From assembly GCF_900106645.1 (NCBI RefSeq), contig NZ_FNMV01000001.1, positions 310,001-374,000 of the forward strand: a stretch of 64,000 nt of DNA, read 5' to 3'. The position numbers and the translations under genes were made by a program. The notes beneath the pieces were generated by a model. The model was not told where the DNA came from, made no database searches, and saw nothing but the letters and a program-made list of their open reading frames with translations. Positions 1 through 64,000 of the stretch are shown here, one piece after another. Source of the DNA: Flavobacterium degerlachei (lineage in GTDB: Bacteria; Bacteroidota; Bacteroidia; Flavobacteriales; Flavobacteriaceae). The stretch's first letter is position 1, and the number at the start of each line of letters is the position of its first letter.

Positions 1-1
1 T

Positions 2-640
2 GAAGTGGGGTTTGATCCTCAAAACACCATCGTTTTTAATAACTGTATTGAACCAATATTAAAAATAGAACCCTTATCCATTCCTAAAACATGGCCTGAT
101 TATTATATCTGCACCGTGGGCCGACCTTCTTATCAAAAAAATATTGAACAGATGGTAAGGGTAATGAATGAGGTGAATAAAGAAGTTAAAATTCATTTAG
201 TGGTAATGGGAGTAGGGCCTGTTTCAGATCAATTAGAATCAGTAAAAAGTCTTATTCAAGAACTTGATATGGAGAATGAGGTAACTCTTCTGAGCTGGAC
301 TGAAAGAACAGACGTTTTTAATATAATTGACCAATCTAAATTGTATATTTCGACAGCTCGATATGAAGGGCTTCCATACGCTGTCATAGAAAGTTTAGCA
401 TTATCGAAGCCTTGTGTCGTAACAAATTGTGACGGAAATAGAGATTTAATTAAAGACGGTTTTAACGGTTTTGTTATTAATGAAGACGTGATTCAATTCA
501 AGGAGAAAATTTTAGAGTTGCTCGGAGATGAAAAGTTATTAGAGCGCATGTCAAAAAAATCGCAGCAAGTTTTTGCGGAAAATTTTTCAATTAAATCAAA
601 TATCAAACAATTGGAAGCAATTTATAAAAGCTACAATTAA
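2..640 (+). CDS. Glycosyltransferase family 4, 5'-truncated by window edge
   Basis: This is the C-terminal (GT-B nucleotide-sugar binding) half of a retaining GT4 glycosyltransferase. The reading frame stays open to the first base, so the GTG at position 5 is not the real start. Visible features are the donor-site motif GRPSYQKN and, further on, ARYEGLPYAVIESLALSKP, the E-x7-E motif of GT4 enzymes, followed by a CDGNRDLI segment. Enzymes of this family are usually cytoplasmic or membrane-associated and add a sugar to a lipid-linked glycan. It heads a run of surface-polysaccharide genes on the same strand, so a role in O-antigen or exopolysaccharide assembly is likely. Donor and acceptor cannot be read from the sequence. 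Confidence 0.9.
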   Translation, partial: EVGFDPQNTIVFNNCIEPILKIEPLSIPKTWPDYYICTVGRPSYQKNIEQMVRVMNEVNKEVKIHLVVMGVGPVSDQLESVKSLIQELDMENEVTLLSWTERTDVFNIIDQSKLYISTARYEGLPYAVIESLALSKPCVVTNCDGNRDLIKDGFNGFVINEDVIQFKEKILELLGDEKLLERMSKKSQQVFAENFSIKSNIKQLEAIYKSYN

Positions 641-653
641 TTATAACAAATTC

Positions 654-1394
654 ATGTTTAGAGAAGTAATTAAAAAAAGGATTAAAAAAGAAAAATTTAA
701 CCCTGGGGTACTTGGTTTTTTTATCAACTATAATTTTCTGATTAGAAGATCGATATTTTCAGTTATTAAGGATCATGCCGCTAAATTAGATGGTTCATTA
801 TTAGATTTTGGTTGTGGTACAAAACCGTACAAGGATTTATTTGTCAATGTAAAAGAGTACATCGGAGTTGATTATAAAATAGAAGGAAGAGAACAAAATA
901 CTGATGAAATTGACCGTTTTTATGATGGAAAAGTGATTCCATTTGAGAACGAAAGATTCGATTCTATCTTATCTACAGAAGTCTTGGAACATGTTTTTAA
1001 TATTGATGAATTGTTGCAAGAGTTTAATCGAGTTTTAAAAGAAAAGGGGAGAGCAATAATAACAACTCCATTTACATGGGAAGAACATGAAATGCCTTAT
1101 GATTTTGCTAGATATACTACTCCAGCCTTACAATTTTTATATCAAAAACATGGTTTTAGAGTTATTGAAAATTTTAAAACAGGGAATTATATTGAAGTGA
1201 TTTTTCAATTTCAGTTAAATTACATAAAGAACATACTTCCCAGCAACAAGAATGTAAGGCAGGTATTTCTTATTCCTTTCATCATTTTCTTCAATTTTTT
1301 TGGACTACTGTTCAGTTTTATATTACCAGTAGATAAAAACGCCTATTTTAACAATGTCTTTGTGTTGGAAAAAACATCAAATATGGTAGAGTAA
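654..1394 (+). CDS. Class I SAM-dependent methyltransferase
   Basis: A Rossmann-fold methyltransferase. Motif I is LLDFGCGTKPY, followed by GVDY (end of strand 2) and STEVLEHVFNIDELLQEFNRVLKEKG, which is typical of Methyltransf_11/25 proteins. A hydrophobic stretch near the C-terminus (VFLIPFIIFFNFFGLLFSF) suggests membrane association. I place the start at ATG 654, 13 bases after the preceding stop. The frame is open back to an ATG at 573, but that would overlap the glycosyltransferase by 68 bases and add a lysine/asparagine-rich tail outside the fold. The context suggests methylation of a sugar or lipid-linked intermediate in polysaccharide synthesis; the substrate is unknown. Confidence 0.85.
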   Translation: MFREVIKKRIKKEKFNPGVLGFFINYNFLIRRSIFSVIKDHAAKLDGSLLDFGCGTKPYKDLFVNVKEYIGVDYKIEGREQNTDEIDRFYDGKVIPFENERFDSILSTEVLEHVFNIDELLQEFNRVLKEKGRAIITTPFTWEEHEMPYDFARYTTPALQFLYQKHGFRVIENFKTGNYIEVIFQFQLNYIKNILPSNKNVRQVFLIPFIIFFNFFGLLFSFILPVDKNAYFNNVFVLEKTSNMVE

Positions 1395-1527
1395 ATAGTG
1401 GATTTGATAAATCGATTTACAATACTAAAAATTTTATACTAATTACTTTCGGAATCCTAATGATAAAGTTATTTTTGACAGAATCAAATTTATCATAAAA
1501 GCGGAGGTCCGTTTTTTTTATTCGCTT

Positions 1528-1545
1528 CTGTATTTTTTTATACAG
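1528..1545. other. Short hairpin upstream of SDR gene
   Basis: CTGTAT and ATACAG pair around a six-T loop in the 173-base gap before the epimerase-like gene, just after a T-rich stretch at 1512-1519. It could end the upstream transcript, but it lacks a clear U-tract on its 3' side. Nothing else was recognised in this gap. Confidence 0.3.
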
Positions 1546-1567
1546 GCATATTTCTAAATGTTTTACT

Positions 1568-2551
1568 ATGAAAAGGATACTTATCACTGGTGCAGCCGGA
1601 TTTTTGGGATCACATTTATGTGACCGTTTTATTAAAGAGGGTTATTTTGTTATTGGCATGGATAATCTCATCACTGGAGATTTAAAAAATATAGAACACC
1701 TGTTCAAACTGGAAAATTTCGAATTTTATCATCATGATATCACAAAATTCGTCCATGTTCCTGGTCAATTGGATTATATCTTACATTTTGCCTCACCGGC
1801 AAGCCCTATCGACTATTTAAAAATTCCAATTCAAACACTAAAAGTGGGCTCTCTTGGAACACATAATCTTTTAGGTCTGGCAAGAGTGAAGAAAGCTCGA
1901 ATCCTGATCGCTTCAACATCTGAAGTGTATGGAGATCCCTTAGTTCATCCACAAACGGAGGAATACTATGGTAATGTAAACACAATAGGGCCCAGAGGGG
2001 TTTATGACGAGGCTAAGCGCTTTCAGGAATCCATAACGATGGCCTATCATACTTTTCACGGGGTAGAGACTAGAATTGTACGTATATTCAATACCTACGG
2101 TCCAAGAATGCGACTAAATGATGGAAGAGTTATTCCTGCATTTATCGGTCAGGCTTTGCGTGGTGAAGACCTCACTATTTTTGGCGACGGTATGCAAACA
2201 CGTTCTTTCTGTTATGTGGATGATCAGGTGGAAGGTATTTTCAGATTGTTGCATTCGGATTACGTATATCCAGTGAATATTGGAAATCCTGACGAAATCA
2301 CAATTAAGGATTTTGCTGAAGAGATTATAAAATTGACGGGTACCAATCAAAAGATTGTCTACCATGCTTTGCCAGAAAATGATCCTTTGCAACGTCAGCC
2401 AGACATCACTAAGGCCAAAGAAATTCTGGGTTGGGACGTTACAGTAAATCGTGCCGAAGGAATGAAAATAACCTATGATTATTTTAGATCATTATCAAAA
2501 GAGGAACTTTCAAAAGAAGAACACAAAGATTTCTCTAAATACATCAATTAA
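1568..2551 (+). CDS. NAD-dependent epimerase/dehydratase, UDP-glucuronate decarboxylase (UXS)-like
   Basis: An extended short-chain dehydrogenase/reductase of 327 residues. The NAD-binding [10 protein letters not shown] loop is at residues 8-17, the active-site strand STSEVYGDP begins near 116, and the catalytic Tyr-x3-Lys is Y146/K150 in a [11 protein letters not shown] context. The EVYGDP and HPQ motifs and the GPR-YDE-KR box are characteristic of UDP-xylose synthases, which oxidise and decarboxylate UDP-glucuronate in the cytosol. The usual GPRSCYDEGKR is varied here, so another UDP-sugar is possible. It sits between polysaccharide methyltransferase and initiating sugar-transferase genes, consistent with supplying a nucleotide sugar. 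Confidence 0.85.
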
Positions 2552-2617
2552 AATAGGATACATTTAAACCAATAAATTTAATTCTATTACAATTCAGTTA
2601 GAATAGATTCGCTACTC

Positions 2618-3985
2618 ATGACATTACCCCAAATAGGAAGATATTCAAAATACATAAGGCCAATAAGTATCTTAATGGACTTATGTATTATTTCTGTTTT
2701 AGGGTTTTTTTTATTCGAAGATCTTAAAATAAATCTTGTTTTCTATTTAATATACCAAGGATTAGGCTGGATCGTTATTGCATTTCTTATAAAGTTTTAT
2801 GGAGTCTATCGCTTTACAAAACCTATAGAAATAATCTCGAAAATAATAAAACAAGGCGTTCTTTTTCTTTTGATTGTCATTGCTTTTTTCCCCTTTTCGG
2901 ATCAGGCTATTTTTAATGCGGAGCGTATTGGTTTATCCATAGTATGTAGCTTGATTTTAATCACTATTTCAAAATTATTTTTGTTTTATTGTTTGATAAA
3001 ATACCGACTAATAGTAGGGAATAATCGCAGATACGCTGTAATCGTAGGCTATACGCCAGAATCTATTCAACTGAAAGAGCTTTTTGAAACTAGGAAAGAT
3101 TATGGTTATCAGTTTTTGGGTTACTTTTCAGATAAAAAAATAAATCCAGAAATTAAGGGGAATTTGTTGGATTTTAAGAGCTTTTCAATAGCAAATCAAG
3201 TAGATGAAATATACTGTTCGCTAAGTGAAGTTTCAAATTCACAACTGAAAGATTTAGTAGAATTTGCTGATGAAAACAATAAAACAATAAAATTCATTCC
3301 AGACACAAAAGAGATTTTTTCAAAGAATTTAAAGGTAGATTTTTACGATTTTTTTCCTGTACTATCTTTGAAAGACACTCTTTTAAATGAGCCGACAATA
3401 AAGATATTTAAACGTTTTTTTGATATTATTTTTTCGTTGATTGTAATAATTGGTGTGTTATCTTGGTTAGCACCGTTGTTGGCAATTTTAATTAAATTAG
3501 AGTCCAAAGGTCCTATTATGTTCAAGCAAGGAAGACCGGGAATTGGTGAAAAACCATTTAACTGTTATAAATTTCGTTCGATGCAAATAAATGCGGTCTC
3601 AGAAACAGAGGCTTCTAAAGACGACCCTAGAGTTACTAAGATAGGGAAATTGATGCGGAAATCGAGTATTGATGAAATGCCTCAATTTGTAAATGTTTTG
3701 TTTGGAGATATGTCTATTGTTGGACCGCGGCCTCATCTTTGGTCACAAAATAAAACTTATGGCGGTAAAATTAAGAAATACATGAAGCGTCATTATGTAA
3801 AACCTGGGATTACGGGTCTAGCTCAAGTTAGTGGTTATAGAGGAGAGATTGAGACCGAAAAAGACATGATTAACAGGATAAAAATGGATGTTTTTTACAT
3901 TGAAAATTGGTCTGTAATTTTAGATTTAAAAATCATTTACATGACTATTGTAAATATTTTAAAAGGAGATAAAAAAGCATATTAA
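2618..3985 (+). CDS. Undecaprenyl-phosphate sugar phosphotransferase (WcaJ/WbaP type)
   Basis: A polyprenyl glycosylphosphotransferase of 455 residues. The N-terminal third has about four membrane spans, the middle is a Rossmann-like CoA-binding domain (VIVGYTPES start), and the C-terminus is a bacterial sugar transferase domain. The latter shows a membrane re-entrant helix (FFDIIFSLIVIIGVLSWLAP), KFRSM, DEMPQFVNVLFGDMSIVGPRP and KPGITGLAQVSGYRG. It transfers a sugar-1-phosphate to undecaprenyl phosphate and so starts repeat-unit synthesis at the inner membrane. The neighbouring GT2 gene starts two bases after its stop, indicating co-transcription. The sugar used is not evident. Confidence 0.93.
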   Translation: MTLPQIGRYSKYIRPISILMDLCIISVLGFFLFEDLKINLVFYLIYQGLGWIVIAFLIKFYGVYRFTKPIEIISKIIKQGVLFLLIVIAFFPFSDQAIFNAERIGLSIVCSLILITISKLFLFYCLIKYRLIVGNNRRYAVIVGYTPESIQLKELFETRKDYGYQFLGYFSDKKINPEIKGNLLDFKSFSIANQVDEIYCSLSEVSNSQLKDLVEFADENNKTIKFIPDTKEIFSKNLKVDFYDFFPVLSLKDTLLNEPTIKIFKRFFDIIFSLIVIIGVLSWLAPLLAILIKLESKGPIMFKQGRPGIGEKPFNCYKFRSMQINAVSETEASKDDPRVTKIGKLMRKSSIDEMPQFVNVLFGDMSIVGPRPHLWSQNKTYGGKIKKYMKRHYVKPGITGLAQVSGYRGEIETEKDMINRIKMDVFYIENWSVILDLKIIYMTIVNILKGDKKAY

Positions 3986-3987
3986 AA

Positions 3988-4770
3988 ATGGAAAGTCCAC
4001 TTGTATCTGTAATTATTCCCACATTCAATTCTGAAAAATTTATTTCAGATGCGATTTTTTCTGTGCAAAATCAAAGCTACTTGAATTGGGAAATTATCCT
4101 TGTTGATGATTGTTCTACTGATGCAACTCTTAGTATTGTTTCAGAAATGGCTTTAAACGATAAGCGAATTAAATACTCTAAATTATCCAAAAATTCTGGA
4201 ACTGGAGTGGCAAGAAATTCGGCTTTGGCTGAAGCCAAAGGAAAGTATATAGCTTTCTTGGATGCTGATGATTTATGGAAGGCCAATAAGTTAGAGCTAC
4301 AGCTTAATTTCATGAAAACCAATAAATTGCCATTCACTTTTTCTTTTTATGACTGTATTGATGAAGAGGGGAAGCCCTTAAATAAAAGAGTGGAAGCGCC
4401 TATAAATTTGAGTTATCGACAATTGTTTTTTTGTAATTATATTGGGAATTTGACTGCTATTTATGATGTCAATTGCTTTGGCAAAATCCCCATTTCCTCT
4501 ATTCGTAAACGCCAAGATTGGATGCTGTGGTTAACAGTTTTGAAAAAGATAAAAGTTGCCCATCCTGTTACTGAAAGTTTAGCGTATTATAGAGTAAGAG
4601 ATAACTCCATTTCGACTTCTAAGTTTGATTTGATAAAATATAATTTTGCAGTTTATAGAAAGTATCATGGTTTTAGTTTTCTTTTTGCCGTAGCTTGTAT
4701 GAAACTATTTTTATTCACACAATTGTTGATAAAGCCATGGTATATCAAGACAATTAAACCATCGATTTAA
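3988..4770 (+). CDS. Glycosyltransferase family 2
   Basis: A GT-A fold inverting glycosyltransferase of 260 residues. It opens with VSVIIPTFNSEKF, has the nucleotide-binding LVDDCSTD segment near residues 39-45 and the metal-binding D92-A-D94 in AFLDADDLW. A later KRQDWMLWL segment fits the acceptor-side ED/QD motif of this family. The C-terminus is hydrophobic and could lie on the membrane. It follows the initiating sugar transferase by two bases, so it probably adds an early sugar of the same repeat unit. Its last 17 bases overlap the end of the convergent adenylating-enzyme gene. Confidence 0.92.
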   Translation: MESPLVSVIIPTFNSEKFISDAIFSVQNQSYLNWEIILVDDCSTDATLSIVSEMALNDKRIKYSKLSKNSGTGVARNSALAEAKGKYIAFLDADDLWKANKLELQLNFMKTNKLPFTFSFYDCIDEEGKPLNKRVEAPINLSYRQLFFCNYIGNLTAIYDVNCFGKIPISSIRKRQDWMLWLTVLKKIKVAHPVTESLAYYRVRDNSISTSKFDLIKYNFAVYRKYHGFSFLFAVACMKLFLFTQLLIKPWYIKTIKPSI

Positions 4771-6064
4771 ACTGTTTCAATTTCCCTCTTTTGTTTCTTT
4801 TTAAAACAGCTTTTCTTATAAAACTAAACTTTAAGTTGGGTTCCAAATACAGAATAATGGCTTGTTCAATTTTTTCAATTTGAACTAAATTTAATTCATT
4901 ATCGCTAACATATTTTATCTGAAAAGTATCTATTTTGGTTTGCTTAATCGTAAACTCTTTCACATTTCCGTCGTCTTCAATGATACTTTTTGTTATGTAG
5001 TAAAAGGTTAATCCCGGGGCTTTTTTTCCACTAGGCAATACCGCAATATCATTAGTTCTTCCAATTAGTTTTTTCAGAATCGGTTTTTGAAGGATACTTT
5101 TTTTATCCAAGATGCCAATATCACCTATGTCATATCTAATAAAAGGATGTGCTTTGTTAAATAGGGAAGTGATTACAATGCGACCTTCTTTTCCATAAGG
5201 TAAAACACAATTATTTTCATCCAAAATTTCCACAAATAAGGTTTCCGAATTCACTTGCCAATCTCCTTCCGGATTCTCAAAAGCTATCAAATCAAGTTCT
5301 GATGCGCCGTATTCATTGACAATGGGAATCCCTAATTGTTTTTCTAAAAGTAGTTTATCATCTTCAAAAAGCATTTCTGAGGTAACCATGCAAACTTTAA
5401 GCGAAGGACAGATGTCTTTTAGTACGATATTTTTTCGCTGCAAAAATTTAGCAAAAAGTACAATTGAACTAGTATATCCGTTGATGTAGTCGAATTTTTT
5501 GTTTCTAAAGTGAGTCAGGAATTCTTCCAAAACTGGATCTGACAAGTCAAAAATGGCAAAACGGAAACGATTGCTTAAAAAATCTTTTAATCTCTCTTTT
5601 TTATTACCAATGAAATCCATCGGGATTCCATAAAAACGAGCTTGGTATGAGTTGTTAAAATCAAGACCGTACCAACCAAACCGATAGATGTTTGAAGCCC
5701 AAGTCAAAGCATGGCAATATTTGTCTTTGGCAAAAACAAAAGGATCTCCGCTTGAACCTGATGTTTTGTTTCGATAAATGTTTTTAAGTGTATAGCCGTT
5801 AGAAAGCCTTTCCTGCAAAGGTTTTTGCAAGTTTTTTTTATTCAAAATAGGCAAATCGGCCCAATTATTACAATCTTTTTCACCAACTAATTCCCGATAA
5901 AACGGATTATTTTCCAAATGGAAAGATACAATTTCTTTCTTTTTTTGTTCAATAAAAACCTGCTTATCCAATTCAGATAGCGCTGTGATTTTCAATAAAT
6001 CGGCATTGGCCCTTTTTATTGGATATCCGTTTAATTGAAGCGATAAGTCAAAAAGAGATAGCAT
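4754..6064 (-). CDS. PaaK/CapK-like adenylate-forming enzyme
   Basis: A 436-residue protein of the phenylacetate-CoA ligase / CapK branch of the adenylate-forming superfamily. The phosphate-binding loop TSGSSGDPF is at residues 101-109. Further on are EYGASE (adenine/acyl site), RYDIGDIG (ribose-binding Asp region) and a GRTNDIAVLPSGKK hinge. CapK-type members recur in capsule and O-antigen loci, where they are thought to activate an acid or amino acid for transfer to the glycan. That role fits the gene's position at the end of the polysaccharide cluster, although it is on the opposite strand. It is not likely to be a true phenylacetate enzyme, since no paa genes are nearby. Confidence 0.8.
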   Translation of the reverse strand: MLSLFDLSLQLNGYPIKRANADLLKITALSELDKQVFIEQKKKEIVSFHLENNPFYRELVGEKDCNNWADLPILNKKNLQKPLQERLSNGYTLKNIYRNKTSGSSGDPFVFAKDKYCHALTWASNIYRFGWYGLDFNNSYQARFYGIPMDFIGNKKERLKDFLSNRFRFAIFDLSDPVLEEFLTHFRNKKFDYINGYTSSIVLFAKFLQRKNIVLKDICPSLKVCMVTSEMLFEDDKLLLEKQLGIPIVNEYGASELDLIAFENPEGDWQVNSETLFVEILDENNCVLPYGKEGRIVITSLFNKAHPFIRYDIGDIGILDKKSILQKPILKKLIGRTNDIAVLPSGKKAPGLTFYYITKSIIEDDGNVKEFTIKQTKIDTFQIKYVSDNELNLVQIEKIEQAIILYLEPNLKFSFIRKAVLKRNKRGKLKQFKSMV

Positions 6065-6150
6065 TTTATGTGTTTATTTGGTCAAAAATAATATTTAACG
6101 GCAACTAATAGGGGAGAACCAACAAGTTTTTAAAAATTAATTATTATTTA

Positions 6151-6176
6151 CGTGCAAAAGCAATTATTTTTGCACG
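6151..6176. promoter_or_regulatory. Palindrome overlapping the purD -7 element
   Basis: CGTGCAAAA (6151-6159) and TTTTGCACG (6168-6176) form a perfect 9-bp inverted repeat with an 8-base spacer. The spacer and right arm contain TATTTTTG (6165-6172), which matches the Bacteroidota -7 consensus TAnnTTTG, 20 bases ahead of the purD start. Overlap of a palindrome with the promoter suggests an operator. No clear -33 TTG was seen. Confidence 0.55.
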
Positions 6177-6195
6177 ACAACTAAAATAACAACAC

Positions 6196-7470
6196 ATGAA
6201 TATTTTACTATTGGGTTCAGGAGGAAGAGAACATGCATTTGCATGGAAAATGATTCAAAGCCCGCTTTGTGACACTCTTTTTGTAGCACCGGGAAATGCA
6301 GGGACCGCTTCGATTGCAACGAACGTCAACATGAGTCCAACAGATTTTGATGCCATAAAAGCATTTGTAATTCAGGAAAAAGTAGAAATGGTTGTTGTAG
6401 GGCCGGAAGATCCTTTGGTAAAAGGGATTTACGACTTTTTTCTAAATGACGATAAATTAAAGCATATACCAGTTATTGGTCCCTCAAAAATAGGAGCACA
6501 ACTAGAAGGAAGTAAGGAGTTTGCAAAGGAATTCCTGGTAAAACACAATATTCCAACCGCAGCTTATGATAGTTTTACTGCTGAGACTGTAGAAAAAGGA
6601 TGTGATTTCCTTGAAACTCTAAAACCTCCGTATGTATTAAAAGCGGATGGATTAGCGGCAGGAAAAGGGGTTTTGATTATTCATGATTTGGCAGAAGCCA
6701 AAGAAGAATTGAGAAACATGTTAGTAAATAAAAAATTTGGTGCTGCAAGTTCAAAAGTAGTTATCGAAGAATTCCTTGACGGAATTGAATTGAGCTGTTT
6801 TGTTCTTACAGACGGTAAAAGTTATAAAATTTTGCCAACGGCCAAAGATTACAAACGTATTGGCGAAGGCGACACAGGACTAAATACAGGCGGAATGGGA
6901 GCTGTTTCTCCGGTTCCTTATGTAAATGCTGTTTTGATGGAAAAAATAGAAACACGTATCGTTAAACCTACGATTGACGGTTTCCAGAAAGATGGAATTC
7001 CTTATAAAGGATTTGTTTTTATTGGATTGATTAATGTTAATAACGAACCAATTGTTATTGAATACAATGTAAGAATGGGTGATCCAGAGACCGAAGTGGT
7101 GGTTCCTAGATTAAAAACGGATTTAGTTCAATTGTTTATGGCTGTAGCCAATGAAAAGCTAGACGAAATCACACTTGAAATTGACGAAAGAAGCGCGACT
7201 ACTGTTATGCTTGTTTCTGGTGGTTATCCTGAAGATTTTGAAAAAGGAAAAGTTATTTCTGGATTAGAAAACATCACCGATTCAATTGTTTTTCACGCAG
7301 GAACAAAATTGAATGACAATGAAGTTGTTACTAATGGAGGAAGAGTATTAGCAATAACGTCTTATGGGAATGACTTCCAAGAGGCCATAAAAAAATCTTA
7401 CCAAAATATAGACAAGCTACATTTTGATAAGATGAATTTTAGAAAAGATATCGGTAACGATCTTTTATAG
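6196..7470 (+). CDS. purD: Phosphoribosylamine--glycine ligase
   Basis: The full 424-residue GAR synthetase, which joins glycine to 5-phosphoribosylamine with ATP in the second step of purine synthesis. Seen are the N-terminal MNILLLGSGGREHAFAWK signature, the ATP-grasp region (GAQLEGSKEFAKEFL, PYVLKADGLAAGKGV), GDTGLNTGGMGAVSP and the metal/ATP site YNVRMGDPETEVV. It is monocistronic: preceded by its own promoter and followed by a hairpin shared with the convergent small membrane gene. The palindrome over the promoter suggests repression, possibly by purine status; that is inference only. Confidence 0.97.
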   Translation: MNILLLGSGGREHAFAWKMIQSPLCDTLFVAPGNAGTASIATNVNMSPTDFDAIKAFVIQEKVEMVVVGPEDPLVKGIYDFFLNDDKLKHIPVIGPSKIGAQLEGSKEFAKEFLVKHNIPTAAYDSFTAETVEKGCDFLETLKPPYVLKADGLAAGKGVLIIHDLAEAKEELRNMLVNKKFGAASSKVVIEEFLDGIELSCFVLTDGKSYKILPTAKDYKRIGEGDTGLNTGGMGAVSPVPYVNAVLMEKIETRIVKPTIDGFQKDGIPYKGFVFIGLINVNNEPIVIEYNVRMGDPETEVVVPRLKTDLVQLFMAVANEKLDEITLEIDERSATTVMLVSGGYPEDFEKGKVISGLENITDSIVFHAGTKLNDNEVVTNGGRVLAITSYGNDFQEAIKKSYQNIDKLHFDKMNFRKDIGNDLL

Positions 7471-7483
7471 AAAAATATGATAC

Positions 7484-7515
7484 TTAACCCTAAATTTTAT
7501 TTGGGGTTAGGTTAT
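7484..7515. terminator. Bidirectional hairpin between purD and DUF6341 gene
   Basis: AACCCTAAA pairs with TTTGGGGTT (one T-G pair) around a short AT loop. T-rich sequence follows on the plus side and A-rich sequence precedes it, so it could stop purD and the convergent small gene. Confidence 0.6.
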
Positions 7516-7516
7516 T

Positions 7517-7747
7517 TTATTTAAAAAAAGAGTGCGCTGTAGTATCTTGGTTTTCTTCTCCATTGTCTTCAAATATTTTTAATTGTTTGATCCAATATAC
7601 CATTGCAACCGCACAAATAATCATGAAAATCCAATTGATTGTATTAGCAACAAACCAAGATGAAAGTTCCAAAGAACGTAAAAAATCTAGGGGAGCAAAT
7701 AAAATATTTACAAATAGGTATTGAATTCCTTCAAAAAATGCTTTCAT
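7517..7747 (-). CDS. Small membrane protein, DUF6341-like
   Basis: A 76-residue protein with an amphipathic N-terminus (MKAFFEGIQYLFVNILFAPLDFL), one clear membrane span (NTINWIFMIICAVAMVYWIKQL) and a charged, acidic C-terminal tail ending HSFFK. It resembles the uncharacterised flavobacterial DUF6341 family, which I recall lying beside DUF6427 and upp genes; that order is seen here. No function is known. It is convergent with purD and divergent from the DUF6427 gene, with 122 bases between the two starts. Confidence 0.7.
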   Translation of the reverse strand: MKAFFEGIQYLFVNILFAPLDFLRSLELSSWFVANTINWIFMIICAVAMVYWIKQLKIFEDNGEENQDTTAHSFFK

Positions 7748-7869
7748 ATCGTATAAAATTATTTTGTTATTTTTTTAATTCTCAGCGTAAAGGATTTTCT
7801 TTTTAAACTAAAGGGTTTCCTTTTTAAACAAGTATTATATTTACAGTCACAAAAGTATAAAATATCCTT

Positions 7870-8799
7870 ATGATTACAAGTGTTTTTAAAAAATCTACAC
7901 CATTAAATTTTTCTCTTGTTGTATTTTTAATTTTTATCTTTTTTTTAATTTATCAAATTCAAGATCTGAGTTGGACTAATTCTGCTTTGATGATTTTTCA
8001 AAGAGTGGGATTGTTGTCAGTTTTGTTTGCTTCCGTTTTTATCTCAAATTTCGTTTCAAAAAAGAACGGAATGAGTAAAGACAGTAGTTACACGGTTTTA
8101 TTCTACTTATTATTTCTGCTATTTTTCCCTTCGGTCTTAGATAATATTAACTTAGTTCTAGCTAATTTCTTTATCCTTTTGGCACTTCGAAGATTAATTT
8201 CACTTCAGTCACTAACTGCCTCTAAAGAAAAAATATTCGATGCCTCTTTATGGATTTTTGTAGCCTCTATGTTCCATTTTTGGAGTATTATTTTTATCAT
8301 TTTGGTTTTTATTTCTATAATGTTTCATGTTGCAAGTGATTATAGAAACTGGATATTGCCGTTTATTGCTTTTTTTGCTGTTGCAATTATCTTTACATTC
8401 TTTTCATTAATATTCAATATTAGCGGGATTGAATATATAAATAGAAGTGTAAAAACGAGTTTTGAGATTAGTTACTTTACTAATAATTACCAAAATGCTG
8501 CTTTATCAATCTATGCAACTGCTGCTATATTTTTTGTAGTTTCCATGTTTGCAACACTTTCAAACAGACCTTTGCTACTACAATCCTCATTCAAAAAAAT
8601 TATCGCTTCCTTTTTTATTGGAGTTTTGATTTTCTTGGTTTCTTCAAATAAAAGTAATGATTTACTGATTTTTACAATAGCGCCCTTGGCAATAATGGCA
8701 ACAGCTCATATTGAACTGCCACAAATAAAGTTAAAAAAGGAAATGGTTTTAGTGGTGCTTATCGCCTGTAGTTTATTTGCTTTTTTCTCTCAATTATAA
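7870..8799 (+). CDS. Multi-pass membrane protein, DUF6427-like
   Basis: A 309-residue, very hydrophobic protein with roughly eight to ten predicted membrane helices separated by short loops and no soluble domain. The sequence and the neighbourhood (next to a DUF6341-like gene and upp) match the uncharacterised flavobacterial DUF6427 family. No catalytic motif is visible. Some polyprenyl- or polymer-handling membrane proteins have this appearance, but nothing here supports a specific function. Its stop overlaps the end of the convergent upp gene by six bases. Confidence 0.7.
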   Translation: MITSVFKKSTPLNFSLVVFLIFIFFLIYQIQDLSWTNSALMIFQRVGLLSVLFASVFISNFVSKKNGMSKDSSYTVLFYLLFLLFFPSVLDNINLVLANFFILLALRRLISLQSLTASKEKIFDASLWIFVASMFHFWSIIFIILVFISIMFHVASDYRNWILPFIAFFAVAIIFTFFSLIFNISGIEYINRSVKTSFEISYFTNNYQNAALSIYATAAIFFVVSMFATLSNRPLLLQSSFKKIIASFFIGVLIFLVSSNKSNDLLIFTIAPLAIMATAHIELPQIKLKKEMVLVVLIACSLFAFFSQL

Positions 8800-9447
8800 T
8801 TTAGTTCCATAAGCCAAATCTCCTGCATCACCAAGTCCTGGTACAATATAACTGTGTTCATCCAGCTTTTCGTCTAAGGAAGCAATCCAAAGATGGCAAT
8901 TATCAGGTAACTTACTTTCAAGAAGAGCGATTCCTTCTGGAGCGGCAATGACCACTGCAATATGAACTTCCTTTGGATTTCCTTTCTCCATTAGTTTATT
9001 AAAAACAGCAACAATAGATTGTCCTGTTGCAAGCATTGGGTCAACAATAAGTAAGTATTTGTCATTAAAATCAGCAATGGCTTGGTATTCAACTACAATA
9101 TCAAAGTAGTCATCATTATTGGGATGGTGTCTATACGCTGAAATAAAACCATTTTCAGCATTGTCAAAATAATTCAAAAAACCCATATGCAAAGGCAAGC
9201 CAGCACGTAAAATGGAGCAAACAACCAATTGATCCGAAATTTCCGTTGTTTTTTTTATGCCAAGAGGGGTTTGGATTTCTATATCTCTATAGTGCAATTG
9301 TTTACTCAATTCATAAGACATTATCTCACCAATTCGCTCAATATTTCGTCTAAAACGCATACTGTCATTATGGACATTTACATTCCTGATTTGGCCTAAA
9401 AAGTGATTAAGTACGCTATTGGTTTCTGATAAATTATGAATTTGCAT
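8794..9447 (-). CDS. upp: Uracil phosphoribosyltransferase
   Basis: A 217-residue pyrimidine-salvage enzyme converting uracil and PRPP to UMP. The PRPP loop is VDPMLATGQSIVAV. Also visible are VVCSILRAGLPLHMGFL (dimer/flexible loop region) and the C-terminal uracil-binding GLGDAGDLAYGTKL. Length is typical for the family. A minus-strand TAnnTTTG element (CAAAAATA on the plus strand at 9507-9514) lies 60 bases upstream of the start. The gene is convergent with, and overlaps by six bases, the DUF6427 gene. Confidence 0.96.
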   Translation of the reverse strand: MQIHNLSETNSVLNHFLGQIRNVNVHNDSMRFRRNIERIGEIMSYELSKQLHYRDIEIQTPLGIKKTTEISDQLVVCSILRAGLPLHMGFLNYFDNAENGFISAYRHHPNNDDYFDIVVEYQAIADFNDKYLLIVDPMLATGQSIVAVFNKLMEKGNPKEVHIAVVIAAPEGIALLESKLPDNCHLWIASLDEKLDEHSYIVPGLGDAGDLAYGTKL

Positions 9448-9553
9448 GATTGTATTTATTTGAAGTTTTATTCAAAAAATCAAGTTTTATATTGATTTTC
9501 GGGATCCAAAAATAGAATTGTTATTTGGAATTTTTTTATAAAAGTATAAAAAG

Positions 9554-9561
9554 TATCTTTG
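9554..9561 (+). promoter_or_regulatory. -7 promoter element of DUF4254 gene
   Basis: TATCTTTG matches TAnnTTTG and lies 21 bases ahead of the ATG at 9583. A TTG at 9525-9527 is somewhat far for a -33 element. Confidence 0.6.
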
Positions 9562-9582
9562 TATCTATAAAAATATAAAATT

Positions 9583-10188
9583 ATGTTTTCAAAACTAGCG
9601 TATTCAATATTCGAACAAAGTATTAAAGATTATCATGAATTTGATAATGTTGACCAACCTATAAATAATCCATTCCCTAAAGACAAATTCGAACATTTAT
9701 TATATGTGAAAAATTGGATTGACACGGTGCAATGGCATTTTGAAGATATTATTCGTGATCCTAATATTGATCCAGTGGCTGCATTGACCTTGAAAAGAAG
9801 AATTGACGCTTCAAATCAAGAACGTACGGACATGGTAGAATATATTGACGGTTACTTTTTACAAAAATACAGTGATGTAAAAGTGAAAGAAAACGCTAAG
9901 ATAAACTCTGAAAGTCCAGCATGGGCATTTGACAGATTATCAATTTTAGCATTGAAAATTTATCACATGAATGAGGAAGCGACTCGTGAAGAAGCGTCTC
10001 AGGATCACAGGGATAAATGTCAGGCAAAATTAAATATATTGTTAGAACAAAGAACTGATTTGTCAACAGCGATCGATGATTTGTTGACAGATATTGAAAA
10101 CGGTGATAAATTCATGAAGGTGTACAAGCAAATGAAAATGTACAATGACGATGAATTGAACCCAGTTTTGTACCAAGGAAAAAAATAA
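9583..10188 (+). CDS. DUF4254 family protein
   Basis: A 201-residue, mainly helical soluble protein with no signal peptide. It resembles the DUF4254 family, found in Bacteroidota and some other phyla. Features include an NPFPKDKFEHLLYVKNWID segment, a helix carrying WHFEDIIRDP, and a C-terminal predicted coiled region rich in Glu/Asp/Lys. I recall this gene commonly lying next to GT9 heptosyltransferase-like genes, as it does here (91 bases upstream), which hints at a role in cell-surface glycan work. No catalytic residues can be assigned. Confidence 0.75.
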   Translation: MFSKLAYSIFEQSIKDYHEFDNVDQPINNPFPKDKFEHLLYVKNWIDTVQWHFEDIIRDPNIDPVAALTLKRRIDASNQERTDMVEYIDGYFLQKYSDVKVKENAKINSESPAWAFDRLSILALKIYHMNEEATREEASQDHRDKCQAKLNILLEQRTDLSTAIDDLLTDIENGDKFMKVYKQMKMYNDDELNPVLYQGKK

Positions 10189-10201
10189 GAAAAGATAATT
10201 T

Positions 10202-10265
10202 AAACCATTAAGAGATTAAGAAAATTAAGTGAAACTTAATGAGCCTTAATCTCTTAATGGTTTTT
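10202..10265. repeat. Long perfect hairpin with inner hairpin, terminator-like
   Basis: A 19-bp perfect inverted repeat (arms 10202-10220 and 10245-10263, beginning AAACCATTAAGAG) encloses a second 7-bp hairpin, ATTAAGT-gaa-ACTTAAT (10224-10240). A run of five T closes it. It fills nearly the whole DUF4254-GT9 gap and could act as a terminator. The nested layout resembles intergenic palindromic repeats common in Flavobacterium. Confidence 0.75.
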
Positions 10266-10279
10266 ATACATTTAGTTAA

Positions 10280-11320
10280 TTGCCAAATAAGATTAAGCAT
10301 ATAGCCGTCATGAGACTTTCCGCAATGGGAGATGTCGCCATGACGGTTCCTGTTTTACGCGCATTTGTGATTCAACATCCAGAAGTTAAAATAACAGTCA
10401 TTTCGCGTCCTTTTTTCAAACCTTTTTTTGAAGGAATTCCCCAAGTTTCCTTTTTTAGTTTTGACGAAAAAGAACGTCACAAAGGATTTTCAGGATTGTT
10501 GCGTTTGTACCAAGATTTAAAAAAATTGGATGTCGATGCTTTCGCAGATTTGCACAACGTTTTGCGTTCTAAAGTGATCAGAACACTTTTTGCTTTAGGC
10601 GGAAAAAAAGTAGCAGCAGTCGATAAAGGTCGTGAAGGAAAAAAAGCACTGACTCGCAGTGAAAATAAAATCCTGAAACAACTACCCAGCATGTTTGAAA
10701 GACATGCAGAGGTATTTGCTACATTAGGTTTCTCCATAGATTTAGCAAATCCTATTTTTCCTAAAAAAGCAGTTTTAAAGGAAGACATTACTGCTATAAT
10801 AGGCACTGCAAACCTAAAACTGATTGGAATTGCCCCTTTTGCGCAATACGATTCTAAAGTCTATCCTTTGGACTTGATGCGGTCAGTAATCGAAGAATTG
10901 TCGAAAAATCCAAACAATAAAATTCTACTTTTTGGAGGAGGAAAAAAAGAAATTGAAATTCTGGATTCTCTTTCGAATAATAAAAGCAATGTTATTAATA
11001 TGGCTGGTAAAATCAAGTTAAATCAAGAACTTGAACTGATCAGTAATCTTGACGTTATGCTTTCTATGGATTCTGGAAATGCACATATTGCGGCAATGCT
11101 AGGTGTAAAAGTCATTTCGCTTTATGGTGCAACGCATCCTTTTGCCGGATTTATGCCTTTTAATCAGGTAATAGATAACGCTTTGTTAGCTGACAGGAAT
11201 AAATATCCTTTGTTGCCAACCTCTGTTTACGGCAATAAAATAGTTCCTGGTTATGAAGATGCTATGCGAACTATTTCAGTTGAAAAAGTAATTGATAAGA
11301 TTAATTCAGTTCTTTTTTAG
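10280..11320 (+). CDS. Glycosyltransferase family 9 (heptosyltransferase-like)
   Basis: A 346-residue GT-B enzyme of the ADP-heptose:LPS heptosyltransferase family. The N-terminus is AVMRLSAMGDVAMTVPVLRA, the typical GT9 opening. The donor site is SMDSGNAHIAAMLGVKVISLYGATHP near residue 265-290. I keep the TTG start at 10280, because an ATG within the first strand (10310) would cut the conserved opening. GT9 enzymes act at the inner face of the inner membrane on lipid A-core. Whether the sugar here is a heptose cannot be decided. Its 3' end overlaps the convergent DUF2809 gene by 15 bases. Confidence 0.9.
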   Translation: MPNKIKHIAVMRLSAMGDVAMTVPVLRAFVIQHPEVKITVISRPFFKPFFEGIPQVSFFSFDEKERHKGFSGLLRLYQDLKKLDVDAFADLHNVLRSKVIRTLFALGGKKVAAVDKGREGKKALTRSENKILKQLPSMFERHAEVFATLGFSIDLANPIFPKKAVLKEDITAIIGTANLKLIGIAPFAQYDSKVYPLDLMRSVIEELSKNPNNKILLFGGGKKEIEILDSLSNNKSNVINMAGKIKLNQELELISNLDVMLSMDSGNAHIAAMLGVKVISLYGATHPFAGFMPFNQVIDNALLADRNKYPLLPTSVYGNKIVPGYEDAMRTISVEKVIDKINSVLF

Positions 11321-11689
11321 TGATTTTTTTTCTACCAATAGAACAACTGAAATTCCTATTACATAAGTCATTAGATCCCAGAAAGAAAATGAAGTGCCAA
11401 TAACTGTTTTGGCGAGACTTGAATTTTCAAGACCAAGCATTTCGATCCCATTAAAATATTGCAAAGTTTCTATTGCGAAAGAAAAAATAAAAACAAATAG
11501 AGCCACATTAAAAACAGGCCAATCAAAAAATGATTTTATAAAGCAATAAATCAAAATAACCACCAATACATCGCCCAAATAAGGTCTTACAAAAGCATCA
11601 TGAACATAAAGCGCAATAAAAACTTCTGTCCAAAAAATTATAAAAGCTAGTAAAAAGTACTTTTTGTTGAAGGTTAGCAAACCGGTCAT
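11306..11689 (-). CDS. DUF2809 family membrane protein
   Basis: A 127-residue protein with about four membrane helices. The motif FVRPYLGDVLVVILIYCFIKSF, with a conserved Arg-Pro-x3-Gly-Asp at the start of a helix, and the later ETLQYFN segment match the uncharacterised DUF2809 family of small integral membrane proteins. It is convergent with the GT9 gene and overlaps it by 15 bases. No function is known and no partner is obvious. Confidence 0.75.
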   Translation of the reverse strand: MTGLLTFNKKYFLLAFIIFWTEVFIALYVHDAFVRPYLGDVLVVILIYCFIKSFFDWPVFNVALFVFIFSFAIETLQYFNGIEMLGLENSSLAKTVIGTSFSFWDLMTYVIGISVVLLVEKKSLKKN

Positions 11690-11811
11690 TTATTTTTTAA
11701 ATATAATTAGAAAGTATATACTGCTCTGTTATTAGTGAAATAAGTATACTAAAAAGTTAACGCAGAAGGATTTTGAGTTAAAAATAACGAAAAATAATAC
11801 TTCCCAAAAAT

Positions 11812-11840
11812 AAAAAAACTTCCCTTTTCAAGGAAGTTTT
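11812..11840 (-). terminator. Terminator of the ferredoxin-reductase gene
   Basis: AAAACTTCC (11815-11823) and GGAAGTTTT (11832-11840) form a 9-bp stem. Read on the minus strand the stem is followed by a run of T, as in an intrinsic terminator, 22 bases after the stop at 11862. Confidence 0.8.
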
Positions 11841-11861
11841 AATTATGATTTTAGCTACTTA

Positions 11862-12914
11862 CTAAACATCATCATAATCTATATAGATACTTTCTGATGT
11901 AGGATGTGCTTGACAAGTCAAGATTAATCCGCTAGCAATTTCTTTATCAGTAAGAATCGAATTTTTAGTCATTTCAGCAGTTCCAGAAGTTACGCGCGCA
12001 AGACAACTACTGCAAATTCCTCCTTGACAGGAATACGGAGCGTCAATACCTTGTTTTAATGCTGCATCAAGGATTGTTTGTTTTTGCGACATTTCAAAAA
12101 TCGTTTCCTCGTCATCAACCATAACAGTAATTTTCGAATGACCTTCTAGTGATTCAGTAATTACGTTTTCATGAGAAGAGGTCGTGAAAAGCTCGAATTT
12201 AATAGCCGATTCTTTTACATTTTTCTCCTTTAAAACACCTGAAACTAGTTCGATCATTTCCTCTGGACCACACAAATAGAACTTATCAAATTCCAATGCT
12301 GCGTGTTTGTTATTCAAAACAAAATTTACGGTAGATTTTTCTATTCGGCCAAACAAAGCGTTTTCTACTTTCGCTTGGCTGTAAATATTGTGGACAAATA
12401 AACGACTTACATATTTTAATTGTAGGTCATGTAATTCTTGGTGAAAGATCGTTTCCTCTGGGGTTTTATTCCCATAAACAAGAACAAACGTGCTTTTAGG
12501 TTCGCTTTTTAGCATCGATTTAATAATCGAAATAACGGGTGTTATACCGCTACCAGATACAAAAGCGGCGTAGTTTTTTTGACGATCTGCTTGTGGTTCA
12601 AATGTGAATTTCCCTTCAGGTTTCCCTACTTCAAGTGCGTCTCCTGCTTTTAGTTTTGTATTGGCAAACTGAGAAAAAGCACCATTTTTAACCGCTTTAA
12701 CCGCAATACGTAATTCACCACTTTCTGGTGATGAACATATAGAATAGGCACGACGAATTTCTTGACCGTCTAATTTTAGTCTCAAATTAACATATTGACC
12801 AGCAATAAAAGTATAGTTTGGTTTTAATTCTTCGGGAACATTAAAAAGTATGGAAACTGCAGCTGCGGTTTCGCGCTTTACTTCTTTTATAATTAATTTT
12901 AAAAAGGATGGCAT
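11862..12914 (-). CDS. PaaE-like ferredoxin--NADP(H) oxidoreductase with C-terminal [2Fe-2S] domain
   Basis: A 350-residue electron-transfer flavoprotein in three modules. The FAD-binding barrel carries RRAYSICSSP (RxYS motif), the NAD(P)-binding domain carries VSGSGITPVISI and LCGPEEMI, and a plant-type ferredoxin domain has cysteines C296, C301, C304 and C334. The family passes electrons from NADPH to oxygenases or desaturases; phenylacetyl-CoA epoxidase reductase (PaaE) is a known member. No oxygenase or paa gene is nearby, so in this organism it may serve another acceptor such as a fatty-acid desaturase. It is divergent from padR, with 150 bases between the two starts. Confidence 0.88.
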   Translation of the reverse strand: MPSFLKLIIKEVKRETAAAVSILFNVPEELKPNYTFIAGQYVNLRLKLDGQEIRRAYSICSSPESGELRIAVKAVKNGAFSQFANTKLKAGDALEVGKPEGKFTFEPQADRQKNYAAFVSGSGITPVISIIKSMLKSEPKSTFVLVYGNKTPEETIFHQELHDLQLKYVSRLFVHNIYSQAKVENALFGRIEKSTVNFVLNNKHAALEFDKFYLCGPEEMIELVSGVLKEKNVKESAIKFELFTTSSHENVITESLEGHSKITVMVDDEETIFEMSQKQTILDAALKQGIDAPYSCQGGICSSCLARVTSGTAEMTKNSILTDKEIASGLILTCQAHPTSESIYIDYDDV

Positions 12915-12980
12915 AGGATAATTTTTTTACAAATATACTAAAGAGATTAGGTTTCTTAAATCAAAGTGTTTGAAAATTTA

Positions 12981-13022
12981 TATACATAGAATAGTTATGT
13001 ATAAGAAACTTATGTATATTTG
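12981..13022 (+). promoter_or_regulatory. padR promoter with candidate PadR operator
   Basis: TATATTTG (13015-13022) fits the -7 consensus, 42 bases before the padR start. Overlapping and upstream of it are TATACATA (12981-12988), TATGTATA (12996-13003) and TATGTATA again (13011-13018). The first two form an inverted repeat with a 7-base spacer. PadR-family proteins bind ATGT/ACAT dyads and usually repress their own operon, so this is the expected operator. Confidence 0.6.
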
Positions 13023-13035
13023 ATTTTTAAAATTA

Positions 13036-13059
13036 GATTGCTTCGTACCTCGCAATGAC
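13036..13059. repeat. Dispersed short palindromic repeat in padR leader
   Basis: ATTGC (13037-13041) and GCAAT (13052-13056) flank TTCGTACCTC. The 24-base block matches my recollection of a short palindromic repeat, with cores GTCATTGCGAGG and ACGAAGCAATC, dispersed in many unrelated bacterial genomes. It lies between the padR promoter and start codon and would be transcribed in the 5' leader. Confidence 0.55.
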
Positions 13060-13064
13060 AAAAA

Positions 13065-13406
13065 ATGAAAAACTCACAATTATATAAAGGAAGTTTAAAT
13101 ACGATCATCATGAAGTTGCTGGAGGAAAACGGCAAGATGTACGGCTATGAAATCACCCAAAAAGTAAAAATAATTACCCATGGCGAACTCAATATTACCG
13201 AGGGTGCTTTGTATCCTGCCTTGCACAAACTCGAAGCCGAAGGTATACTGGATGTTGAGATTGCAAAGGTAGACAACCGCATGCGCAAATATTATAAACT
13301 CACCGAGAGTGGTCAAAAAGAAACCGTAAACCGACTTGCAGAATTAGAGGATTTTATCCGAAACATGCAAAGCTTAGTGAACCCGAAATCTAACCTAGAA
13401 TTTTAA
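13065..13406 (+). CDS. PadR family transcriptional regulator
   Basis: A 113-residue winged-helix repressor of the short PadR-s2 type. The DNA-binding part shows GSLNTIIMKLLEENGKMYGYEITQKV and TEGALYPALHKLEAEGILD, the core PadR motifs. A short C-terminal helix for dimerisation follows. It starts a run of same-strand genes: three HAAS-like membrane proteins and a two-gene ABC transporter. PadR proteins frequently repress adjacent export systems and respond to small ligands or membrane partners. The candidate operator just upstream suggests autoregulation. Confidence 0.93.
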   Translation: MKNSQLYKGSLNTIIMKLLEENGKMYGYEITQKVKIITHGELNITEGALYPALHKLEAEGILDVEIAKVDNRMRKYYKLTESGQKETVNRLAELEDFIRNMQSLVNPKSNLEF

Positions 13407-13416
13407 TTTTTAGCCA

Positions 13417-14088
13417 ATGAAATTAACTACTCAACAAATAGAATACGTAGAAAATTATATCATTAGTAAGGATATCAAATGGTATGAATTGCAAGTAGAA
13501 CTAACGGATCACATGGTCACTAGTATGGAGGAATTTTGGGAAAAAGATCCTGAGCTTACTTTTCATCAGGTGAAATACTATGCTGAAGATAAATTTGGCA
13601 GGAACGGGTTTAAAGTAATTGAAGAGGAGCGTACTCAAATTCTTAGAAAAGAGTTTAGAAGAGCACAATTAAAAATGATTGCGGAGTATTTTAAATTCCC
13701 GAAAATTATTTTAGGTATTCTGTTAGGCTTTCTAGCTTTTAAGGCATCTTTTTATTTTGATGAACCAGTAAAGTTTGTTGCAATTTTATTCGGTTTATTA
13801 GCAGTACTTATTATTCCAGCATTCTATTCTTTTTATATAAATAGAAAAATTAATGGGAAACGTTTTTTAGAATTGAATATTAATCATGGTACTTTCACTG
13901 GAATTTTTGGATTGATGTACTGGGTAATGTATTTTTTAAATTCTTTTAAGGAGTCGGTTCAATCACATCCAATTTTAATATTAGCTTTATGTTGTTTATG
14001 GGTAGTGGGAATCTTATTTTTAATTACTGGAATTCATCTTCAAAAGAAGACAATTGAGAACGTAAAAAGGCAATACCAACTCACTTAA
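13417..14088 (+). CDS. PadR-linked membrane protein with HAAS-like N-terminal domain (paralogue 1)
   Basis: A 223-residue protein. The N-terminal ~95 residues are helical and cytoplasmic (KLTTQQIEYVENYI, then WYELQVELTDHMVTSMEE), and four or so membrane helices follow. The N-terminal part is shared with the next two proteins: x-Q-x-I near residue 7, W-Y-x-LQ-x-EL-x-DH near 22-33 and an F-x2-V/A segment. Small helical domains preceding membrane helices and encoded beside PadR regulators are known as HAAS domains (as in DUF1700 proteins) and are thought to relay signals to the HTH protein. That assignment is by layout and pattern, not by a profile search. Confidence 0.65.
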   Translation: MKLTTQQIEYVENYIISKDIKWYELQVELTDHMVTSMEEFWEKDPELTFHQVKYYAEDKFGRNGFKVIEEERTQILRKEFRRAQLKMIAEYFKFPKIILGILLGFLAFKASFYFDEPVKFVAILFGLLAVLIIPAFYSFYINRKINGKRFLELNINHGTFTGIFGLMYWVMYFLNSFKESVQSHPILILALCCLWVVGILFLITGIHLQKKTIENVKRQYQLT

Positions 14089-14094
14089 TTTGCT

Positions 14095-14775
14095 ATGAAA
14101 CTAACCAACCAACAAATCACAACCATAGATGAAACCTTAGTTTTAAACGGCTTTGTCTATGACGATATCAAGCTCGAATTAGTAGACCATATTGCTACAG
14201 AAATTGAGTCGGAAGCTAGTATTGAAGACAAACCTTTTGAGGTTGTTTTAAAAGAGGTTTTTGATAGATGGAAGCCGCAATTGAAGCCAACTTCACATAA
14301 TTTATTACTAGGTTATGGGTTTTTAGCCCCAAAGATTATTTCGGATAAATTTGCCGATGACAAAAAAAAGGAACTAATTGCTTCAGGAATTACTGTCTGT
14401 TTGCTTACGGTTTTAATTTTATTGATTGGAAATAAATTTCAGAACCCCTCGGTTTTATCGGGTATTGTATTTTTTTTACAATCGACATCACTAGTGGGTG
14501 CATTATTGATGATAAGCGGTAAATTATTTGTTTTAAAATCTAAAATAAATACGACTCATCTATTCTGGTTTAAGAAAAGTTTTAATCTGCTTCTGCTTTA
14601 CGGTTTACTCATTGGGTTAGGTTTTTTTCCTATTCTTCCTTCGAATAAAAATACAGGAATAAAATTAGGTGGCTTGATTGTTACATTGATTTACTTGTTC
14701 TTGCTTTACGGGACTTTAAAGCAATTTTACAAGCATTTTCTATTCGAAAAAAAATTATCAACTTCTAAGCCATGA
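14095..14775 (+). CDS. PadR-linked membrane protein with HAAS-like N-terminal domain (paralogue 2)
   Basis: A 226-residue paralogue of the flanking proteins. It shares the KLTNQQI opening and an IKLELVDHIATEIE segment equivalent to the EL-x-DH motif, but lacks the WY pair and is the most diverged of the three. Four C-terminal membrane helices follow a longer soluble part of about 95 residues. The gene starts six bases after the first paralogue, and its stop overlaps the start of the third in an ATGA, so all three are translated together. Function is unknown; a membrane partner of PadR or of the ABC transporter downstream is the most natural guess. Confidence 0.6.
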   Translation: MKLTNQQITTIDETLVLNGFVYDDIKLELVDHIATEIESEASIEDKPFEVVLKEVFDRWKPQLKPTSHNLLLGYGFLAPKIISDKFADDKKKELIASGITVCLLTVLILLIGNKFQNPSVLSGIVFFLQSTSLVGALLMISGKLFVLKSKINTTHLFWFKKSFNLLLLYGLLIGLGFFPILPSNKNTGIKLGGLIVTLIYLFLLYGTLKQFYKHFLFEKKLSTSKP

Positions 14776-15479
14776 AACTAACTAGCGAACAAATAGACCA
14801 ACTTTTTAGTTTTACCCGCCAGCATTATGTGGAATGGTATGACTTGCAATCAGAACTGGTCGACCATCTCGCGAATGCCATTGAAACGCAATGGGAAGAG
14901 AATCCCAAACTTACTTTTGACCAAGCCCTGAATGCTGAATTCAAGAAGTTTGGCGTATTTGGCTTTATGGATGTGGTCGAAAAACGTCAGGCTGTTTTAA
15001 GCAAAAAATACAATCGTTTGGTTTGGGAACATTTTAAAGACTTTTTTGGAATTCCTAAGATTGTGTTGTTAATTGCTATGACACTAGGGTTGTTTAGTAT
15101 TCTTAAAATAAATTTTTACAGCCAATGGATTTTCATAGGACTGTATCTCATTTTGATTGTGTTTTCATTTCGTGAAATGTTCAAAAACAGCAAGCGCAAA
15201 AAGCAACAAATAAAAGAAGTCCAAAAAAGATGGTTGTTTGAAGAGATTATTAATCAATACGGTAGTTTTTCTGTGATAGCGCTTACGCCTTTAAATATTT
15301 TCATTCAGTTGCTAAATCACTCTAAGGACATTTTATCAAACCCCTATTATACATTGGGCTTAAGTTTCTTGTTTGTGCTTTTTGCTATTATCGTTTTCAT
15401 CATCTTTAAAATCATGCCAGCCAAGGCAGAGGATTATTTGCTAGCCACTTACCCAGAATATAAATTAGATAGACTGTAA
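14772..15479 (+). CDS. PadR-linked membrane protein with HAAS-like N-terminal domain (paralogue 3)
   Basis: A 235-residue protein most similar to paralogue 1: KLTSEQIDQLFSF, WYDLQSELVDHLANAIE, an EENPKLTFDQAL stretch and a KKFG-x2-GF-x2-V segment all align. Membrane helices start near residue 95 (IPKIVLLIAMTLGLFSILKI), and three more follow. The start overlaps the preceding stop by four bases. The ABC permease gene begins 47 bases downstream, after a short AT-rich spacer. Triplication of the same two-part design within one operon is unusual. Confidence 0.65.
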   Translation: MKLTSEQIDQLFSFTRQHYVEWYDLQSELVDHLANAIETQWEENPKLTFDQALNAEFKKFGVFGFMDVVEKRQAVLSKKYNRLVWEHFKDFFGIPKIVLLIAMTLGLFSILKINFYSQWIFIGLYLILIVFSFREMFKNSKRKKQQIKEVQKRWLFEEIINQYGSFSVIALTPLNIFIQLLNHSKDILSNPYYTLGLSFLFVLFAIIVFIIFKIMPAKAEDYLLATYPEYKLDRL

Positions 15480-15526
15480 CATTTTCTTACTTTTATTTAC
15501 TTACTATGAAACTAAACCATTAAACT

Positions 15527-16996
15527 ATGTTCAAACGTTTTATTTATCTAGAATGGAAAGCTTTTACAAGGTCAGCTTCTTTCGCAACTAATTTGGCTTT
15601 AAAAATCTTGATGGGGTTTGTAGCTATTTATTTCATATTGGTTTTCTTAGCATTAGGAGTTGGAGCTTTTTATTTTTTGAGAAAAATGAACTTAGATCCA
15701 ATAGTTACGGTAAATAAATTCATGATTTATTATATTTTGATGGATTTAATTATCAGATTTATGCTGCAAAAAATCCCAGTAATGAATATTCGTCCTTTGT
15801 TGATTTTCCCCATAAAAAAATCCACAATCGTACATTTCTCTTTGGGAAAAACTATTTTGTCATTCTTTAATTTATTGCATGGCTTTTTCTTGCTTCCATT
15901 TAGTATTGTTTTAATTGTTGAAGGTTATGATGTGGTGTCTGTATTGCTTTGGTTTACAGCGATGTTTTCATTGGTTTACATTAATAATTTTCTAAATGTA
16001 ATATTGAGTAATAAAGACAATCTATTTGCTATTTCAGTTGGCTTTTTTGCTGTTTTAGGAGGATTACATTATTATGGTTTTTTCAATATTACTGATTATA
16101 CAGCGCCTTTTTTTGATGCTATTTTTAATAGCTATTGGGCTTTTGCAATTCCAGTATTTGTTTTAATCGCTTTATATTATTTTACTTTTCAATATTTCAA
16201 AAATGATTTATACCTCGATGCTGGTTTAAATAGTAAACTTGACATTGCAAAAACGGAAGAGTTAACGTGGTTAAACCAATTTGGAACCATTGGAACGTTC
16301 TTAAAAAATGACATCAAATTGATCAAAAGAAACAAACGTTCAAAAACCACGGTAGGACTAAGTGTCATGTTTCTTTTTTATGGTTTTCTTTTCTTTACAA
16401 ACGGAATAGAGGCATACAACAATCCTGTGATGCACATTTTTGCCGGAATTTTTGTCTCTGGAGGATTTCTGATCACTTTTGGACAATTTGTACCTAGCTG
16501 GGACAGCGCCTATTATCAGTTAATGATGACACAAAACATTCCTTATAAAGGCTATCTGAGTTCAAAATGGTGGCTAATGGTAATTGCTACGATTGTGACC
16601 ACAATAATTGCATCGTTCTATCTTTACTTTGGATTGCAGGTGTATTTAACCATTATTGTAGGTGCAATTTATAATATTGGAGTCAATTCTCATTTGGTTT
16701 TGTTGGGTGGCGCATATACTAAAACACCAATTGACTTGAGTTCTGGTAAAGGTGCTTTTGGAGATAAAAAAGCATTTAATATCAAAACCATGCTGATTTC
16801 TATACCACAACTAGTTTTACCTGTATTATTGTATTGGGTAGGTTCAACTTTAGTAAATGCTAATGTAGGATTAGTTCTAGTCGCATCAGTAGGTGTATTA
16901 GGTTTTGCATTAAAAGACAGAGCTTTTACCTTGATTGAAAAAATTTATAAATCCGAGAAATACGCAACAATCGCTGCCTATAAGCAAAAAGGCTAA
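15527..16996 (+). CDS. ABC transporter permease, DUF5687 family
   Basis: A 489-residue membrane protein with about twelve hydrophobic segments. It opens with the MFKRFIYLEWKAFTRSASF cytoplasmic helix typical of the Bacteroidota DUF5687 family, which resembles ABC-2-like permeases. A central cytoplasmic stretch (TEELTWLNQFGTIGTFLKNDIKLIKRNKRSK) divides it in two halves. The ATPase gene starts 63 bases downstream, so the two probably form one transporter. With PadR and the HAAS-like proteins upstream, an efflux or envelope-stress export role is plausible. The substrate is unknown. Confidence 0.8.
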   Translation: MFKRFIYLEWKAFTRSASFATNLALKILMGFVAIYFILVFLALGVGAFYFLRKMNLDPIVTVNKFMIYYILMDLIIRFMLQKIPVMNIRPLLIFPIKKSTIVHFSLGKTILSFFNLLHGFFLLPFSIVLIVEGYDVVSVLLWFTAMFSLVYINNFLNVILSNKDNLFAISVGFFAVLGGLHYYGFFNITDYTAPFFDAIFNSYWAFAIPVFVLIALYYFTFQYFKNDLYLDAGLNSKLDIAKTEELTWLNQFGTIGTFLKNDIKLIKRNKRSKTTVGLSVMFLFYGFLFFTNGIEAYNNPVMHIFAGIFVSGGFLITFGQFVPSWDSAYYQLMMTQNIPYKGYLSSKWWLMVIATIVTTIIASFYLYFGLQVYLTIIVGAIYNIGVNSHLVLLGGAYTKTPIDLSSGKGAFGDKKAFNIKTMLISIPQLVLPVLLYWVGSTLVNANVGLVLVASVGVLGFALKDRAFTLIEKIYKSEKYATIAAYKQKG

Positions 16997-17059
16997 GTCT
17001 GCAGTTGCACTAAGTGATTACCAAAACAATAACCAAATAACCGCATTAACCTTTCAAAT

Positions 17060-17755
17060 ATGATTCAAGTAAACAACCTTTCGAAAACATATAACGGAAC
17101 AACCGTATTAAAAATTGATTATCTAGAAATAAAAAAAGGCGAAAGCTTAGGGTTAGTAGGGAATAACGGAGCAGGGAAAACCACTTTCTTTAGTTTGTTA
17201 TTGGATTTAATCCAACCTTCAACAGGAAACATTATCAATAATGAAGTTCAAGTCAATACTAGCGAAAACTGGAAACCATTCACAGCTTCTTTTCTTGACG
17301 AAAGTTTTTTAATAGGATATCTCACGCCAGAGGAATACTTTTATTTTATAGGCGATTTACGAGGACAAAATAAAGCCGATGTTGATGCTTTACTTGCTAA
17401 ACATGAAGAGTTTTTTAATGGAGAAATCCTGAAAAACAAAAAATATTTACGTGATTTATCTAAAGGAAACCAGAAAAAAGTGGGAATTATTGCTACGCTT
17501 ATAGGTAATCCAGAAGTGATTATATTAGACGAGCCCTTTGCAAATTTAGATCCTACAACGGTAAACCGATTAAAAAAAGTAATTAAGGAACTTTCAGAAA
17601 ATCCTAATATAACGATACTGGTTTCCAGTCATGATTTGCAGCATACAGTAGAAGTTTGCGATAGGATTGTCGCCTTAAACAAAGGAGAGCTTGTAAAAGA
17701 CATTAAAACCTCTGAAGAGACCTTACAGGAGTTAGAAACGTTTTTCGCCGTTTAA
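17060..17755 (+). CDS. ABC transporter ATP-binding protein
   Basis: A 231-residue nucleotide-binding subunit. Walker A is GNNGAGKTT (residues 34-42), the signature is the variant LSKGNQKKV in place of LSGGQ, and Walker B is VIILDEPFANLD. The switch histidine is in LVSSHDLQHT. The LSKGN signature and short D-loop are frequent in exporter ATPases of the CcmA/NatA type. It is the natural partner of the DUF5687 permease just upstream and should drive export from the cytoplasm. Confidence 0.93.
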   Translation: MIQVNNLSKTYNGTTVLKIDYLEIKKGESLGLVGNNGAGKTTFFSLLLDLIQPSTGNIINNEVQVNTSENWKPFTASFLDESFLIGYLTPEEYFYFIGDLRGQNKADVDALLAKHEEFFNGEILKNKKYLRDLSKGNQKKVGIIATLIGNPEVIILDEPFANLDPTTVNRLKKVIKELSENPNITILVSSHDLQHTVEVCDRIVALNKGELVKDIKTSEETLQELETFFAV

Positions 17756-17842
17756 ATTTCTATATTTCGAAAAGAAACGTATTTTTACCAGTCATTATAC
17801 TAAAAGACATTTTTAAAAGTTTAATGATAAAAACGTTTACCA

Positions 17843-20482
17843 TTGAAAATAAACTTATTTAGATATTCAATTCCAGTAGGATTGTTAGTTTTTTTGGTAG
17901 CCTGCTCTACTAAGAACAACAGTTTCTTGTCTAGAAATTCTCATGCTTTAAGCACCCAATACAATATTTTATACAACGGTCAAATAGGATTAGACAAAGG
18001 TGTTGAGAGCATAAAATCCAGTAGCAATGACAATTTTTGGAAACGTTTGCCCATCGAAAGAATGCAAATTAACGAAGAGTTAACTGCAGAGGGGAAAACT
18101 AAAAACCAGGATTTTGAATTGGCTGAAACCAAAGCAACCAAAGCTATTCAAAAACATTCTATGAATATTGACGGCAGGGAAAGGAACTCTCAAATAGATG
18201 AAGCCTATTTATTGTTAGGGAAAGCCCGTTATTATGACCAAAGATTTATTCCTGCTTTAGACGCATTCAATTACATATTATATAAATACCCAAATAGCAG
18301 CAAAATTTATGAAGCTAAAATTTGGCGTGAAAAAGCTAATATGCGCTTGGGCAATGATGCTGTAGTAGTTAGTAACATGTCTAGACTATTGAAGGATCAA
18401 AAACTAAATAAGCAGGTTCTTGCTGATGCAAATGCACTTTTATCACAAGCTTTTTTAAATCTTGAAGAGAAAGACAGTGCTGTCGCCAAATTAAAATTAG
18501 CCGAAAAATACACCAAACGAAACAATGAAAGAGCGAGATATCGATTTATATTGGGACAGCTCTATGAAGAATTAGGTAAGAAAGACAGTGCTTTATATAG
18601 TTATGAGTCCGTAATAGAGATGAATCGAAAATCTGAAAGGAAGTACGTTATTCAATCGCAAGCAAGGAAAGCACAGTTATTTGACTATCAAAAAGGAGAT
18701 ACTACTGCCTTCCTGAAAAATTACAACAAATTGATTGCTGACCGTGAAAATAGACCATTTTTGGACTTACTTTTCTATCAGAAAGCTGTTTTTTATGACA
18801 AAAATGGCAATCAAAAACTAGCTTCTAAGTTTTATAATGCCTCACTAAAAAAAGCAACGACAGACGAATATTTGATTGCCTCAAATTATAGAGATTTAGG
18901 AAATTTGTATTTTAAAGAAGCGAAGTATCCAATTGCAGCGAAGTATTACGACAGCACTTTAGTCAAACTTGATGTAAAAACTAGAGAATTCATTCATATT
19001 CAGAAAATTAGAAAGGATTTAGACGAAGTTATTCTATACGAAGCATTAGCCTCAAGAAATGACAGTATTATAAATATCGTTTCATTGCCTGAAGCAGGAA
19101 GAGTTATGTACTTTGAAAACTTTATAGAGAAACTAAAAAAGGAAGACGAAGTTAAAAGAATAGCGGAAGCGGAATTACAAACGAAACTCGAGAACATTGA
19201 GAGAAACAGCAAAACGCTATCTATTGACCCAGCCATTGCTAACCAAAATCCAGGAATGTCAGTACGGAAATCACCGCTATTGCCTCCGTCAATGACAAGT
19301 ATAAATCAAGAACAGAACACGTTCTACTTTTATAATCCTACAACAGTAGCATTTGGGAAAGTAGAATTTAAAAAAACATGGGGGCAAAGGGCTTTAAAAG
19401 GAAACTGGCGTCAATCATCATTCAATCCAACGGCAATTTCAAATATAGCTTCAACAGATACAATTAATTCCACCCTAAAATCTGAAGGAGATGCTGTAGC
19501 AGAATCAGAGCAAATTATAGACGAATACACTACTGATTTCTATCTAAAACAACTGCCTACAAGTCAAAAAGTGATAGATAGCATTGCTAAGGAGCGTAAC
19601 TCGGCCTATTATCAACTTGGGGTGATTTATAAAGAAAAATTCAAGGAATACGAATTGGCTACGAACAAACTGGAACAATTATTGAGCAATAATCCAGAAG
19701 AAAAGTTGATCCTTCCGGCAATGTATAATTTATATAAAATATACCAAATTACCGATAGTGTCAAAGCAGAAGCGATGAGAAACAGTATCAACAGTAAATA
19801 TCCGGATTCTCGATATGCACAATTGATAAATAACACAACTGTAGAGGAAGCCTCATTAGTTGGTACTCCTGAAGGGATTTACAACAAATGGTATAAATTG
19901 TATGAAGAAGAGAAGTATTTTGCTGTTTTAGAAGAATTAGATGGCTTGATCAATCAGTTTTCAGCTGATGAAATTGTTTCTAAATTTGAATTACTAAAAG
20001 CAAATTCAATTGGTAAACTAAAAGGATTATCTGCCTATAAAGTAGCATTACAATATTTAGCGGATAATTACTCGAACACTGAAGAAGGAAAAAATGCACA
20101 GGAAATTTTGATCAATCAAATTCCCTTTTTAGAAAAAATGGATTTTAATACCAAAGACACTAAAAACTGGAAAATTCTTTATAGAGTGACAACAAAAGAA
20201 GACAATAGCACAAAAGCAATTGAAGATAAAATAAAGAAATTTATTACCACTAATAATGGTCAAGGATTAAAATATTCATTTGATATTTATACTGGTAAAG
20301 AGAATTTCATAACAGTTCACGGTTTAAACAGTGAAGCGCATGCTCGAAATATAGCTTCGCTTTTGAAAGTAAATAAAGAATATAAAATTGAGGAACTAGC
20401 AGTTGTGATCACAAATGAAAATTATAAAGTAGCCCAAATCAATAAAAATCTTGATGCTTATTTAGCATCAATATACAAATAG
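17843..20482 (+). CDS. sprE: Type IX secretion / gliding motility TPR lipoprotein SprE (PorW)
   Basis: An 879-residue lipoprotein. The signal peptide ends in the lipobox VFLVACST (Cys at residue 21). Several tetratricopeptide-like repeats follow (AYLLLGKARYYDQRFIPALDAFNYIL, YRFILGQLYEELGKKDSALYSYE, YRDLGNLYFKEAKYPIAAKYYD), then a low-similarity central part and a second repeat region (AYYQLGVIYKEKFKEYELA). Length, order and the SRNSHALSTQYNILYNG opening match SprE/PorW, needed for type IX secretion and gliding in Flavobacterium johnsoniae and Porphyromonas gingivalis. Start is TTG; no nearby ATG would retain the signal peptide. The bactofilin gene begins two bases after the stop. Confidence 0.88.
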   Translation: MKINLFRYSIPVGLLVFLVACSTKNNSFLSRNSHALSTQYNILYNGQIGLDKGVESIKSSSNDNFWKRLPIERMQINEELTAEGKTKNQDFELAETKATKAIQKHSMNIDGRERNSQIDEAYLLLGKARYYDQRFIPALDAFNYILYKYPNSSKIYEAKIWREKANMRLGNDAVVVSNMSRLLKDQKLNKQVLADANALLSQAFLNLEEKDSAVAKLKLAEKYTKRNNERARYRFILGQLYEELGKKDSALYSYESVIEMNRKSERKYVIQSQARKAQLFDYQKGDTTAFLKNYNKLIADRENRPFLDLLFYQKAVFYDKNGNQKLASKFYNASLKKATTDEYLIASNYRDLGNLYFKEAKYPIAAKYYDSTLVKLDVKTREFIHIQKIRKDLDEVILYEALASRNDSIINIVSLPEAGRVMYFENFIEKLKKEDEVKRIAEAELQTKLENIERNSKTLSIDPAIANQNPGMSVRKSPLLPPSMTSINQEQNTFYFYNPTTVAFGKVEFKKTWGQRALKGNWRQSSFNPTAISNIASTDTINSTLKSEGDAVAESEQIIDEYTTDFYLKQLPTSQKVIDSIAKERNSAYYQLGVIYKEKFKEYELATNKLEQLLSNNPEEKLILPAMYNLYKIYQITDSVKAEAMRNSINSKYPDSRYAQLINNTTVEEASLVGTPEGIYNKWYKLYEEEKYFAVLEELDGLINQFSADEIVSKFELLKANSIGKLKGLSAYKVALQYLADNYSNTEEGKNAQEILINQIPFLEKMDFNTKDTKNWKILYRVTTKEDNSTKAIEDKIKKFITTNNGQGLKYSFDIYTGKENFITVHGLNSEAHARNIASLLKVNKEYKIEELAVVITNENYKVAQINKNLDAYLASIYK

Positions 20483-20484
20483 AC

Positions 20485-20895
20485 ATGTTTAATAAAAAAG
20501 CGAAGCCCTACACTGAACTTTTAGGAAAAACCAATAGAATAGTTGAAGGAACCATTATTAAAGGGGATATCATCTCTACAGCTGATTTCAGGCTTGACGG
20601 GGAGTTAATTGGTAATTTTCAATCTACCGGAAAACTGGTCATTGGGCCTTCTGGAAGTATTATTGGAGATATCATATGCAATAATGCTGATATTGAAGGG
20701 AAATTTAATGGAAATATTCAAGTTACTGAAGTCCTAAACGTGAAATCTAAAGCAAGTATTCACGGCGAGGTAACGGTGGGAAAATTATCCGTAGAACCAG
20801 GTGCTGATTTCAGCGCTTCTTGTGTAATGAAGATTAATGTAAAAAAACTCTACATAACTGATGGACAAGAAAACAAACAAACAAAAACTAACTAA
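20485..20895 (+). CDS. Bactofilin (polymer-forming cytoskeletal protein)
   Basis: A 136-residue protein with a central right-handed beta-helix made of short Gly/Ile/Val-rich repeats (IIKGDIISTADFRLDGEL, LVIGPSGSIIGDI, ASIHGEVTVG). Disordered tails flank it, which is the bactofilin design. Bactofilins self-assemble into filaments without nucleotides and scaffold envelope proteins. The gene is between sprE and atpZ. Its last 35 bases overlap the atpZ gene in another frame, so translation is probably coupled. Confidence 0.92.
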   Translation: MFNKKAKPYTELLGKTNRIVEGTIIKGDIISTADFRLDGELIGNFQSTGKLVIGPSGSIIGDIICNNADIEGKFNGNIQVTEVLNVKSKASIHGEVTVGKLSVEPGADFSASCVMKINVKKLYITDGQENKQTKTN

Positions 20896-21088
20896 TAAAT
20901 GGCTTGTAATGATGAATATTCCTTTTCAAATGGGAATCATCATTTTTAGTTTCACTTATTTAGGAATGTGGCTCGATGAAAAATATACAGACACTTCTAT
21001 TTTCACCATAATATTATCATTAACATCTGTTTTTTTATCGTTGTATAACATTATAAGGCAGGTTAAAAATTTAAATAAAGAAAATTAA
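20861..21088 (+). CDS. atpZ: AtpZ-like ATP synthase accessory protein
   Basis: A 75-residue protein with two membrane helices (FQMGIIIFSFTYLGMWLDEKY and FTIILSLTSVFLSLYNII). The G-x-WLDEKY segment between them is typical of the AtpZ/AtpI family that precedes F-type ATP synthase operons and is linked to Mg/Ca transport or c-ring assembly. It overlaps the bactofilin gene by 35 bases, and its last base is the first base of the next gene's ATG. Confidence 0.85.
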   Translation: MDKKTNKQKLTNKWLVMMNIPFQMGIIIFSFTYLGMWLDEKYTDTSIFTIILSLTSVFLSLYNIIRQVKNLNKEN

Positions 21089-21471
21089 TGCAAAAAATTT
21101 ACAGTTTCCTAAAATACATAATTCCATTTTCTGTCGTCTTATTTTTCGTACAAAATTATATTATTAATACAGTTTTTGAAAAAAGTTTGTTTTTCTATTC
21201 TACTTGGAGTATTTATCTTTTTCACTTTATAATTACAGTATTATCTTATTTGTTCTTGTTATTTGTAAATAAAACCTTTCCTGACAAAACAGGATTTGCG
21301 TTTATGGGAGTAAGTCTGATAAAGATGATGGCTGCAGTCGTTTTCTTAATTCCACTCCTTCAATCAGACCTTAAAAATCAGATTCCTGACGTAGGAGCTT
21401 TTTTTATTCCGTATTTTTTATACCTGCTTTTTGAAACTTTCTTTGCGATTAGTCTGATAAACAAGCATTAA
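21088..21471 (+). CDS. AtpI-like small membrane protein of the ATP synthase locus
   Basis: A 127-residue protein with four predicted membrane helices and little else. The position between atpZ and atpB is that of the 'i' protein of other F-type ATP synthase operons, which helps assemble the c ring. The sequence itself has no motif I can name, so the call rests on size, topology and context. It overlaps atpZ by one base and ends 134 bases before atpB. Confidence 0.6.
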   Translation: MQKIYSFLKYIIPFSVVLFFVQNYIINTVFEKSLFFYSTWSIYLFHFIITVLSYLFLLFVNKTFPDKTGFAFMGVSLIKMMAAVVFLIPLLQSDLKNQIPDVGAFFIPYFLYLLFETFFAISLINKH

Positions 21472-21558
21472 ATTATATATTTAGCGAATTTTAGGGTTGT
21501 AAATAGGAACATAACCTTAAAAACTAAATGATATATTTTCAATTGTGAATAAATTATG

Positions 21559-21566
21559 TACCTTTG
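21559..21566 (+). promoter_or_regulatory. -7 promoter element of the atpB operon
   Basis: TACCTTTG matches TAnnTTTG exactly and lies 39 bases before the chosen atpB start. The open frame of atpB extends back to a TTG inside this element, which argues against that TTG as a start codon. A TTG at 21543-21545 is upstream but closer than the usual -33 spacing. Confidence 0.7.
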
Positions 21567-21605
21567 CAAAAAATTTTAAAACCTAAAATTAGACAACAAT
21601 TAATA

Positions 21606-22748
21606 ATGATTATTTCAAAAAAACCACTTCAGTTCTTGTTAGTAGCTTTTATGGCTTGTGTTCCTTACATCAGTAACGCAAACCCTTTGATTGATAGCGT
21701 TCATGTTGCTAATGAAATAGTTGTTGAGCATCACGCTGAGGCAACTCACGAAAAGAAAGAATTTAATGCTACAGATTTAATTAATTCTCATATTGGAGAT
21801 TCTCATGAATTTCACATTGCTGATTGGGAAGGACATCCTATTTCTTTTTATTTGCCTGTAATTTTATGGACAAATAATGGATTAGAAGTTTTTTCAGCAG
21901 AAGCATTTCACCATGATAATACTGGAGAACATGTTGTTGATGTTAATGGTCAAAAATTAGTTCGTTTCAACGAAGTTATTTTTTACGCAGATAAATACGA
22001 AGAATTATCTTTAGATGATAGAAAGAATGGTGCCTTTGCATTTGATGCAAGACCACTTGATTTTTCAATCACTAAAAATGTTTTCTCAATGTTCATGTCA
22101 GCTATTGTAATGTTCTTTTTGTTTTTAGTAGTTGCTCGTTCTTATAATAAAAACAAATTAGCTCCAAAAGGACTTGCTGGTTTCTTAGAACCGTTAGTAA
22201 CTTTTGTTAGAGATGATATTGCTAGACCAAATATTGGTGAAAAACAATATGCAAAGTACATGCCGTACTTATTGACAATCTTTTTCTTTATTTGGATTAA
22301 TAACCTTATTGGATTGATTCCGTTTTTTCCTTTTAGTTCAAACTTAACCGGAAATATCTATTTTACATTTGTATTAGCATTCATCACTTTTATTGTAACT
22401 ACTTTAAGTGGGAATAAAGATTACTGGGGTCATATTTTTAATACGCCAGGAGTACCAGTTTGGTTAGCACCTATTATGATTCCTGTTGAGATCATTGGTA
22501 TGCTTACAAAACCTTTTGCCTTAATGATTCGTTTGTTTGCTAATATTACAGCAGGTCACATTATCATTTTGAGTTTAGTTTCATTAATCTTCATTTTTGA
22601 TACAGTTTGGATTTCTCCTATATCTGGAGCCTTTGTATTATTCATGAGTGTATTAGAAATGTTAGTTGCAGCGTTGCAAGCATACGTGTTTACGTTGTTA
22701 TCAGCATTGTTTATTGGTCAAGCTGTAGCAGAGCATGATCATCATTAA
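21606..22748 (+). CDS. atpB: F0F1 ATP synthase subunit a
   Basis: About 380 residues. A signal-like N-terminus (MIISKKPLQFLLVAFMACVPYISNA) and a His/Glu-rich extracytoplasmic segment precede the core, as in other Bacteroidota subunit a proteins. The proton-channel helix shows KPFALMIRLFANITAGHI, containing the essential Arg. The subunit forms the two half-channels against the c ring. I prefer ATG 21606 to the upstream TTG at 21564, because the latter lies within the promoter and would put 14 residues ahead of the signal peptide. Confidence 0.95.
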   Translation: MIISKKPLQFLLVAFMACVPYISNANPLIDSVHVANEIVVEHHAEATHEKKEFNATDLINSHIGDSHEFHIADWEGHPISFYLPVILWTNNGLEVFSAEAFHHDNTGEHVVDVNGQKLVRFNEVIFYADKYEELSLDDRKNGAFAFDARPLDFSITKNVFSMFMSAIVMFFLFLVVARSYNKNKLAPKGLAGFLEPLVTFVRDDIARPNIGEKQYAKYMPYLLTIFFFIWINNLIGLIPFFPFSSNLTGNIYFTFVLAFITFIVTTLSGNKDYWGHIFNTPGVPVWLAPIMIPVEIIGMLTKPFALMIRLFANITAGHIIILSLVSLIFIFDTVWISPISGAFVLFMSVLEMLVAALQAYVFTLLSALFIGQAVAEHDHH

Positions 22749-22770
22749 AATGTGTTTTAATAATTATTAA

Positions 22771-22989
<219 letters not shown>

Positions 22990-23003
22990 TTAAAATCTAA
23001 AAT

Positions 23004-23037
23004 TTCCTGTAGCGGTTGGCTACAGGAAGTTTTTTTA
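23004..23037 (+). terminator. Strong hairpin between atpE and atpF
   Basis: TTCCTGTAGC (23004-23013) and GCTACAGGAA (23019-23028) form a perfect 10-bp stem with a GGTTG loop, followed by G and seven T. This has all the parts of an intrinsic terminator but lies inside the atp operon. It may be leaky, or serve as a 3' stabiliser for the atpB-atpE mRNA. Confidence 0.8.
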
Positions 23038-23071
23038 CAAAAACAAAAACAATTTTTAAATATATAAGTTT

Positions 23072-23563
23072 ATGCAATTAACTTCACCAGAGAGTTTAAT
23101 ATTTTGGACAACAATTATATTTGTTGTTTTCTTTATTCTTTTAAGAAAATTTGCTTGGAAACCAATTTTGGGAGCTGTGCAAAGTCGTGAGGAGTCAATC
23201 AACAATGCATTAGCATCTGCTGAATCAGCTCGTCTTGAAATGCTAAATTTAACAGCTAGCAACGAACGTATTTTACAAGAAGCAAGAGTTGAACGTGATG
23301 CTTTATTAAAAGAAGCACGTGAAATGAGAGAGAAAATGATTGCTGATTCTAAAGCTGAAGCGCAAGTTCAAGGAGAAAGAATGATCGAGCAAGCTAAAAC
23401 GGCTATTGCAGCTGAGAAAAATGCAGCTATGGCTGAATTGAAATCTCAAGTTTCTACTTTGTCATTAGATATCGCTGAAAAATTATTGAAAAACGAATTA
23501 TCTAACAAGGAAGCTCAAACTAAATTAGTTGAGAACATGTTAGGAGACGTAAAATTAAACTAA
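23072..23563 (+). CDS. atpF: F0F1 ATP synthase subunit b
   Basis: A 163-residue peripheral-stalk subunit. One N-terminal membrane helix (LIFWTTIIFVVFFILLRKF) leads into FAWKPILGAVQSREESI and then a long, charged coiled coil that dimerises and reaches up to the F1 head. Length is typical. It is the first gene after the intra-operon hairpin and is followed by atpH after four bases. Confidence 0.95.
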   Translation: MQLTSPESLIFWTTIIFVVFFILLRKFAWKPILGAVQSREESINNALASAESARLEMLNLTASNERILQEARVERDALLKEAREMREKMIADSKAEAQVQGERMIEQAKTAIAAEKNAAMAELKSQVSTLSLDIAEKLLKNELSNKEAQTKLVENMLGDVKLN

Positions 23564-23567
23564 GATT

Positions 23568-24101
23568 ATGTCAGGAACTAGAGCAGCAATTCGTTATGCA
23601 AAAGCAATTTTAGAGATAGCTCAATCAAAAGGTGTGGCTGAAGCAGTTAGCATTGACATGAAATTGATCGCTTCAACTATTAAGGCAAACCAAGAATTAA
23701 GTAGTTTTATTCAAAATCCAACGTTAAAAGTGGACCAAAAAGAAAACGCTTTGTTAGAGGTATTTGCAAACACTAATGGTGTGACTAAAAGTTTATTTCA
23801 TTTGTTATTTGAAAACAAAAGATTTGAAATTCTAGAAGCGATTGCATTAGAGTACAATAATTTGTTTGATGTTGTGAATGGTGTAGAAGTGGCGAAAGTT
23901 ACTACTGCTATTCCAATGGATGCAGCTTTAGAAGCTAAAGTTTTAGCGAAAATTGCAACCTTATCAGATAAGAAGATTACAATTGAAAGTGTAGTAGATC
24001 CATCAATTATTGGAGGGTTTATTTTAACTATAGGTGACAAGCAATACAATGCTTCTGTTGCTAACAGATTACAAGTATTAAAAAGAGAATTAAGTAACTA
24101 G
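23568..24101 (+). CDS. atpH: F0F1 ATP synthase subunit delta
   Basis: A 177-residue subunit that ties the peripheral stalk to the top of the F1 alpha subunits. The N-terminal helical domain starts with RAAIRYAKAILEIAQSKG, and the C-terminal signature is VDPSIIGGFILTIGDKQYNASVANRLQVLKREL. Gene order (between b and alpha) and size agree. Confidence 0.94.
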   Translation: MSGTRAAIRYAKAILEIAQSKGVAEAVSIDMKLIASTIKANQELSSFIQNPTLKVDQKENALLEVFANTNGVTKSLFHLLFENKRFEILEAIALEYNNLFDVVNGVEVAKVTTAIPMDAALEAKVLAKIATLSDKKITIESVVDPSIIGGFILTIGDKQYNASVANRLQVLKRELSN

Positions 24102-24139
24102 TTTTTATTACACATTAAGTGTCTAAATTATAAATTAAG

Positions 24140-25717
24140 ATGGCGGAAATCAAACCTGCTGAAATTTCAGCAATATTAAGAAAGCAAGTAGAAGGTTTTG
24201 AATCTGGTGCTACACTAGAGGAAGTAGGAACAGTACTTCAAGTTGGAGATGGTATTGCTCGTATTTACGGGCTTTCGAATGTGCAATACGGAGAGTTAGT
24301 AGAATTTGACAATGGTCTTGAGGCTATTGTATTGAATCTTGAAGAAGACAATGTTGGTGTGGTACTTTTAGGACCATCAACAGGAATCAAAGAAGGTTCT
24401 ACTGCTAAAAGAACACAACGTATCGCTTCTCTTAAAGTTGGAGAGCAAATGGTAGGACGTGTAGTAAACACTCTTGGTTTTCCTATCGATGGAAAAGGAC
24501 CAATTGGTGGAGAATTATACGAAATGCCTTTAGAAAGAAAAGCTCCAGGAGTTATCTTCCGTCAACCAGTTACTGAACCATTACAAACAGGAATAAAAGC
24601 AGTAGATGCTATGATCCCAGTTGGTAGAGGTCAACGTGAGCTAGTTATTGGTGACCGTCAAACAGGTAAATCAACTGTTTGTATCGATACTATCTTAAAT
24701 CAAAAAGAATTTTACGATGCAGGAAAACCTGTATTTTGTATATATGTTGCAATTGGACAAAAAGCGTCAACTGTAGCAGGAATTGCTAAAATGTTAGAAG
24801 AAAAAGGTGCAATGGCTTATACCATTATTGTTGCAGCTAACGCTTCTGATCCAGCTCCGATGCAAGTTTATGCTCCTTTTGCAGGTGCAGCTATTGGAGA
24901 ATATTTTAGAGATTCAGGTCGTCCAGCTTTAATAGTTTATGATGATTTATCTAAACAAGCTGTTGCTTACCGTGAGGTTTCTCTTTTATTAAGAAGACCA
25001 CCGGGACGTGAAGCATACCCTGGAGATGTATTTTACTTACACAGTCGTTTATTAGAGCGTGCTTGTAAAGTAATTGCTGATGATGGAATTGCTAAAAACA
25101 TGAATGATTTACCAGATTCATTGAAACCTATCGTTAAAGGTGGTGGTTCATTAACTGCTTTACCTATTATCGAAACCCAAGCTGGTGACGTTTCTGCATA
25201 TATCCCAACAAACGTAATTTCGATTACAGATGGTCAAATTTTCCTTGATGGAGATTTGTTTAACTCTGGGGTTCGTCCAGCAATTAACGTAGGTATCTCG
25301 GTATCTCGTGTTGGAGGAAATGCACAAATTAAATCAATGAAAAAAGTAGCAGGTACTTTGAAACTAGATCAAGCACAATTCCGTGAATTGGAAGCGTTTG
25401 CTAAATTTGGTTCTGACTTAGATGCAGTTACTTTAAACGTAATTGAAAAAGGTAGAAGAAACGTTGAGATCTTGAAACAAGGTTTAAATGATCCTTATAC
25501 TGTTGAAGACCAAGTTGCAATTATCTATGCTGGTTCAAAAAATCTATTGAGAAATGTTCCTGTGAACAAAGTAAAAGAATTTGAGAAAGATTTCTTAGAA
25601 TTCCTTAACAACAAACACAGAGCAACTCTTGATGCTTTAAAAGCAGGTAAGTTAACAGATGAAATTACTGATGTAATTCAAACTGTAGCAAAAGAAGTTT
25701 CAGCAAAATATAACTAA
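24140..25717 (+). CDS. atpA: F0F1 ATP synthase subunit alpha
   Basis: A 525-residue subunit holding the non-catalytic nucleotide sites of F1. The P-loop is GDRQTGKST, the arginine-finger region is [16 protein letters not shown], and the family signature [10 protein letters not shown] is present. The N-terminal crown and the C-terminal helical domain are complete. Sequence is highly conserved with no sign of damage. A long imperfect inverted repeat fills the gap to atpG. Confidence 0.98.
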
Positions 25718-25720
25718 TTA

Positions 25721-25785
25721 GGTTTCTAGGTTTTGGGTGTTAGGTTATAGATATTTCTTAGCCAAACACCTAAAAACCAATAACC
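25721..25785. repeat. Imperfect long inverted repeat between atpA and atpG
   Basis: A left arm with GGTTTTGGGTGTTAGG and a right arm with CCAAACACCTAAAAACC pair over about 24 positions with a few mismatches. It nearly fills the 84-base atpA-atpG gap and would fold in the mRNA. It resembles the inverted repeats at 10202 and 30469 in layout but not in sequence. Confidence 0.6.
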
Positions 25786-25801
25786 TTATACCCATAATAA
25801 A

Positions 25802-26662
25802 ATGGCAAATTTAAAGGAAATCCGTAATAGAATTACTTCCGTTTCATCTACGATGCAAATTACATCAGCGATGAAAATGGTTTCTGCAGCAAAGCTAAAG
25901 AAAGCACAAGATGCAATCACTGCAATGCGCCCTTATGCCGAAAAATTGACGGAATTGTTACAAAGTCTTTCTTCTACACTTGAAGGTGGAGCAGGAGATG
26001 AGTTTACAACGCAACGTGAAATCAAAAAAGTTTTAGTTGTTGCCATTACTTCTAATAGAGGATTATGTGGTGCTTTTAATTCGAATATAATTAAGGAAGC
26101 TAAAAAGCGTTCAGAATTATATACTGGTGTAAAAGTTGATATTTTTGCTATTGGTAAAAAAGGAAATGATGTATTGGCTAAAACAAATTCAGTAGTTGAT
26201 AATCAAAGTGATGTTTTTGACCAATTGACTTTTGAGAATGTTGCGGTAATTGCAGAAACATTAACTCAAAAATTTGTTTCTGGAGAGTATGATAAAATCG
26301 AGTTGATATACAATCAGTTTAAAAATGCTGCGACTCAAATTGTTCAAGTAGAACAGTTTTTGCCTTTAGCACCTATAAAATCTGATTTAACGGTTTCAAC
26401 ATCTGATTATATCTTTGAACCTTCAAAAGAAGAAATTGTATTGACTTTGATTCCAAAATCATTGAAAATGCAATTGTACAAAGGGATTCGTGATTCATTC
26501 GCTTCTGAACATGGTGCTCGTATGACCGCTATGCACAAAGCGACAGATAACGCAACCGAATTGAGAAATCAATTGAAATTGACTTATAACAAAGCGCGTC
26601 AGGCATCTATTACTAACGAGATCTTAGAGATTGTTGGTGGAGCTGAAGCTTTGAAAGGATAG
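25802..26662 (+). CDS. atpG: F0F1 ATP synthase subunit gamma
   Basis: A 286-residue central-stalk subunit that turns inside the alpha/beta ring. The N-terminal helix MANLKEIRNRITSVSSTMQITSAMKMV and the C-terminal helix with ARMTAMHKATDNATEL are the two strands of its coiled coil. It is the last gene of this operon. atpD and atpC do not follow, as is usual in Bacteroidota, where they lie elsewhere. A strong terminator lies 29 bases after the stop. Confidence 0.97.
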   Translation: MANLKEIRNRITSVSSTMQITSAMKMVSAAKLKKAQDAITAMRPYAEKLTELLQSLSSTLEGGAGDEFTTQREIKKVLVVAITSNRGLCGAFNSNIIKEAKKRSELYTGVKVDIFAIGKKGNDVLAKTNSVVDNQSDVFDQLTFENVAVIAETLTQKFVSGEYDKIELIYNQFKNAATQIVQVEQFLPLAPIKSDLTVSTSDYIFEPSKEEIVLTLIPKSLKMQLYKGIRDSFASEHGARMTAMHKATDNATELRNQLKLTYNKARQASITNEILEIVGGAEALKG

Positions 26663-26688
26663 TATTTATTCTATCATATATAAATATA

Positions 26689-26718
26689 AAGAGCCGACAT
26701 ATGTCGGCTCTTTTTTTA
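26689..26718. terminator. Terminator of the atp operon
   Basis: GAGCCGACAT and ATGTCGGCTC form a perfect 10-bp palindrome (26691-26710), preceded by A and followed by seven T. It would work in either direction. Confidence 0.92.
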
Positions 26719-26812
26719 TGATTTAATAAAATCAAGTATTTATACCTATAACCATGTCTGAGTAAATAATTAAATTTGACAACTTAAACAATCTATTTTT
26801 AATCTTATAGAG

Positions 26813-27247
26813 ATGGTTAACTTCCCAATTCAGTTATCAGAAAGTATCTTATTGTATGCCCAATTGGGTCAAGACTCTTCATCGCTAAGAAGGGAGCTTT
26901 ACTTTATAAAAGAACATAAATTAGAATTGTATTTAAATACAGATCAGTTAAAATGTATTTTTTGGGTTAATATCTACAACGCCTACTCCATAATAATAGC
27001 AAGTGAAGCCTCTCGGTCAGAAGAGGCATATAAAACTAAGAGGATAAAAGTAGCGCACAATTCTTTTTCTTTAAATGATATTGAATATAAAATTCTGCGT
27101 ATAAATAGTCGTAACCCCGTTTATAAATTCATTGATAATTTATTCTGTTGCTCTTATATAAGGAAACTGGCCGTTAAAGAGGTTGATTATCGTTTGCAAT
27201 CAATGCTAGACCGCACTCCCTTAAGCAATGGTCTTAGTGACAATTAA
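26813..27247 (+). pseudogene. DUF547 family protein, C-terminally truncated
   Basis: 144 codons that match the first part of cytosolic DUF547 proteins: LKCIFWVNIYNAYSI (normally FWINIYNAY), a KRIKVAHNSFSLNDIEYKILR segment and a final KEVDYRLQ. In complete members the last segment runs into DYRIHFALNCGAKSCPP and a further ~100 residues with the conserved Cys and His. Here the frame instead ends 19 residues after DYRLQ, so the conserved core is gone. The following 185 bases contain no recognisable remainder. I read it as a decayed gene. A short functional variant is possible, but it would lack all residues presumed catalytic. Confidence 0.6.
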
Positions 27248-27432
27248 AATTATTCTGTATTACTCCACTTTTCAGTTTTTAATTTTGAAAGCAGCTCGCT
27301 TTTATCATTATATGGCAAAAGCTTCAAAATTGGCTTTATCAGTATATTTTATGATTTTATTTAAGAGTCTTTACAGTTGCCAATTCTTTTTAAATATTTA
27401 ATTTTGAGTTTTAATGTAATTCTATACTCACA

Positions 27433-27876
27433 ATGAAATTGGATATTAAGGAACTGACTACAATAGAAGAAATGCTGCAAATTATTGAAGTAATTCGCTT
27501 TTTGTATCCCACATTTACTACTGAGAAATATCAAGGCTACCTTAAGGAAATGGTTCCTCATAATTACAAGCAAGTAGCCATTTTCGAAAATGATTTATGC
27601 GTTGCTGTTACTGGATTTTGGACAGGGTTTAAGCTTTGGTCAGGAAAATATATAGAAATCGACAATTTTATCGTTCACCCAGATCACCGATCAAAAGGTT
27701 TAGGCAAGATGCTTACAGATTATGTTGATGTCAAAGCTAAAGAGGAAGATTGCACCATGATCGTACTTGATGCTTATACTGGGAACTTTACAGCACACCG
27801 TTTTTATTACAATCAAGGATATGTGCCTAAAGGTTTTCATTTTTTAAAAATATTAAATGAAGAGAGGCTATCTTAA
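27433..27876 (+). CDS. GNAT family N-acetyltransferase
   Basis: A 147-residue acetyltransferase. The acetyl-CoA pyrophosphate loop is IDNFIVHPDHRSKGLGKMLTDYV (R-x2-GLG form). The preceding strand AIFENDLCVAVTGFW and the later FTAHRFYYNQGYVPKGFHF complete the GNAT fold. Substrate is not predictable. It is followed 11 bases later by a small lipoprotein gene on the same strand, though there is no obvious functional link. Confidence 0.9.
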   Translation: MKLDIKELTTIEEMLQIIEVIRFLYPTFTTEKYQGYLKEMVPHNYKQVAIFENDLCVAVTGFWTGFKLWSGKYIEIDNFIVHPDHRSKGLGKMLTDYVDVKAKEEDCTMIVLDAYTGNFTAHRFYYNQGYVPKGFHFLKILNEERLS

Positions 27877-27887
27877 ATCAATATGCA

Positions 27888-28349
27888 ATGGAATTTTTCA
27901 AAAAATTGACTTTACTAGTGTTGATGATGTTATGCTTCAGTTATTGCGGATCTAAATACCAAACACAAATGGAATTTCCACAGGAAATAGCGCGGACTTA
28001 TTATGAAACTGAGAAGGTCGATGACCAACAGCAAGCGGTTAAGCTTAGTTTTTACATTGAATTTAAGGAACCACTTTCTGAGGAAATTAACTTGCAAAAA
28101 GTATATTTCAGAAACCAAATTGGGGAAATTAAAAAAGTATCAAACAAGAAATACCTTGCTCATTTCATTCAATCTCCAGTAATTCAAGATATCATTTTAG
28201 ATAGTGATAGCAGAAAAGAATATGGGAATAAGCCACCAGTAATTGTTAAATCAAAATTTGAATTAAACAAGGACGAGGCCATGCTGGAATACCAAAAGAA
28301 CGGTGATACCATTTATTTTAAACTCAGAGAGATTGCTAGGGCGCAATGA
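27888..28349 (+). CDS. Putative lipoprotein of unknown function
   Basis: A 153-residue protein. The N-terminus has the lipoprotein signal FFKKLTLLVLMMLCFSYCGSK with the lipid-anchored Cys near residue 20. The mature part is mostly beta-strand by appearance and carries LSEEINLQKVYFRNQIGEIKKV and a late YGNKPPVIVKSKFEL. I do not recognise the family; small Bacteroidota lipoproteins of this type are common and uncharacterised. It lies between a GNAT gene and a polysaccharide flippase gene that has its own promoter. Confidence 0.65.
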   Translation: MEFFKKLTLLVLMMLCFSYCGSKYQTQMEFPQEIARTYYETEKVDDQQQAVKLSFYIEFKEPLSEEINLQKVYFRNQIGEIKKVSNKKYLAHFIQSPVIQDIILDSDSRKEYGNKPPVIVKSKFELNKDEAMLEYQKNGDTIYFKLREIARAQ

Positions 28350-28385
28350 TTCTGTATCCTTCAATGATTAAACCAAAGAATTAGT

Positions 28386-28393
28386 TATTTTTG
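28386..28393 (+). promoter_or_regulatory. -7 promoter element of the flippase gene
   Basis: TATTTTTG fits TAnnTTTG and lies 30 bases before the TTG start at 28424. No distinct -33 TTG was seen. Confidence 0.5.
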
Positions 28394-28423
28394 TTCTTTT
28401 AAATAGAAATTAGACACAACATT

Positions 28424-29890
28424 TTGGGATTATATAAAAATCTTTTTAAACAAACAGTTATTTACGGACTCGCGACAGTTTTGCCGAGAATGTTCAGCTT
28501 TTTGTTAGTACCGTTATATACTGACTTACTTCCTAAAGAGGAGTATGGAAAGTTGTCCGTTATTTTTGCCTTTATGATATTTTTCAATGTTATTTTGGCT
28601 TACGGTATGGAAACCGCTTTTTTTAGGTTTTTTAACAAGGAGTCCAACAAGGAATCGGTTGTAGAAACCTCTATGGTGTCCATTTTTTGGACTACGATTG
28701 GGTTTTTGTTCATCGCGCTATTGTCTCGTAATTATTTAGCTGAGTGGTCTGGAATAGATTCGCAGTATATTGGTTATACAATTTGGATTTTAGCATTAGA
28801 TGCTCTTGTCATTATCCCGTTCTCAAAATTGAGAGCTTTTCAGAAACCTATGGTGTATGCCGTGATAAAAATTGGTAACGTACTTGTTAACCTGATTCTG
28901 AGCGTAGTTTTCTTAATTTATATCCCACAACTGATTGAAGCAAGCCCAAATGGTTTACTAAGTTCACTGTATGTTGAAAACTTTCAGATAGGCTATATAT
29001 TCTTGGCTAATATCATTGCCAGTCTATTGACTTTTGTTGCCCTATCGCCGGATTATGTTTATTTAAAATGGAAATTCAATTTTGATTTATGGAAGCGAAT
29101 GATGGGGTATGGATTGCCAATACTAGTTGCCGGAATCGCATTTGCCATAAACGAACAATTTGACAAAATTCTTCTGGTAAAACTATTACCTTCAAATATT
29201 GCTACAGCTGAAGTGGGGGTTTATTCCGCCTGCTACAAACTGGGGTTGTTCATGGTTTTATATAGGACCGCATATACACTTGGAATAGAACCTTTCTTCT
29301 TTAGCCATTCATCTGATAAGAATGCGCCGCAGACCTACGCAACGGTTACTAAATATTTTGTCATCTTTGGCTCATTCATTTTGTTGTCAGTGATCGTTTT
29401 TGCTGATTTGTTTAAACTGCTTATGATTCGCGATAGTTCTTATTGGGTAGCGATGAAAGTGGTGCCATTGATTATTTTAGCCAACTTCTTTTTAGGGATT
29501 TACACGAATCTTTCTGTTTGGTACAAACTAATAGACAAAACCTACTATGGCGCTTACATTTCCATTGTGGGGGCGGTAATAACTTTAGTGCTAAACTTTT
29601 TGCTGATTCCTTCCATGAGTTATTACGGTTCGGCGATCGCGACAATTGCGGCTTATGGTAACATGATGTTTATTTCATACTATCTGGGCAATAAATATTA
29701 CCCCATTCCTTATGACTTAAAGAAAATAGGAGGCTATCTTTCCTTATCTATATTCTTCTCGGCCGTATCATTTTATGGCTTTAGAGAGAACTATTTTGTT
29801 GGAATTTCATTGCTATTAGCATTCCTATATTTCATTTATTATCACGAAAAAGAAACATTAATAAGAATTATAAAAGGTAAAGATAGTTAG
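28424..29890 (+). CDS. Polysaccharide / lipid-linked oligosaccharide flippase (Wzx/MATE-like)
   Basis: A 488-residue integral membrane protein with about fourteen helices, beginning with FKQTVIYGLATVLPRMFSFLLVPLYT, the typical opening of the MOP-superfamily polysaccharide transporters. A second half-repeat starts around FDLWKRMMGYGLPILVAGIAFAINEQFDKILL. Such proteins move undecaprenyl-linked repeat units across the inner membrane. The start is TTG, since the first ATG lies inside helix 1. In this lineage the gene is often followed by dut and a nucleotidyltransferase, as here. Confidence 0.88.
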   Translation: MGLYKNLFKQTVIYGLATVLPRMFSFLLVPLYTDLLPKEEYGKLSVIFAFMIFFNVILAYGMETAFFRFFNKESNKESVVETSMVSIFWTTIGFLFIALLSRNYLAEWSGIDSQYIGYTIWILALDALVIIPFSKLRAFQKPMVYAVIKIGNVLVNLILSVVFLIYIPQLIEASPNGLLSSLYVENFQIGYIFLANIIASLLTFVALSPDYVYLKWKFNFDLWKRMMGYGLPILVAGIAFAINEQFDKILLVKLLPSNIATAEVGVYSACYKLGLFMVLYRTAYTLGIEPFFFSHSSDKNAPQTYATVTKYFVIFGSFILLSVIVFADLFKLLMIRDSSYWVAMKVVPLIILANFFLGIYTNLSVWYKLIDKTYYGAYISIVGAVITLVLNFLLIPSMSYYGSAIATIAAYGNMMFISYYLGNKYYPIPYDLKKIGGYLSLSIFFSAVSFYGFRENYFVGISLLLAFLYFIYYHEKETLIRIIKGKDS

Positions 29891-30025
29891 GAGCTATTTC
29901 CTGCTGTATGCTATATCTTTTCTTTCCTAAAAAGTCAAGAAAAGGATGCCGCTTCCATCAGGGCTAAAAAATAAAAACATAATTTGGGAAAAGTAGCGAC
30001 TTGTTCCAACATAAAAACAGAAATA

Positions 30026-30460
30026 ATGACAATAAACATCATCAATAAATCCCAGCATGCCTTGCCTAATTATGAAACGATAGCTTCGGCTGGAATGGAT
30101 TTAAGGGCAAATCTAACTGAATCAGTAAGCTTAGAACCATTAGGAAGAACAGTTGTTAAAACAGGTCTTTTTATCGAATTGCCAATAGGATACGAAGCGC
30201 AGGTACGACCAAGAAGCGGACTGGCTTTCAAAAACGGAATCACCGTGCTGAATAGTCCAGGTACTATCGATGCTGATTACCGTGGCGAAATTGGTGTGAT
30301 TTTAGTAAATTTATCCGATAAAGCTTTCGTTATCCAAAACGGAGAACGCATCGCTCAACTTATTATCGCAAAACACGAACGCGCTGAATGGATAGAAGTA
30401 CAGGAATTATCTGAAACCTCAAGAGGAGAAGGTGGATTTGGAAGTACGGGAGTAAAATAA
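30026..30460 (+). CDS. dut: dUTP diphosphatase
   Basis: A 144-residue trimeric dUTPase that hydrolyses dUTP to dUMP and keeps uracil out of DNA. Motif 1 is ASAGMDLRA, motif 2 RPRSGLA, motif 3 [21 protein letters not shown], motif 4 GERIAQLI and motif 5 [10 protein letters not shown], all intact. The frame is open upstream to 29984, but the conserved protein begins with MTINIINKS at ATG 30026. Confidence 0.97.
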
Positions 30461-30468
30461 ATTTAATA

Positions 30469-30537
30469 ATTTAAAGATTGAAATATTTAAAAATTCGAAG
30501 AGAATCATTTAATTTTTCAATCATTTAATCTTTCAAT
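30469..30537. repeat. Imperfect inverted repeat between dut and nucleotidyltransferase
   Basis: 27-base arms at 30469-30495 and 30511-30537 pair at 22 of 27 positions (left starts ATTTAAAGATTGAAA). The AT-rich hairpin fills the 87-base gap. It has the same general build as the elements at 10202 and 25721. Confidence 0.6.
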
Positions 30538-30547
30538 ATAAAAAAAC

Positions 30548-31564
30548 ATGAAAATAATAGTACCAATGGCTGGACGTGGTTCACGTCTTCGCCCACATTC
30601 ATTAACAGTTCCTAAACCGTTAATTCCAGTTGCAGGAAAACCTATAGTACACAGATTAGTAGAAGATATAGCTAGAATACTAAAAGAACCTATTGACGAG
30701 ATTGCTTTTATCCTTGGTGATGAGGCTTTTTTTGGAGATGATGTGGTAAAAAGCTTAGAGGAATTGGCTGAAGGATTAGGTGCGAAAGCTTCTATTTATC
30801 GTCAGGATTTACCTTTAGGAACTGGACACGCAATTATGTGTGCGAAAGAATCTTTATCGGGACCTGCAGTTATTGCTTATGCAGACACGCTTATCAGAGC
30901 TGATTTTGATTTAGATCCTACTGCAGATGCTGTAATATGGGTAAAACAAGTTGACGAGCCAGAAGCTTTTGGAGTAGTTAAAATGAAAGAAAATAATGAA
31001 ATCACAGAATTAGTTGAAAAGCCAGCTGAATTTGTAAGTGATCTAGCTGTTATCGGAATTTACTATTTCAAAGAAGTGGGTGATTTAAAAAAAGAATTAC
31101 AAACTGTATTGGACAACAACATTCAAAACGGAGGCGAATACCAGATTAATGACGGAATCAAAGCTATGATGGCTAATGGTAAAGTTTTTAAAACCGGTAG
31201 TGTTGATGAATGGATGGATTGTGGAAACAAGAATGTAACTGTGGAAACCAATTCAAGGATGCTAGGATTTCTTCACAAAGACGGTGCTGATTTAGTACAC
31301 AGAACGGTAAGATTAGAAAATGCAACTATTATTCCACCCTGTTTCATTGGTGAAGATGTTTCCTTGACAAACACTACTGTTGGTCCTAATGTGTCCTTAG
31401 GAAAAGGATGTCATATATTAGGTGGTACTATTAAAAACAGTTTGATTCAATCGCATGCGCACATATCCAATGCAAATTTGGACAATGCTATGATAGGGAA
31501 TCATGTTACTTTTAAAGGTGATTTTACAAGTGTTAGTATAGGAGATTATTCAGTATTAGAATAA
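30548..31564 (+). CDS. Sugar-phosphate nucleotidyltransferase with left-handed beta-helix
   Basis: A 338-residue enzyme. The N-terminal Rossmann-like domain opens with MKIIVPMAGRGSRLRPHSL and TVPKPLIPVAGKPIV, the NTP-binding signature and lysine of the RmlA/GlmU-type pyrophosphorylases. DTLIRADFDLD, a metal-site strand, and EWMDCGNK follow. The C-terminal ~80 residues are hexapeptide-like (LVHRTVRLENATIIPPCFIGEDVSL). It makes a nucleotide sugar from a sugar-1-phosphate; which sugar is not clear. It lies between dut and a TPR gene. Confidence 0.9.
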   Translation: MKIIVPMAGRGSRLRPHSLTVPKPLIPVAGKPIVHRLVEDIARILKEPIDEIAFILGDEAFFGDDVVKSLEELAEGLGAKASIYRQDLPLGTGHAIMCAKESLSGPAVIAYADTLIRADFDLDPTADAVIWVKQVDEPEAFGVVKMKENNEITELVEKPAEFVSDLAVIGIYYFKEVGDLKKELQTVLDNNIQNGGEYQINDGIKAMMANGKVFKTGSVDEWMDCGNKNVTVETNSRMLGFLHKDGADLVHRTVRLENATIIPPCFIGEDVSLTNTTVGPNVSLGKGCHILGGTIKNSLIQSHAHISNANLDNAMIGNHVTFKGDFTSVSIGDYSVLE

Positions 31565-31642
31565 GTTTTTATCACAAAAAGTTAAAAATCCAGTAAAGCA
31601 TAACAAGTTTTAAATTGTTGCGTTTCTATGATAAAGGGCTCA

Positions 31643-32986
31643 ATGAAAAAATCGCGTTTATTAATTCTATTTCTAGTTTTGCTAAGCAATTCTGCATTGC
31701 TATGGGCACAAACGGAACCGGAAGAGATTAAGCAGGAGGTAAACAAATTCCAGGATTTTTTCTTTGAGTCACTCAAGCAAAAAGGGATTGAAAACTACGA
31801 TAAGGCGATTGTCGCTTTAGAACAATGTTTAAAAATCGAACCTGAAAATGCCACAATTCATTTTGAATTGGGAAAAAACTATTTGGCATTAAAAGACTAT
31901 AAAAATGCCTACACTTCTTTTGAACATGCCGCGAAGATTGACCCTACAAACAAATGGTTTTGGGTGGGGATGTATGATGTTAATTATGCAGCCAAGGATT
32001 TTAATGGCGCGATATATGTTATCAATAAATTAATTCCATTTGATTCGAAATTCAAGGAGGATTTGACATCGCTCTATATGAATACGAATCAGTATGATAA
32101 AGCATGGGCTCTTATCAATGAGCTCAACGAAACTTCAGGGAAATCGGATAGAAGGGAAGCGTATAAAATGCAAATTTTATCACAAGGGAAATACCAGAAT
32201 GCTGAAATAGAAAATTTAATCGGACAAATCAAGGCGAATCCTAAAGAAGAGTCTAATTATATTTCGCTGATTTTCTTGTATTCTAAAAATAACGAAACAA
32301 ACAAAGTGCTGGAAACAGCGCGTAAACTAGAATTGGCAATTCCAACTTCTGAATGGGCGCAAGTCAGCTTGTTTAAAACCTATTTAGAGAACAAGGACGG
32401 AGCAAAGGCTGTTATAGCTATGAATATGGCTTTGGCTAGTAGTAAAATTGATTCTAAAATAAAACACAGGGTTTTAAATGAGTTTTTGATTTTTGTGAAT
32501 TCAAATCCACAGTTTACCCCTGATTTAGAAAAAGCCATAGGCTATTTTGATAATGATCCAGATGTAAATGTGGCAAAAGAAGTAGGGAAGTTTTATCAGA
32601 CAAAAAAACAATGGAGTTCGGCCGTCAGCTATTATGAACTGGCAAATAAAAAGGGCTCAGATGTAGATATCGAAACAAATTTACTTTTGCTTCAAGCATA
32701 CACCGAAACCAAGCAGTTTGAAAAGCTAGCGAAAAACGCTACGGAAATGATTGATGTTTTTCCTACGCAACCACAGTTTTATTACTATGCTGGTTTAGGG
32801 AGCAATCAATTAGCTCAATATAAAAAAGCAAAAGAGATATTGGAAATGGGATTGGATTATCTGGTTGATGATCTTTCACTAGAAACGAATTTCAATATTC
32901 AACTTGGCGAAGCATACAATGGTTTGGGAGACGCAAAGAAAAAGGATTTCTATTTCTCAAAAGCCAATCAATTATTAAAAAAATAA
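31643..32986 (+). CDS. Secreted tetratricopeptide repeat protein
   Basis: About 447 residues. A signal peptide (MKKSRLLILFLVLLSNSALLWAQ) is followed by a helical array in which TPR consensus is clear at IENYDKAIVALEQCLKIEPENATIHFELGKNYLALKDYKNAYTSFEHAAKIDP and again near the C-terminus. It should sit in the periplasm as a scaffold. I prefer ATG 31643 to the in-frame ATG 31628, because it puts the basic residues directly at the front of the signal. It is followed after seven bases by the DUF4292 lipoprotein and appears to share its operon. Confidence 0.85.
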   Translation: MKKSRLLILFLVLLSNSALLWAQTEPEEIKQEVNKFQDFFFESLKQKGIENYDKAIVALEQCLKIEPENATIHFELGKNYLALKDYKNAYTSFEHAAKIDPTNKWFWVGMYDVNYAAKDFNGAIYVINKLIPFDSKFKEDLTSLYMNTNQYDKAWALINELNETSGKSDRREAYKMQILSQGKYQNAEIENLIGQIKANPKEESNYISLIFLYSKNNETNKVLETARKLELAIPTSEWAQVSLFKTYLENKDGAKAVIAMNMALASSKIDSKIKHRVLNEFLIFVNSNPQFTPDLEKAIGYFDNDPDVNVAKEVGKFYQTKKQWSSAVSYYELANKKGSDVDIETNLLLLQAYTETKQFEKLAKNATEMIDVFPTQPQFYYYAGLGSNQLAQYKKAKEILEMGLDYLVDDLSLETNFNIQLGEAYNGLGDAKKKDFYFSKANQLLKK

Positions 32987-32993
32987 AATTCAA

Positions 32994-33764
32994 ATGAATA
33001 AATTTTTAGCAGTATTAGTGGTGGTTTTTATGGTTTCTTGTAAATCAAAAGCTATTGTGGCCGGGGCGACAACTCCAGTAACTTACATGAAAGCAAAGAA
33101 CATAATTGCGAAACATTACGACAACAAAAGTGATTTTTCGACATTGTATATAAAGGCAAAAGCAAAATATTCTGACGACAATCAGTCTCAGAATGTAACC
33201 GCTGAAATAAAAATAAAGAAAGACGAGCAAATATTGGTAAGTATTCGTTTTCTGGGAATAACGATGGCCAAAGCATCGATAACGCCAACATCTGTTAGCT
33301 ATTATGAAAAGATAAAAGGAACTTATTTTGAAGGTGATTTTAGCGCGTTGAGCCAATGGCTGGGAACTGATTTGGACTTCGATAAAATCCAAAACATGCT
33401 AATAGGGGAAGCATTAGATGATTTGAAAAAAGGAAAATATTCAGAGTCTTTAGTAGAAGGCTTGTACCGTCTTGATGATATGGCAAACGATAACACAAAG
33501 AAGACGTTCTACATAAATGGGGGTGATTTTAGTGTAAACCGACAAGAAATTACACAAACGGCAGAAGGAAGAATGATCCAGGTTGCCTATACTTACATTA
33601 AAGAATATAAAGAAGCAATTGTGCCAGCGACTGTCGTTATTCATACGTATCAGCCAAAAGGAAAATCTGAAATTAATCTGGATTATGACACCATAACCTT
33701 CAATGAAGAACTTTCTTTTCCATATAGTGTTCCAAATGGTTACAATAGAATTATAATTAAGTAA
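32994..33764 (+). CDS. DUF4292 family lipoprotein
   Basis: A 256-residue lipoprotein with the lipobox MVSCKSK (Cys at residue 16). The mature protein is rich in beta-strands and carries YIKAKAKYSDDNQSQNVTAEIKIKKDEQILVSI and SVPNGYNRI at the end. The DUF4292 family has a LolA/LolB-like lipid-carrier appearance, so a role in outer-membrane lipoprotein or lipid traffic is possible, but this is inference. It lies between a periplasmic TPR protein and an EnvC-like protein, in an envelope-biogenesis context. Confidence 0.8.
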   Translation: MNKFLAVLVVVFMVSCKSKAIVAGATTPVTYMKAKNIIAKHYDNKSDFSTLYIKAKAKYSDDNQSQNVTAEIKIKKDEQILVSIRFLGITMAKASITPTSVSYYEKIKGTYFEGDFSALSQWLGTDLDFDKIQNMLIGEALDDLKKGKYSESLVEGLYRLDDMANDNTKKTFYINGGDFSVNRQEITQTAEGRMIQVAYTYIKEYKEAIVPATVVIHTYQPKGKSEINLDYDTITFNEELSFPYSVPNGYNRIIIK

Positions 33765-33769
33765 ATTTG
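33762..33769 (+). promoter_or_regulatory. -7 promoter element overlapping the DUF4292 stop codon
   Basis: TAAATTTG matches TAnnTTTG and its TAA is the stop of the preceding gene. It lies 18 bases before ATG 33788, implying a short leader. An in-frame TTG (33767) falls inside it. Confidence 0.55.
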
Positions 33770-33787
33770 CACAAATATATTTTTAAG

Positions 33788-35077
33788 ATGCCAAAATTTC
33801 TCGTAAGCCTACTATTTATATGCATGACTTCTGTGCTCTGGAGTCAGTCTTCCCAACAAGAAAAATTAGAACAACGTAAAGCCGAAATCCAAAAGGAAAT
33901 TAGGGATAACGAGAAGTTATTACTTTCAGTTAAGTCTAAGGAAAAGTCGGCGATGAATGTATTTATGATTCAAAAAAACAAGATTAGACTGAAAGAAATC
34001 TTGATTAATACTACTGAAAAGCAAGCTAAATATTTAGCTAATGATATGTATATAAATCAGATGAAAATCAATAAGCTTAATAAAGAACTAGGTGTTCTTA
34101 AGGAAGATTATGCAAAGATGATTGTGAAGTCTTATAAAAGCCGTTCTGAACAAAGTCGAGCGATGTTTATATTGTCATCAGATAATTTTTTGCAGGCTTA
34201 TAAAAGAGCGCAATATTTAAAGCAATACACTAGTTTTAGAAAAAACCAGGGAGAAGAAATAAAATCAAAATCGGTTGAACTTGTTAATTACAATAACAAG
34301 TTAAATGCTCAAAAAATTGCCAAGCAAAAATTGATTGTTGAAAACCAAAAGGAAAAAGTCAGTTTAGTAAAGGAAAAAGAAGAGCAGGAAAAACTGGTAA
34401 ATTCTATTAAGAAAGACAAAAACAGAATTGTATCTGATATCAGGAAAAAGCAAAGGGAGTCTAAAACCATCGACAAACAAATCGATCGTTTGATTCGCGA
34501 GGCTATTGCTGAAGCAAATAGAAAAGCGGCATTAGAGAAAGCACGAGCTAAAGCATTGGCAAGTAATTCGAATGCAAGTCCAAAAGAAGTTGCTGCTGCA
34601 GTTGCTAAAGAACCTGTGTCATCATCAAGAATTGAATTGACACCTGAAGCAAAATTAATAGCAGATAACTTTAGAGCAAATAGAGGTAGTTTACCTTGGC
34701 CTGTGGAAAAAGGATTTATTTCATTAGGATACGGAGATCAAGCCCATCCTATTTATAATACTTTGGTGATTCATAATAGTGGAGTAGAAATTACTACTAA
34801 TGAAGGTGCTTCGGCAAGAGCTGTATTTGGTGGGGAAGTGGCCAGTGTCATGATTTTATCACCAGTTAATAAAGCAGTGATGATCCAGCATGGAGATTAC
34901 TTTACAATTTATCAAAACTTAAGTTCCGTATCTGTTAACAAAGGAGATAAGGTAAGCATAAAACAGACTTTGGGAAGAGTGAGAACTAATGGAGATACCG
35001 GTAAGACGGTAATTAAATTTTTGCTATTGCAAAACACCTCTTACACGAATCCACAAGGTTGGTTGAGCAATAAATAA
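33788..35077 (+). CDS. EnvC-like murein hydrolase activator with degenerate LytM domain
   Basis: About 429 residues. A signal peptide (MPKFLVSLLFICMTSVLWSQ) is followed by a long coiled coil (roughly residues 20-250), a linker and a C-terminal LytM/M23 domain (from WPVEKGFISLGYGD). The usual zinc ligands are replaced: the H-x3-D site reads N330-SGV-E334, the Y-x-HL histidine is N377 (YQNLSS) and the last His position is K410 (IKFLL). It therefore should not cleave peptidoglycan itself. E. coli EnvC is likewise degenerate and activates amidases during division. The TTG at 33767 is inside a promoter element, so ATG 33788 is chosen. Confidence 0.85.
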   Translation: MPKFLVSLLFICMTSVLWSQSSQQEKLEQRKAEIQKEIRDNEKLLLSVKSKEKSAMNVFMIQKNKIRLKEILINTTEKQAKYLANDMYINQMKINKLNKELGVLKEDYAKMIVKSYKSRSEQSRAMFILSSDNFLQAYKRAQYLKQYTSFRKNQGEEIKSKSVELVNYNNKLNAQKIAKQKLIVENQKEKVSLVKEKEEQEKLVNSIKKDKNRIVSDIRKKQRESKTIDKQIDRLIREAIAEANRKAALEKARAKALASNSNASPKEVAAAVAKEPVSSSRIELTPEAKLIADNFRANRGSLPWPVEKGFISLGYGDQAHPIYNTLVIHNSGVEITTNEGASARAVFGGEVASVMILSPVNKAVMIQHGDYFTIYQNLSSVSVNKGDKVSIKQTLGRVRTNGDTGKTVIKFLLLQNTSYTNPQGWLSNK

Positions 35078-35110
35078 TAGTTCAAGAATAGACTAAGTGT
35101 TTTAAAAAAA

Positions 35111-35143
35111 AAGCGAATCAATCACATGATTCGCTTTTTTTTT
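35111..35143. terminator. Bidirectional terminator between envC-like gene and transglutaminase gene
   Basis: AAGCGAATCA and TGATTCGCTT form a perfect 10-bp stem with an ATCACA loop, flanked by A-run on the left and nine or more T on the right. It serves the two convergent genes. Confidence 0.92.
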
Positions 35144-35162
35144 TGCTACAAAGTAAAATGAA

Positions 35163-36101
35163 TTATTGTTGTTGCTGTTCAATATAATCGAGCTTTTCTT
35201 TTGCCTCAGCAGATACATCTTGGAGTTGTACATTGTTTACCTCCTCAAAATGCCTACCGTCTTCATATCCGATAGAAACCGATACAGATAGTGTTTGCTT
35301 CGCCAATCCTTTAAATGTTCCTTTAATAGGCGTGCATTCAATAAAGTTAAGGCCTACGGAGAGCTTTACGTGATTGTCCATGGTCCAAATATTATTTGTA
35401 GGATCAATACCTAGCCAACCTTGTATGGGGGAGTAAATTTCTACCCATGCATGTGTTGCGCCTTCACCCCTAAGGCCACTCTCATTAGGACAGATATAAC
35501 CACTTACATACCTTGATGGAATACCAGCAGTTCTAAGAAGTTGTAATAAGACAAGGGCAAAATCTTGACAAACCCCTTTTCGATGTTCTAGAATCTCATC
35601 TAGTGTGGTTTCGATATTCGTAATTCCTTTAGTATACGTAAAATTAGTAAATATATATTCGTTGCATTGTTGTGCAATTGCAATAATCGATTTGTCACTG
35701 GAATCAATTTCTTTTAAAATCTTGATAATTTCTTCTTGCTTCTTAATTTTTTCTGGATATGATAGTCTTAATAAATAAACATCATTCTCTAGTTTAGCTA
35801 CTAAGTCTGCTACTTTCACATGGTCTATTTCGGGTATTTTTTGTGAATGTGTTGTACGCACTAACATCTTAGACTCAACAATCATTTCTGAGTGCGGCTC
35901 CATAATATTGAAGTTTCCCACACGATTCCCATGGTAATCTGTGGTGATGGTAATCTGTGGGTTTTTAGTAATCGAAAGCTGAAATTCCAGTACCTCTTGA
36001 TTTTCAAAATTATGAGGAAACAACCTGATTTCATTAATACTTTCATTAATTGGCCGGTTATATTGGTATTTCGTGATATGAACAATATTGAAAGTAGCCA
36101 T
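35163..36101 (-). CDS. Transglutaminase-like cysteine protease family protein
   Basis: A 312-residue cytoplasmic protein without signal peptide. The N-terminal bacterial transglutaminase-like domain (HITKYQYNRPINESINEIRLFPH) precedes the core, with catalytic triad C178 (GVCQDFA), H217 (THAWVEIY) and D233 (GIDPTNN). The family (COG1305) can act as a peptidase or amide-bond transferase. It is the last gene of a three-gene operon with alpha-E and circularly permuted ATP-grasp proteins, a trio conserved in many bacteria and predicted to build and process a peptide-like compound. Its substrate is unknown. Confidence 0.9.
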   Translation of the reverse strand: MATFNIVHITKYQYNRPINESINEIRLFPHNFENQEVLEFQLSITKNPQITITTDYHGNRVGNFNIMEPHSEMIVESKMLVRTTHSQKIPEIDHVKVADLVAKLENDVYLLRLSYPEKIKKQEEIIKILKEIDSSDKSIIAIAQQCNEYIFTNFTYTKGITNIETTLDEILEHRKGVCQDFALVLLQLLRTAGIPSRYVSGYICPNESGLRGEGATHAWVEIYSPIQGWLGIDPTNNIWTMDNHVKLSVGLNFIECTPIKGTFKGLAKQTLSVSVSIGYEDGRHFEEVNNVQLQDVSAEAKEKLDYIEQQQQ

Positions 36102-36106
36102 TTTTT

Positions 36107-37060
36107 TTAGGAATAAGAGAAGAATAATTTAGAGAAATCAATCGAAAATTGAGTTATTTGTGTCCTTGTATTGTTCAGTAAATCTTCTAGTTGTTGATTC
36201 GTAAGTTGGTGATAATCGGTAAACTCCAAAGAGCTTTTTAGTCGGCCAAATTGATTGCGCATCGTTACCGCCTCGCTTTGATTGTTGTCTTTTAATATGG
36301 TGTTTAAATATGATTCTAGTAATGTTAAAGTATAGATTACTGAATGAGCAAAATCCTTATTAAAGATTAAGTGCTGTACTACCTTACGATTGTGAGCAAT
36401 GTTACTATAACTTTTTTGATAAAATTCATAGCCAGAAAGGGACAATAATAATTTTCTCCAATACAGCAAATCTTCTTTGCCTTCTAGGTTATATTGTATT
36501 GGCCCATAATAAGACTGTGTCATAGATATGGTTTGCAAACATCTTTCAATATGTTTTCCAATTCTAGAAAATGACCAGCCCAAACCTCTTGGCATTGTAA
36601 CTTGATAAATACCATTATAAAGTAAAAAATCTTTATTGATTTTACTTAAAACTGAATTTGCTTCAGGTGTTTCTAGTTTTTTGGGTAACTCTGGATCGTT
36701 AATAAAATGATACATAGAGTTAATATGTTCCCACAATTCTTTGGTAATTTTATCTTGAGAGCCTCTTGCATTTTCTCTAGCTTTAGAGATAAGACACTTC
36801 ACAGAGCTCGTGTTTTTAGCTTCACAAATAATGTGCTTTAATACAAAGTTAGTATTGTGTTGTACTGCTAATATTTCCTCTGGAGATAAATTAGTATAGT
36901 TTTCTAATAATGGTTTATACCCGTGATAGTCATTTATTTCTTGATCAAAAGACATGATATAAAGCGTGTTGAGCGTAAGCAACATGCCATCTGCTCTTTC
37001 CATGTATCTGTTGAGCCAAAACATCCCATCAGCAACTCGGCTTAGCATATTTACTTCCAT
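36107..37060 (-). CDS. Alpha-E domain-containing protein (DUF403)
   Basis: A 317-residue all-helical protein. The opening MLSRVADGMFWLNRYMERADGML matches the alpha-E signature R-x-A-D/E-x-x-x-W-x-x-R-Y-x-E-R-A. Further conserved acidic/His residues occur in RENARGSQDKIT and MPRGLGWSFSRIGKHIERC. The start could also be MEV (37060) or MLSRV (37048). It sits between the ATP-grasp gene (31 bases upstream) and the transglutaminase gene (five bases downstream). The family is known only from this gene neighbourhood, and no enzymatic role is established. Confidence 0.9.
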   Translation of the reverse strand: MEVNMLSRVADGMFWLNRYMERADGMLLTLNTLYIMSFDQEINDYHGYKPLLENYTNLSPEEILAVQHNTNFVLKHIICEAKNTSSVKCLISKARENARGSQDKITKELWEHINSMYHFINDPELPKKLETPEANSVLSKINKDFLLYNGIYQVTMPRGLGWSFSRIGKHIERCLQTISMTQSYYGPIQYNLEGKEDLLYWRKLLLSLSGYEFYQKSYSNIAHNRKVVQHLIFNKDFAHSVIYTLTLLESYLNTILKDNNQSEAVTMRNQFGRLKSSLEFTDYHQLTNQQLEDLLNNTRTQITQFSIDFSKLFFSYS

Positions 37061-37091
37061 AGTGTTTGTTTTATTGGTTCTTTTGTATTGA

Positions 37092-38528
37092 CTATTTCAT
37101 TATCCAAGTATCCTTACTTCCGCCACCTTGAGAAGAGTTAACAACAAGCGAACCTTCAGTTAGGGCTACTCTTGTTAAACCTCCAGGTACAATTTGCACT
37201 CCATTAGGACCACATAAAGCGTAAGGTCGTAAATCAACATGTCTGAGTTTGAGTTCTCCATCGATAAAACAAGGAACTGTACTGAGTTGGATAATAGGTT
37301 GTGCAATAAAATTTCGTGGATTCTTTACAATAGCAATTTTAGCGTCTTCTAATTCTTTTTCGGTGGCTTTATTTCCCATAACCATTCCGTAACCACCACT
37401 TCCATTGGTTTCTTTAATAACCATATTACCCATATCGGAAAATACAAATTCACGTTCTTCTAAATTTTCCATTTGGTAGGTCGGAACGTTTTTAAGAATA
37501 GGTTCTTCATTTAGATAATAACGAATCATTTCAGGGACATACGCATAAACCGCTTTATCATCTGCAACGCCATTTCCTACTGCATTAACTAAGGCTACTG
37601 TGCCTAATTTGTAAGCACTTATTAAACCAGGAACTCCCAAGGCGCTGTCTGGTCTAAATACTAATGGATCTAAATATTCATCGTCTAAGCGTCTATAAAT
37701 AACATCAACTTGCTGAAGACCTGAAGTTGTTTTCATATAAACTTTACCGTTATTTACCACTAAATCTCGTCCTTCAACTAATGGAATTCCCATTTGTCTA
37801 GCTAAAAAAGTATGTTCGTAATAAGCAGAATTATATACCCCTGGAGTCATTAAAACCACATTAGGCTTCGAAATGTTTCTAGGAGAAAGGGACACTAAGA
37901 TATTATGAAGTATCATAGGGTAGTTAGCGACCATACTAACATTGTTAGCGCTAAACATCTCTGGGAAAATTCGCTTAGTGATTTCTCTATTCTCTAACAT
38001 ATAACTTACACCACTAGGACATCGTAAATTGTCTTCTAGGACATAAAATTCACCTTTCTCTCCTCTTATTAAATCAATACCTGCAATATGAACATGAATG
38101 TCATGAGGTACTTTAATACCATGAACTTCTGGCATATAATGCGGGCAGCTTGTTATTAGTGCAGCTGGAATGATACCTTCTTTTACAATGAGTTGGTCAT
38201 TGTAGATGTCTTCTAAAAATAAATTAAGGGCTTTTAAACGCTGTGCTATTCCCGTTTCTACTTCATCCCATTCATTTTTTGTAAGAATCCTAGGAATTAT
38301 ATCAAACGGGAAAATTCGTTCTATTCCTTGATCTTCATCACTGTAAACCGTAAATGTAATTCCCTGGTTCATGAAAATATCCGAAGCGAGATTGTGTTTC
38401 TTATTTAACGTTTCAAGATTTAAACTTTCTAATGTTTGTAATACTTGACGATATGAGTCTCTTACGCCATTTTTAGAAAACATTTCATCCCATCCCCTTG
38501 GGTTTAAATTAGGTGTTAATTTTACCAT
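37092..38528 (-). CDS. Circularly permuted ATP-grasp protein (type 2)
   Basis: A 478-residue protein of the COG2308 family (DUF404/407). It shows TPGVYNSAYYEHTFLARQMGIPLVEG, an ADP-binding region VIYRRLDDEYLDPLVF, the glycine-rich NGSGGYGMVMG and a LRHVDLRPYALCGP near the end, in the permuted order of this branch. ATP-grasp enzymes of this type are predicted to make amide bonds, possibly glutathione-like or peptide products, in the cytosol. It leads the operon. A minus-strand TAnnTTTG element (CAAATATA on the plus strand, 38646-38653) lies 118 bases upstream. Confidence 0.92.
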   Translation of the reverse strand: MVKLTPNLNPRGWDEMFSKNGVRDSYRQVLQTLESLNLETLNKKHNLASDIFMNQGITFTVYSDEDQGIERIFPFDIIPRILTKNEWDEVETGIAQRLKALNLFLEDIYNDQLIVKEGIIPAALITSCPHYMPEVHGIKVPHDIHVHIAGIDLIRGEKGEFYVLEDNLRCPSGVSYMLENREITKRIFPEMFSANNVSMVANYPMILHNILVSLSPRNISKPNVVLMTPGVYNSAYYEHTFLARQMGIPLVEGRDLVVNNGKVYMKTTSGLQQVDVIYRRLDDEYLDPLVFRPDSALGVPGLISAYKLGTVALVNAVGNGVADDKAVYAYVPEMIRYYLNEEPILKNVPTYQMENLEEREFVFSDMGNMVIKETNGSGGYGMVMGNKATEKELEDAKIAIVKNPRNFIAQPIIQLSTVPCFIDGELKLRHVDLRPYALCGPNGVQIVPGGLTRVALTEGSLVVNSSQGGGSKDTWIMK

Positions 38529-38645
38529 GTCCTCTGTTGTTGAATAATTAATGAAAAACCAGTTTGTTGTAAATAAACTGTAATTTTTTAGTTAAAAATA
38601 CGGTTTTAATACTTTCAAATAAAATTTTTATTGAAAAATTCAAGA

Positions 38646-38653
38646 CAAATATA
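38646..38653 (-). promoter_or_regulatory. Candidate -7 element for the ATP-grasp operon
   Basis: CAAATATA on the plus strand is TATATTTG on the minus strand, matching TAnnTTTG. No -33 TTG at the usual distance. Confidence 0.4.
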
Positions 38654-38707
38654 TAATTCTCTTTATGTTGGCTTTGTATTTAAGAATAGTTATTTTTTCA
38701 TCTTTTT

Positions 38708-38752
38708 TTTTTACTTATTAACAGTGTTTTATATACTACTAATAAGTAAAAA
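38708..38752. repeat. Hairpin in the 372-base gap between ATP-grasp and deacetylase genes
   Basis: TTTTTACTTATTA (38708-38720) and TAATAAGTAAAAA (38740-38752) are perfect 13-bp arms around a 19-base loop. For the minus-strand deacetylase transcript the stem is followed by A rather than T, so it is not a standard terminator. Apart from this hairpin and the promoter element, the gap 38529-38900 holds no gene I can support. Confidence 0.6.
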
Positions 38753-38900
38753 GCCTTTAAAACAGAGGTATGCGGATCTTTTGTAGTTTAGAAACCAACT
38801 TATAAAACGAATGCAAGTAGTGGTGCTTGGGGATTTTATTCTTGTACTATGAATTATTAGGAAAAAGCGGTGTTTTTTTAAATTGCAAACCACAATCAAT

Positions 38901-39758
38901 TTATTTTTTGAAAGTGGATTCTGTGGATCTCATCATTCCTTCCGTATTCCATGTACCAGAAACAATCATACGTCTGATGGTGTATAGCGGGTCTATTGAA
39001 TCTCTTTTAGTCGAAAGGATAAATGCCATTTCATAGCCACTTTCTTTTACTTTAGGAATGGCTTCTTTGTTCCATAAACCAAATGGGTAAGCAAAGTAAG
39101 TAACTGGTTTTCCGATGATGTCTTCTAATTTTTTCTTAGGTTTAACCAATTGAGTGTTCCAGTCGTCACCTGAATATTTCGTCACCATATGATGGTCCCA
39201 AGTATGAGCTCCAACAACATGTCCGTCATCTGATAACTTTTTAATTTCCTCTGCTGTCAAATAATTTGGTCGATTGATTGAAACCGTCATAACAAAGAAA
39301 ACCCCTTTGAAACCGTATTTGTTCATTTCGGCAGCTCCTATGCTGAATTGTTCGCCACGCGTATCGTCAAAAGTAATCATGACTGGTTTTGAAGGTAGCG
39401 GAGCATCATGTACAAGATATTCGTACAATTGATCTGGCAAGATGGAATGATAACCAGCATCAGATAACGCTTTCATTTGCTCTGCAAAGTTGGCTGGTTT
39501 TACTGAATAGACTTTGGTCATGGGACCAGCATTAGCATCAAAATTCTTAATGTTGTGATAGCACAAAATAGGAACTTCTTTTTTTGAAAGAATAGTGGCA
39601 GCATCATTGGTCACTTTCTGTACTTCAGTTTCCTTTGCAACAGCGTTTACCAAAGTTGTTTTCTGTGGAACATCCTCTTTGCTTGTTTCCTCAGCTTTTG
39701 ATTGGCAGCCTTCCAAAATGATAAGTCCTAAAATCAGACAGGCAAAATAATTTTTCAT
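38901..39758 (-). CDS. Polysaccharide deacetylase (NodB domain) lipoprotein
   Basis: A 285-residue lipoprotein with lipobox LEGC (Cys18). A Lys/Thr/Ser/Glu-rich linker leads to a carbohydrate esterase 4 domain: VPILCYHNI, the metal/catalytic-base motif MITFDDTRG (usual TFDDG with Thr in place of Gly), HTWDHHMV (H-x3-H zinc ligands) and FAYPFGLWNKEA (motif 3). It should remove N-acetyl groups from an extracellular or periplasmic glycan. Its partner gene ends ten bases upstream, and both carry lipoprotein signals, so the products probably work together on the same membrane. Confidence 0.9.
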   Translation of the reverse strand: MKNYFACLILGLIILEGCQSKAEETSKEDVPQKTTLVNAVAKETEVQKVTNDAATILSKKEVPILCYHNIKNFDANAGPMTKVYSVKPANFAEQMKALSDAGYHSILPDQLYEYLVHDAPLPSKPVMITFDDTRGEQFSIGAAEMNKYGFKGVFFVMTVSINRPNYLTAEEIKKLSDDGHVVGAHTWDHHMVTKYSGDDWNTQLVKPKKKLEDIIGKPVTYFAYPFGLWNKEAIPKVKESGYEMAFILSTKRDSIDPLYTIRRMIVSGTWNTEGMMRSTESTFKK

Positions 39759-39768
39759 TGTACTGTAT

Positions 39769-40794
39769 TTATTGAAATTGAATATAGCTTGGTTTTGGTG
39801 TGAATTTCAGCAATTCTTCTGGAGTGTACATTTTTGAATTGTTCCAATTGTCATTTTTATAAAACAATTTAAAACCAGTAAACTGGACCGGCTCTCTATA
39901 AATATAAGTCAGATAGGTTGATCTTTTTAACACTCTACTTCCAAAACCATCCATATCCATCACTACCTGAACCTCAGGAAGCGTTTTTATTCTTTTATAG
40001 TCGGTTACCATTCCTTGGGTGAAACGGTGTACAACAAGGACTTTAGGCGTTAGTTTGTTTTCACGAACAACCTTTGCTAGAATATCAATGGCGTCATTTA
40101 TATCATCGGCTGTAAAACTTCCAATTTTAGTTCCAGGAACATGACCGTTTTTCAAAGAAAACTCAGGGTCAATTCCTAAATGAACATTGGGTAAAGAAAG
40201 GTATTTTATCAATTCGCTCACTTCTGCTTTAACAGTACTGTGTCCTATTTGAATGTCTAAAAACACCAAAGCATCAATGGGTTTTGCCCATTTAAGAACG
40301 GTATCTATTTGTTTGAACGGCATGCGCATGCGATACATGTTTGCGCTTCCTGGCGATCCTTGAGCTGTAACGGCTATGTAATGTAATGCGGGAATCGCTT
40401 TTACCGTAGAATCGGCTGCGTTCCATTTGGCAACCTCACCTTGCAGTTTTGCTATCATTTGCTCCCTTGGGATTTCACCTAAAATCCCCATTCTTGTAGA
40501 ATATAAATTTCCGTAAAAAGCAATTATTCTGTTGTACGGCAATAAAGCTCCAGGCAAAGGATAAGGAGTTTTAACTGGCCACCTTCCGGTAGTGTCGTTG
40601 TTGCTTAGCGCAATCATTCTTTTATTGTAGTCTACAGTGTCGATTGTAGCTTGGGCCTTTTTCTTTACAGAATCTATCTTTACTTCTGTAATTTTTTCAT
40701 TTCCTTTCACTTCATCGGCAGCTTTACCTTGATTGCAACTGGAAAGTAAAATTAATTGGGTAAAAATAAGGAAGGTAATTGCTGTCTTTTTCAT
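39769..40794 (-). CDS. Lipoprotein of unknown family, possible TIM-barrel
   Basis: A 341-residue lipoprotein (signal MKKTAITFLIFTQLILLSSC, Cys20). After a charged linker comes a domain with successive strand-like segments: RIIAFYGNLY, ALHYIAVTAQGSPGS, DALVFLDIQIGHST, VHLGIDPEFSLKNGHVPG, KVLVVHRFTQGMV, VQVVMDMDGFGSR and FTGFKLFYKND. Alternating short strands with acidic ends (LDIQ, DPEFS, DMDGFG) resemble a glycoside-hydrolase barrel. I recall similar uncharacterised secreted proteins with an LDPE segment in Actinobacteria. Co-location with a NodB deacetylase suggests joint action on one glycan. No family is assigned. Confidence 0.65.
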   Translation of the reverse strand: MKKTAITFLIFTQLILLSSCNQGKAADEVKGNEKITEVKIDSVKKKAQATIDTVDYNKRMIALSNNDTTGRWPVKTPYPLPGALLPYNRIIAFYGNLYSTRMGILGEIPREQMIAKLQGEVAKWNAADSTVKAIPALHYIAVTAQGSPGSANMYRMRMPFKQIDTVLKWAKPIDALVFLDIQIGHSTVKAEVSELIKYLSLPNVHLGIDPEFSLKNGHVPGTKIGSFTADDINDAIDILAKVVRENKLTPKVLVVHRFTQGMVTDYKRIKTLPEVQVVMDMDGFGSRVLKRSTYLTYIYREPVQFTGFKLFYKNDNWNNSKMYTPEELLKFTPKPSYIQFQ

Positions 40795-40817
40795 AAAATA
40801 GGTATAGGTGTTTACTA

Positions 40818-40825
40818 CAAAGGTA
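40818..40825 (-). promoter_or_regulatory. -7 promoter element of the deacetylase operon
   Basis: CAAAGGTA on the plus strand is TACCTTTG on the minus strand, an exact TAnnTTTG, 24 bases upstream of the lipoprotein start at 40794. It lies inside an imperfect dyad (ATAGGT on one side, ACCTAT on the other). Confidence 0.6.
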
Positions 40826-40921
40826 AACCTATTTATGTCGCATTTATTACGTTTAGACAGTTAGATTTTATAATATTATTTGCGATAGAAATGACGTGAA
40901 ATTTACTGCGAATCAATAGTT

Positions 40922-41956
40922 CTATTTGCTTTTTAATGGATTAAAAGAGGATTTTCTAATGATGAGATTGGTTTTTATTTCGATTGTTTTATGGCTGACT
41001 TCATTTTCAGTATTAATTTCTTCAATTAGATATTTAACGGCAACTTCACCTATCCTGTTCCCTGGCTGATCAATACTGGATAAACTAGGTTTTATGATTG
41101 TAGAGAATCTAGAATTACTGAAACCTACTACTGCAATTTCCTTTGGAATCTTAACTTTATTTTTTTTGAGTTGCATAATTGCCCCAATGCCTGCCTCGTC
41201 TATTATAGTAAATATCCCATCCGGTTTATTTTGAAGACTTAGTAAAACGGTGGTTAGTCGCTCGCCTTCTTCGATAGAAAGGTCTTCAGAGCTTAGTATA
41301 ATACTCTCGTCTACCTCTAAATTGTATGTTTTTAATGCTCGTAGGTATCCTTGAAATCGTCTTTCAGAAACATTGGAACTATCTGTTTCTTTAAGAATTG
41401 CAATTCTTTTTTTGCCAATAGTAATCAGGTGTTCCACGGCTTTAAATGCGGCATCCTCATCATCAATAATTATTTGCGTACAAGGCACTTTATTTGAAAT
41501 TCTGTCAAACAATATCAACGGGATGTGTTGTGTCATTTCTAGAATTTCCTCCACATTTTGAGTTTTTTTGGTCAAGGATAATAAAACACCATCTACTCCA
41601 AACTGACTCATTGTTTCTAGTAATTCGGCTTGTTTACGTTCATTATTGAAAGATTCGCAAATAATAACTTTATAACCACTTAATTCTGCCGTTGAAAGTA
41701 TTCCTCTTAATAACGTAGATGTAAATTGATGTTCGATATCAGGAATAATTACTCCAATTATATTTGATTTTTGGGAGCGAAACCCTTTCGCAAATAGATT
41801 TGGCGCGTATTTTACTTTATTGGCGTAAGCCTTAACTCGCTCTCTTGTTTCATCGCTGATGTCTATATGGTTATTTAATGCTCTGGAAACGGTTGAAATA
41901 GACAATCCTAATTCAAAAGCCATTTTTTTTAAGGTAATAATATTTTTTTTGCGCAT
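40922..41956 (-). CDS. LacI family transcriptional regulator
   Basis: A 344-residue repressor. The helix-turn-helix is ITLKKMAFELGLSISTVSRALNNHIDIS, followed by the hinge helix region and IGVIIPDIEHQFTSTLLRGI, the start of a periplasmic-binding-protein-like sensor domain. That domain continues through GIFTIIDEAGIGAIMQLK and AVVGFSNSRFSTIIKPSLSSIDQP. It is divergent from the TonB receptor gene of a putative glycosylglycerate locus. Its own -33 element lies next to a 16-bp LacI-type palindrome, so autoregulation and control of the locus are likely. The inducer is probably the substrate or a breakdown product. Confidence 0.94.
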   Translation of the reverse strand: MRKKNIITLKKMAFELGLSISTVSRALNNHIDISDETRERVKAYANKVKYAPNLFAKGFRSQKSNIIGVIIPDIEHQFTSTLLRGILSTAELSGYKVIICESFNNERKQAELLETMSQFGVDGVLLSLTKKTQNVEEILEMTQHIPLILFDRISNKVPCTQIIIDDEDAAFKAVEHLITIGKKRIAILKETDSSNVSERRFQGYLRALKTYNLEVDESIILSSEDLSIEEGERLTTVLLSLQNKPDGIFTIIDEAGIGAIMQLKKNKVKIPKEIAVVGFSNSRFSTIIKPSLSSIDQPGNRIGEVAVKYLIEEINTENEVSHKTIEIKTNLIIRKSSFNPLKSK

Positions 41957-41974
41957 TTTTTATAGATATAATAG

Positions 41975-42004
41975 CAAAAGTACTAATTTTATTCTTGTTC
42001 GCAA
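41975..42004 (-). promoter_or_regulatory. lacI-type regulator promoter (-7 and -33)
   Basis: On the minus strand TACTTTTG (41975-41982) fits TAnnTTTG and a TTG (42002-42004) lies 19 bases upstream of it, the expected spacing of a Bacteroidota promoter. The -33 end sits in the outer half-site next to the palindromic operator. Confidence 0.7.
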
Positions 42005-42010
42005 ACGTTA

Positions 42011-42026
42011 CCGCAAACGTTTGCGG
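42011..42026. promoter_or_regulatory. LacI-type operator palindrome
   Basis: CCGCAAACGTTTGCGG is a perfect 16-bp palindrome centred on CG, as in LacI/PurR-family sites. A related half-site, GCAAACGTTA (42001-42010), abuts it. It lies between the divergent regulator and TonB receptor genes, 94 bases ahead of the receptor start. Confidence 0.85.
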
Positions 42027-42119
42027 AAGTTTTCGATTGAAATTTAGCATCAAAACAACGAAATCGATTTTAATTTAGCCAAACAAATAACCAAAAGATT
42101 AACTTAATTAAACCATGTT

Positions 42120-44711
42120 ATGAAAAAGTATATTAAAGTTTTTTTACTGCTTATAGGAACTTATTCCTATTCGCAATCTACCGTTAAAGGGACGGTTACT
42201 GATGAACAAAACAATCCCATCCCTTCAGCAAATGTTGTGATTGTAGGAACAAATGATGGCGCTACAACAGATATTGATGGTAATTTTACTATCAAAACAG
42301 CTAAGACTGGTGCACAAAAAATTAAAGGGGTTTTTATTGGCTTTTTTCCACAAACTAAATCGATAACAATTTCTGGAGATGTAACAGTAAACTTTTCATT
42401 AAAAGAAAGTATTGAAAGTTTGGACGAGGTAGTTTTAACAGTGAGTTCTAGTAAGAGATCACAAAAAGAAACGCCACTTTCTATTACATCTTTAAGTGCA
42501 AAAGATTTAACCAAGTTAAACACAAGTAGCCAAGCTAATATTTTAAGAAGTATTCCTGGAATTACTACTGAAAACGGAGGTGGAGAGGTAGCATCAAACG
42601 TGTTTGTGAGAGGTTTACCTTCTGGAGGACAATTCCAGTTTAATCCTTTACAAATTGATGGAATGCCAGTTTTGGCAACTTTTGGTCTAAACTCATCAGC
42701 TCATGATGTTTATTTTAGAACTGACATCGGAATTAAAAGTTTAGAATTTGTACGTGGTGGATCTTCTGTATTGTACGGAGTAGGTTCAGTTGCAGGGATT
42801 ATTAACTACACAAGTGTAACAGGTTCTGAAACACCAAAAAACATTTTGAAATTAGAGTTAGGAACTAACTCAAGATATAAAGCTGACTTCTTGACAAGTG
42901 GACAATTAGGAGGTAAAGATTCAAAATTATTTTATGCATTGACAGGTTTTTATAGATATGATGAAGGACCAATAAAAACGGGTTTACCTACTGAAGGATA
43001 TCAGTTGAGAGGTAATATTAAGAAAGAAACAGAAAAAGGATCAATTACTTTTTCAGGACAATTTATTGACGATCAAGTACAGTTTTTCTTGCCTTACCCA
43101 CTTGAGGGAGGAACTAGAAACAGACCTACTGGAAATGATGGAAACGAAATCTTGACTTTACAAACTGTAGCTGCATCTAACTTTTCATACAAAACTCCAA
43201 ACGGAATGTACACTTCTCCTATTAGAGATGGGGTATCTACAAAAGGAGGATATTTCATGACTAATTTTGTACACAACTTTAATGACAATCTTAAAATTGA
43301 TGCAAAAATCAGAAAATCTAAATACGAGCACCAGTTTAATTTATTTTTAGATGGAAGTGGAGTTAGCGGAGCAAAAGCTGTTGAAACGCAACAAGAATAT
43401 AAAGATGCTAGAGGATTAACTACAGGAAATTTTACATTACAAAACGGTACTGCTTTAGATCCTAATGCTCGTTTATTTGAAAATAGAATATTGGATAGAA
43501 ACAGACCTTTAAGTGAATTGGTTTCAGATATCAAATTAAGTTATAAAACAGGAATTCATACTCTAACAGGAGGGACTTTTATGTCAAGATCTGAGGCAGG
43601 TGACTTTAATGTAACAACTAGTTATTTAAGTGAATACAGCAACCGCCCAGATTTAGTTAACTTATCTGGATATACTGTAAACGGAATTACAAATAGAGGA
43701 GTAGGTTATACAAACAGAAATATCTCAAGTAATAAATTAGCTTTCTTTTTTGCAGATGAGATTAAATTAGATCGTTGGAATTTTGATATTGGTATTCGTC
43801 ATGAAACAGCTTCAGGGAATATTGAAAACGAAAAAACAAAATCATATACTGTAGATAATACAGGTATTTCAAATTTGGATAATGTAGTTTGGGGTACAGG
43901 TTCTTTTCAAACAGGACACGTTTCAGCTAATGACTTTGCAGTTGCTTTAGCAGCTTTGTACAAAGTGAATGATAACGCAAGTGTTTACGGAAACTTTTCT
44001 AGAGGTTATTTCTTCCCAGAATTAAGAAGTGTGAAATTTGACGCATTTGACAATCCATCATCATACACATCTGAAAAAATTGTACAAGGAGAAGCGGGTT
44101 TAAAATATGGTAAAGGTTCATTCTCAGGAACTCTTGCTGCATTTATGTTGAACTTATCTGATAGAAGAGCGATTGAATTTATCAATGACCCAAATAGTGC
44201 AGCTCTTATTGAAAAAGTTGACAAACAAAGCACAAAATCATACGGTTTAGAGACTACTTGGAACTGGAGATTTATTGAAGGATTTACCTTCAACGGAACT
44301 TTTACCTATCAAAAACATGAGGTTACTAAGTCTGAAAAAACACCTGCAATCGTAGGAAACAAATTAGTAAGACAGCCTAATGTGATGTCAAAATTAGGAT
44401 TGTCATATGATAAAGCAAACTTTGATGCTAACCTTGACTATAGTTATGCAGGTGATAAATTTGCAAATGAGGCTAATACAATCAAGTTAGAAGGTTTTGG
44501 TATAGTAGATTTAAACCTTGGGTACACTTTTAATATTGGACAAAGTGACGAGACTTTACGTTTAGGACTTCAAAGTTTTAACTTATTAAACTCTGATGGA
44601 ATTACTGAAGGATCACCTAGAATAGGAAACAATCAAACAGAAGAAGAATTTTTTGTAGGAAGACCAATTATCCCAAGAACGGCTTTGGTTAACTTAACAT
44701 TTAGTTTCTAA
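42120..44711 (+). CDS. TonB-dependent outer-membrane receptor with carboxypeptidase-like domain
   Basis: An 863-residue transporter. It has a short signal peptide (MKKYIKVFLLLIGTYSYSQ) and a beta-sandwich domain (VKGTVTDEQNNPIPSANVVIVG). A plug follows (SQANILRSIPGITTENGG and VRGLPSGGQFQFNPLQIDGMPV), then a 22-strand-type barrel ending in aromatic residue F (ALVNLTFSF). No SusD partner follows, so it is not a classical starch-utilisation pair. Position and control by the LacI palindrome suggest it imports the substrate of the downstream hydrolase. A stable hairpin separates it from that gene. Confidence 0.93.
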   Translation: MKKYIKVFLLLIGTYSYSQSTVKGTVTDEQNNPIPSANVVIVGTNDGATTDIDGNFTIKTAKTGAQKIKGVFIGFFPQTKSITISGDVTVNFSLKESIESLDEVVLTVSSSKRSQKETPLSITSLSAKDLTKLNTSSQANILRSIPGITTENGGGEVASNVFVRGLPSGGQFQFNPLQIDGMPVLATFGLNSSAHDVYFRTDIGIKSLEFVRGGSSVLYGVGSVAGIINYTSVTGSETPKNILKLELGTNSRYKADFLTSGQLGGKDSKLFYALTGFYRYDEGPIKTGLPTEGYQLRGNIKKETEKGSITFSGQFIDDQVQFFLPYPLEGGTRNRPTGNDGNEILTLQTVAASNFSYKTPNGMYTSPIRDGVSTKGGYFMTNFVHNFNDNLKIDAKIRKSKYEHQFNLFLDGSGVSGAKAVETQQEYKDARGLTTGNFTLQNGTALDPNARLFENRILDRNRPLSELVSDIKLSYKTGIHTLTGGTFMSRSEAGDFNVTTSYLSEYSNRPDLVNLSGYTVNGITNRGVGYTNRNISSNKLAFFFADEIKLDRWNFDIGIRHETASGNIENEKTKSYTVDNTGISNLDNVVWGTGSFQTGHVSANDFAVALAALYKVNDNASVYGNFSRGYFFPELRSVKFDAFDNPSSYTSEKIVQGEAGLKYGKGSFSGTLAAFMLNLSDRRAIEFINDPNSAALIEKVDKQSTKSYGLETTWNWRFIEGFTFNGTFTYQKHEVTKSEKTPAIVGNKLVRQPNVMSKLGLSYDKANFDANLDYSYAGDKFANEANTIKLEGFGIVDLNLGYTFNIGQSDETLRLGLQSFNLLNSDGITEGSPRIGNNQTEEEFFVGRPIIPRTALVNLTFSF

Positions 44712-44725
44712 TATAATATTATCCA

Positions 44726-44763
44726 GGATGTCTTGGTATTAAACTATCAAGACATCCTTTTAA
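44726..44763 (+). terminator. Hairpin after the TonB receptor gene
   Basis: AGGATGTCTTG (44726-44736) and CAAGACATCCT (44749-44759) form a perfect 11-bp stem followed by TTTAAT. The short T-tract suggests partial termination, lowering expression of the cytoplasmic genes relative to the receptor. Confidence 0.7.
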
Positions 44764-44782
44764 TAAAAATAAAAAAAACGGT

Positions 44783-46093
44783 ATGAAAAAAGATTTGGTT
44801 ATTGAAGCGCAAAATGTATTAGATGGAAATTTTCAAGAAAAAGGATATTCTATCCCTTGTAAAGGATTATACCCTTTTCAATGGAAATGGGATTCTGGAT
44901 TTATAGCCATTGGTTTTGCCCATTACGATATGGAAAAAGCCAAAAGAGAAATGAAAACACTTTTAGATGCACAATGGGGGAATGGATTTATTCCGCATAT
45001 TGTATTTCATGTTGAGACAGATAGTTATTTTCCAGGACGTGATTTTCATTTATCAAAATTACATCCGGAATCTAATGATGCCTATCCTTCAACAGGAATG
45101 ACACAGCCACCAGTATTGGGTTTCACATTAGAAAAAATGTATCAGATTGCTACTGATAAAAAAGATGTTTTAGATTTTATCAAAGACAATATTGATAAGG
45201 TGTATGAAAATCATCAGTATTTTTATAAAAATAGAGATCCTCAAAATGAAGGCTTAGTTTACATTTACCACAACTGGGAGTCAGGAACGGATAATTCCCC
45301 TTTATGGGATGACATTTGGGATACAATGAACCCTCCTTCTTATACTTTTGAGCGAAGAGACACTACTCACGTTGATGCTTCTCAAAGACCTTCAAATAGA
45401 GAATACGACCATTATTTGCATATTATCGAAATAGCAAAAGAGCATAATTACGATGATAAAAAGATTGCTGAGCTGTCTCCGTTTTTGGTACAAGATCCTC
45501 TTTTTAACACCATGTTGATTAAGTCTAATGAAGCACTAATTGACTTGTATAAAATAATAGGTGGAAACGAAGACAAAATCAAGCAACTAGAGCAATGGCA
45601 GGCTAAAAGTAAAGCTTCATTTAACACTAAATTATACGATGCGGAATTAGGTGCTTATATCCATTATGATTTAAGAAATGAAAAACCAATTCGTTTTGTA
45701 AGTTCGTCTTCGTTCACTCCATTATTCGCAGGAATTCCAAGTAAGGAACAAGCAGCGACTATAATACAAACAATGATGACTAAATTTGGAGGTGACGATA
45801 TGTACTTGTGTGCGTCTTTCGATCCTACTAATGAAAGATTTAATCCTAAAAAGTATTGGAGAGGTCCGGTTTGGATCAATTTAAATTGGATTTTATATAA
45901 TGGATTAAAGGATTATGGATATGATGATATTGCTGCCAGAGTAAAATCAGATACAATGGAGTTGATTACAAAGGCTGGTTTTTATGAATATTTTGATCCA
46001 AGAAAATCGGAACATACTGAAGGAAGTAAAGGTTACGGCGGAGCAAACTTCTCTTGGAGTGCAGCTTTGTTTTTGGACATGTTAGACAATTAA
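44783..46093 (+). CDS. MGH1-like glycoside hydrolase (probable mannosyl-/glucosylglycerate hydrolase, GH63)
   Basis: A 436-residue (alpha/alpha)6-barrel glycosidase without signal peptide, so cytosolic. Residues 28-46 (GLYPFQWKWDSGFIAIGFA), NWESGTDNSPLWDD (164-177) and FYEYFDP (400-406) with a final YGGANFSWSAALFLDM match the MGH1/GH63 group. D170 and E402 are the likely acid/base pair by position. Characterised members of this length cleave mannosylglycerate or glucosylglycerate to hexose and D-glycerate. A glycerate kinase gene in the same cluster strongly supports that chemistry. Trehalase-like or other GH63 activity is the alternative. Confidence 0.85.
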   Translation: MKKDLVIEAQNVLDGNFQEKGYSIPCKGLYPFQWKWDSGFIAIGFAHYDMEKAKREMKTLLDAQWGNGFIPHIVFHVETDSYFPGRDFHLSKLHPESNDAYPSTGMTQPPVLGFTLEKMYQIATDKKDVLDFIKDNIDKVYENHQYFYKNRDPQNEGLVYIYHNWESGTDNSPLWDDIWDTMNPPSYTFERRDTTHVDASQRPSNREYDHYLHIIEIAKEHNYDDKKIAELSPFLVQDPLFNTMLIKSNEALIDLYKIIGGNEDKIKQLEQWQAKSKASFNTKLYDAELGAYIHYDLRNEKPIRFVSSSSFTPLFAGIPSKEQAATIIQTMMTKFGGDDMYLCASFDPTNERFNPKKYWRGPVWINLNWILYNGLKDYGYDDIAARVKSDTMELITKAGFYEYFDPRKSEHTEGSKGYGGANFSWSAALFLDMLDN

Positions 46094-46111
46094 TATAAAA
46101 AACGAATCATT

Positions 46112-47734
46112 ATGAACTGGATTGACTATACGGTAGTAATTGTTTACTTAATTGCTTTTTTAGGATTAGGTTTTGTTTTTAAAGAAAACAAAGACGCCAA
46201 AGATTATTTTTTGGGTGGTAAGGATATGGGATGGTTTCCCTTGAGTTTATCAGCGATGGCGACCCAGCTCTCTGCAATTAGTTTTATATCTGCTCCTGCG
46301 TTTGTTGGGTTAGCGCAGGGTGGTGGAATGAAGTGGTTGACATTTGAGCTGGCCGTTCCATTGGCTATGATAGGGATTATTTTAATAATCGTTCCACCAT
46401 TGTACCGTGCTAATATAGTCAGTATTTATGAGTTCGTAGAGAGACGTTTTTCTACTTCAACACGTATTGTTTTGAGTCTTGTTTTTCAAATAAGTCGCTC
46501 GTTATCAACTGGGGTGGGAGTATATACGATTGCGATTATTTTGCAATCGGTACTGGATATTAGTTTTCACTGGACCATTCTTTTAATCACCATAATCACC
46601 ATTGTGTATTCCTACATGGGCGGAATGAAAGCCGTAGTTTGGGGTGATGCCATTCAAATGGTGATCTTGTTCGGAGGTTTACTGATTTGTATTTATTATG
46701 GATGGGATGTTCTTAAAGCTAATCCTAATTTTACAGGTTTTGATAGTGAACGCTTACAAGTAATTGACATTCCTAATCTTGGTTTTGACGGTGGAACTTA
46801 TGGGCTGTTGCCAATGGTTCTGGGAGGTTTGTTTTTATACCTTTCTTATTACGGTACTGATCAAACACAAGCGCAGCGATTAATTTCTGCAAAGGATGAA
46901 AATGCGGCTAAGAAAATATTATTGACTAACGGATTGTTGCGTTTTCCAGTGGTGTTGACCTATTGTATTATGGGTTTAATAGTAGGTGCATTAGTGCATT
47001 TGACACCTGATTTCATGAATGAAATTGCGTCTTTGACTCAAAAAAATTATCCTGAAGAATTCTTAAAAAACGGAATCAAACCTGATTTGATGTTGCCTGT
47101 TTTTATTATGAAATATTTGCCACACGGTTTAATTGGGATTTTAATTGTTGGGATTTTATCTGCGGCAATGTCTTCTGTGAGTGCTACAATACATTCACTT
47201 GGAGCGGTAACTGTTGAAGATCTTTTTAATAGAGGTAAAGTAAAATTAAGTCAAGCAAAATACATGAAATTCTCTAAGATTTCAATTGTGTTTTGGGGTG
47301 TTGTTTGTATTGCTTCGGCCTACCTTTTTGGGAATAACGGAGGGACAGTGATTGAATTGATAAACATGATTTCATCGCAATTTTATGGTCCTATTTTAGC
47401 CACTTTTATAATTGCTATTTTAGTAAAAAGAGTCAATTATATTGGTATGAATGTGGGAATCATAGGAGGAGTTTTGATAAATGTTGCTATCAAATTTTTC
47501 TTTGATGATATCTTCTGGATTTGGTTTAACCTTACTGGATTTGTAATCACTTTCGTTTTAGCATTAGTATTTAGTGCTTTGTTTAAAACCGAAAAAAATG
47601 AAGATATTAATATTGAGTTTAAGGTAAATAGAGGAGATATTTTTTCAAAAGATATAATCATATTAGCTGTATTTTTCTTAATCATATTAGCAGTGAGTTT
47701 CAGTTTACCAACACTTTTAGCGATGGTGAAATGA
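46112..47734 (+). CDS. Sodium:solute symporter (SSS family)
   Basis: A 540-residue inner-membrane transporter with about thirteen or fourteen helices. It opens with WIDYTVVIVYLIAFLGLGFVF, then DYFLGGKDMGWFPLSLSAMATQLSAISFISAPAF, which is typical of the SSS family, where the SAMATQLSAISF helix forms the sodium and substrate site. The gene starts 18 bases after the hydrolase stop. The context suggests it carries the intact glycosylglycerate, or another substrate of the hydrolase, across the inner membrane with sodium. Sugar and carboxylate transport both occur in this family. Confidence 0.92.
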   Translation: MNWIDYTVVIVYLIAFLGLGFVFKENKDAKDYFLGGKDMGWFPLSLSAMATQLSAISFISAPAFVGLAQGGGMKWLTFELAVPLAMIGIILIIVPPLYRANIVSIYEFVERRFSTSTRIVLSLVFQISRSLSTGVGVYTIAIILQSVLDISFHWTILLITIITIVYSYMGGMKAVVWGDAIQMVILFGGLLICIYYGWDVLKANPNFTGFDSERLQVIDIPNLGFDGGTYGLLPMVLGGLFLYLSYYGTDQTQAQRLISAKDENAAKKILLTNGLLRFPVVLTYCIMGLIVGALVHLTPDFMNEIASLTQKNYPEEFLKNGIKPDLMLPVFIMKYLPHGLIGILIVGILSAAMSSVSATIHSLGAVTVEDLFNRGKVKLSQAKYMKFSKISIVFWGVVCIASAYLFGNNGGTVIELINMISSQFYGPILATFIIAILVKRVNYIGMNVGIIGGVLINVAIKFFFDDIFWIWFNLTGFVITFVLALVFSALFKTEKNEDINIEFKVNRGDIFSKDIIILAVFFLIILAVSFSLPTLLAMVK

Positions 47735-47757
47735 TGATTAAATAGGTGAATTGCAAT

Positions 47758-47799
47758 CTAAAAACAGTACGATTTAAATTATAATTGTACTGTTTTTAG
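47758..47799. terminator. Hairpin after the symporter gene
   Basis: CTAAAAACAGTAC (47758-47770) and GTACTGTTTTTAG (47787-47799) are perfect 13-bp arms with a 16-base AT loop. T residues fall within the right arm, so it is a plausible terminator on either strand. Confidence 0.7.
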
Positions 47800-47861
47800 T
47801 TTTATAAAAGAATGATTAAACAGCAATCCTAATTTCGACGATTTTGAAAGTAATAATTGAA

Positions 47862-47948
47862 ATGTTATTTGCATTTCTAATTTTGGTTTCTATAATTAGT
47901 TCATTTGGTTTTGTACTCAGAATATTAGGAGGGCTGTTTTTAGTTTAA
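47862..47948 (+). CDS. Possible 28-residue single-span membrane peptide
   Basis: An ATG frame too short for routine gene calling encodes a very hydrophobic peptide starting MLFAFLILVSIISSFGF, with one Arg near residue 20. A TTG at 47844 could extend it by six residues. It lies in the 269-base gap between the symporter and glycerate kinase genes. There is no ribosome binding site or conservation evidence, so this may be chance in AT-rich DNA. Confidence 0.2.
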   Translation: MLFAFLILVSIISSFGFVLRILGGLFLV

Positions 47949-48003
47949 TTTTTGTCGAATAAAGAGTCACTGTGACCAATGATTCTGTAATAAAATAAAG
48001 AAA

Positions 48004-49131
48004 ATGAGAGTTGTCATTGCACCAGATAAATTCAAAGGATCCCTATCAGCGTTAGAAGTTTGTCTCGCCATAGAAAATGGAATTAAGAAATTTGATTCTT
48101 CTATTGAAACCATCAAGCATCCGCTTGCAGATGGAGGTGAGGGAACACTTGATATATTGCAAAACTACTTTGAACTAAAAACAGTTTCGTTACTTGTAAA
48201 AGATCCTTTATTTAGAGATATTACGGCTACTTATATGGTTTCTGAAGACACGGCTTATATAGAAATGTCTAATGCATCTGGACTTCAACTGTTAAGGGAA
48301 GAAGAAAAAAACTGTTGCAATACGACGACCTTCGGAACGGGTCAATTAATTTTAGATGCCGTCCAAAAAGGTTTTAAAAACATTGTGTTGTTCATTGGCG
48401 GAAGCGCAACAAATGATGCAGGTATAGGAATGGCAACAGCTTTAGGCTATCAATTTTATAATGCCGATAATAAAAGTATAGAGCCCATTGGAAAATCGTT
48501 GCTAAGTATTCACAAAATTGAAAATGACAAATTACTTTTCACTTTAAGTGATATCAATTTTACCGTGGTTTGTGATGTAAAAAACCCTTTGTACGGGCCA
48601 AATGGTGCAGCTTATGTTTATGGCGGCCAAAAAGGAGCTTCATCAGAAGAAATAGAAACATTAGACCTAGGATTGCAAAATTTCAGCAAACAGGTTTCTA
48701 AATATTTGCATAAGGAAGTGGCTGAAATTCTAGGAGCTGGAGCAGCCGGAGGATTGGGAGCAGGAGCAGTTTGCTTTTTGAATGCTACAATTAAATCAGG
48801 AATTGATTTTGTGATGGAACAAACGGGTTTTGATGCATTGCTAAAAGACCAAGTTGATTTAATAATCACAGGAGAAGGTTCTGTCGATAAGCAAACTATT
48901 GAAGGCAAAGTTATCAAGGGAATTAGCGAAAGAGCGATTCAAAACAACATTCCGTTTTCGATTATTTCTGGAATTGTAAAAGACGAGAAACTAATACAAG
49001 AAAACTTACATCCTAAAAGTATTGCTTCGATTATGGAATTAGGTGTTACTACTGCCGATGCTATGAAAAATGCTGCTTTGCACATAAATGGAATAGCGCA
49101 TAAATTGATAAAAGAACATAAGGCAAACTGA
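48004..49131 (+). CDS. Glycerate kinase (type 1, GlxK/GarK family)
   Basis: A 375-residue enzyme that phosphorylates D-glycerate (to 2-phosphoglycerate in this family) with ATP. Visible family motifs are VVIAPDKFKGSLSALEV at the N-terminus, HPLADGGEGTLDIL, IGGSATNDAGIGMATALGYQF, GAGAAGGLGAGAVCFL and ITGEGSVDKQTIEGK. Length is standard. With a GH63-type glycosylglycerate hydrolase and sodium symporter upstream and a LacI operator at the head of the locus, it would feed the glycerate released into glycolysis. A strong terminator follows. Confidence 0.95.
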   Translation: MRVVIAPDKFKGSLSALEVCLAIENGIKKFDSSIETIKHPLADGGEGTLDILQNYFELKTVSLLVKDPLFRDITATYMVSEDTAYIEMSNASGLQLLREEEKNCCNTTTFGTGQLILDAVQKGFKNIVLFIGGSATNDAGIGMATALGYQFYNADNKSIEPIGKSLLSIHKIENDKLLFTLSDINFTVVCDVKNPLYGPNGAAYVYGGQKGASSEEIETLDLGLQNFSKQVSKYLHKEVAEILGAGAAGGLGAGAVCFLNATIKSGIDFVMEQTGFDALLKDQVDLIITGEGSVDKQTIEGKVIKGISERAIQNNIPFSIISGIVKDEKLIQENLHPKSIASIMELGVTTADAMKNAALHINGIAHKLIKEHKAN

Positions 49132-49166
49132 TTTTTTTGAATTTAAAAAAAGGCTTGAATCAAATT

Positions 49167-49208
49167 ACAACAAAGACTGTCAGAAATGGCGGTCTTTGTT
49201 GTGTTTTA
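49167..49208 (+). terminator. Terminator of the glycerate kinase locus
   Basis: ACAACAAAGAC (49167-49177) and GTCTTTGTTGT (49192-49202) form a perfect 11-bp stem followed by GTTTT. Confidence 0.8.
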
Positions 49209-49218
49209 AAGAAGTAGC

Positions 49219-49346
49219 TCTGCTAGGAATCAATCTTAGAATAAAAGAGTTGGATAGCCCAATTATTGGATTCACATAGCTATGATTTTCTATGATAAAG
49301 TGAAACGACTTTTAAGATTTATAAAATCTATGTTCCTAAGTGGTTA
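49219..49346. repeat. MITE-like repeat, copy 1 (degraded ends)
   Basis: The core from AAAGAGTTGGATAGCCCAAT (49244) to AAAATCTATG is nearly identical to copies 2 and 3. The right end reads CTATGTTCCTAAGTGGTT (two changes from the other copies) and the left arm is hardly recognisable. No coding capacity. Internal dyads CATAGCTATG and AGATTT-ATA-AAATCT are kept. Confidence 0.8.
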
Positions 49347-49398
49347 TTTTTTTTATTAGATTAATTACAGCTACTGGTTATATTCACTTTAAATTTTT

Positions 49399-49528
49399 TT
49401 AACCACATAGAAACATAGAGAAAAAAGAGTTGGATAGCCCAATTATTGGATTCACATAGCTATGTTTTTCTATAATAAAGTGGAACGACTTTTAAGATTT
49501 ATAAAATCTATGTTTCTATGTGGTTTAA
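49399..49528. repeat. MITE-like repeat, copy 2 (intact terminal inverted repeats)
   Basis: About 130 bp bounded by AACCACATAGAAACATAG (49401-49418) and its exact complement CTATGTTTCTATGTGGTT (49508-49525), with TTAA-like bases outside. The interior matches copies 1 and 3 at most positions. The structure, non-coding with 18-bp inverted ends, is like a miniature transposable element or a REP-type unit moved by a transposase encoded elsewhere. Confidence 0.85.
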
Positions 49529-49589
49529 CTTTTTATTTAGTAGATTAATTAATTTTATATTAATTATAGCCAAAGGCTTATCTTTAGTT

Positions 49590-49717
49590 TAACCACATAG
49601 AAACATAGGAAAAGAGAGTTGGATAGCGCAATTCTTGGATTCATATAGCTGTGATTTTCTATACTAAAGTGAAACGACTTTTAAGATTTATAAAATCTAT
49701 GTTTCTATGTAGTTTAA
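49590..49717. repeat. MITE-like repeat, copy 3
   Basis: Starts TTAACCACATAGAAACATAG (49590-49609) and ends CTATGTTTCTATGTAGTT (49697-49714), one mismatch in the inverted ends. Interior differs from copy 2 at scattered positions. Its last bases contribute to a promoter-like element for the TonB receptor gene that follows. Confidence 0.85.
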
Positions 49718-49722
49718 CTTTG
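49715..49722 (+). promoter_or_regulatory. -7-like element at the edge of repeat copy 3
   Basis: TAACTTTG matches TAnnTTTG and lies 50 bases ahead of the TTG start of the second TonB receptor. Its first bases come from the repeat end. No -33 TTG at standard distance. Confidence 0.45.
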
Positions 49723-49772
49723 TATCCAGCGATTAAAAAGCTAATTTTAGCTCTTCATTTAATCTCAAGTCC

Positions 49773-51860
49773 TTGAATACAAAAGCACAGTTGGTTTTTA
49801 GTCTTTTCATTATCCAATTTTACTTTTCCCCAGTTTTTGGACAAGTAAAAAAAGATACGACTTCGCTTGCTGAAATAATTATAAAAGCGACTCCAATCCA
49901 AATAGCATTACAAAAATCAGCTTCTTCAGTTGCAGTGATTCAAAGAGCAGATTTGGATAAAAGTGATGGAGTAATCCTGACTTCGGTACTCAATAAAATT
50001 CCGGGTATTAATATGCAGCAAGGTGCTTTGAATACCAATCGAATTAGTATTCGCGGAATAGGCGCTCGTTCTCAATACGGAACTAGCAGAATTAAAGCCT
50101 ATTTTGAAGATATTCCTTTGACGACTGGGGAAGGAGATACCACAATTGAAGATATCGATTTAGAAACTATTGGCGGAATCGAAATTAGCAAAGGTCCTAA
50201 CAACACTAGCTTTGGCTCCGGATTAGGCGGAGTGATTCATTTGTTTGCGCGAGAAACTCCCGCAAGAGAATCGTATGCTAAATCGGGGACGACTTATGGC
50301 AGTTATGGATTAATCAAACAAAGTCTGGGTGCCGGCTATAGTGATGCTAATTCGAATCTATTTTCTAATTATACGCATTTACAAAGTGATGGCTTTCGGG
50401 CAAATAGTTCTTATGATCGGAAGTCGGTTAATGTGCATGCGAAACAAAAATTAGGAACAAAAGGGAGTTTGTCTTTTCTGGGAATTTTTACTCGTCTGAA
50501 AGCGTTTATTCCGAGTTCTATAAATGAGAATGATTTTATAAACCATCCCGAAAAGGCGGCGAGTACTTGGGCAGCGGCACAAGGATATGAGTCGTATGAC
50601 AAATCACTTTTGGGCATCGGTTACAACTATTCTTTTTCAGACAAATGGACTTTTAAAAGCAGTGTTTTTTCTAATTTCAGAAAAGCGTACGAGCCAAGGC
50701 CTTTTAATATTTTGGACGAAAAAATAAATGGTTTAGGTTTTCGATCTACGCTAAATTATAAAGCCAAATTGTTTTCATTGCCTTTTGAAGCGAGTGTCGG
50801 AACTGAAATGCTAGCGGAGCAATATGCTTTTTCACTTTTCGAAAATTTGTATGTATCGCAGCCAGGAAAGGGCAGCATAGCTGGAGCCGAATTCAGCAAA
50901 ATGAACCAGAATCGGAATTATAGTAATTATTTTTTAGAAGTGAATATTGAGCTTGTAGAAAATCTTCATTTAGAAAGTGGCTTGGCTTTAAATACTACAA
51001 AATATACGCTGGAAGATGTTTTTGAGCAAAACGGAAATCAATTAGAACAAGGCTATACTTTTGGGAAAGTTTGGTCACCTAGACTTGGGATTTCCTATCA
51101 GCTAAGCGGCGGAAAAAATATATTTGGCTCTATTAGCAAAGGGTTTTCAGTGCCTTTGGTGGCTGAAACGCTAACTCCCGAAGGACAAATCAATACCGAC
51201 TTAAAGCCAGAAGTGGGACTTAATTATGAATTGGGTTTTAAAGGAAATTGGTTAGCATCAAAATTACACACAGAACTCGTTTTGTATAGCACCCAAATCA
51301 GCAATTTATTAGTAGCGCGACGTACTGCCGAAGATCAGTTTGTGGGGATTAATGCGGGAGAAAGTTCGCATCGCGGAATAGAACTTACGCTTAATTATAA
51401 ACTTTTAAAAAGAGCCAATTTCGAAATAGACTCTTATTTATCCGCATCTTTTAATGACTTTAAATTTAAAGATTTTGTTGATAATGGGATTGATTATTCT
51501 GGTAATCGGTTGACAGGAGTTCCCAATCAACAATGGAATGCCGGAATTGACTTGAAAACAGCAAGCGGATTTAGTTTCAACAGCTCTTTTACGAGTATGG
51601 GAAAAATCCCGATGAATGATTCGAATACAAAATACAGCGAAGGGTATTCGCTTTTGGATGTCAAAGCAACTTATAGTTTTACAATTTTAAAGGTTTTAAA
51701 ATCAACATTAAGTAGCGGAATTAATAATGTACTAGATCGCAAGTATGCCGCTAGTATTTTGCCTAATGCTACTGCTTTTGGCAACGCAGCGCCACGGTAT
51801 TATTATCCGGGAAGTCCAATCCAGTTTTATGGCGGAGTTTCTGTTACTTATCTTTTTTAG
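49773..51860 (+). CDS. TonB-dependent outer-membrane receptor (FecA/YncD-like size)
   Basis: A 695-residue receptor with signal peptide (LVFSLFIIQFYFSPVFGQ) and no carboxypeptidase-like domain. The plug carries SSVAVIQRADLDKSDGVILTSVLNKIPGINMQQGAL and SIRGIGARSQYGTSRIKAYFEDIPL. The barrel ends in VSVTYLF. The start is TTG. The next genes, convergent on the other strand, encode a cytochrome c and a PQQ sugar dehydrogenase. This suggests uptake of something related, perhaps PQQ itself, but siderophore or other ligands remain possible. Confidence 0.9.
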   Translation: MNTKAQLVFSLFIIQFYFSPVFGQVKKDTTSLAEIIIKATPIQIALQKSASSVAVIQRADLDKSDGVILTSVLNKIPGINMQQGALNTNRISIRGIGARSQYGTSRIKAYFEDIPLTTGEGDTTIEDIDLETIGGIEISKGPNNTSFGSGLGGVIHLFARETPARESYAKSGTTYGSYGLIKQSLGAGYSDANSNLFSNYTHLQSDGFRANSSYDRKSVNVHAKQKLGTKGSLSFLGIFTRLKAFIPSSINENDFINHPEKAASTWAAAQGYESYDKSLLGIGYNYSFSDKWTFKSSVFSNFRKAYEPRPFNILDEKINGLGFRSTLNYKAKLFSLPFEASVGTEMLAEQYAFSLFENLYVSQPGKGSIAGAEFSKMNQNRNYSNYFLEVNIELVENLHLESGLALNTTKYTLEDVFEQNGNQLEQGYTFGKVWSPRLGISYQLSGGKNIFGSISKGFSVPLVAETLTPEGQINTDLKPEVGLNYELGFKGNWLASKLHTELVLYSTQISNLLVARRTAEDQFVGINAGESSHRGIELTLNYKLLKRANFEIDSYLSASFNDFKFKDFVDNGIDYSGNRLTGVPNQQWNAGIDLKTASGFSFNSSFTSMGKIPMNDSNTKYSEGYSLLDVKATYSFTILKVLKSTLSSGINNVLDRKYAASILPNATAFGNAAPRYYYPGSPIQFYGGVSVTYLF

Positions 51861-51873
51861 TAAATCAGCTTAC

Positions 51874-52344
51874 TTATTGCTTTACGGCTTCCACTTGTTC
51901 CAGGCTAATCATTTTAGGATTTTTGTTGCTCCAAGAATTCCTAATATAATTCATCACATCAGCCACTTCTTGATTGGATAATCCCATGGCAGGCATGCTA
52001 CTGTTGAATTTTTTTCCGTTGACTACAATTTCACCTGATTGTCCAAATTTTATAGCATGAATACTTTGGGTTTCTTTTTTGCTGAGCCAATCAGAACCGT
52101 CCAGCGGAGGGAAGTTTTTAGAATCTCCTTTGCCGTTTGCAAGATGGCATTGCATGCAAAAATCAGCATAAACTTCTTTGCCTTTCGCCATGCTTTTTTC
52201 TAATGGTGTTTTTTCCTGATCGATTTTGGCAACAGCCAAATAATCACTTTCCCGACTTGAATTAAAGGCTTGAGTAGTATTCGAAAAATAGAACGCAGAC
52301 GAGAGTGAAAGCGCGAGTCCTACAATTAGTTTAGAGGTTAACAT
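51874..52344 (-). CDS. Periplasmic c-type cytochrome
   Basis: A 156-residue protein. A signal peptide (LIVGLALSLSSAFYFSNTTQA) is followed by a single heme-binding motif C63-MQ-C66-H67 and a late SMPAMGLSNQEVADVMNYIRNSW, in which M117 or M120 is the sixth heme ligand. This is a standard monoheme class I cytochrome. It starts one base after the stop of the PQQ sugar dehydrogenase gene, so it is the probable electron acceptor from that enzyme, passing electrons on to the respiratory chain. Confidence 0.92.
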   Translation of the reverse strand: MLTSKLIVGLALSLSSAFYFSNTTQAFNSSRESDYLAVAKIDQEKTPLEKSMAKGKEVYADFCMQCHLANGKGDSKNFPPLDGSDWLSKKETQSIHAIKFGQSGEIVVNGKKFNSSMPAMGLSNQEVADVMNYIRNSWSNKNPKMISLEQVEAVKQ

Positions 52345-52345
52345 A

Positions 52346-53461
52346 TTAATTCGGGATAATTTTAAGAATTCCTTTTCCTTCCACTCCTATGTAAATATAG
52401 CCGTCTGGACCTTGAGCTACATTTCGTAAACGCCCAACATCAGTAGCAATTTTTTGTCGCCCAATGATTTCATTTCCGTTTAGTTTTACCAATTCTAAGT
52501 ATTGAAATTTTAGTGAACCTACAAGCAAATGTCCTTTCCAGTCAGGATAGCGATCGCTAGTTACAAAAGCCATTCCGCTTGGTGCAATAGAAGGCACCCA
52601 ATAGTAAATGGGGTCTTCAATTCCCGGTTTTACTGTTTCAGAACTAATAGAAGTTCCGTCATAATCGATTCCGTAAGTAACCACAGCCCAGCCATAATTA
52701 GCGGCTTTCTTGATGATGTTAATTTCGTCACCACCTTTTGGACCGTGTTCGTGTTCCCAAACATCTCCTGTAATAGGATTTATAGCTAATCCTTGTGGGT
52801 TTCTGTTACCATAAGTATAAATGGCTTCTTTTGCATTTTTTTGACCTACAAAAGGATTGTCTTTTGGAATACTGCCATCATCATTTAGACGGTATATTTT
52901 TCCGTTATCACGTGTAATGTCTTGTGGATTTACAAAATGCTCACCTCGTTCCCCAGCTGAGAAATAGAGATATCCCGCTTTGTCAAAAACAATTCGAGAA
53001 CCAAAATGTTGCCCCTTGGTCGTATTGGGTCCGCATTTGTATAAAGATTCTATTTGTGTTAAAGCTCCGTCTAGCAATTTAGTACGAATCAGTTTAGTGT
53101 TTCCTCCCTCGCCTTCACCCTCAGTAGAGGCGTAAGTGATATAAATCCAACCATTTTTAGCATAGTCAGGATGCACGGCAATATCAAGTAATCCTCCTTG
53201 TCCACGATTGTAAACTGCAGGAACATTTTTTATTTCCGTTTTTACCCCATTTTTAATTTGGTATAAAATCCCGCTTTTTTCGGTAACTAATAAAGTTCCG
53301 TCTGGCAACCAAGCCATTCCCCAAGGGTTTTGAATACCATCAGCGACTGATTCAAGAGTATAATTTTTGACTTCGTCCTGAAGGATTAGATCATTTGGAT
53401 TTTTCTGCGCTTGGCAGCTGAATATAATAAAGGGAAGTAGTAGTAGGCTGATTCTTTTCAT
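52346..53461 (-). CDS. PQQ-dependent sugar dehydrogenase (soluble, aldose type) lipoprotein
   Basis: A 371-residue six-bladed beta-propeller of the glucose/sorbosone dehydrogenase family. The lipoprotein signal ends in FIIFSCQAQ (Cys16). Family motifs include NPWGMAWLPDGTLLVTEKSG, GGLLDIAVHPDY, KGQHFGSRIVFDKAGYLYFSAGERGE (PQQ/base His region), GNRNPQGLAINP, WEHEHGPKGGDEIN and NYGWAVVTYGIDYDG. It oxidises aldose sugars outside the inner membrane and passes electrons, here most likely to the adjacent cytochrome c. Nothing for PQQ synthesis is seen in the window. Confidence 0.92.
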   Translation of the reverse strand: MKRISLLLLPFIIFSCQAQKNPNDLILQDEVKNYTLESVADGIQNPWGMAWLPDGTLLVTEKSGILYQIKNGVKTEIKNVPAVYNRGQGGLLDIAVHPDYAKNGWIYITYASTEGEGEGGNTKLIRTKLLDGALTQIESLYKCGPNTTKGQHFGSRIVFDKAGYLYFSAGERGEHFVNPQDITRDNGKIYRLNDDGSIPKDNPFVGQKNAKEAIYTYGNRNPQGLAINPITGDVWEHEHGPKGGDEINIIKKAANYGWAVVTYGIDYDGTSISSETVKPGIEDPIYYWVPSIAPSGMAFVTSDRYPDWKGHLLVGSLKFQYLELVKLNGNEIIGRQKIATDVGRLRNVAQGPDGYIYIGVEGKGILKIIPN

Positions 53462-53565
53462 GGTTTTCTTATTTAAATCGCGTTTGAATTAATCCTAACA
53501 TTCGAAGATAGTAAAAGAAGAGAAGCGAAACAATCTATTTTTGAAAGCTTTGTTAAGGCAAATTT

Positions 53566-53889
53566 TTAAAATGGCATTATGTCTAAAAGGATTTGGTTGT
53601 TGTTTTCGTTAACGACTATTGTAAGTAGCGAATGTTTGTGTACAGTGTCGTAGAAGCTATAATCAAGAACTACTTTGTCTGTATCGTCTGTTGACTCTTC
53701 AATCTTTAGGGTTAGTTTTCCCTTTGCTCTAGCATGAGCGTTGTTTAGCATGTCTTTAAAAAACTCATAAAAATCCATTTTGTTGGGCGCTTCAGTTTGA
53801 ACATCGGCAGACATTAAGAAAGGGAAGAAGGACTCAGGGGTATTGTTAGTGCAGGATGAGATTAATTCTGCTTTTATTTTTTCATTCAT
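53566..53889 (-). CDS. Small protein of unknown function
   Basis: A 107-residue acidic protein without signal peptide or membrane segment. It has helical N-terminal parts (MNEKIKAELISSC, DFYEFFKDMLNNAHARAKGKL) and a beta-rich C-terminus (KVVLDYSFYDTVHKHSLLTIVVNENNNQILLDIMPF). I do not recognise the family. The helix-then-sheet order loosely suggests a small alpha/beta barrel (NTF2/SnoaL-like), which is only a guess. It is monocistronic and lies between the PQQ dehydrogenase gene and the 41-bp direct repeat. Confidence 0.6.
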   Translation of the reverse strand: MNEKIKAELISSCTNNTPESFFPFLMSADVQTEAPNKMDFYEFFKDMLNNAHARAKGKLTLKIEESTDDTDKVVLDYSFYDTVHKHSLLTIVVNENNNQILLDIMPF

Positions 53890-53919
53890 TTTTTTTAAAT
53901 AGAAAGTTATCTGTCAGGG

Positions 53920-53960
53920 GAACTCTGACCAAATACGAAAGTAGTAAAAACAAAAAAGAC
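53920..53960 (+). repeat. 41-bp direct repeat, copy 1
   Basis: The block starts GAACTCTGACC and ends ACAAAAAAGAC. It matches 38 of 41 positions with copy 2 at 54990-55030, in the same orientation. Just before it, GTCAG and CTGAC can pair. The two copies enclose about 1 kb with one DUF2452 gene. Confidence 0.8.
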
Positions 53961-54084
53961 CTTAGACTGCTATTACGTTTTTTTGAGAAGTCACCCTAGA
54001 TAACTAAGTGGTTTGGGTTCTAAGCGGCTGATATATTTCGGGAAAGCTGCTTTATTCAGGTTGAATTAGACTCAGAGTTAAATT

Positions 54085-54120
54085 TTTTGTTTAATTTCAC
54101 ATGGTAATTGTTAAACAAAA
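54085..54120. other. Hairpin in the 361-base gap before the DUF2452 gene
   Basis: TTTTGTTTAA (54085-54094) and TTAAACAAAA (54111-54120) form a perfect 10-bp stem. No gene was seen in 53961-54250 apart from this hairpin. Confidence 0.5.
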
Positions 54121-54250
54121 TGTCATTGTGTTTCAGAATATAGCTTTTGAAGCTTGTAGAAAGACTTTTGCTTAATACAAAATATTGGTAAACATAAAAA
54201 GAGGAGCTAATAGTTAATTATTTAGATCTCTTGAATTAAAATAAAATCAG

Positions 54251-54670
54251 ATGAAAAGTAAAATACCCGATAATGTTGTCTACTCTGTTGAGGAAGGATT
54301 TAATGCCAATATATTGCCCTACGGAACAAATGTAGGTGCTCCAGTAATTAGAGTTGATGATGTTGTTTCCTGGAAAAGCAGAGGCATTGAGAATGTAAAT
54401 AAAGAGCTTGGAAATAAATTCAACGAATTGAAAATTCAATATCAAAAGTTGATGGAAGAATACGAATGGAATGAGTTGGTTTATAGTGCTAAATTTTCAT
54501 TTGAGCCTGTTATTGGGGAAATCTATCATTTATATAGAGATGCTAATGCAGTAAACTTTCTCTCTTTGATAGGACCACAAGAATGGAATAGAGAACACAT
54601 TGGTACCTTTAAACTCAATAGTGATAAAAAGTGGATACTACTAAAAGCAGAAAACGCTGCTATATTCTAA
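54251..54670 (+). CDS. DUF2452 family protein
   Basis: A 139-residue soluble protein. The segments KIPDNVVYSVEEGFNANILPYGTNVGAPVIRVDD, FNELKIQYQKLMEEYEWNELVYSAKFSFEPVIGEIYHLYRD and LSLIGPQEW match the DUF2452 family, found in many aquatic bacteria and some eukaryotes and not characterised. It looks intact. It is alone, bracketed by the two 41-bp direct repeats, with AT-rich flanks. It may be a core gene next to which foreign DNA entered, or part of a mobile unit itself. Confidence 0.8.
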   Translation: MKSKIPDNVVYSVEEGFNANILPYGTNVGAPVIRVDDVVSWKSRGIENVNKELGNKFNELKIQYQKLMEEYEWNELVYSAKFSFEPVIGEIYHLYRDANAVNFLSLIGPQEWNREHIGTFKLNSDKKWILLKAENAAIF

Positions 54671-54846
54671 AGTTAGTTTACCCTGTTCATAAGGAGTAGG
54701 TAGTATTATGAATTCGTGCTCCATTATAAGAAACGTACTCTAATGTATTTTCTACGATGGTATCGCAGGTCAAAATATAAACCGTAAACCGTCAATGAAT
54801 TGCACATATATCGAAATTTATTCCACATAATAATGTTTTAATCTAA

Positions 54847-54972
54847 AGATACGTAATTTTAAAGGAAGCGACGCGCCATTCTGATATTAAAGCTAGTTTG
54901 AGCTTTTTAAGATTGTTAGATATTCCTGAAATAATAGAGGAATGTATATTAAGTTTATTTCTTTTAGGATAA
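54847..54972 (+). pseudogene. Possible remnant of a degraded gene
   Basis: In the 389-base gap after DUF2452, a stop-free frame of 41 codons without ATG reads plausibly as protein (for example ATRHSDIKASLSFLRLLDIP, then EIIEECILSLFLL), ending at TAA 54970. No homologue is recognised, and it may be chance. The rest of 54671-55020 shows nothing that I can name. Confidence 0.2.
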
Positions 54973-54989
54973 AAATTCACCTATATGGC

Positions 54990-55030
54990 GAACTCTAACC
55001 CAATACGAAAGTTGTAAAAACAAAAAAGAC
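54990..55030 (+). repeat. 41-bp direct repeat, copy 2
   Basis: Starts GAACTCTAACC and ends ACAAAAAAGAC. Three mismatches from copy 1. Its last bases form the left part of the terminator for the defence operon. Confidence 0.8.
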
Positions 55031-55053
55031 TTTACAGTAATGTAAAGTCTTTT
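55021..55053 (-). terminator. Terminator of the defence operon
   Basis: AAAAGACTTTACA (55024-55036) and TGTAAAGTCTTTT (55041-55053) are perfect 13-bp arms with a GTAA loop. T-runs flank it in both directions. It lies just downstream of the AIPR gene stop at 55060 on the minus strand. Confidence 0.9.
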
Positions 55054-55059
55054 AGAATT

Positions 55060-57447
55060 TTAAAATTTCAGGCCAAATTTGGACACTTTTTTTATTGAAT
55101 CTAAAGCTTTTATGAGGTTTATCTCTTTAATGCTTTCATTTTTGGAAATAGATTTGAAAACTGACTTTAAATTTAAAAACTCATTATTTTCAAATATTTT
55201 TGTTTGTTCACTTAAGTCAAATATTTTGTCCCAATCATTTTTACTTATTAATTTTAATCGATCGTAAATTACTTTTACATCGACAATTTCAATTTCAATT
55301 TCACTGGAAAGTAATTTAACCTGATCAACGTTTATTTGATTTTCCTCGATGTACAATATAAATTTGTTTCCAATCGATATGTCTCTGGCATTTAGATTTT
55401 TTGATCGTTTTATTTTATTTGCAATTTCCCAAAGATCTGTAGACATTAATTTAAAATCATCAATGTTTAAAATATACTTAGAGAGTCCATCCCAAAATTT
55501 ATTTCCATAACCTAGTATTTTGGAAATAGTGATTAAATTATTTTCAGATTTATTATCAACTTCTTCAACTTCAATATCTCGAAGAATAACCAAATCATCA
55601 GTAATAAAGCAATCACTAAAAGTTTCCATTTTTATAGAGTAAACTTCTTCTTTTAACAACTTCCAACTAGATTCTCTTTTTGCGTACTCAGAAATTAGCG
55701 AACTGTTCGAAGACTTTACCAAATGATTGTAGACAAAAACTATCAGCTGCTGTAATTCGTTTACAATGCGGCTATCTATTACTTGCTCTTCATAGATCTT
55801 CCATAAATCAAGCTTATTTGAAGTTAGGTGATGAAAAAAAGATAGTGTATAGGCAACAGTAAATGATTTTAAGTTGGTATCACCAATAGCATTAACATTT
55901 TTTCTACCAAATAACTTATCAACTGTTTTAAATAGAATGGCGTTCGAAATTAATTTCTTGTAATAATTTTCACCGGGTAACTTATTCCTCTTAACTAATT
56001 CGTTTATTTTTTTTGTATATTGAATAAAGTTTTTCTGAGCACCTTGAGAAACGTAGTGTGGTTCTAATTCCCAAATGTTTATAAATTTTGCTACTTCTGA
56101 TTTGATAATTTTTTGACTCGTAGGATTCTGTTCTTTGAATTTTCTTTGTTGAACTACCGTTGTTAACTTGTTTAATGATTCTTTGTATTGGCCGTTTACA
56201 CGTTCAAAGTACCACAATGTCGATATGTTTTTATTCGTACTATCAACAACATATTTTTTTCTAGATAATGATTCAATTTGAACAAAGAAGGGATTGTTAG
56301 ACGATAAATCTAATTCAGAAACTTTGTTTTGGCTGTTAGCATATCGTGCAATATTTGGCACTTCAATATTCTTTTGATCAATATCTTTGATCACTGTCAA
56401 TTTCATTTGAACAAATACTTTGCTTATATCAGCATCTTTGTATTTCTTTTGAGTGTGAAATAATGAGGCAGTTGTTTGTCCACCGTTAACAATTTGAAAA
56501 TCATTCATTTTTGTTAAATAAAGTTGATTTTCAATTATTTCGGTTTCCACAATTTCAGCAGTTGCTGTTATACCGTTATTATAAGGCAAAAACATTTGTG
56601 GTTTATCTCTTATGGTATCTCTAATTCCTTTATTGAATTTACCTAATTGTCCTAAAAACGCACGTACATTACTTTCTAATAATTCATTGGAATGTAAATC
56701 ATACAATTTTGCAAGTACACTACCGGGAATAATTGCTAAATAACATTCATACAACTCATTTAAATCAGGAACTTTAAGACATTGAATACCTTGAACGTCA
56801 TCTGTTAGAAAATCTTTAAATTTAATTTCAATTGGTTCTCTATTGCTAGAATTTTGATTTAATTTATAAAACCTTTGTATATCCCATACGTGAGTATAAA
56901 TTGTTAAATCGTCATATCCTTTAATGAAGGAGGAATCTAAATTATATTTTGAATTACCATTAATTAAAAAGAATATATTAATTCTAATGAAGTTTGTTTT
57001 TTGTTTTGTTATAACTTTTAAAAGTGCGTTTAATTCTGTTTGTGCTGGATCAATATAATCTATATGCCCTTTTAAAGCGGCATTCAAAAATCGTTTGATT
57101 TGGTTTATACTCTTATCAAAATCAATTTTTTGAATATTATAATCATATGTTGAATGATTAAAATGTGTTATGAATAGATCTAAAGTTTCGAAATAGACTT
57201 TGTTGTTATCATCCTTGAATTCATCCTTCAAACAATATCCATTTATTTTCCAATCTATTCTTCCTTGTGAATCTGGATGAATATAAGACAAAACACTTGC
57301 TCCTTCAGATTTTTCAGCTCCATCTAATATTTCAAGACAATGCTCTGTAAACTTATCTTCAAAACTAGCGCCTTCACCATCTGAGTATACTAATGCAGCC
57401 ACATCCGATTGCATAGATTCTATATAATTTTGTAATCCTCTTTCCAT
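55060..57447 (-). CDS. AIPR family (abortive infection phage resistance) protein
   Basis: A 795-residue protein with the AIPR core: LYDLHSNELLESNVRAFLG (residues 248-266), FLPYNNGIT (286-294), FQIVNGGQTTASLFHTQ (318-334) and VFVQMKLTVI. The family is associated with phage resistance by abortive infection and often lies with restriction modules. The N-terminal 200 residues may bind nucleic acid or be a nuclease-related domain. The C-terminus is helical and unassigned. It is the last gene of the operon and its ATG overlaps the preceding stop as TAATG, so translation is coupled. Confidence 0.9.
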   Translation of the reverse strand: MERGLQNYIESMQSDVAALVYSDGEGASFEDKFTEHCLEILDGAEKSEGASVLSYIHPDSQGRIDWKINGYCLKDEFKDDNNKVYFETLDLFITHFNHSTYDYNIQKIDFDKSINQIKRFLNAALKGHIDYIDPAQTELNALLKVITKQKTNFIRINIFFLINGNSKYNLDSSFIKGYDDLTIYTHVWDIQRFYKLNQNSSNREPIEIKFKDFLTDDVQGIQCLKVPDLNELYECYLAIIPGSVLAKLYDLHSNELLESNVRAFLGQLGKFNKGIRDTIRDKPQMFLPYNNGITATAEIVETEIIENQLYLTKMNDFQIVNGGQTTASLFHTQKKYKDADISKVFVQMKLTVIKDIDQKNIEVPNIARYANSQNKVSELDLSSNNPFFVQIESLSRKKYVVDSTNKNISTLWYFERVNGQYKESLNKLTTVVQQRKFKEQNPTSQKIIKSEVAKFINIWELEPHYVSQGAQKNFIQYTKKINELVKRNKLPGENYYKKLISNAILFKTVDKLFGRKNVNAIGDTNLKSFTVAYTLSFFHHLTSNKLDLWKIYEEQVIDSRIVNELQQLIVFVYNHLVKSSNSSLISEYAKRESSWKLLKEEVYSIKMETFSDCFITDDLVILRDIEVEEVDNKSENNLITISKILGYGNKFWDGLSKYILNIDDFKLMSTDLWEIANKIKRSKNLNARDISIGNKFILYIEENQINVDQVKLLSSEIEIEIVDVKVIYDRLKLISKNDWDKIFDLSEQTKIFENNEFLNLKSVFKSISKNESIKEINLIKALDSIKKVSKFGLKF

Positions 57448-58418
57448 TATTTTATTAATTCAATTATCGATTCAACATTTACAACAAAGGGCTCTATCGC
57501 AGAGAGTTCAATATAATAAGAAGCGTTATAAACCCCTGACACTAAGTCCGACGGTACTATTTTTGGGAAATCACTTTCAACTAAATATTTATAATTTCTT
57601 TTGAGGGCGTATTGACTATTATAATTTTCAAAATCCTCATCAAAATAACCAATCAATACTAATCTTTCATTAAAGAATTTCAACGCATTGTGATTGCTAG
57701 CTATTTTATTGCGAATATCTGTAATAATGGTGTTCAACGTAAAACCTCTATCTTTTACTTGTTCTGCAACATATAGAATAAGATACAAATGAGATAGGTT
57801 TTGTGCGTCAAGTTGTCTTTCGCTAGTGATTCTTATTTTTGGTGTTTTTGCAGATGTGAATTTTACTTCTATTCCTTTAGATCCAAATAAAAAATCTTTG
57901 TCTTCATAATCTGGACCTGTCCAACTTTCAAGTACTTTATCTATAGAGTATTTTTCATCTAAAAATGAGTTAAATAATAATAACTCACCAATTAATCCTT
58001 TTTGGTTTTCTAAAGTGAGTCCTTGAAAATTAACTTTATCAAATAATCTTTTCCATTTTAAAACAACATTTGAAGTTTCTACTAATGCTTCATTTTCCGT
58101 TGTACATTTTGATATTTCTTCGACGATATTTTCTATAAATAAGCTAAAAATATCTTTAAGCTGATTGTCTAAAAGATAAATGTGAAATTCTTTTACTTCT
58201 TTAAATTCAAATGTTTCAACAAACAATCCTTTGAACTTATAGTTCTTAAATTCAGGATATTTAGCAGTTTTTAAAGTTTCGAATATGAATAAGTGGTTTC
58301 CTGTAATGTGATTAGTCGCTGCAAAACATTTAAAAGGTTTTACATGTTCAAGTTGTGTTTTGATAATGATTTCATCAGTAGGTATATGAGTTTCCCAGAT
58401 AGATTTAATACTAATCAT
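57447..58418 (-). CDS. PD-(D/E)XK motif protein (DUF4420-like)
   Basis: A 323-residue protein. The nuclease core shows GLIGELLLFNSFL (E145), then D175 in KDFLFGSKG and the E184-V-K186 of GIEVKFTSAK, which together are the restriction-endonuclease metal site. Helical segments follow. This matches the PD-(D/E)XK DUF4420 family that recurs between Z1 and AIPR genes. It is the likely DNA-cutting subunit. The gene starts two bases after the Z1 gene stop and shares a TAATG junction with the AIPR gene. Confidence 0.88.
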   Translation of the reverse strand: MISIKSIWETHIPTDEIIIKTQLEHVKPFKCFAATNHITGNHLFIFETLKTAKYPEFKNYKFKGLFVETFEFKEVKEFHIYLLDNQLKDIFSLFIENIVEEISKCTTENEALVETSNVVLKWKRLFDKVNFQGLTLENQKGLIGELLLFNSFLDEKYSIDKVLESWTGPDYEDKDFLFGSKGIEVKFTSAKTPKIRITSERQLDAQNLSHLYLILYVAEQVKDRGFTLNTIITDIRNKIASNHNALKFFNERLVLIGYFDEDFENYNSQYALKRNYKYLVESDFPKIVPSDLVSGVYNASYYIELSAIEPFVVNVESIIELIK

Positions 58419-58420
58419 AA

Positions 58421-61243
58421 TTATTCGTCTTCGTTAATTAAGTCATCATCTTCTTGAGTTTCTTCATCAAATCCATTATTTATCGTGGCAGTATAAGATA
58501 CTTTTTTTTCGTTTTGAATTGTCGGAAAATGAAGGCTATATCCAATGATTGGAATGTCATTTTTTACATTCGGTGTTCCGCGTTCATCTAAAGCATAAAT
58601 CAATAATAACCCTTTCTTTTCTTTTGAACGTTCAAGTTTAATTTCACTATTCAATTTAATTTCAGTTTTTGTTAAATCAATTTGTCTATCAATAGTGTCG
58701 TCAATTTGGTTTTTAGAAATATGATAATATTCACTATTTCTATTTAATTGTTGATTACGAACACTACAACCTAATGTGATTTCTTGACTACCAATAGAAA
58801 GAGTATAGGTTTTCAATTTTTTATTTTTAGATCGTTCACCTTTTTTTGACTTACCTTTCTCGTCAATAAAAATATCACTATCCGTATTTGAAACTATTGC
58901 AACTGACCATTCCTTTATTTCAGACTGTTTCAAAATATATTCTCCGAGTTGAGCGTTTTTAATTTTTGGCAAATCAATTTTATAATTGTCTAAAAAAGAT
59001 GCAATCTTTTCTTTGTCAAAATCCTTTATCAGAATATATCTAGGAATTAAATCTAATTCTTTATGTTTAATTATTTGAGTTTTTTTATTTCCAATATTTA
59101 ATAATTCTTTAAACAGTTTGAAGTTGTTTTCAATAGCAGTCTTAGTTTTCAGTAATTGATAGGTTTGTGGATTGGTACCAGAAAACGAAATTTCAATTTT
59201 ATCCGAGTGATAAAGTTTTGCCAAGCTCGTAATGGTCATTAAACCAGAATGATTTCTTACTTTTAGTTTGAAATCTTTCGGTTTTTGTAATGCTGCTGTC
59301 ATTTCATCAAAATCATCACGCATTTCTTCAGTGGCCATTGTAATGTGGTTGAACCATTCAAAAATTTGTTCTGTTGTATAAAGGCGACATAAGTCAACAT
59401 ATCCTGGACGATAACCAAACCAACGTCCCATTTGCATCAATGAATCATACATTTTTGTAGTTCTCAAATAATAACTTATAGATAATCCTTCCAAAGTTAT
59501 TCCTCTCGACAATCTACTTCCTCCAACTGCAATAACAGAAAAGCCATTGTCATATCTACTGTAATCAATTTCTTCAATTTTATGATATTCTAAATTGGTT
59601 GTCGATCGGGTTCCGTGTACAGAACGAACTTCAATTTTTGAAGCTGCTTTTTTCAATTCTTTTTTTACGTCTTCCCAAGAATGGACTTTAATTCTTATGT
59701 CTGTATAATCTAAATTTTCTAAAACATTTTCAGTTGTTGGTAAAAAATCAGATTTATACAAATGTTCAAAATCAATCAATAATAATTCATCATTACCATC
59801 GATTGCATTTTTATATTCCCGCATTTTATCATTAACTAAGTAGGCAACTCTATCTATCCATTTTACCAATAAAGCAACGTGAATTAACATAGAATTGTGT
59901 TTCTTTTCTTGACCACGAACTCTTCTGATTGCACAAGTTAAAATGAATGATTTTATGGCTTTTTCTAAACTTTTAGGTAAATATTCAGGTAAGTCTGCTT
60001 TATTGTGTTTATTAATTGTTCTGAAAAATGGAGGGTCGAAGTCATCAATTGCTCGGAAAATATCTAATGGTTCATTGTCTGTTCCATTTGGATTTTCAAA
60101 GCCAAATATTTTTGCCGCACCAATGTAATTAGTAGGAGCTTTTATGTTGATTATGAAATCTCTCGGGAATAAATCTTCGCCAATTTTATATATTTTGTTT
60201 TTTACAGTAGTTGTTAATTCTTCATTGTGATCTTGTGAAATAAATAGGTTTGCGTATGGAGTTGCAGTGTAACCAATAAATGTGTTTTGATTAAAAATAG
60301 TAAGTAAAGTTCTAATTAACTTGTTGATTGTTTTAATATCGTCAATATCTTTTGCGGTATTTACGGAAGCTGCATCTGCTTCATCATCAATAATTAAAAC
60401 AGGAACATCGAACAATTTTGGCGTTCCGTCTATAATTTTGATGTTTTCATTTTTTGAAAACCAGTCTATTAAATTTTCAAGAATACTTTTGTTTTTTTTG
60501 ATAACAAAAACAACAGGGTTTTTTCCAATTGGGATATTTAATCGATTTGCAACAGATTGACTAAAATCGCCTTCGTCACCACTTTTGTAATAGGAAGAAG
60601 TAAGGGAATAAATATCCGTTTCTACTTTCAATTTCCCTACACCAATAAGTCTATTTTCATTTTCTCGAATAAAGGCAGAACTACTTCTTCCAATAAATCC
60701 AGCATCAATTCGCTCTTGAGTCTGTCTTCTTAAAGAACTAATAGTTCCAGCGATAACAATTATTACTTTATAACCTGAATCAGTTGCTTTGTTAATCAAT
60801 CCCACATAATTAGATGTTTTCCCAGATTGAACATGTCCTACAACCATTCCACGTCGGTCCCAAGAATTGTTATCTTTAGGATTTACACATTTATCTAAAA
60901 TTTTATCTGTAAAGTCATCTAATTCATTGACAGGAAATGAAGGGTCATTTTGAGACATAAATAATTTATACCTATTCCATAATTCAAAATTGATATTGCT
61001 TTTTTCTTCACTCAACCATGGGTCGATATCATCAGACATTACAGTTATCTTCCCTTTTCCGATTTCGCATTCGGATCTAATCACTTCAAATAAATTCGCA
61101 AAATCAGCATCTTTAAATTCAGGTGCTGATTCAATTTTTTCTTTTATTATTTTAAGTATAATATCATCGGTTATTTGTTCCTTAGGGATCATATTCAGGA
61201 ATGCGTAACATACTAATTTGGCAGTTTGATTTATATCGTTCAT
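58421..61243 (-). CDS. Z1 domain superfamily 2 helicase-like protein
   Basis: A 940-residue ATPase. Walker A is GHVQSGKT (136-143), the DEAD-like box is IIDDEAD (284-290), and helicase-like motifs V and VI are seen as GGSRLSRGITLEGL and QMGRWFGYRPGY. The Z1 domain is in the C-terminal half. Z1 proteins occur almost only in operons with a GHKL ATPase, PD-(D/E)XK, AIPR and DNA methyltransferase. They are proposed to move on DNA or remodel it to direct cleavage. The start overlaps the ATPase gene stop by four bases (ATGA). Confidence 0.92.
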   Translation of the reverse strand: MNDINQTAKLVCYAFLNMIPKEQITDDIILKIIKEKIESAPEFKDADFANLFEVIRSECEIGKGKITVMSDDIDPWLSEEKSNINFELWNRYKLFMSQNDPSFPVNELDDFTDKILDKCVNPKDNNSWDRRGMVVGHVQSGKTSNYVGLINKATDSGYKVIIVIAGTISSLRRQTQERIDAGFIGRSSSAFIRENENRLIGVGKLKVETDIYSLTSSYYKSGDEGDFSQSVANRLNIPIGKNPVVFVIKKNKSILENLIDWFSKNENIKIIDGTPKLFDVPVLIIDDEADAASVNTAKDIDDIKTINKLIRTLLTIFNQNTFIGYTATPYANLFISQDHNEELTTTVKNKIYKIGEDLFPRDFIINIKAPTNYIGAAKIFGFENPNGTDNEPLDIFRAIDDFDPPFFRTINKHNKADLPEYLPKSLEKAIKSFILTCAIRRVRGQEKKHNSMLIHVALLVKWIDRVAYLVNDKMREYKNAIDGNDELLLIDFEHLYKSDFLPTTENVLENLDYTDIRIKVHSWEDVKKELKKAASKIEVRSVHGTRSTTNLEYHKIEEIDYSRYDNGFSVIAVGGSRLSRGITLEGLSISYYLRTTKMYDSLMQMGRWFGYRPGYVDLCRLYTTEQIFEWFNHITMATEEMRDDFDEMTAALQKPKDFKLKVRNHSGLMTITSLAKLYHSDKIEISFSGTNPQTYQLLKTKTAIENNFKLFKELLNIGNKKTQIIKHKELDLIPRYILIKDFDKEKIASFLDNYKIDLPKIKNAQLGEYILKQSEIKEWSVAIVSNTDSDIFIDEKGKSKKGERSKNKKLKTYTLSIGSQEITLGCSVRNQQLNRNSEYYHISKNQIDDTIDRQIDLTKTEIKLNSEIKLERSKEKKGLLLIYALDERGTPNVKNDIPIIGYSLHFPTIQNEKKVSYTATINNGFDEETQEDDDLINEDE

Positions 61244-62709
61244 TTTAAATAATCGTTGATTAATGGAAAAAAATTAAATGGTGTTGCATTCATTATTTGT
61301 TGACGTGATAATGATTCCGGTATTCCTTGAGATATATAAATTTGAAATAATTCAACAGCTAGTTTTATTAAATCGTCACTTGGCGTTTCTGTTATTTTTT
61401 CCAATTCGTGAAATGAGGGATCTTCATTTTGATTATAAAGAATTAGTTCTACGGGAATATTTTCTTCTAACAGTTTCAATGCTTTTGAGAATAATTTATT
61501 TGAACTATCCGATTCAATTACCTGTCTTATAATTGGATGCTTTTTATTTATTTTATATTTTTTAACTCCCTCTCTATTGGTTTCATCTTTCCATAAACTT
61601 TCAAAAGATGCATTTCCATTTTCTTTTGAAATTGTCTTCTGACCCCTCCAATTATATATTTTTGCGGACTTCATTATTGCAATTTTAGCAATACGGGATA
61701 ATTCTTTTCTAATCTCAATAGGTGGCATTGCTGTAGATTTTTTTATATCTAAATTCCAGTCAAAATCATTTGCATTAGGGAAGTTTATTGCTATTCTTGC
61801 TAATTTTGAATACTCTCTTTTCTTTTCAATTCCAAGCCAATCACCCGCAACGAGTAATCGATCTCCTCTATAGACATAAAATCCTTGTTGTTGATACCAC
61901 CCTAATGGACCGCCTGATTTTTCATAATCTTCGGTGCTTATTTTTGACATGTGGGGTAATATAAAATAGGTTACTTCTACATTATTGAGTAGTAACTCTA
62001 TTTGTCCCATTTCTGGTTTGGGGTCTAAATTTAAAAGGAAGGGGTTCCAAGCATCAATTTCATAGGTATTAGAAATGAGCTTGATTTTTTTGCTTTCGAT
62101 GAATTTATGGAAGACAATGCCAAGATGTTCTTTAACTGTCACCATTTCTTGGTAAAAGGCGTTTTTTACTGATTCATTCTCCTCACTAGCATTGCCAACG
62201 ATTCTATCTAAACATTCCCAGATTATTAGTGTCCCACTTACTAAGTCATCTAGTTTTTTTAAATACGATTCGTCTGAAACATAATCCAATAAAGTCCATT
62301 CTTCTTCTTGATTGATAAAGTCAATATCCCAGCATCTCTTGATAGTATTGAAACCTTCTTTTTTTGTAATAACAGTTAGTCTTTTGCACTGTGAAAAAGA
62401 GGCGGTTTTTAAGCCCATTCCAAATCTACCCAAGTCTTTTTCGTCCCTAAAATCTTCTGGGTCTTTACTGCCTGGAGTCATTGCAATAATCAATTCTTCT
62501 AAATTCATTCCTTTTCCATTGTCTAAAATGGAGATCAAGGAGTCTTTACCTTTCCATAAATAATCAATTGTAATTATTTTAGATTCTGCAGATATGCTGT
62601 TGTCAACAATGTCCGCAATAGCAGTAGATAAATTATATCCAAAACTACGATAGGAATTTATGGTAGATTTTGGATTTGGTTTTGCATTCTCAGCTTTGTA
62701 TTGGTGCAT
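61240..62709 (-). CDS. GHKL-type ATPase of the MutL/MORC-like restriction group
   Basis: A 489-residue ATPase. The N-box is AIADIVDNSISA with D33 in the usual Glu position and N37, the G1 box is ILDNGKGM (D63-x-G-x-G), and the G2 lid is DLGRFGMGLKTAS (92-104). An S5-like domain follows with a KK motif in DIKKSTAMPP that may contact ATP. Related proteins form clamps on DNA in mismatch repair and in MORC proteins. In this operon the protein likely gates recognition or loading of the nuclease. The C-terminal ~150 residues are not assigned. Confidence 0.9.
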   Translation of the reverse strand: MHQYKAENAKPNPKSTINSYRSFGYNLSTAIADIVDNSISAESKIITIDYLWKGKDSLISILDNGKGMNLEELIIAMTPGSKDPEDFRDEKDLGRFGMGLKTASFSQCKRLTVITKKEGFNTIKRCWDIDFINQEEEWTLLDYVSDESYLKKLDDLVSGTLIIWECLDRIVGNASEENESVKNAFYQEMVTVKEHLGIVFHKFIESKKIKLISNTYEIDAWNPFLLNLDPKPEMGQIELLLNNVEVTYFILPHMSKISTEDYEKSGGPLGWYQQQGFYVYRGDRLLVAGDWLGIEKKREYSKLARIAINFPNANDFDWNLDIKKSTAMPPIEIRKELSRIAKIAIMKSAKIYNWRGQKTISKENGNASFESLWKDETNREGVKKYKINKKHPIIRQVIESDSSNKLFSKALKLLEENIPVELILYNQNEDPSFHELEKITETPSDDLIKLAVELFQIYISQGIPESLSRQQIMNATPFNFFPLINDYLK

Positions 62710-62812
62710 AGTATTTCAGAATGAATGCATTACGAAATACATTCGATTAATAGATTATTTTCATTTTTGTGTGGTATTTAAAAATGTTCTTAGTACTATT
62801 TTTTTATAGAGT

Positions 62813-64000
62813 TTATATTAACTCTTTAATTTTTTTTGCAATTCCTTCGGCCATAAGCACTGGTACTGCATTTCCAATTTGTTTGAAAGCCGTAGTTCTA
62901 CTTTTTTCAAAAAAATAATCATCTGGAAAAGATTGAATTCTAGCAGCTTCTCTAACTGTAATTGATCTGTTTTGAGATATATCTGGATGAATATAATAAT
63001 GTCCGTCAGCACATATGTGTGCAACTACTGTATGAGATATACCCGCATGGTTTACAACCTGAAATCTATTTGTAAAAGACTTGGTGTTTTTATGTTTTAT
63101 TAATCTTTCAGGTAATTCAGAATAATTTAATCTTTTGTTTTCATTAACCCATTTATTAACAGCTATCTTATAGATTTCTAGATCATTTTCGTTGTTTGGT
63201 CTGGCAATATGCTGTGTCGTGAAGTCAATACCGTTACGAATATTAGTACTTTCTAGATATTTATTTGATTTCTTTACGTATTTTGAAATACCCCATTCAC
63301 CTTGACCATTTTGAATTTTAGGTAGGTCTGCAAATAAGTCTTTAAGAATTTGAAATTCGTTTAATTTTTCTTCAAATTCAGGGTATTTCAATTTTAAGCT
63401 CTTCTTCCAGCCGATAATTATTACTCTTTTTCGGTCTTGTAAAACACCAAAATTCTTTGAGTTTAATACTTTTTTATCTAATTGATAACCAGCTTCTTGC
63501 ACGGCATCAAAAATCAAATCTAGATACATGCCGTTATTTGCAGAAAGTATTCCAGGAACGTTTTCAAATACAAACATTTTAGGTTTATACCTTTTCAAAA
63601 ACTCAACATAGTATTTGTATAAATGATTCCTTGGATCTTCCGACATTCCCTTAGGGTCTCTTGCTCTGCCCGCTACAGAATAAGCTTGACAAGGTGGTCC
63701 TCCAATAACCAAATCAACTTTGTCATCACCTAATTCCATATCGATTTTATCGAAAATAAATGGTAAAGTGTCAGATGAAATTTCAGTGTTTATAACTGAA
63801 TTAATTAAATTATTAGGTATTCTTGACCAGAACTCATCCCTTGAAATATTACCCTTTAAGTAATCATGATATTCTGATATTCTATTATTTTCTTGTAGGT
63901 AATGAAATGCAGTTCTAGTTTTCAATGTGTCACAAGCATCTTTATTCATCTCAACGTGTGCAATAGGGGAAAATCCTGCTCTAACAAAACCTTCTGATAG
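62813..64000 (-). CDS. C5-cytosine DNA methyltransferase, 5'-truncated by window edge
   Basis: At least 395 residues. The minus-strand frame is open to base 64000, adding 17 residues (LSEGFVRAGFSPIAHVE) to the ATG at 63949, so the real start and motif I are outside. Motif IV is IGGPPCQAYSVAGRARD with the catalytic Cys, motif VI is FENVPGI, motif VIII is VLQDRKRVIIIGW, and motifs IX/X include SITVREAARIQSFPDDY and KQIGNAVPVLMA. It would protect host sites with 5-methylcytosine. It leads the defence operon, 103 bases upstream of the GHKL ATPase. Confidence 0.95.
   Translation of the reverse strand, partial: LSEGFVRAGFSPIAHVEMNKDACDTLKTRTAFHYLQENNRISEYHDYLKGNISRDEFWSRIPNNLINSVINTEISSDTLPFIFDKIDMELGDDKVDLVIGGPPCQAYSVAGRARDPKGMSEDPRNHLYKYYVEFLKRYKPKMFVFENVPGILSANNGMYLDLIFDAVQEAGYQLDKKVLNSKNFGVLQDRKRVIIIGWKKSLKLKYPEFEEKLNEFQILKDLFADLPKIQNGQGEWGISKYVKKSNKYLESTNIRNGIDFTTQHIARPNNENDLEIYKIAVNKWVNENKRLNYSELPERLIKHKNTKSFTNRFQVVNHAGISHTVVAHICADGHYYIHPDISQNRSITVREAARIQSFPDDYFFEKSRTTAFKQIGNAVPVLMAEGIAKKIKELI

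Follow-up and report, generated by a model that had tools for sequence, protein, structure and literature searches.

The window, a 64,000-nucleotide stretch of a Flavobacterium degerlachei contig, carries five adjoining genes at positions 40922-49131. Their order is LacI regulator (minus strand), TonB receptor, MGH1-type GH63 hydrolase, sodium symporter and glycerate kinase. All five open reading frames claimed by the initial annotation are present, with families above the curated cut-offs. The LacI-family regulator (40922..41956, minus strand) passes the cut-offs of both PF00356 and PF00532. On the plus strand, it is followed by the TonB-dependent receptor, which has no SusD (42120..44711; PF00593, PF07715 and PF13715), the predicted mannosyl-/glucosylglycerate hydrolase (44783..46093; PF22422, 7e-94), the SSS sodium:solute symporter (SSF) (46112..47734; PF00474) and the PF02595-type glycerate kinase (48004..49131; 1.9e-126). 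The five-gene set was found repeatedly, in dozens of related bacteria; because 67 of 80 related loci carry all five genes, the arrangement is well outside chance expectation. The genes, their families, the active-site residues, the operator and the linkage are evidenced by sequence.

The hydrolase, in which no signal peptide is visible by eye, covers the whole MGH1-like GH63 profile PF22422 (1-356/356) with 315.8 bits (cut-off, 27). Its best PDB sequence match is 2z07, the Thermus mannosylglycerate hydrolase (MGH), with an E-value of 2.5e-92, and its structural model is closest to Thermus MGH 4wva (Z 55.1, 411 aligned residues, rmsd 1.6), compared to a Z of 50.0 for the mycobacterial glucosylglycerate hydrolase 5ohz. 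According to the available text of PMC6608630, 13 residues are conserved across the characterised enzymes, namely the catalytic Asp and Glu and 11 substrate residues. The window hydrolase has all 13, each of them invariant in 81/81 sequences; by homology, Asp170 would serve as the acid and Glu402 as the base. The residues that contact glycerate in the mycobacterial enzyme (Tyr30, Trp34, Tyr82, Arg202 and Tyr358 in window numbering) are all retained. Like the Thermus thermophilus HB8 MGH (GH63, 4wva/2z07), with which it shares the fold, 38-40% identity and the 13 residues, the hydrolase has a Phe at the position of the mycobacterial Gln434; this Phe (position 423) is found in 81/81 sequences. 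The fold, the 13 residues and 33% identity over 401 positions are also shared with the Mycolicibacterium hassiacum glucosylglycerate hydrolase (5ohc and relatives), which differs in its Gln434. The only NCBIfam glycosylglycerate model that matches the hydrolase is NF047898, the glucosylglycerate hydrolase equivalog; with 324.8 bits against a cut-off of 550, the hydrolase is not filed as that equivalog.

The kinase scores 386.7 bits with TIGR00045 (cut-off, 168.45) and 422.4 bits with PF02595 (cut-off, 23.3), it is related to PDB entries 3cwc and 1to6, and it is the only match of its type found in the genome. A kinase is present in 76 of the 80 loci. Of the four loci without one, three stop at a contig end, whereas in L073 the gene is absent at that place. 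The search for co-occurrence that the initial annotation had proposed bore out its expectation. Among 149 family genomes, the kinase is found in 20/20 hydrolase-bearing ones versus 42/129 others (Fisher p 2.9e-9, without kinship correction); PF02595-type kinases thus also occur apart from an MGH1-type hydrolase, which weighs against the proposed pathway. The gap between the symporter and kinase genes is 269 bases in length, and it contains a 17-bp hairpin followed by a T-run, which is terminator-like (47758..47799, plus strand). Due to the hairpin and the gap, a simple shared transcript of symporter and kinase is uncertain in the F. degerlachei strain.

The receptor was claimed to lack a SusD partner, and this is so throughout: the next open reading frame of at least 90 codons is the hydrolase in 74/74 loci having a receptor homologue. 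Its score with the SusC model TIGR04056 is 97.3 bits, far below the cut-off of 368.25, and the locus does not qualify as a SusCD polysaccharide utilization locus. Like the SusCD-type loci of Bacteroidota, it combines a TonB receptor, a glycoside hydrolase and a regulator; different from them, it has no SusD, no secreted enzyme was seen, the regulator is of LacI type and the solute would be small. The symporter scores 202.8 bits with TIGR00813 (cut-off, 184), and its PDB relatives include the sodium/iodide cotransporter, the bacterial sodium:solute symporter 5nv9 and SGLTs. We propose that the receptor is the outer-membrane importer of the solute, an anionic heteroside, and that the symporter would carry the intact heteroside across the inner membrane to the cytosol.

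A homologue of the LacI gene is found in 73/80 related loci, and in 69/80 it is divergent from the adjoining receptor gene. A predicted tandem overlapping LacI operator lies between the two genes in the window (41998..42027, no strand assigned). A site with at most two mismatches from CGCAAACGTTTGCG is present in 73/73 LacI-upstream regions of the related loci, whereas only 7 of 365 random stretches of the same loci come as close. The palindrome has a central CG and adjoins the regulator gene, as in a LacI-regulated catabolic regulon, and the exact 12-base operator core occurs in one place only in the 3.86 Mb genome. A regulon of this operator elsewhere in the genome was rejected, since allowing at most one mismatch gives nine forward matches, the same as the reversed control pattern; the one-mismatch site within the window, at 18039, is inside a coding sequence. 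Outside the LacI end, sites with at most one mismatch were seen in three of the 80 loci, L043, L048 and L082. That of L043, where no LacI homologue was found, is intergenic and upstream of the receptor; those of L048 and L082 are within open reading frames downstream of the kinase. Both the tandem operator and the symporter-kinase hairpin are features absent from the initial annotation.

For the LacI gene, the promoter candidate is TTTG-N19-TANNTTTG (41975..42005, minus strand; sequence and scan), a weak one. The exact spaced pair is found in 1/74 regions, the window's own, and TANNTTTG is scattered on the LacI strand; a conserved LacI promoter was therefore rejected. Its upstream promoter box falls within the operator, which suggests autoregulation. 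For the receptor gene, the candidate -7 promoter box is TAATTTAG (42071..42078, plus strand). When the pattern is widened post hoc, a -7-like box at the same spacing is present in 65/70 regions, against an expectation of 7.4 from shuffles; stricter forms are present in 31/70 and 30/70 regions, and the canonical TANNTTTG at this spacing in 15/71. The operator is located ∼45 bases upstream of the candidate box, a position that suits an activator as much as a repressor. LacI would bind the tandem palindrome in the intergenic region shared by the divergent LacI and receptor genes, with the solute or a product as the effector; the inducer and the sign of the regulation are what we infer.

Judged by its genes, the locus very probably has a glycosylglycerate as its substrate. 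We consider it a LacI-controlled catabolic locus for this solute, most likely mannosylglycerate (2-O-alpha-mannosyl-D-glycerate; digeneaside), and rate this fuller reading as highly probable too. The import and breakdown of a glycosylglycerate, as put forward by the initial annotation, are thereby supported, with two refinements: mannosylglycerate is favoured, and simple co-transcription of the kinase is uncertain here. The substrate, its transport and the flux stay proposals. In the cytosol, the hydrolase would split mannosylglycerate into mannose and D-glycerate; the D-glycerate would be converted to phosphoglycerate by glycerate kinase, and the mannose could enter glycolysis via a putative hexose kinase and mannose-6-phosphate isomerase, the latter encoded elsewhere in the genome. 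A ROK kinase, the only hexose kinase family searched, was not found in the F. degerlachei genome.

Thermus synthesises its own mannosylglycerate. Different from Thermus, the hydrolase gene is here part of an apparent import locus, and no mannosyl-3-phosphoglycerate synthase was found in the genome, although the control Thermus composti was matched. No glucosyl-3-phosphoglycerate synthase was over the cut-off either. NF010496 gives 14 genome matches, all below the cut-off (best, 59.5/262 bits), and it also matches 14/14 controls, only one of them over the cut-off; the genome matches are thus probably generic glycosyltransferases. For the two synthase types searched, these results argue against recycling of a self-made solute, and that explanation was rejected.

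Glucosylglycerate is a compatible solute of cyanobacteria and nitrogen-starved mycobacteria. That it is the natural substrate of the same locus, with glucose and D-glycerate as products, is unlikely, but it is the best of the alternatives. As far as the text of PMC6608630 was available, related enzymes cleave both solutes, and those of Thermus and Selaginella do so with similar efficiency, so the residues of the hydrolase cannot select the sugar. Moreover, the best, though partial, NCBIfam match is a glucosylglycerate hydrolase, the glycerate kinase fits equally well, and the window locus has no linked isomerase. However, residue 423 is as in Thermus MGH, and in 15/76 loci isomerase-type genes, which would be superfluous for glucose, lie behind the kinase.

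These mannose-6-phosphate isomerase-type genes, directly 3' of the kinase, belong to two unlike families: ManA class I in nine loci (TIGR00218 match, 9/9) and a PF01050 cupin in six (PF01050 match, 6/6). A same-strand open reading frame starts at most 20 bases past the kinase end in 16 loci, and 15 of these frames are ManA or the cupin. From this linkage, mannose is the probable hexose and mannosylglycerate the probable substrate; on these grounds, mannosyl- rather than glucosylglycerate is rather likely the main natural substrate. The kinase-linked isomerase-type genes of two families, favouring mannose, are probably new here. Against this, 61 of the 76 loci with a kinase showed no recognisable isomerase-type gene beside it among the part of the neighbours scanned; in F. 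degerlachei none is linked to the locus, and the PF01050-type cupin is absent from the genome. The 171-residue cupin has no PDB sequence relative at 0.001, so PF01050 is the one pointer to its putative isomerase activity.

The linked ManA copies cluster in the tree, short of one demonstrated clade. In a 17-row tree, with two further copies left out, they are grouped with 99/96 support. A single clade is not supported by the 19-row tree, where the linked group needs two changes (shuffles, 6.5), with 0% of bootstrap trees showing one; this is probably because an Olleya copy (L101), not kinase-linked and beside another LacI gene, falls among the linked ones. A very long L102 row makes this tree less certain, and its starred branches are compatible with one origin. 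Among the nine genomes with a linked ManA, one or more additional full-length copies are found in six; in another the sole additional match is partial (37%), and the remaining two have none.

Much less probable is that the hydrolase acts on a different alpha-glycoside whose aglycone is a small acid or polyol (e.g. glucosylglycerol or a kojibiose-like disaccharide) and that the kinase serves a neighbouring pathway. The fold common to GH63 and GH37 enzymes and the kinases in 42 of the 129 hydrolase-free genomes would allow this; the retained glycerate-contact residues and the presence of the kinase in 76/80 loci speak against it, and the mycobacterial enzyme is described as inactive on glucosylglycerol and glucosylglycolate in the available text of PMC6608630. 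That the family name misleads and the locus serves a trehalase or ordinary alpha-glucosidase, the profile named beforehand as refuting, is scarcely credible: although the hydrolase passes the broader Pfam Trehalase model (63.4 bits, cut-off 21, 2.4e-17; PF22422, 315.8), the GH37 models TreF (45.2/512 bits) and TreA (31.5/560) and the YgjK-type models stay far under their cut-offs, the structural Z falls from 55.1 for Thermus MGH to 35.1 for YgjK and 32.7 for trehalase, both identities were rejected, and the genome has a separate protein, trehalase-like by eye, that differs at the glycerate-binding positions. In a rough alignment, the two other PF22422 proteins of the genome lack equivalents of Arg202 and Tyr82.

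Mannosylglycerate is a sugar-acid produced by red algae, and digeneaside genes were reportedly named in Zobellia by Barbeyron et al. in 2016. The E. coli mng system combines phosphotransferase uptake with a GH38 mannosidase; like it, the present locus would serve mannosylglycerate catabolism with a dedicated regulator, whereas it has a TonB receptor, a sodium symporter and a GH63 hydrolase. In the available text of PMC8523428, citing Kremer 1978, most Ceramiales red algae make and accumulate digeneaside instead of floridoside. For the M. hassiacum enzyme, the corresponding text of PMC6608630 describes a role in recovery from nitrogen starvation, during which the solute accumulates intracellularly. 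Digeneaside degradation genes have already been reported in Zobellia galactanivorans and Maribacter dokdonensis 62-1 (PMC8072126, available text). The predicted substrate is the same, the five-gene set occurs in further species of Zobellia and Maribacter, and the F. degerlachei-type locus is likely that of the published loci. In the literature searched, whose scope excluded subscription papers and supplements, no description of the five-gene set was found in the text available, and the accessible parts of PMC5507952 and PMC8706122 hold nothing on a mannosylglycerate pathway.

If the mannosylglycerate reading is true, this conserved, regulated locus of dozens of flavobacteria would offer a genetic marker for the turnover of red-algal heterosides, and a small anionic glycoside (a heteroside of <300 Da) would be a candidate TonB substrate. 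Within the genus sample, the hydrolase is found in 1/121 genomes, that of the window itself, which weighs against the reading. This rarity, together with flanks that differ among loci, suggests horizontal mobility. More tentatively, with a chance slightly short of even, the loci may make up a digeneaside regulon that is horizontally mobile and spread class-wide among flavobacteria; it would combine SusD-free TonB uptake with a dedicated pair of LacI operators and a set of optional modules. The modules seen in the loci are the two unlike isomerase types, a ROK kinase and a GNAT acetyltransferase. We know of no role of the last in mannosylglycerate use; the gene of this uncharacterised protein lies directly 3' of the hydrolase gene in 22/80 loci.

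The five genes of the locus at 40922–49131, encoding a LacI regulator (minus strand), a TonB receptor, a hydrolase, a sodium symporter and a glycerate kinase, were confirmed at the coordinates of the initial annotation, all above the Pfam cut-offs. The window is 33% G+C and its genome assembly (3.86 Mb, 43 contigs) is 99.92% complete. A trehalase fits the hydrolase poorly: it scores 315.8 bits against PF22422 (MGH1-like) and 63.4 bits against Trehalase, and its AlphaFold model (pLDDT 87, pTM 0.91) matches the Thermus mannosylglycerate hydrolase structure 4wva with a Z of 55.1 (rmsd 1.6, 411 residues), compared to 32.7 for trehalase, 35.1 for YgjK and 50.0 for the mycobacterial glucosylglycerate hydrolase 5ohz. 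The top solved relative in sequence is Thermus TTHA0978 (2z07, 4wva; E 2.5e-92), and the M. hassiacum glucosylglycerate hydrolase is also among the best.

Residues discussed in PMC6608630 were placed on the hydrolase by sequence alignment. Thirteen match (Tyr30, Trp34, Trp36, Asp37, Tyr82, Gln108, Gly168, Asp170, Arg202, Tyr208, Tyr358, Trp359 and Glu402), and each is invariant in all 81 sequences formed by the window hydrolase and the best 80 of 114 relatives. Phe423 occupies the position of mycobacterial Gln434; the Thermus enzyme also has Phe there. PF22422 has four matches in the genome, two of them in one protein, and is found in two proteins besides the hydrolase; in a profile alignment, remote and hence rough, these two lack equivalents of Arg202 and Tyr82. 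Inspection by eye reveals no signal peptide on the hydrolase, so the solute should be cleaved in the cytosol.

Related loci (L numbers) were taken around the best 80 of 114 hydrolase relatives from a genome contig scan, with gene presence scored by BLAST to the window proteins. Flavobacterium species hold the closest of these 80 (87%); the relatives are named as flavobacteria, at least one of which (L010, Frigoriflavimonas) belongs to Weeksellaceae, outside Flavobacteriaceae. All five genes are present in 67 of the 80 loci and the kinase in 76; it is missing from L025, L063 and L071, which are cut by contig ends, and from its usual place in L073. In 75 loci it comes directly after the symporter, and 69 of these have at most 50 bases between the two. 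The hydrolase (E ≤1e-60) was called in 20 of 149 sampled family genomes. A PF02595 kinase accompanies it in 20/20, compared to 42/129 hydrolase-free genomes (Fisher p 2.9e-9, uncorrected for kinship), and lies within a few kilobases in 18 (exceptions G065 and G095); the window kinase is the sole PF02595 match in its genome. Because the hydrolase occurs in 1 of 121 same-genus genomes, the window's own, the locus is a rare accessory in the genus, though named Flavobacterium species carrying it do exist.

Which sugar is released is suggested by the genes that follow the kinase. Mannose-6-phosphate isomerase is required for the use of mannose and dispensable for glucose. A class I isomerase gene of this type, ManA, lies directly 3′ of the kinase in nine loci (L013, L014, L035, L044, L047, L053, L058, L064 and L066; TIGR00218 matches 9/9), and a 171-residue PF01050 cupin in six others (L005, L006, L007, L010, L029 and L034; 6/6). 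The gaps are −20 to 14 bases, −20 being that of L035 with its longest ORF; the later start used for alignment gives 37. Among the 16 loci with a same-strand ORF starting within 20 bases of the kinase end, 15 have ManA or the cupin (exception L070); where the operon is extended, it is thus usually by an isomerase-type gene. Since mannose but not glucose needs the isomerase, these linked genes favour mannosylglycerate as the substrate, and the glycosylglycerate use first proposed is thus supported and sharpened. Against mannosylglycerate, however, the window locus itself has neither gene linked, and the 15 loci are drawn from 76 kinase-bearing ones (best 80 of 114 relatives), no isomerase-type gene being recognised beside the kinase in the other 61. 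The genome's own ManA lies away from the locus, near an ORF resembling isopentenyl-diphosphate isomerase by eye, and a genome search found no 171-residue PF01050 cupin. A ROK sugar kinase gene lies 3′ of the glycerate kinase gene in one locus, L052; a search for ROK proteins found none in the window's own, 99.92% complete genome, although it was positive in 12 of 14 controls.

In a tree, the kinase-linked ManA copies cluster, though not demonstrably as one clade. The stand-alone cupin occupies the place of ManA (L005:9097–9609, L010:10744–11256, L029:10604–11116); it has no PDB sequence relative and is possibly a minimal mannose-6-phosphate isomerase. Outside the mannosylglycerate locus, in the genome that also holds L066 (G157), a LacI-family gene (32% against the window LacI) overlaps an extra ManA gene at L101:6882–8905; the pair is perhaps another mannose regulon.

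A putative LacI operator, TTCGCAAACGTTACCGCAAACGTTTGCGGA, lies at 41998–42027 between the LacI and receptor genes. A site within two mismatches of CGCAAACGTTTGCG is present in 73/73 LacI-upstream regions of the best 80 of 114 loci (15 exact, 45 with one mismatch, 13 with two), compared to 7 of 365 random stretches drawn from these loci; the operator itself may account for part of that background. By eye, many regions carry a second overlapping half, and the exact 12-base core occurs at one place in the genome. TANNTT-type boxes are promoter elements of Bacteroidota. Such a box lies 50–62 bases away, measured from where the last operator core begins, in 65/70 regions (7.4 in shuffles) with a pattern broadened after inspection, and in 31/70 and 30/70 with stricter forms; canonical TANNTTTG has that spacing in 15/71. 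Because the candidate operator is upstream of the box, its position would be compatible with LacI acting as repressor or activator. Neither the window nor the 80 loci have an operator site with at most one mismatch in the gap from symporter to kinase. This gap is 269 bases in the window and contains a 17-bp hairpin with a T-run; hairpins also fold in the 105–302-base gaps of L005, L007, L009 and L011, and no strong one in L006 and L008 (46 and 48 bases). The gap is about 10 bases in the majority of the other loci, so some members of the window's clade may have partly uncoupled expression of the kinase.

We take digeneaside to be the same compound as mannosylglycerate. The latter is 2-O-alpha-D-mannopyranosyl-D-glycerate (PMC6608630). 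PMC8072126 describes, in Maribacter dokdonensis 62-1, homologues of the digeneaside degradation genes that count among the characterised traits of Zobellia galactanivorans (Barbeyron et al. 2016), and PMC6298971 lists digeneaside as one possible substrate for flavobacterial loci from the North Sea; the idea of its degradation in flavobacteria is therefore not new, and the window locus is a well-documented further example of a probably known kind. The operator, linkage counts and isomerase evidence were not met in the parts of the literature searched.

Several neighbouring features were also observed. The 341-residue ORF at 39769–40794, lipoprotein-like by eye, adjoins a polysaccharide deacetylase and has no Pfam or NCBIfam match at 0.001. 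Among the best 80 of 114 loci, 22 have a gene of ∼200 codons immediately 3′ of the hydrolase (e.g. L021:9334–9924, L053:5329–5958); the one member scanned, from L021, is a GNAT acetyltransferase (PF13302), for which we know of no role in mannosylglycerate use. Three copies of an A+T-rich direct repeat (117 nt, 91–100% alike, spaced 180 and 189 bases) lie 3′ of the kinase gene at 49240–49725, with no further full copies elsewhere in the 64-kb window. The stretch 49773–53461 that follows holds a TonB receptor with a TTG start, its best NCBIfam match being PqqU (181 of 1200 bits); in L008 and L009, too, the kinase is followed by a gene, of 685 codons. On the opposite strand beside this receptor are, by eye, a cytochrome c-like gene (51874–52344) and a sorbosone-dehydrogenase-like gene (52346–53461).
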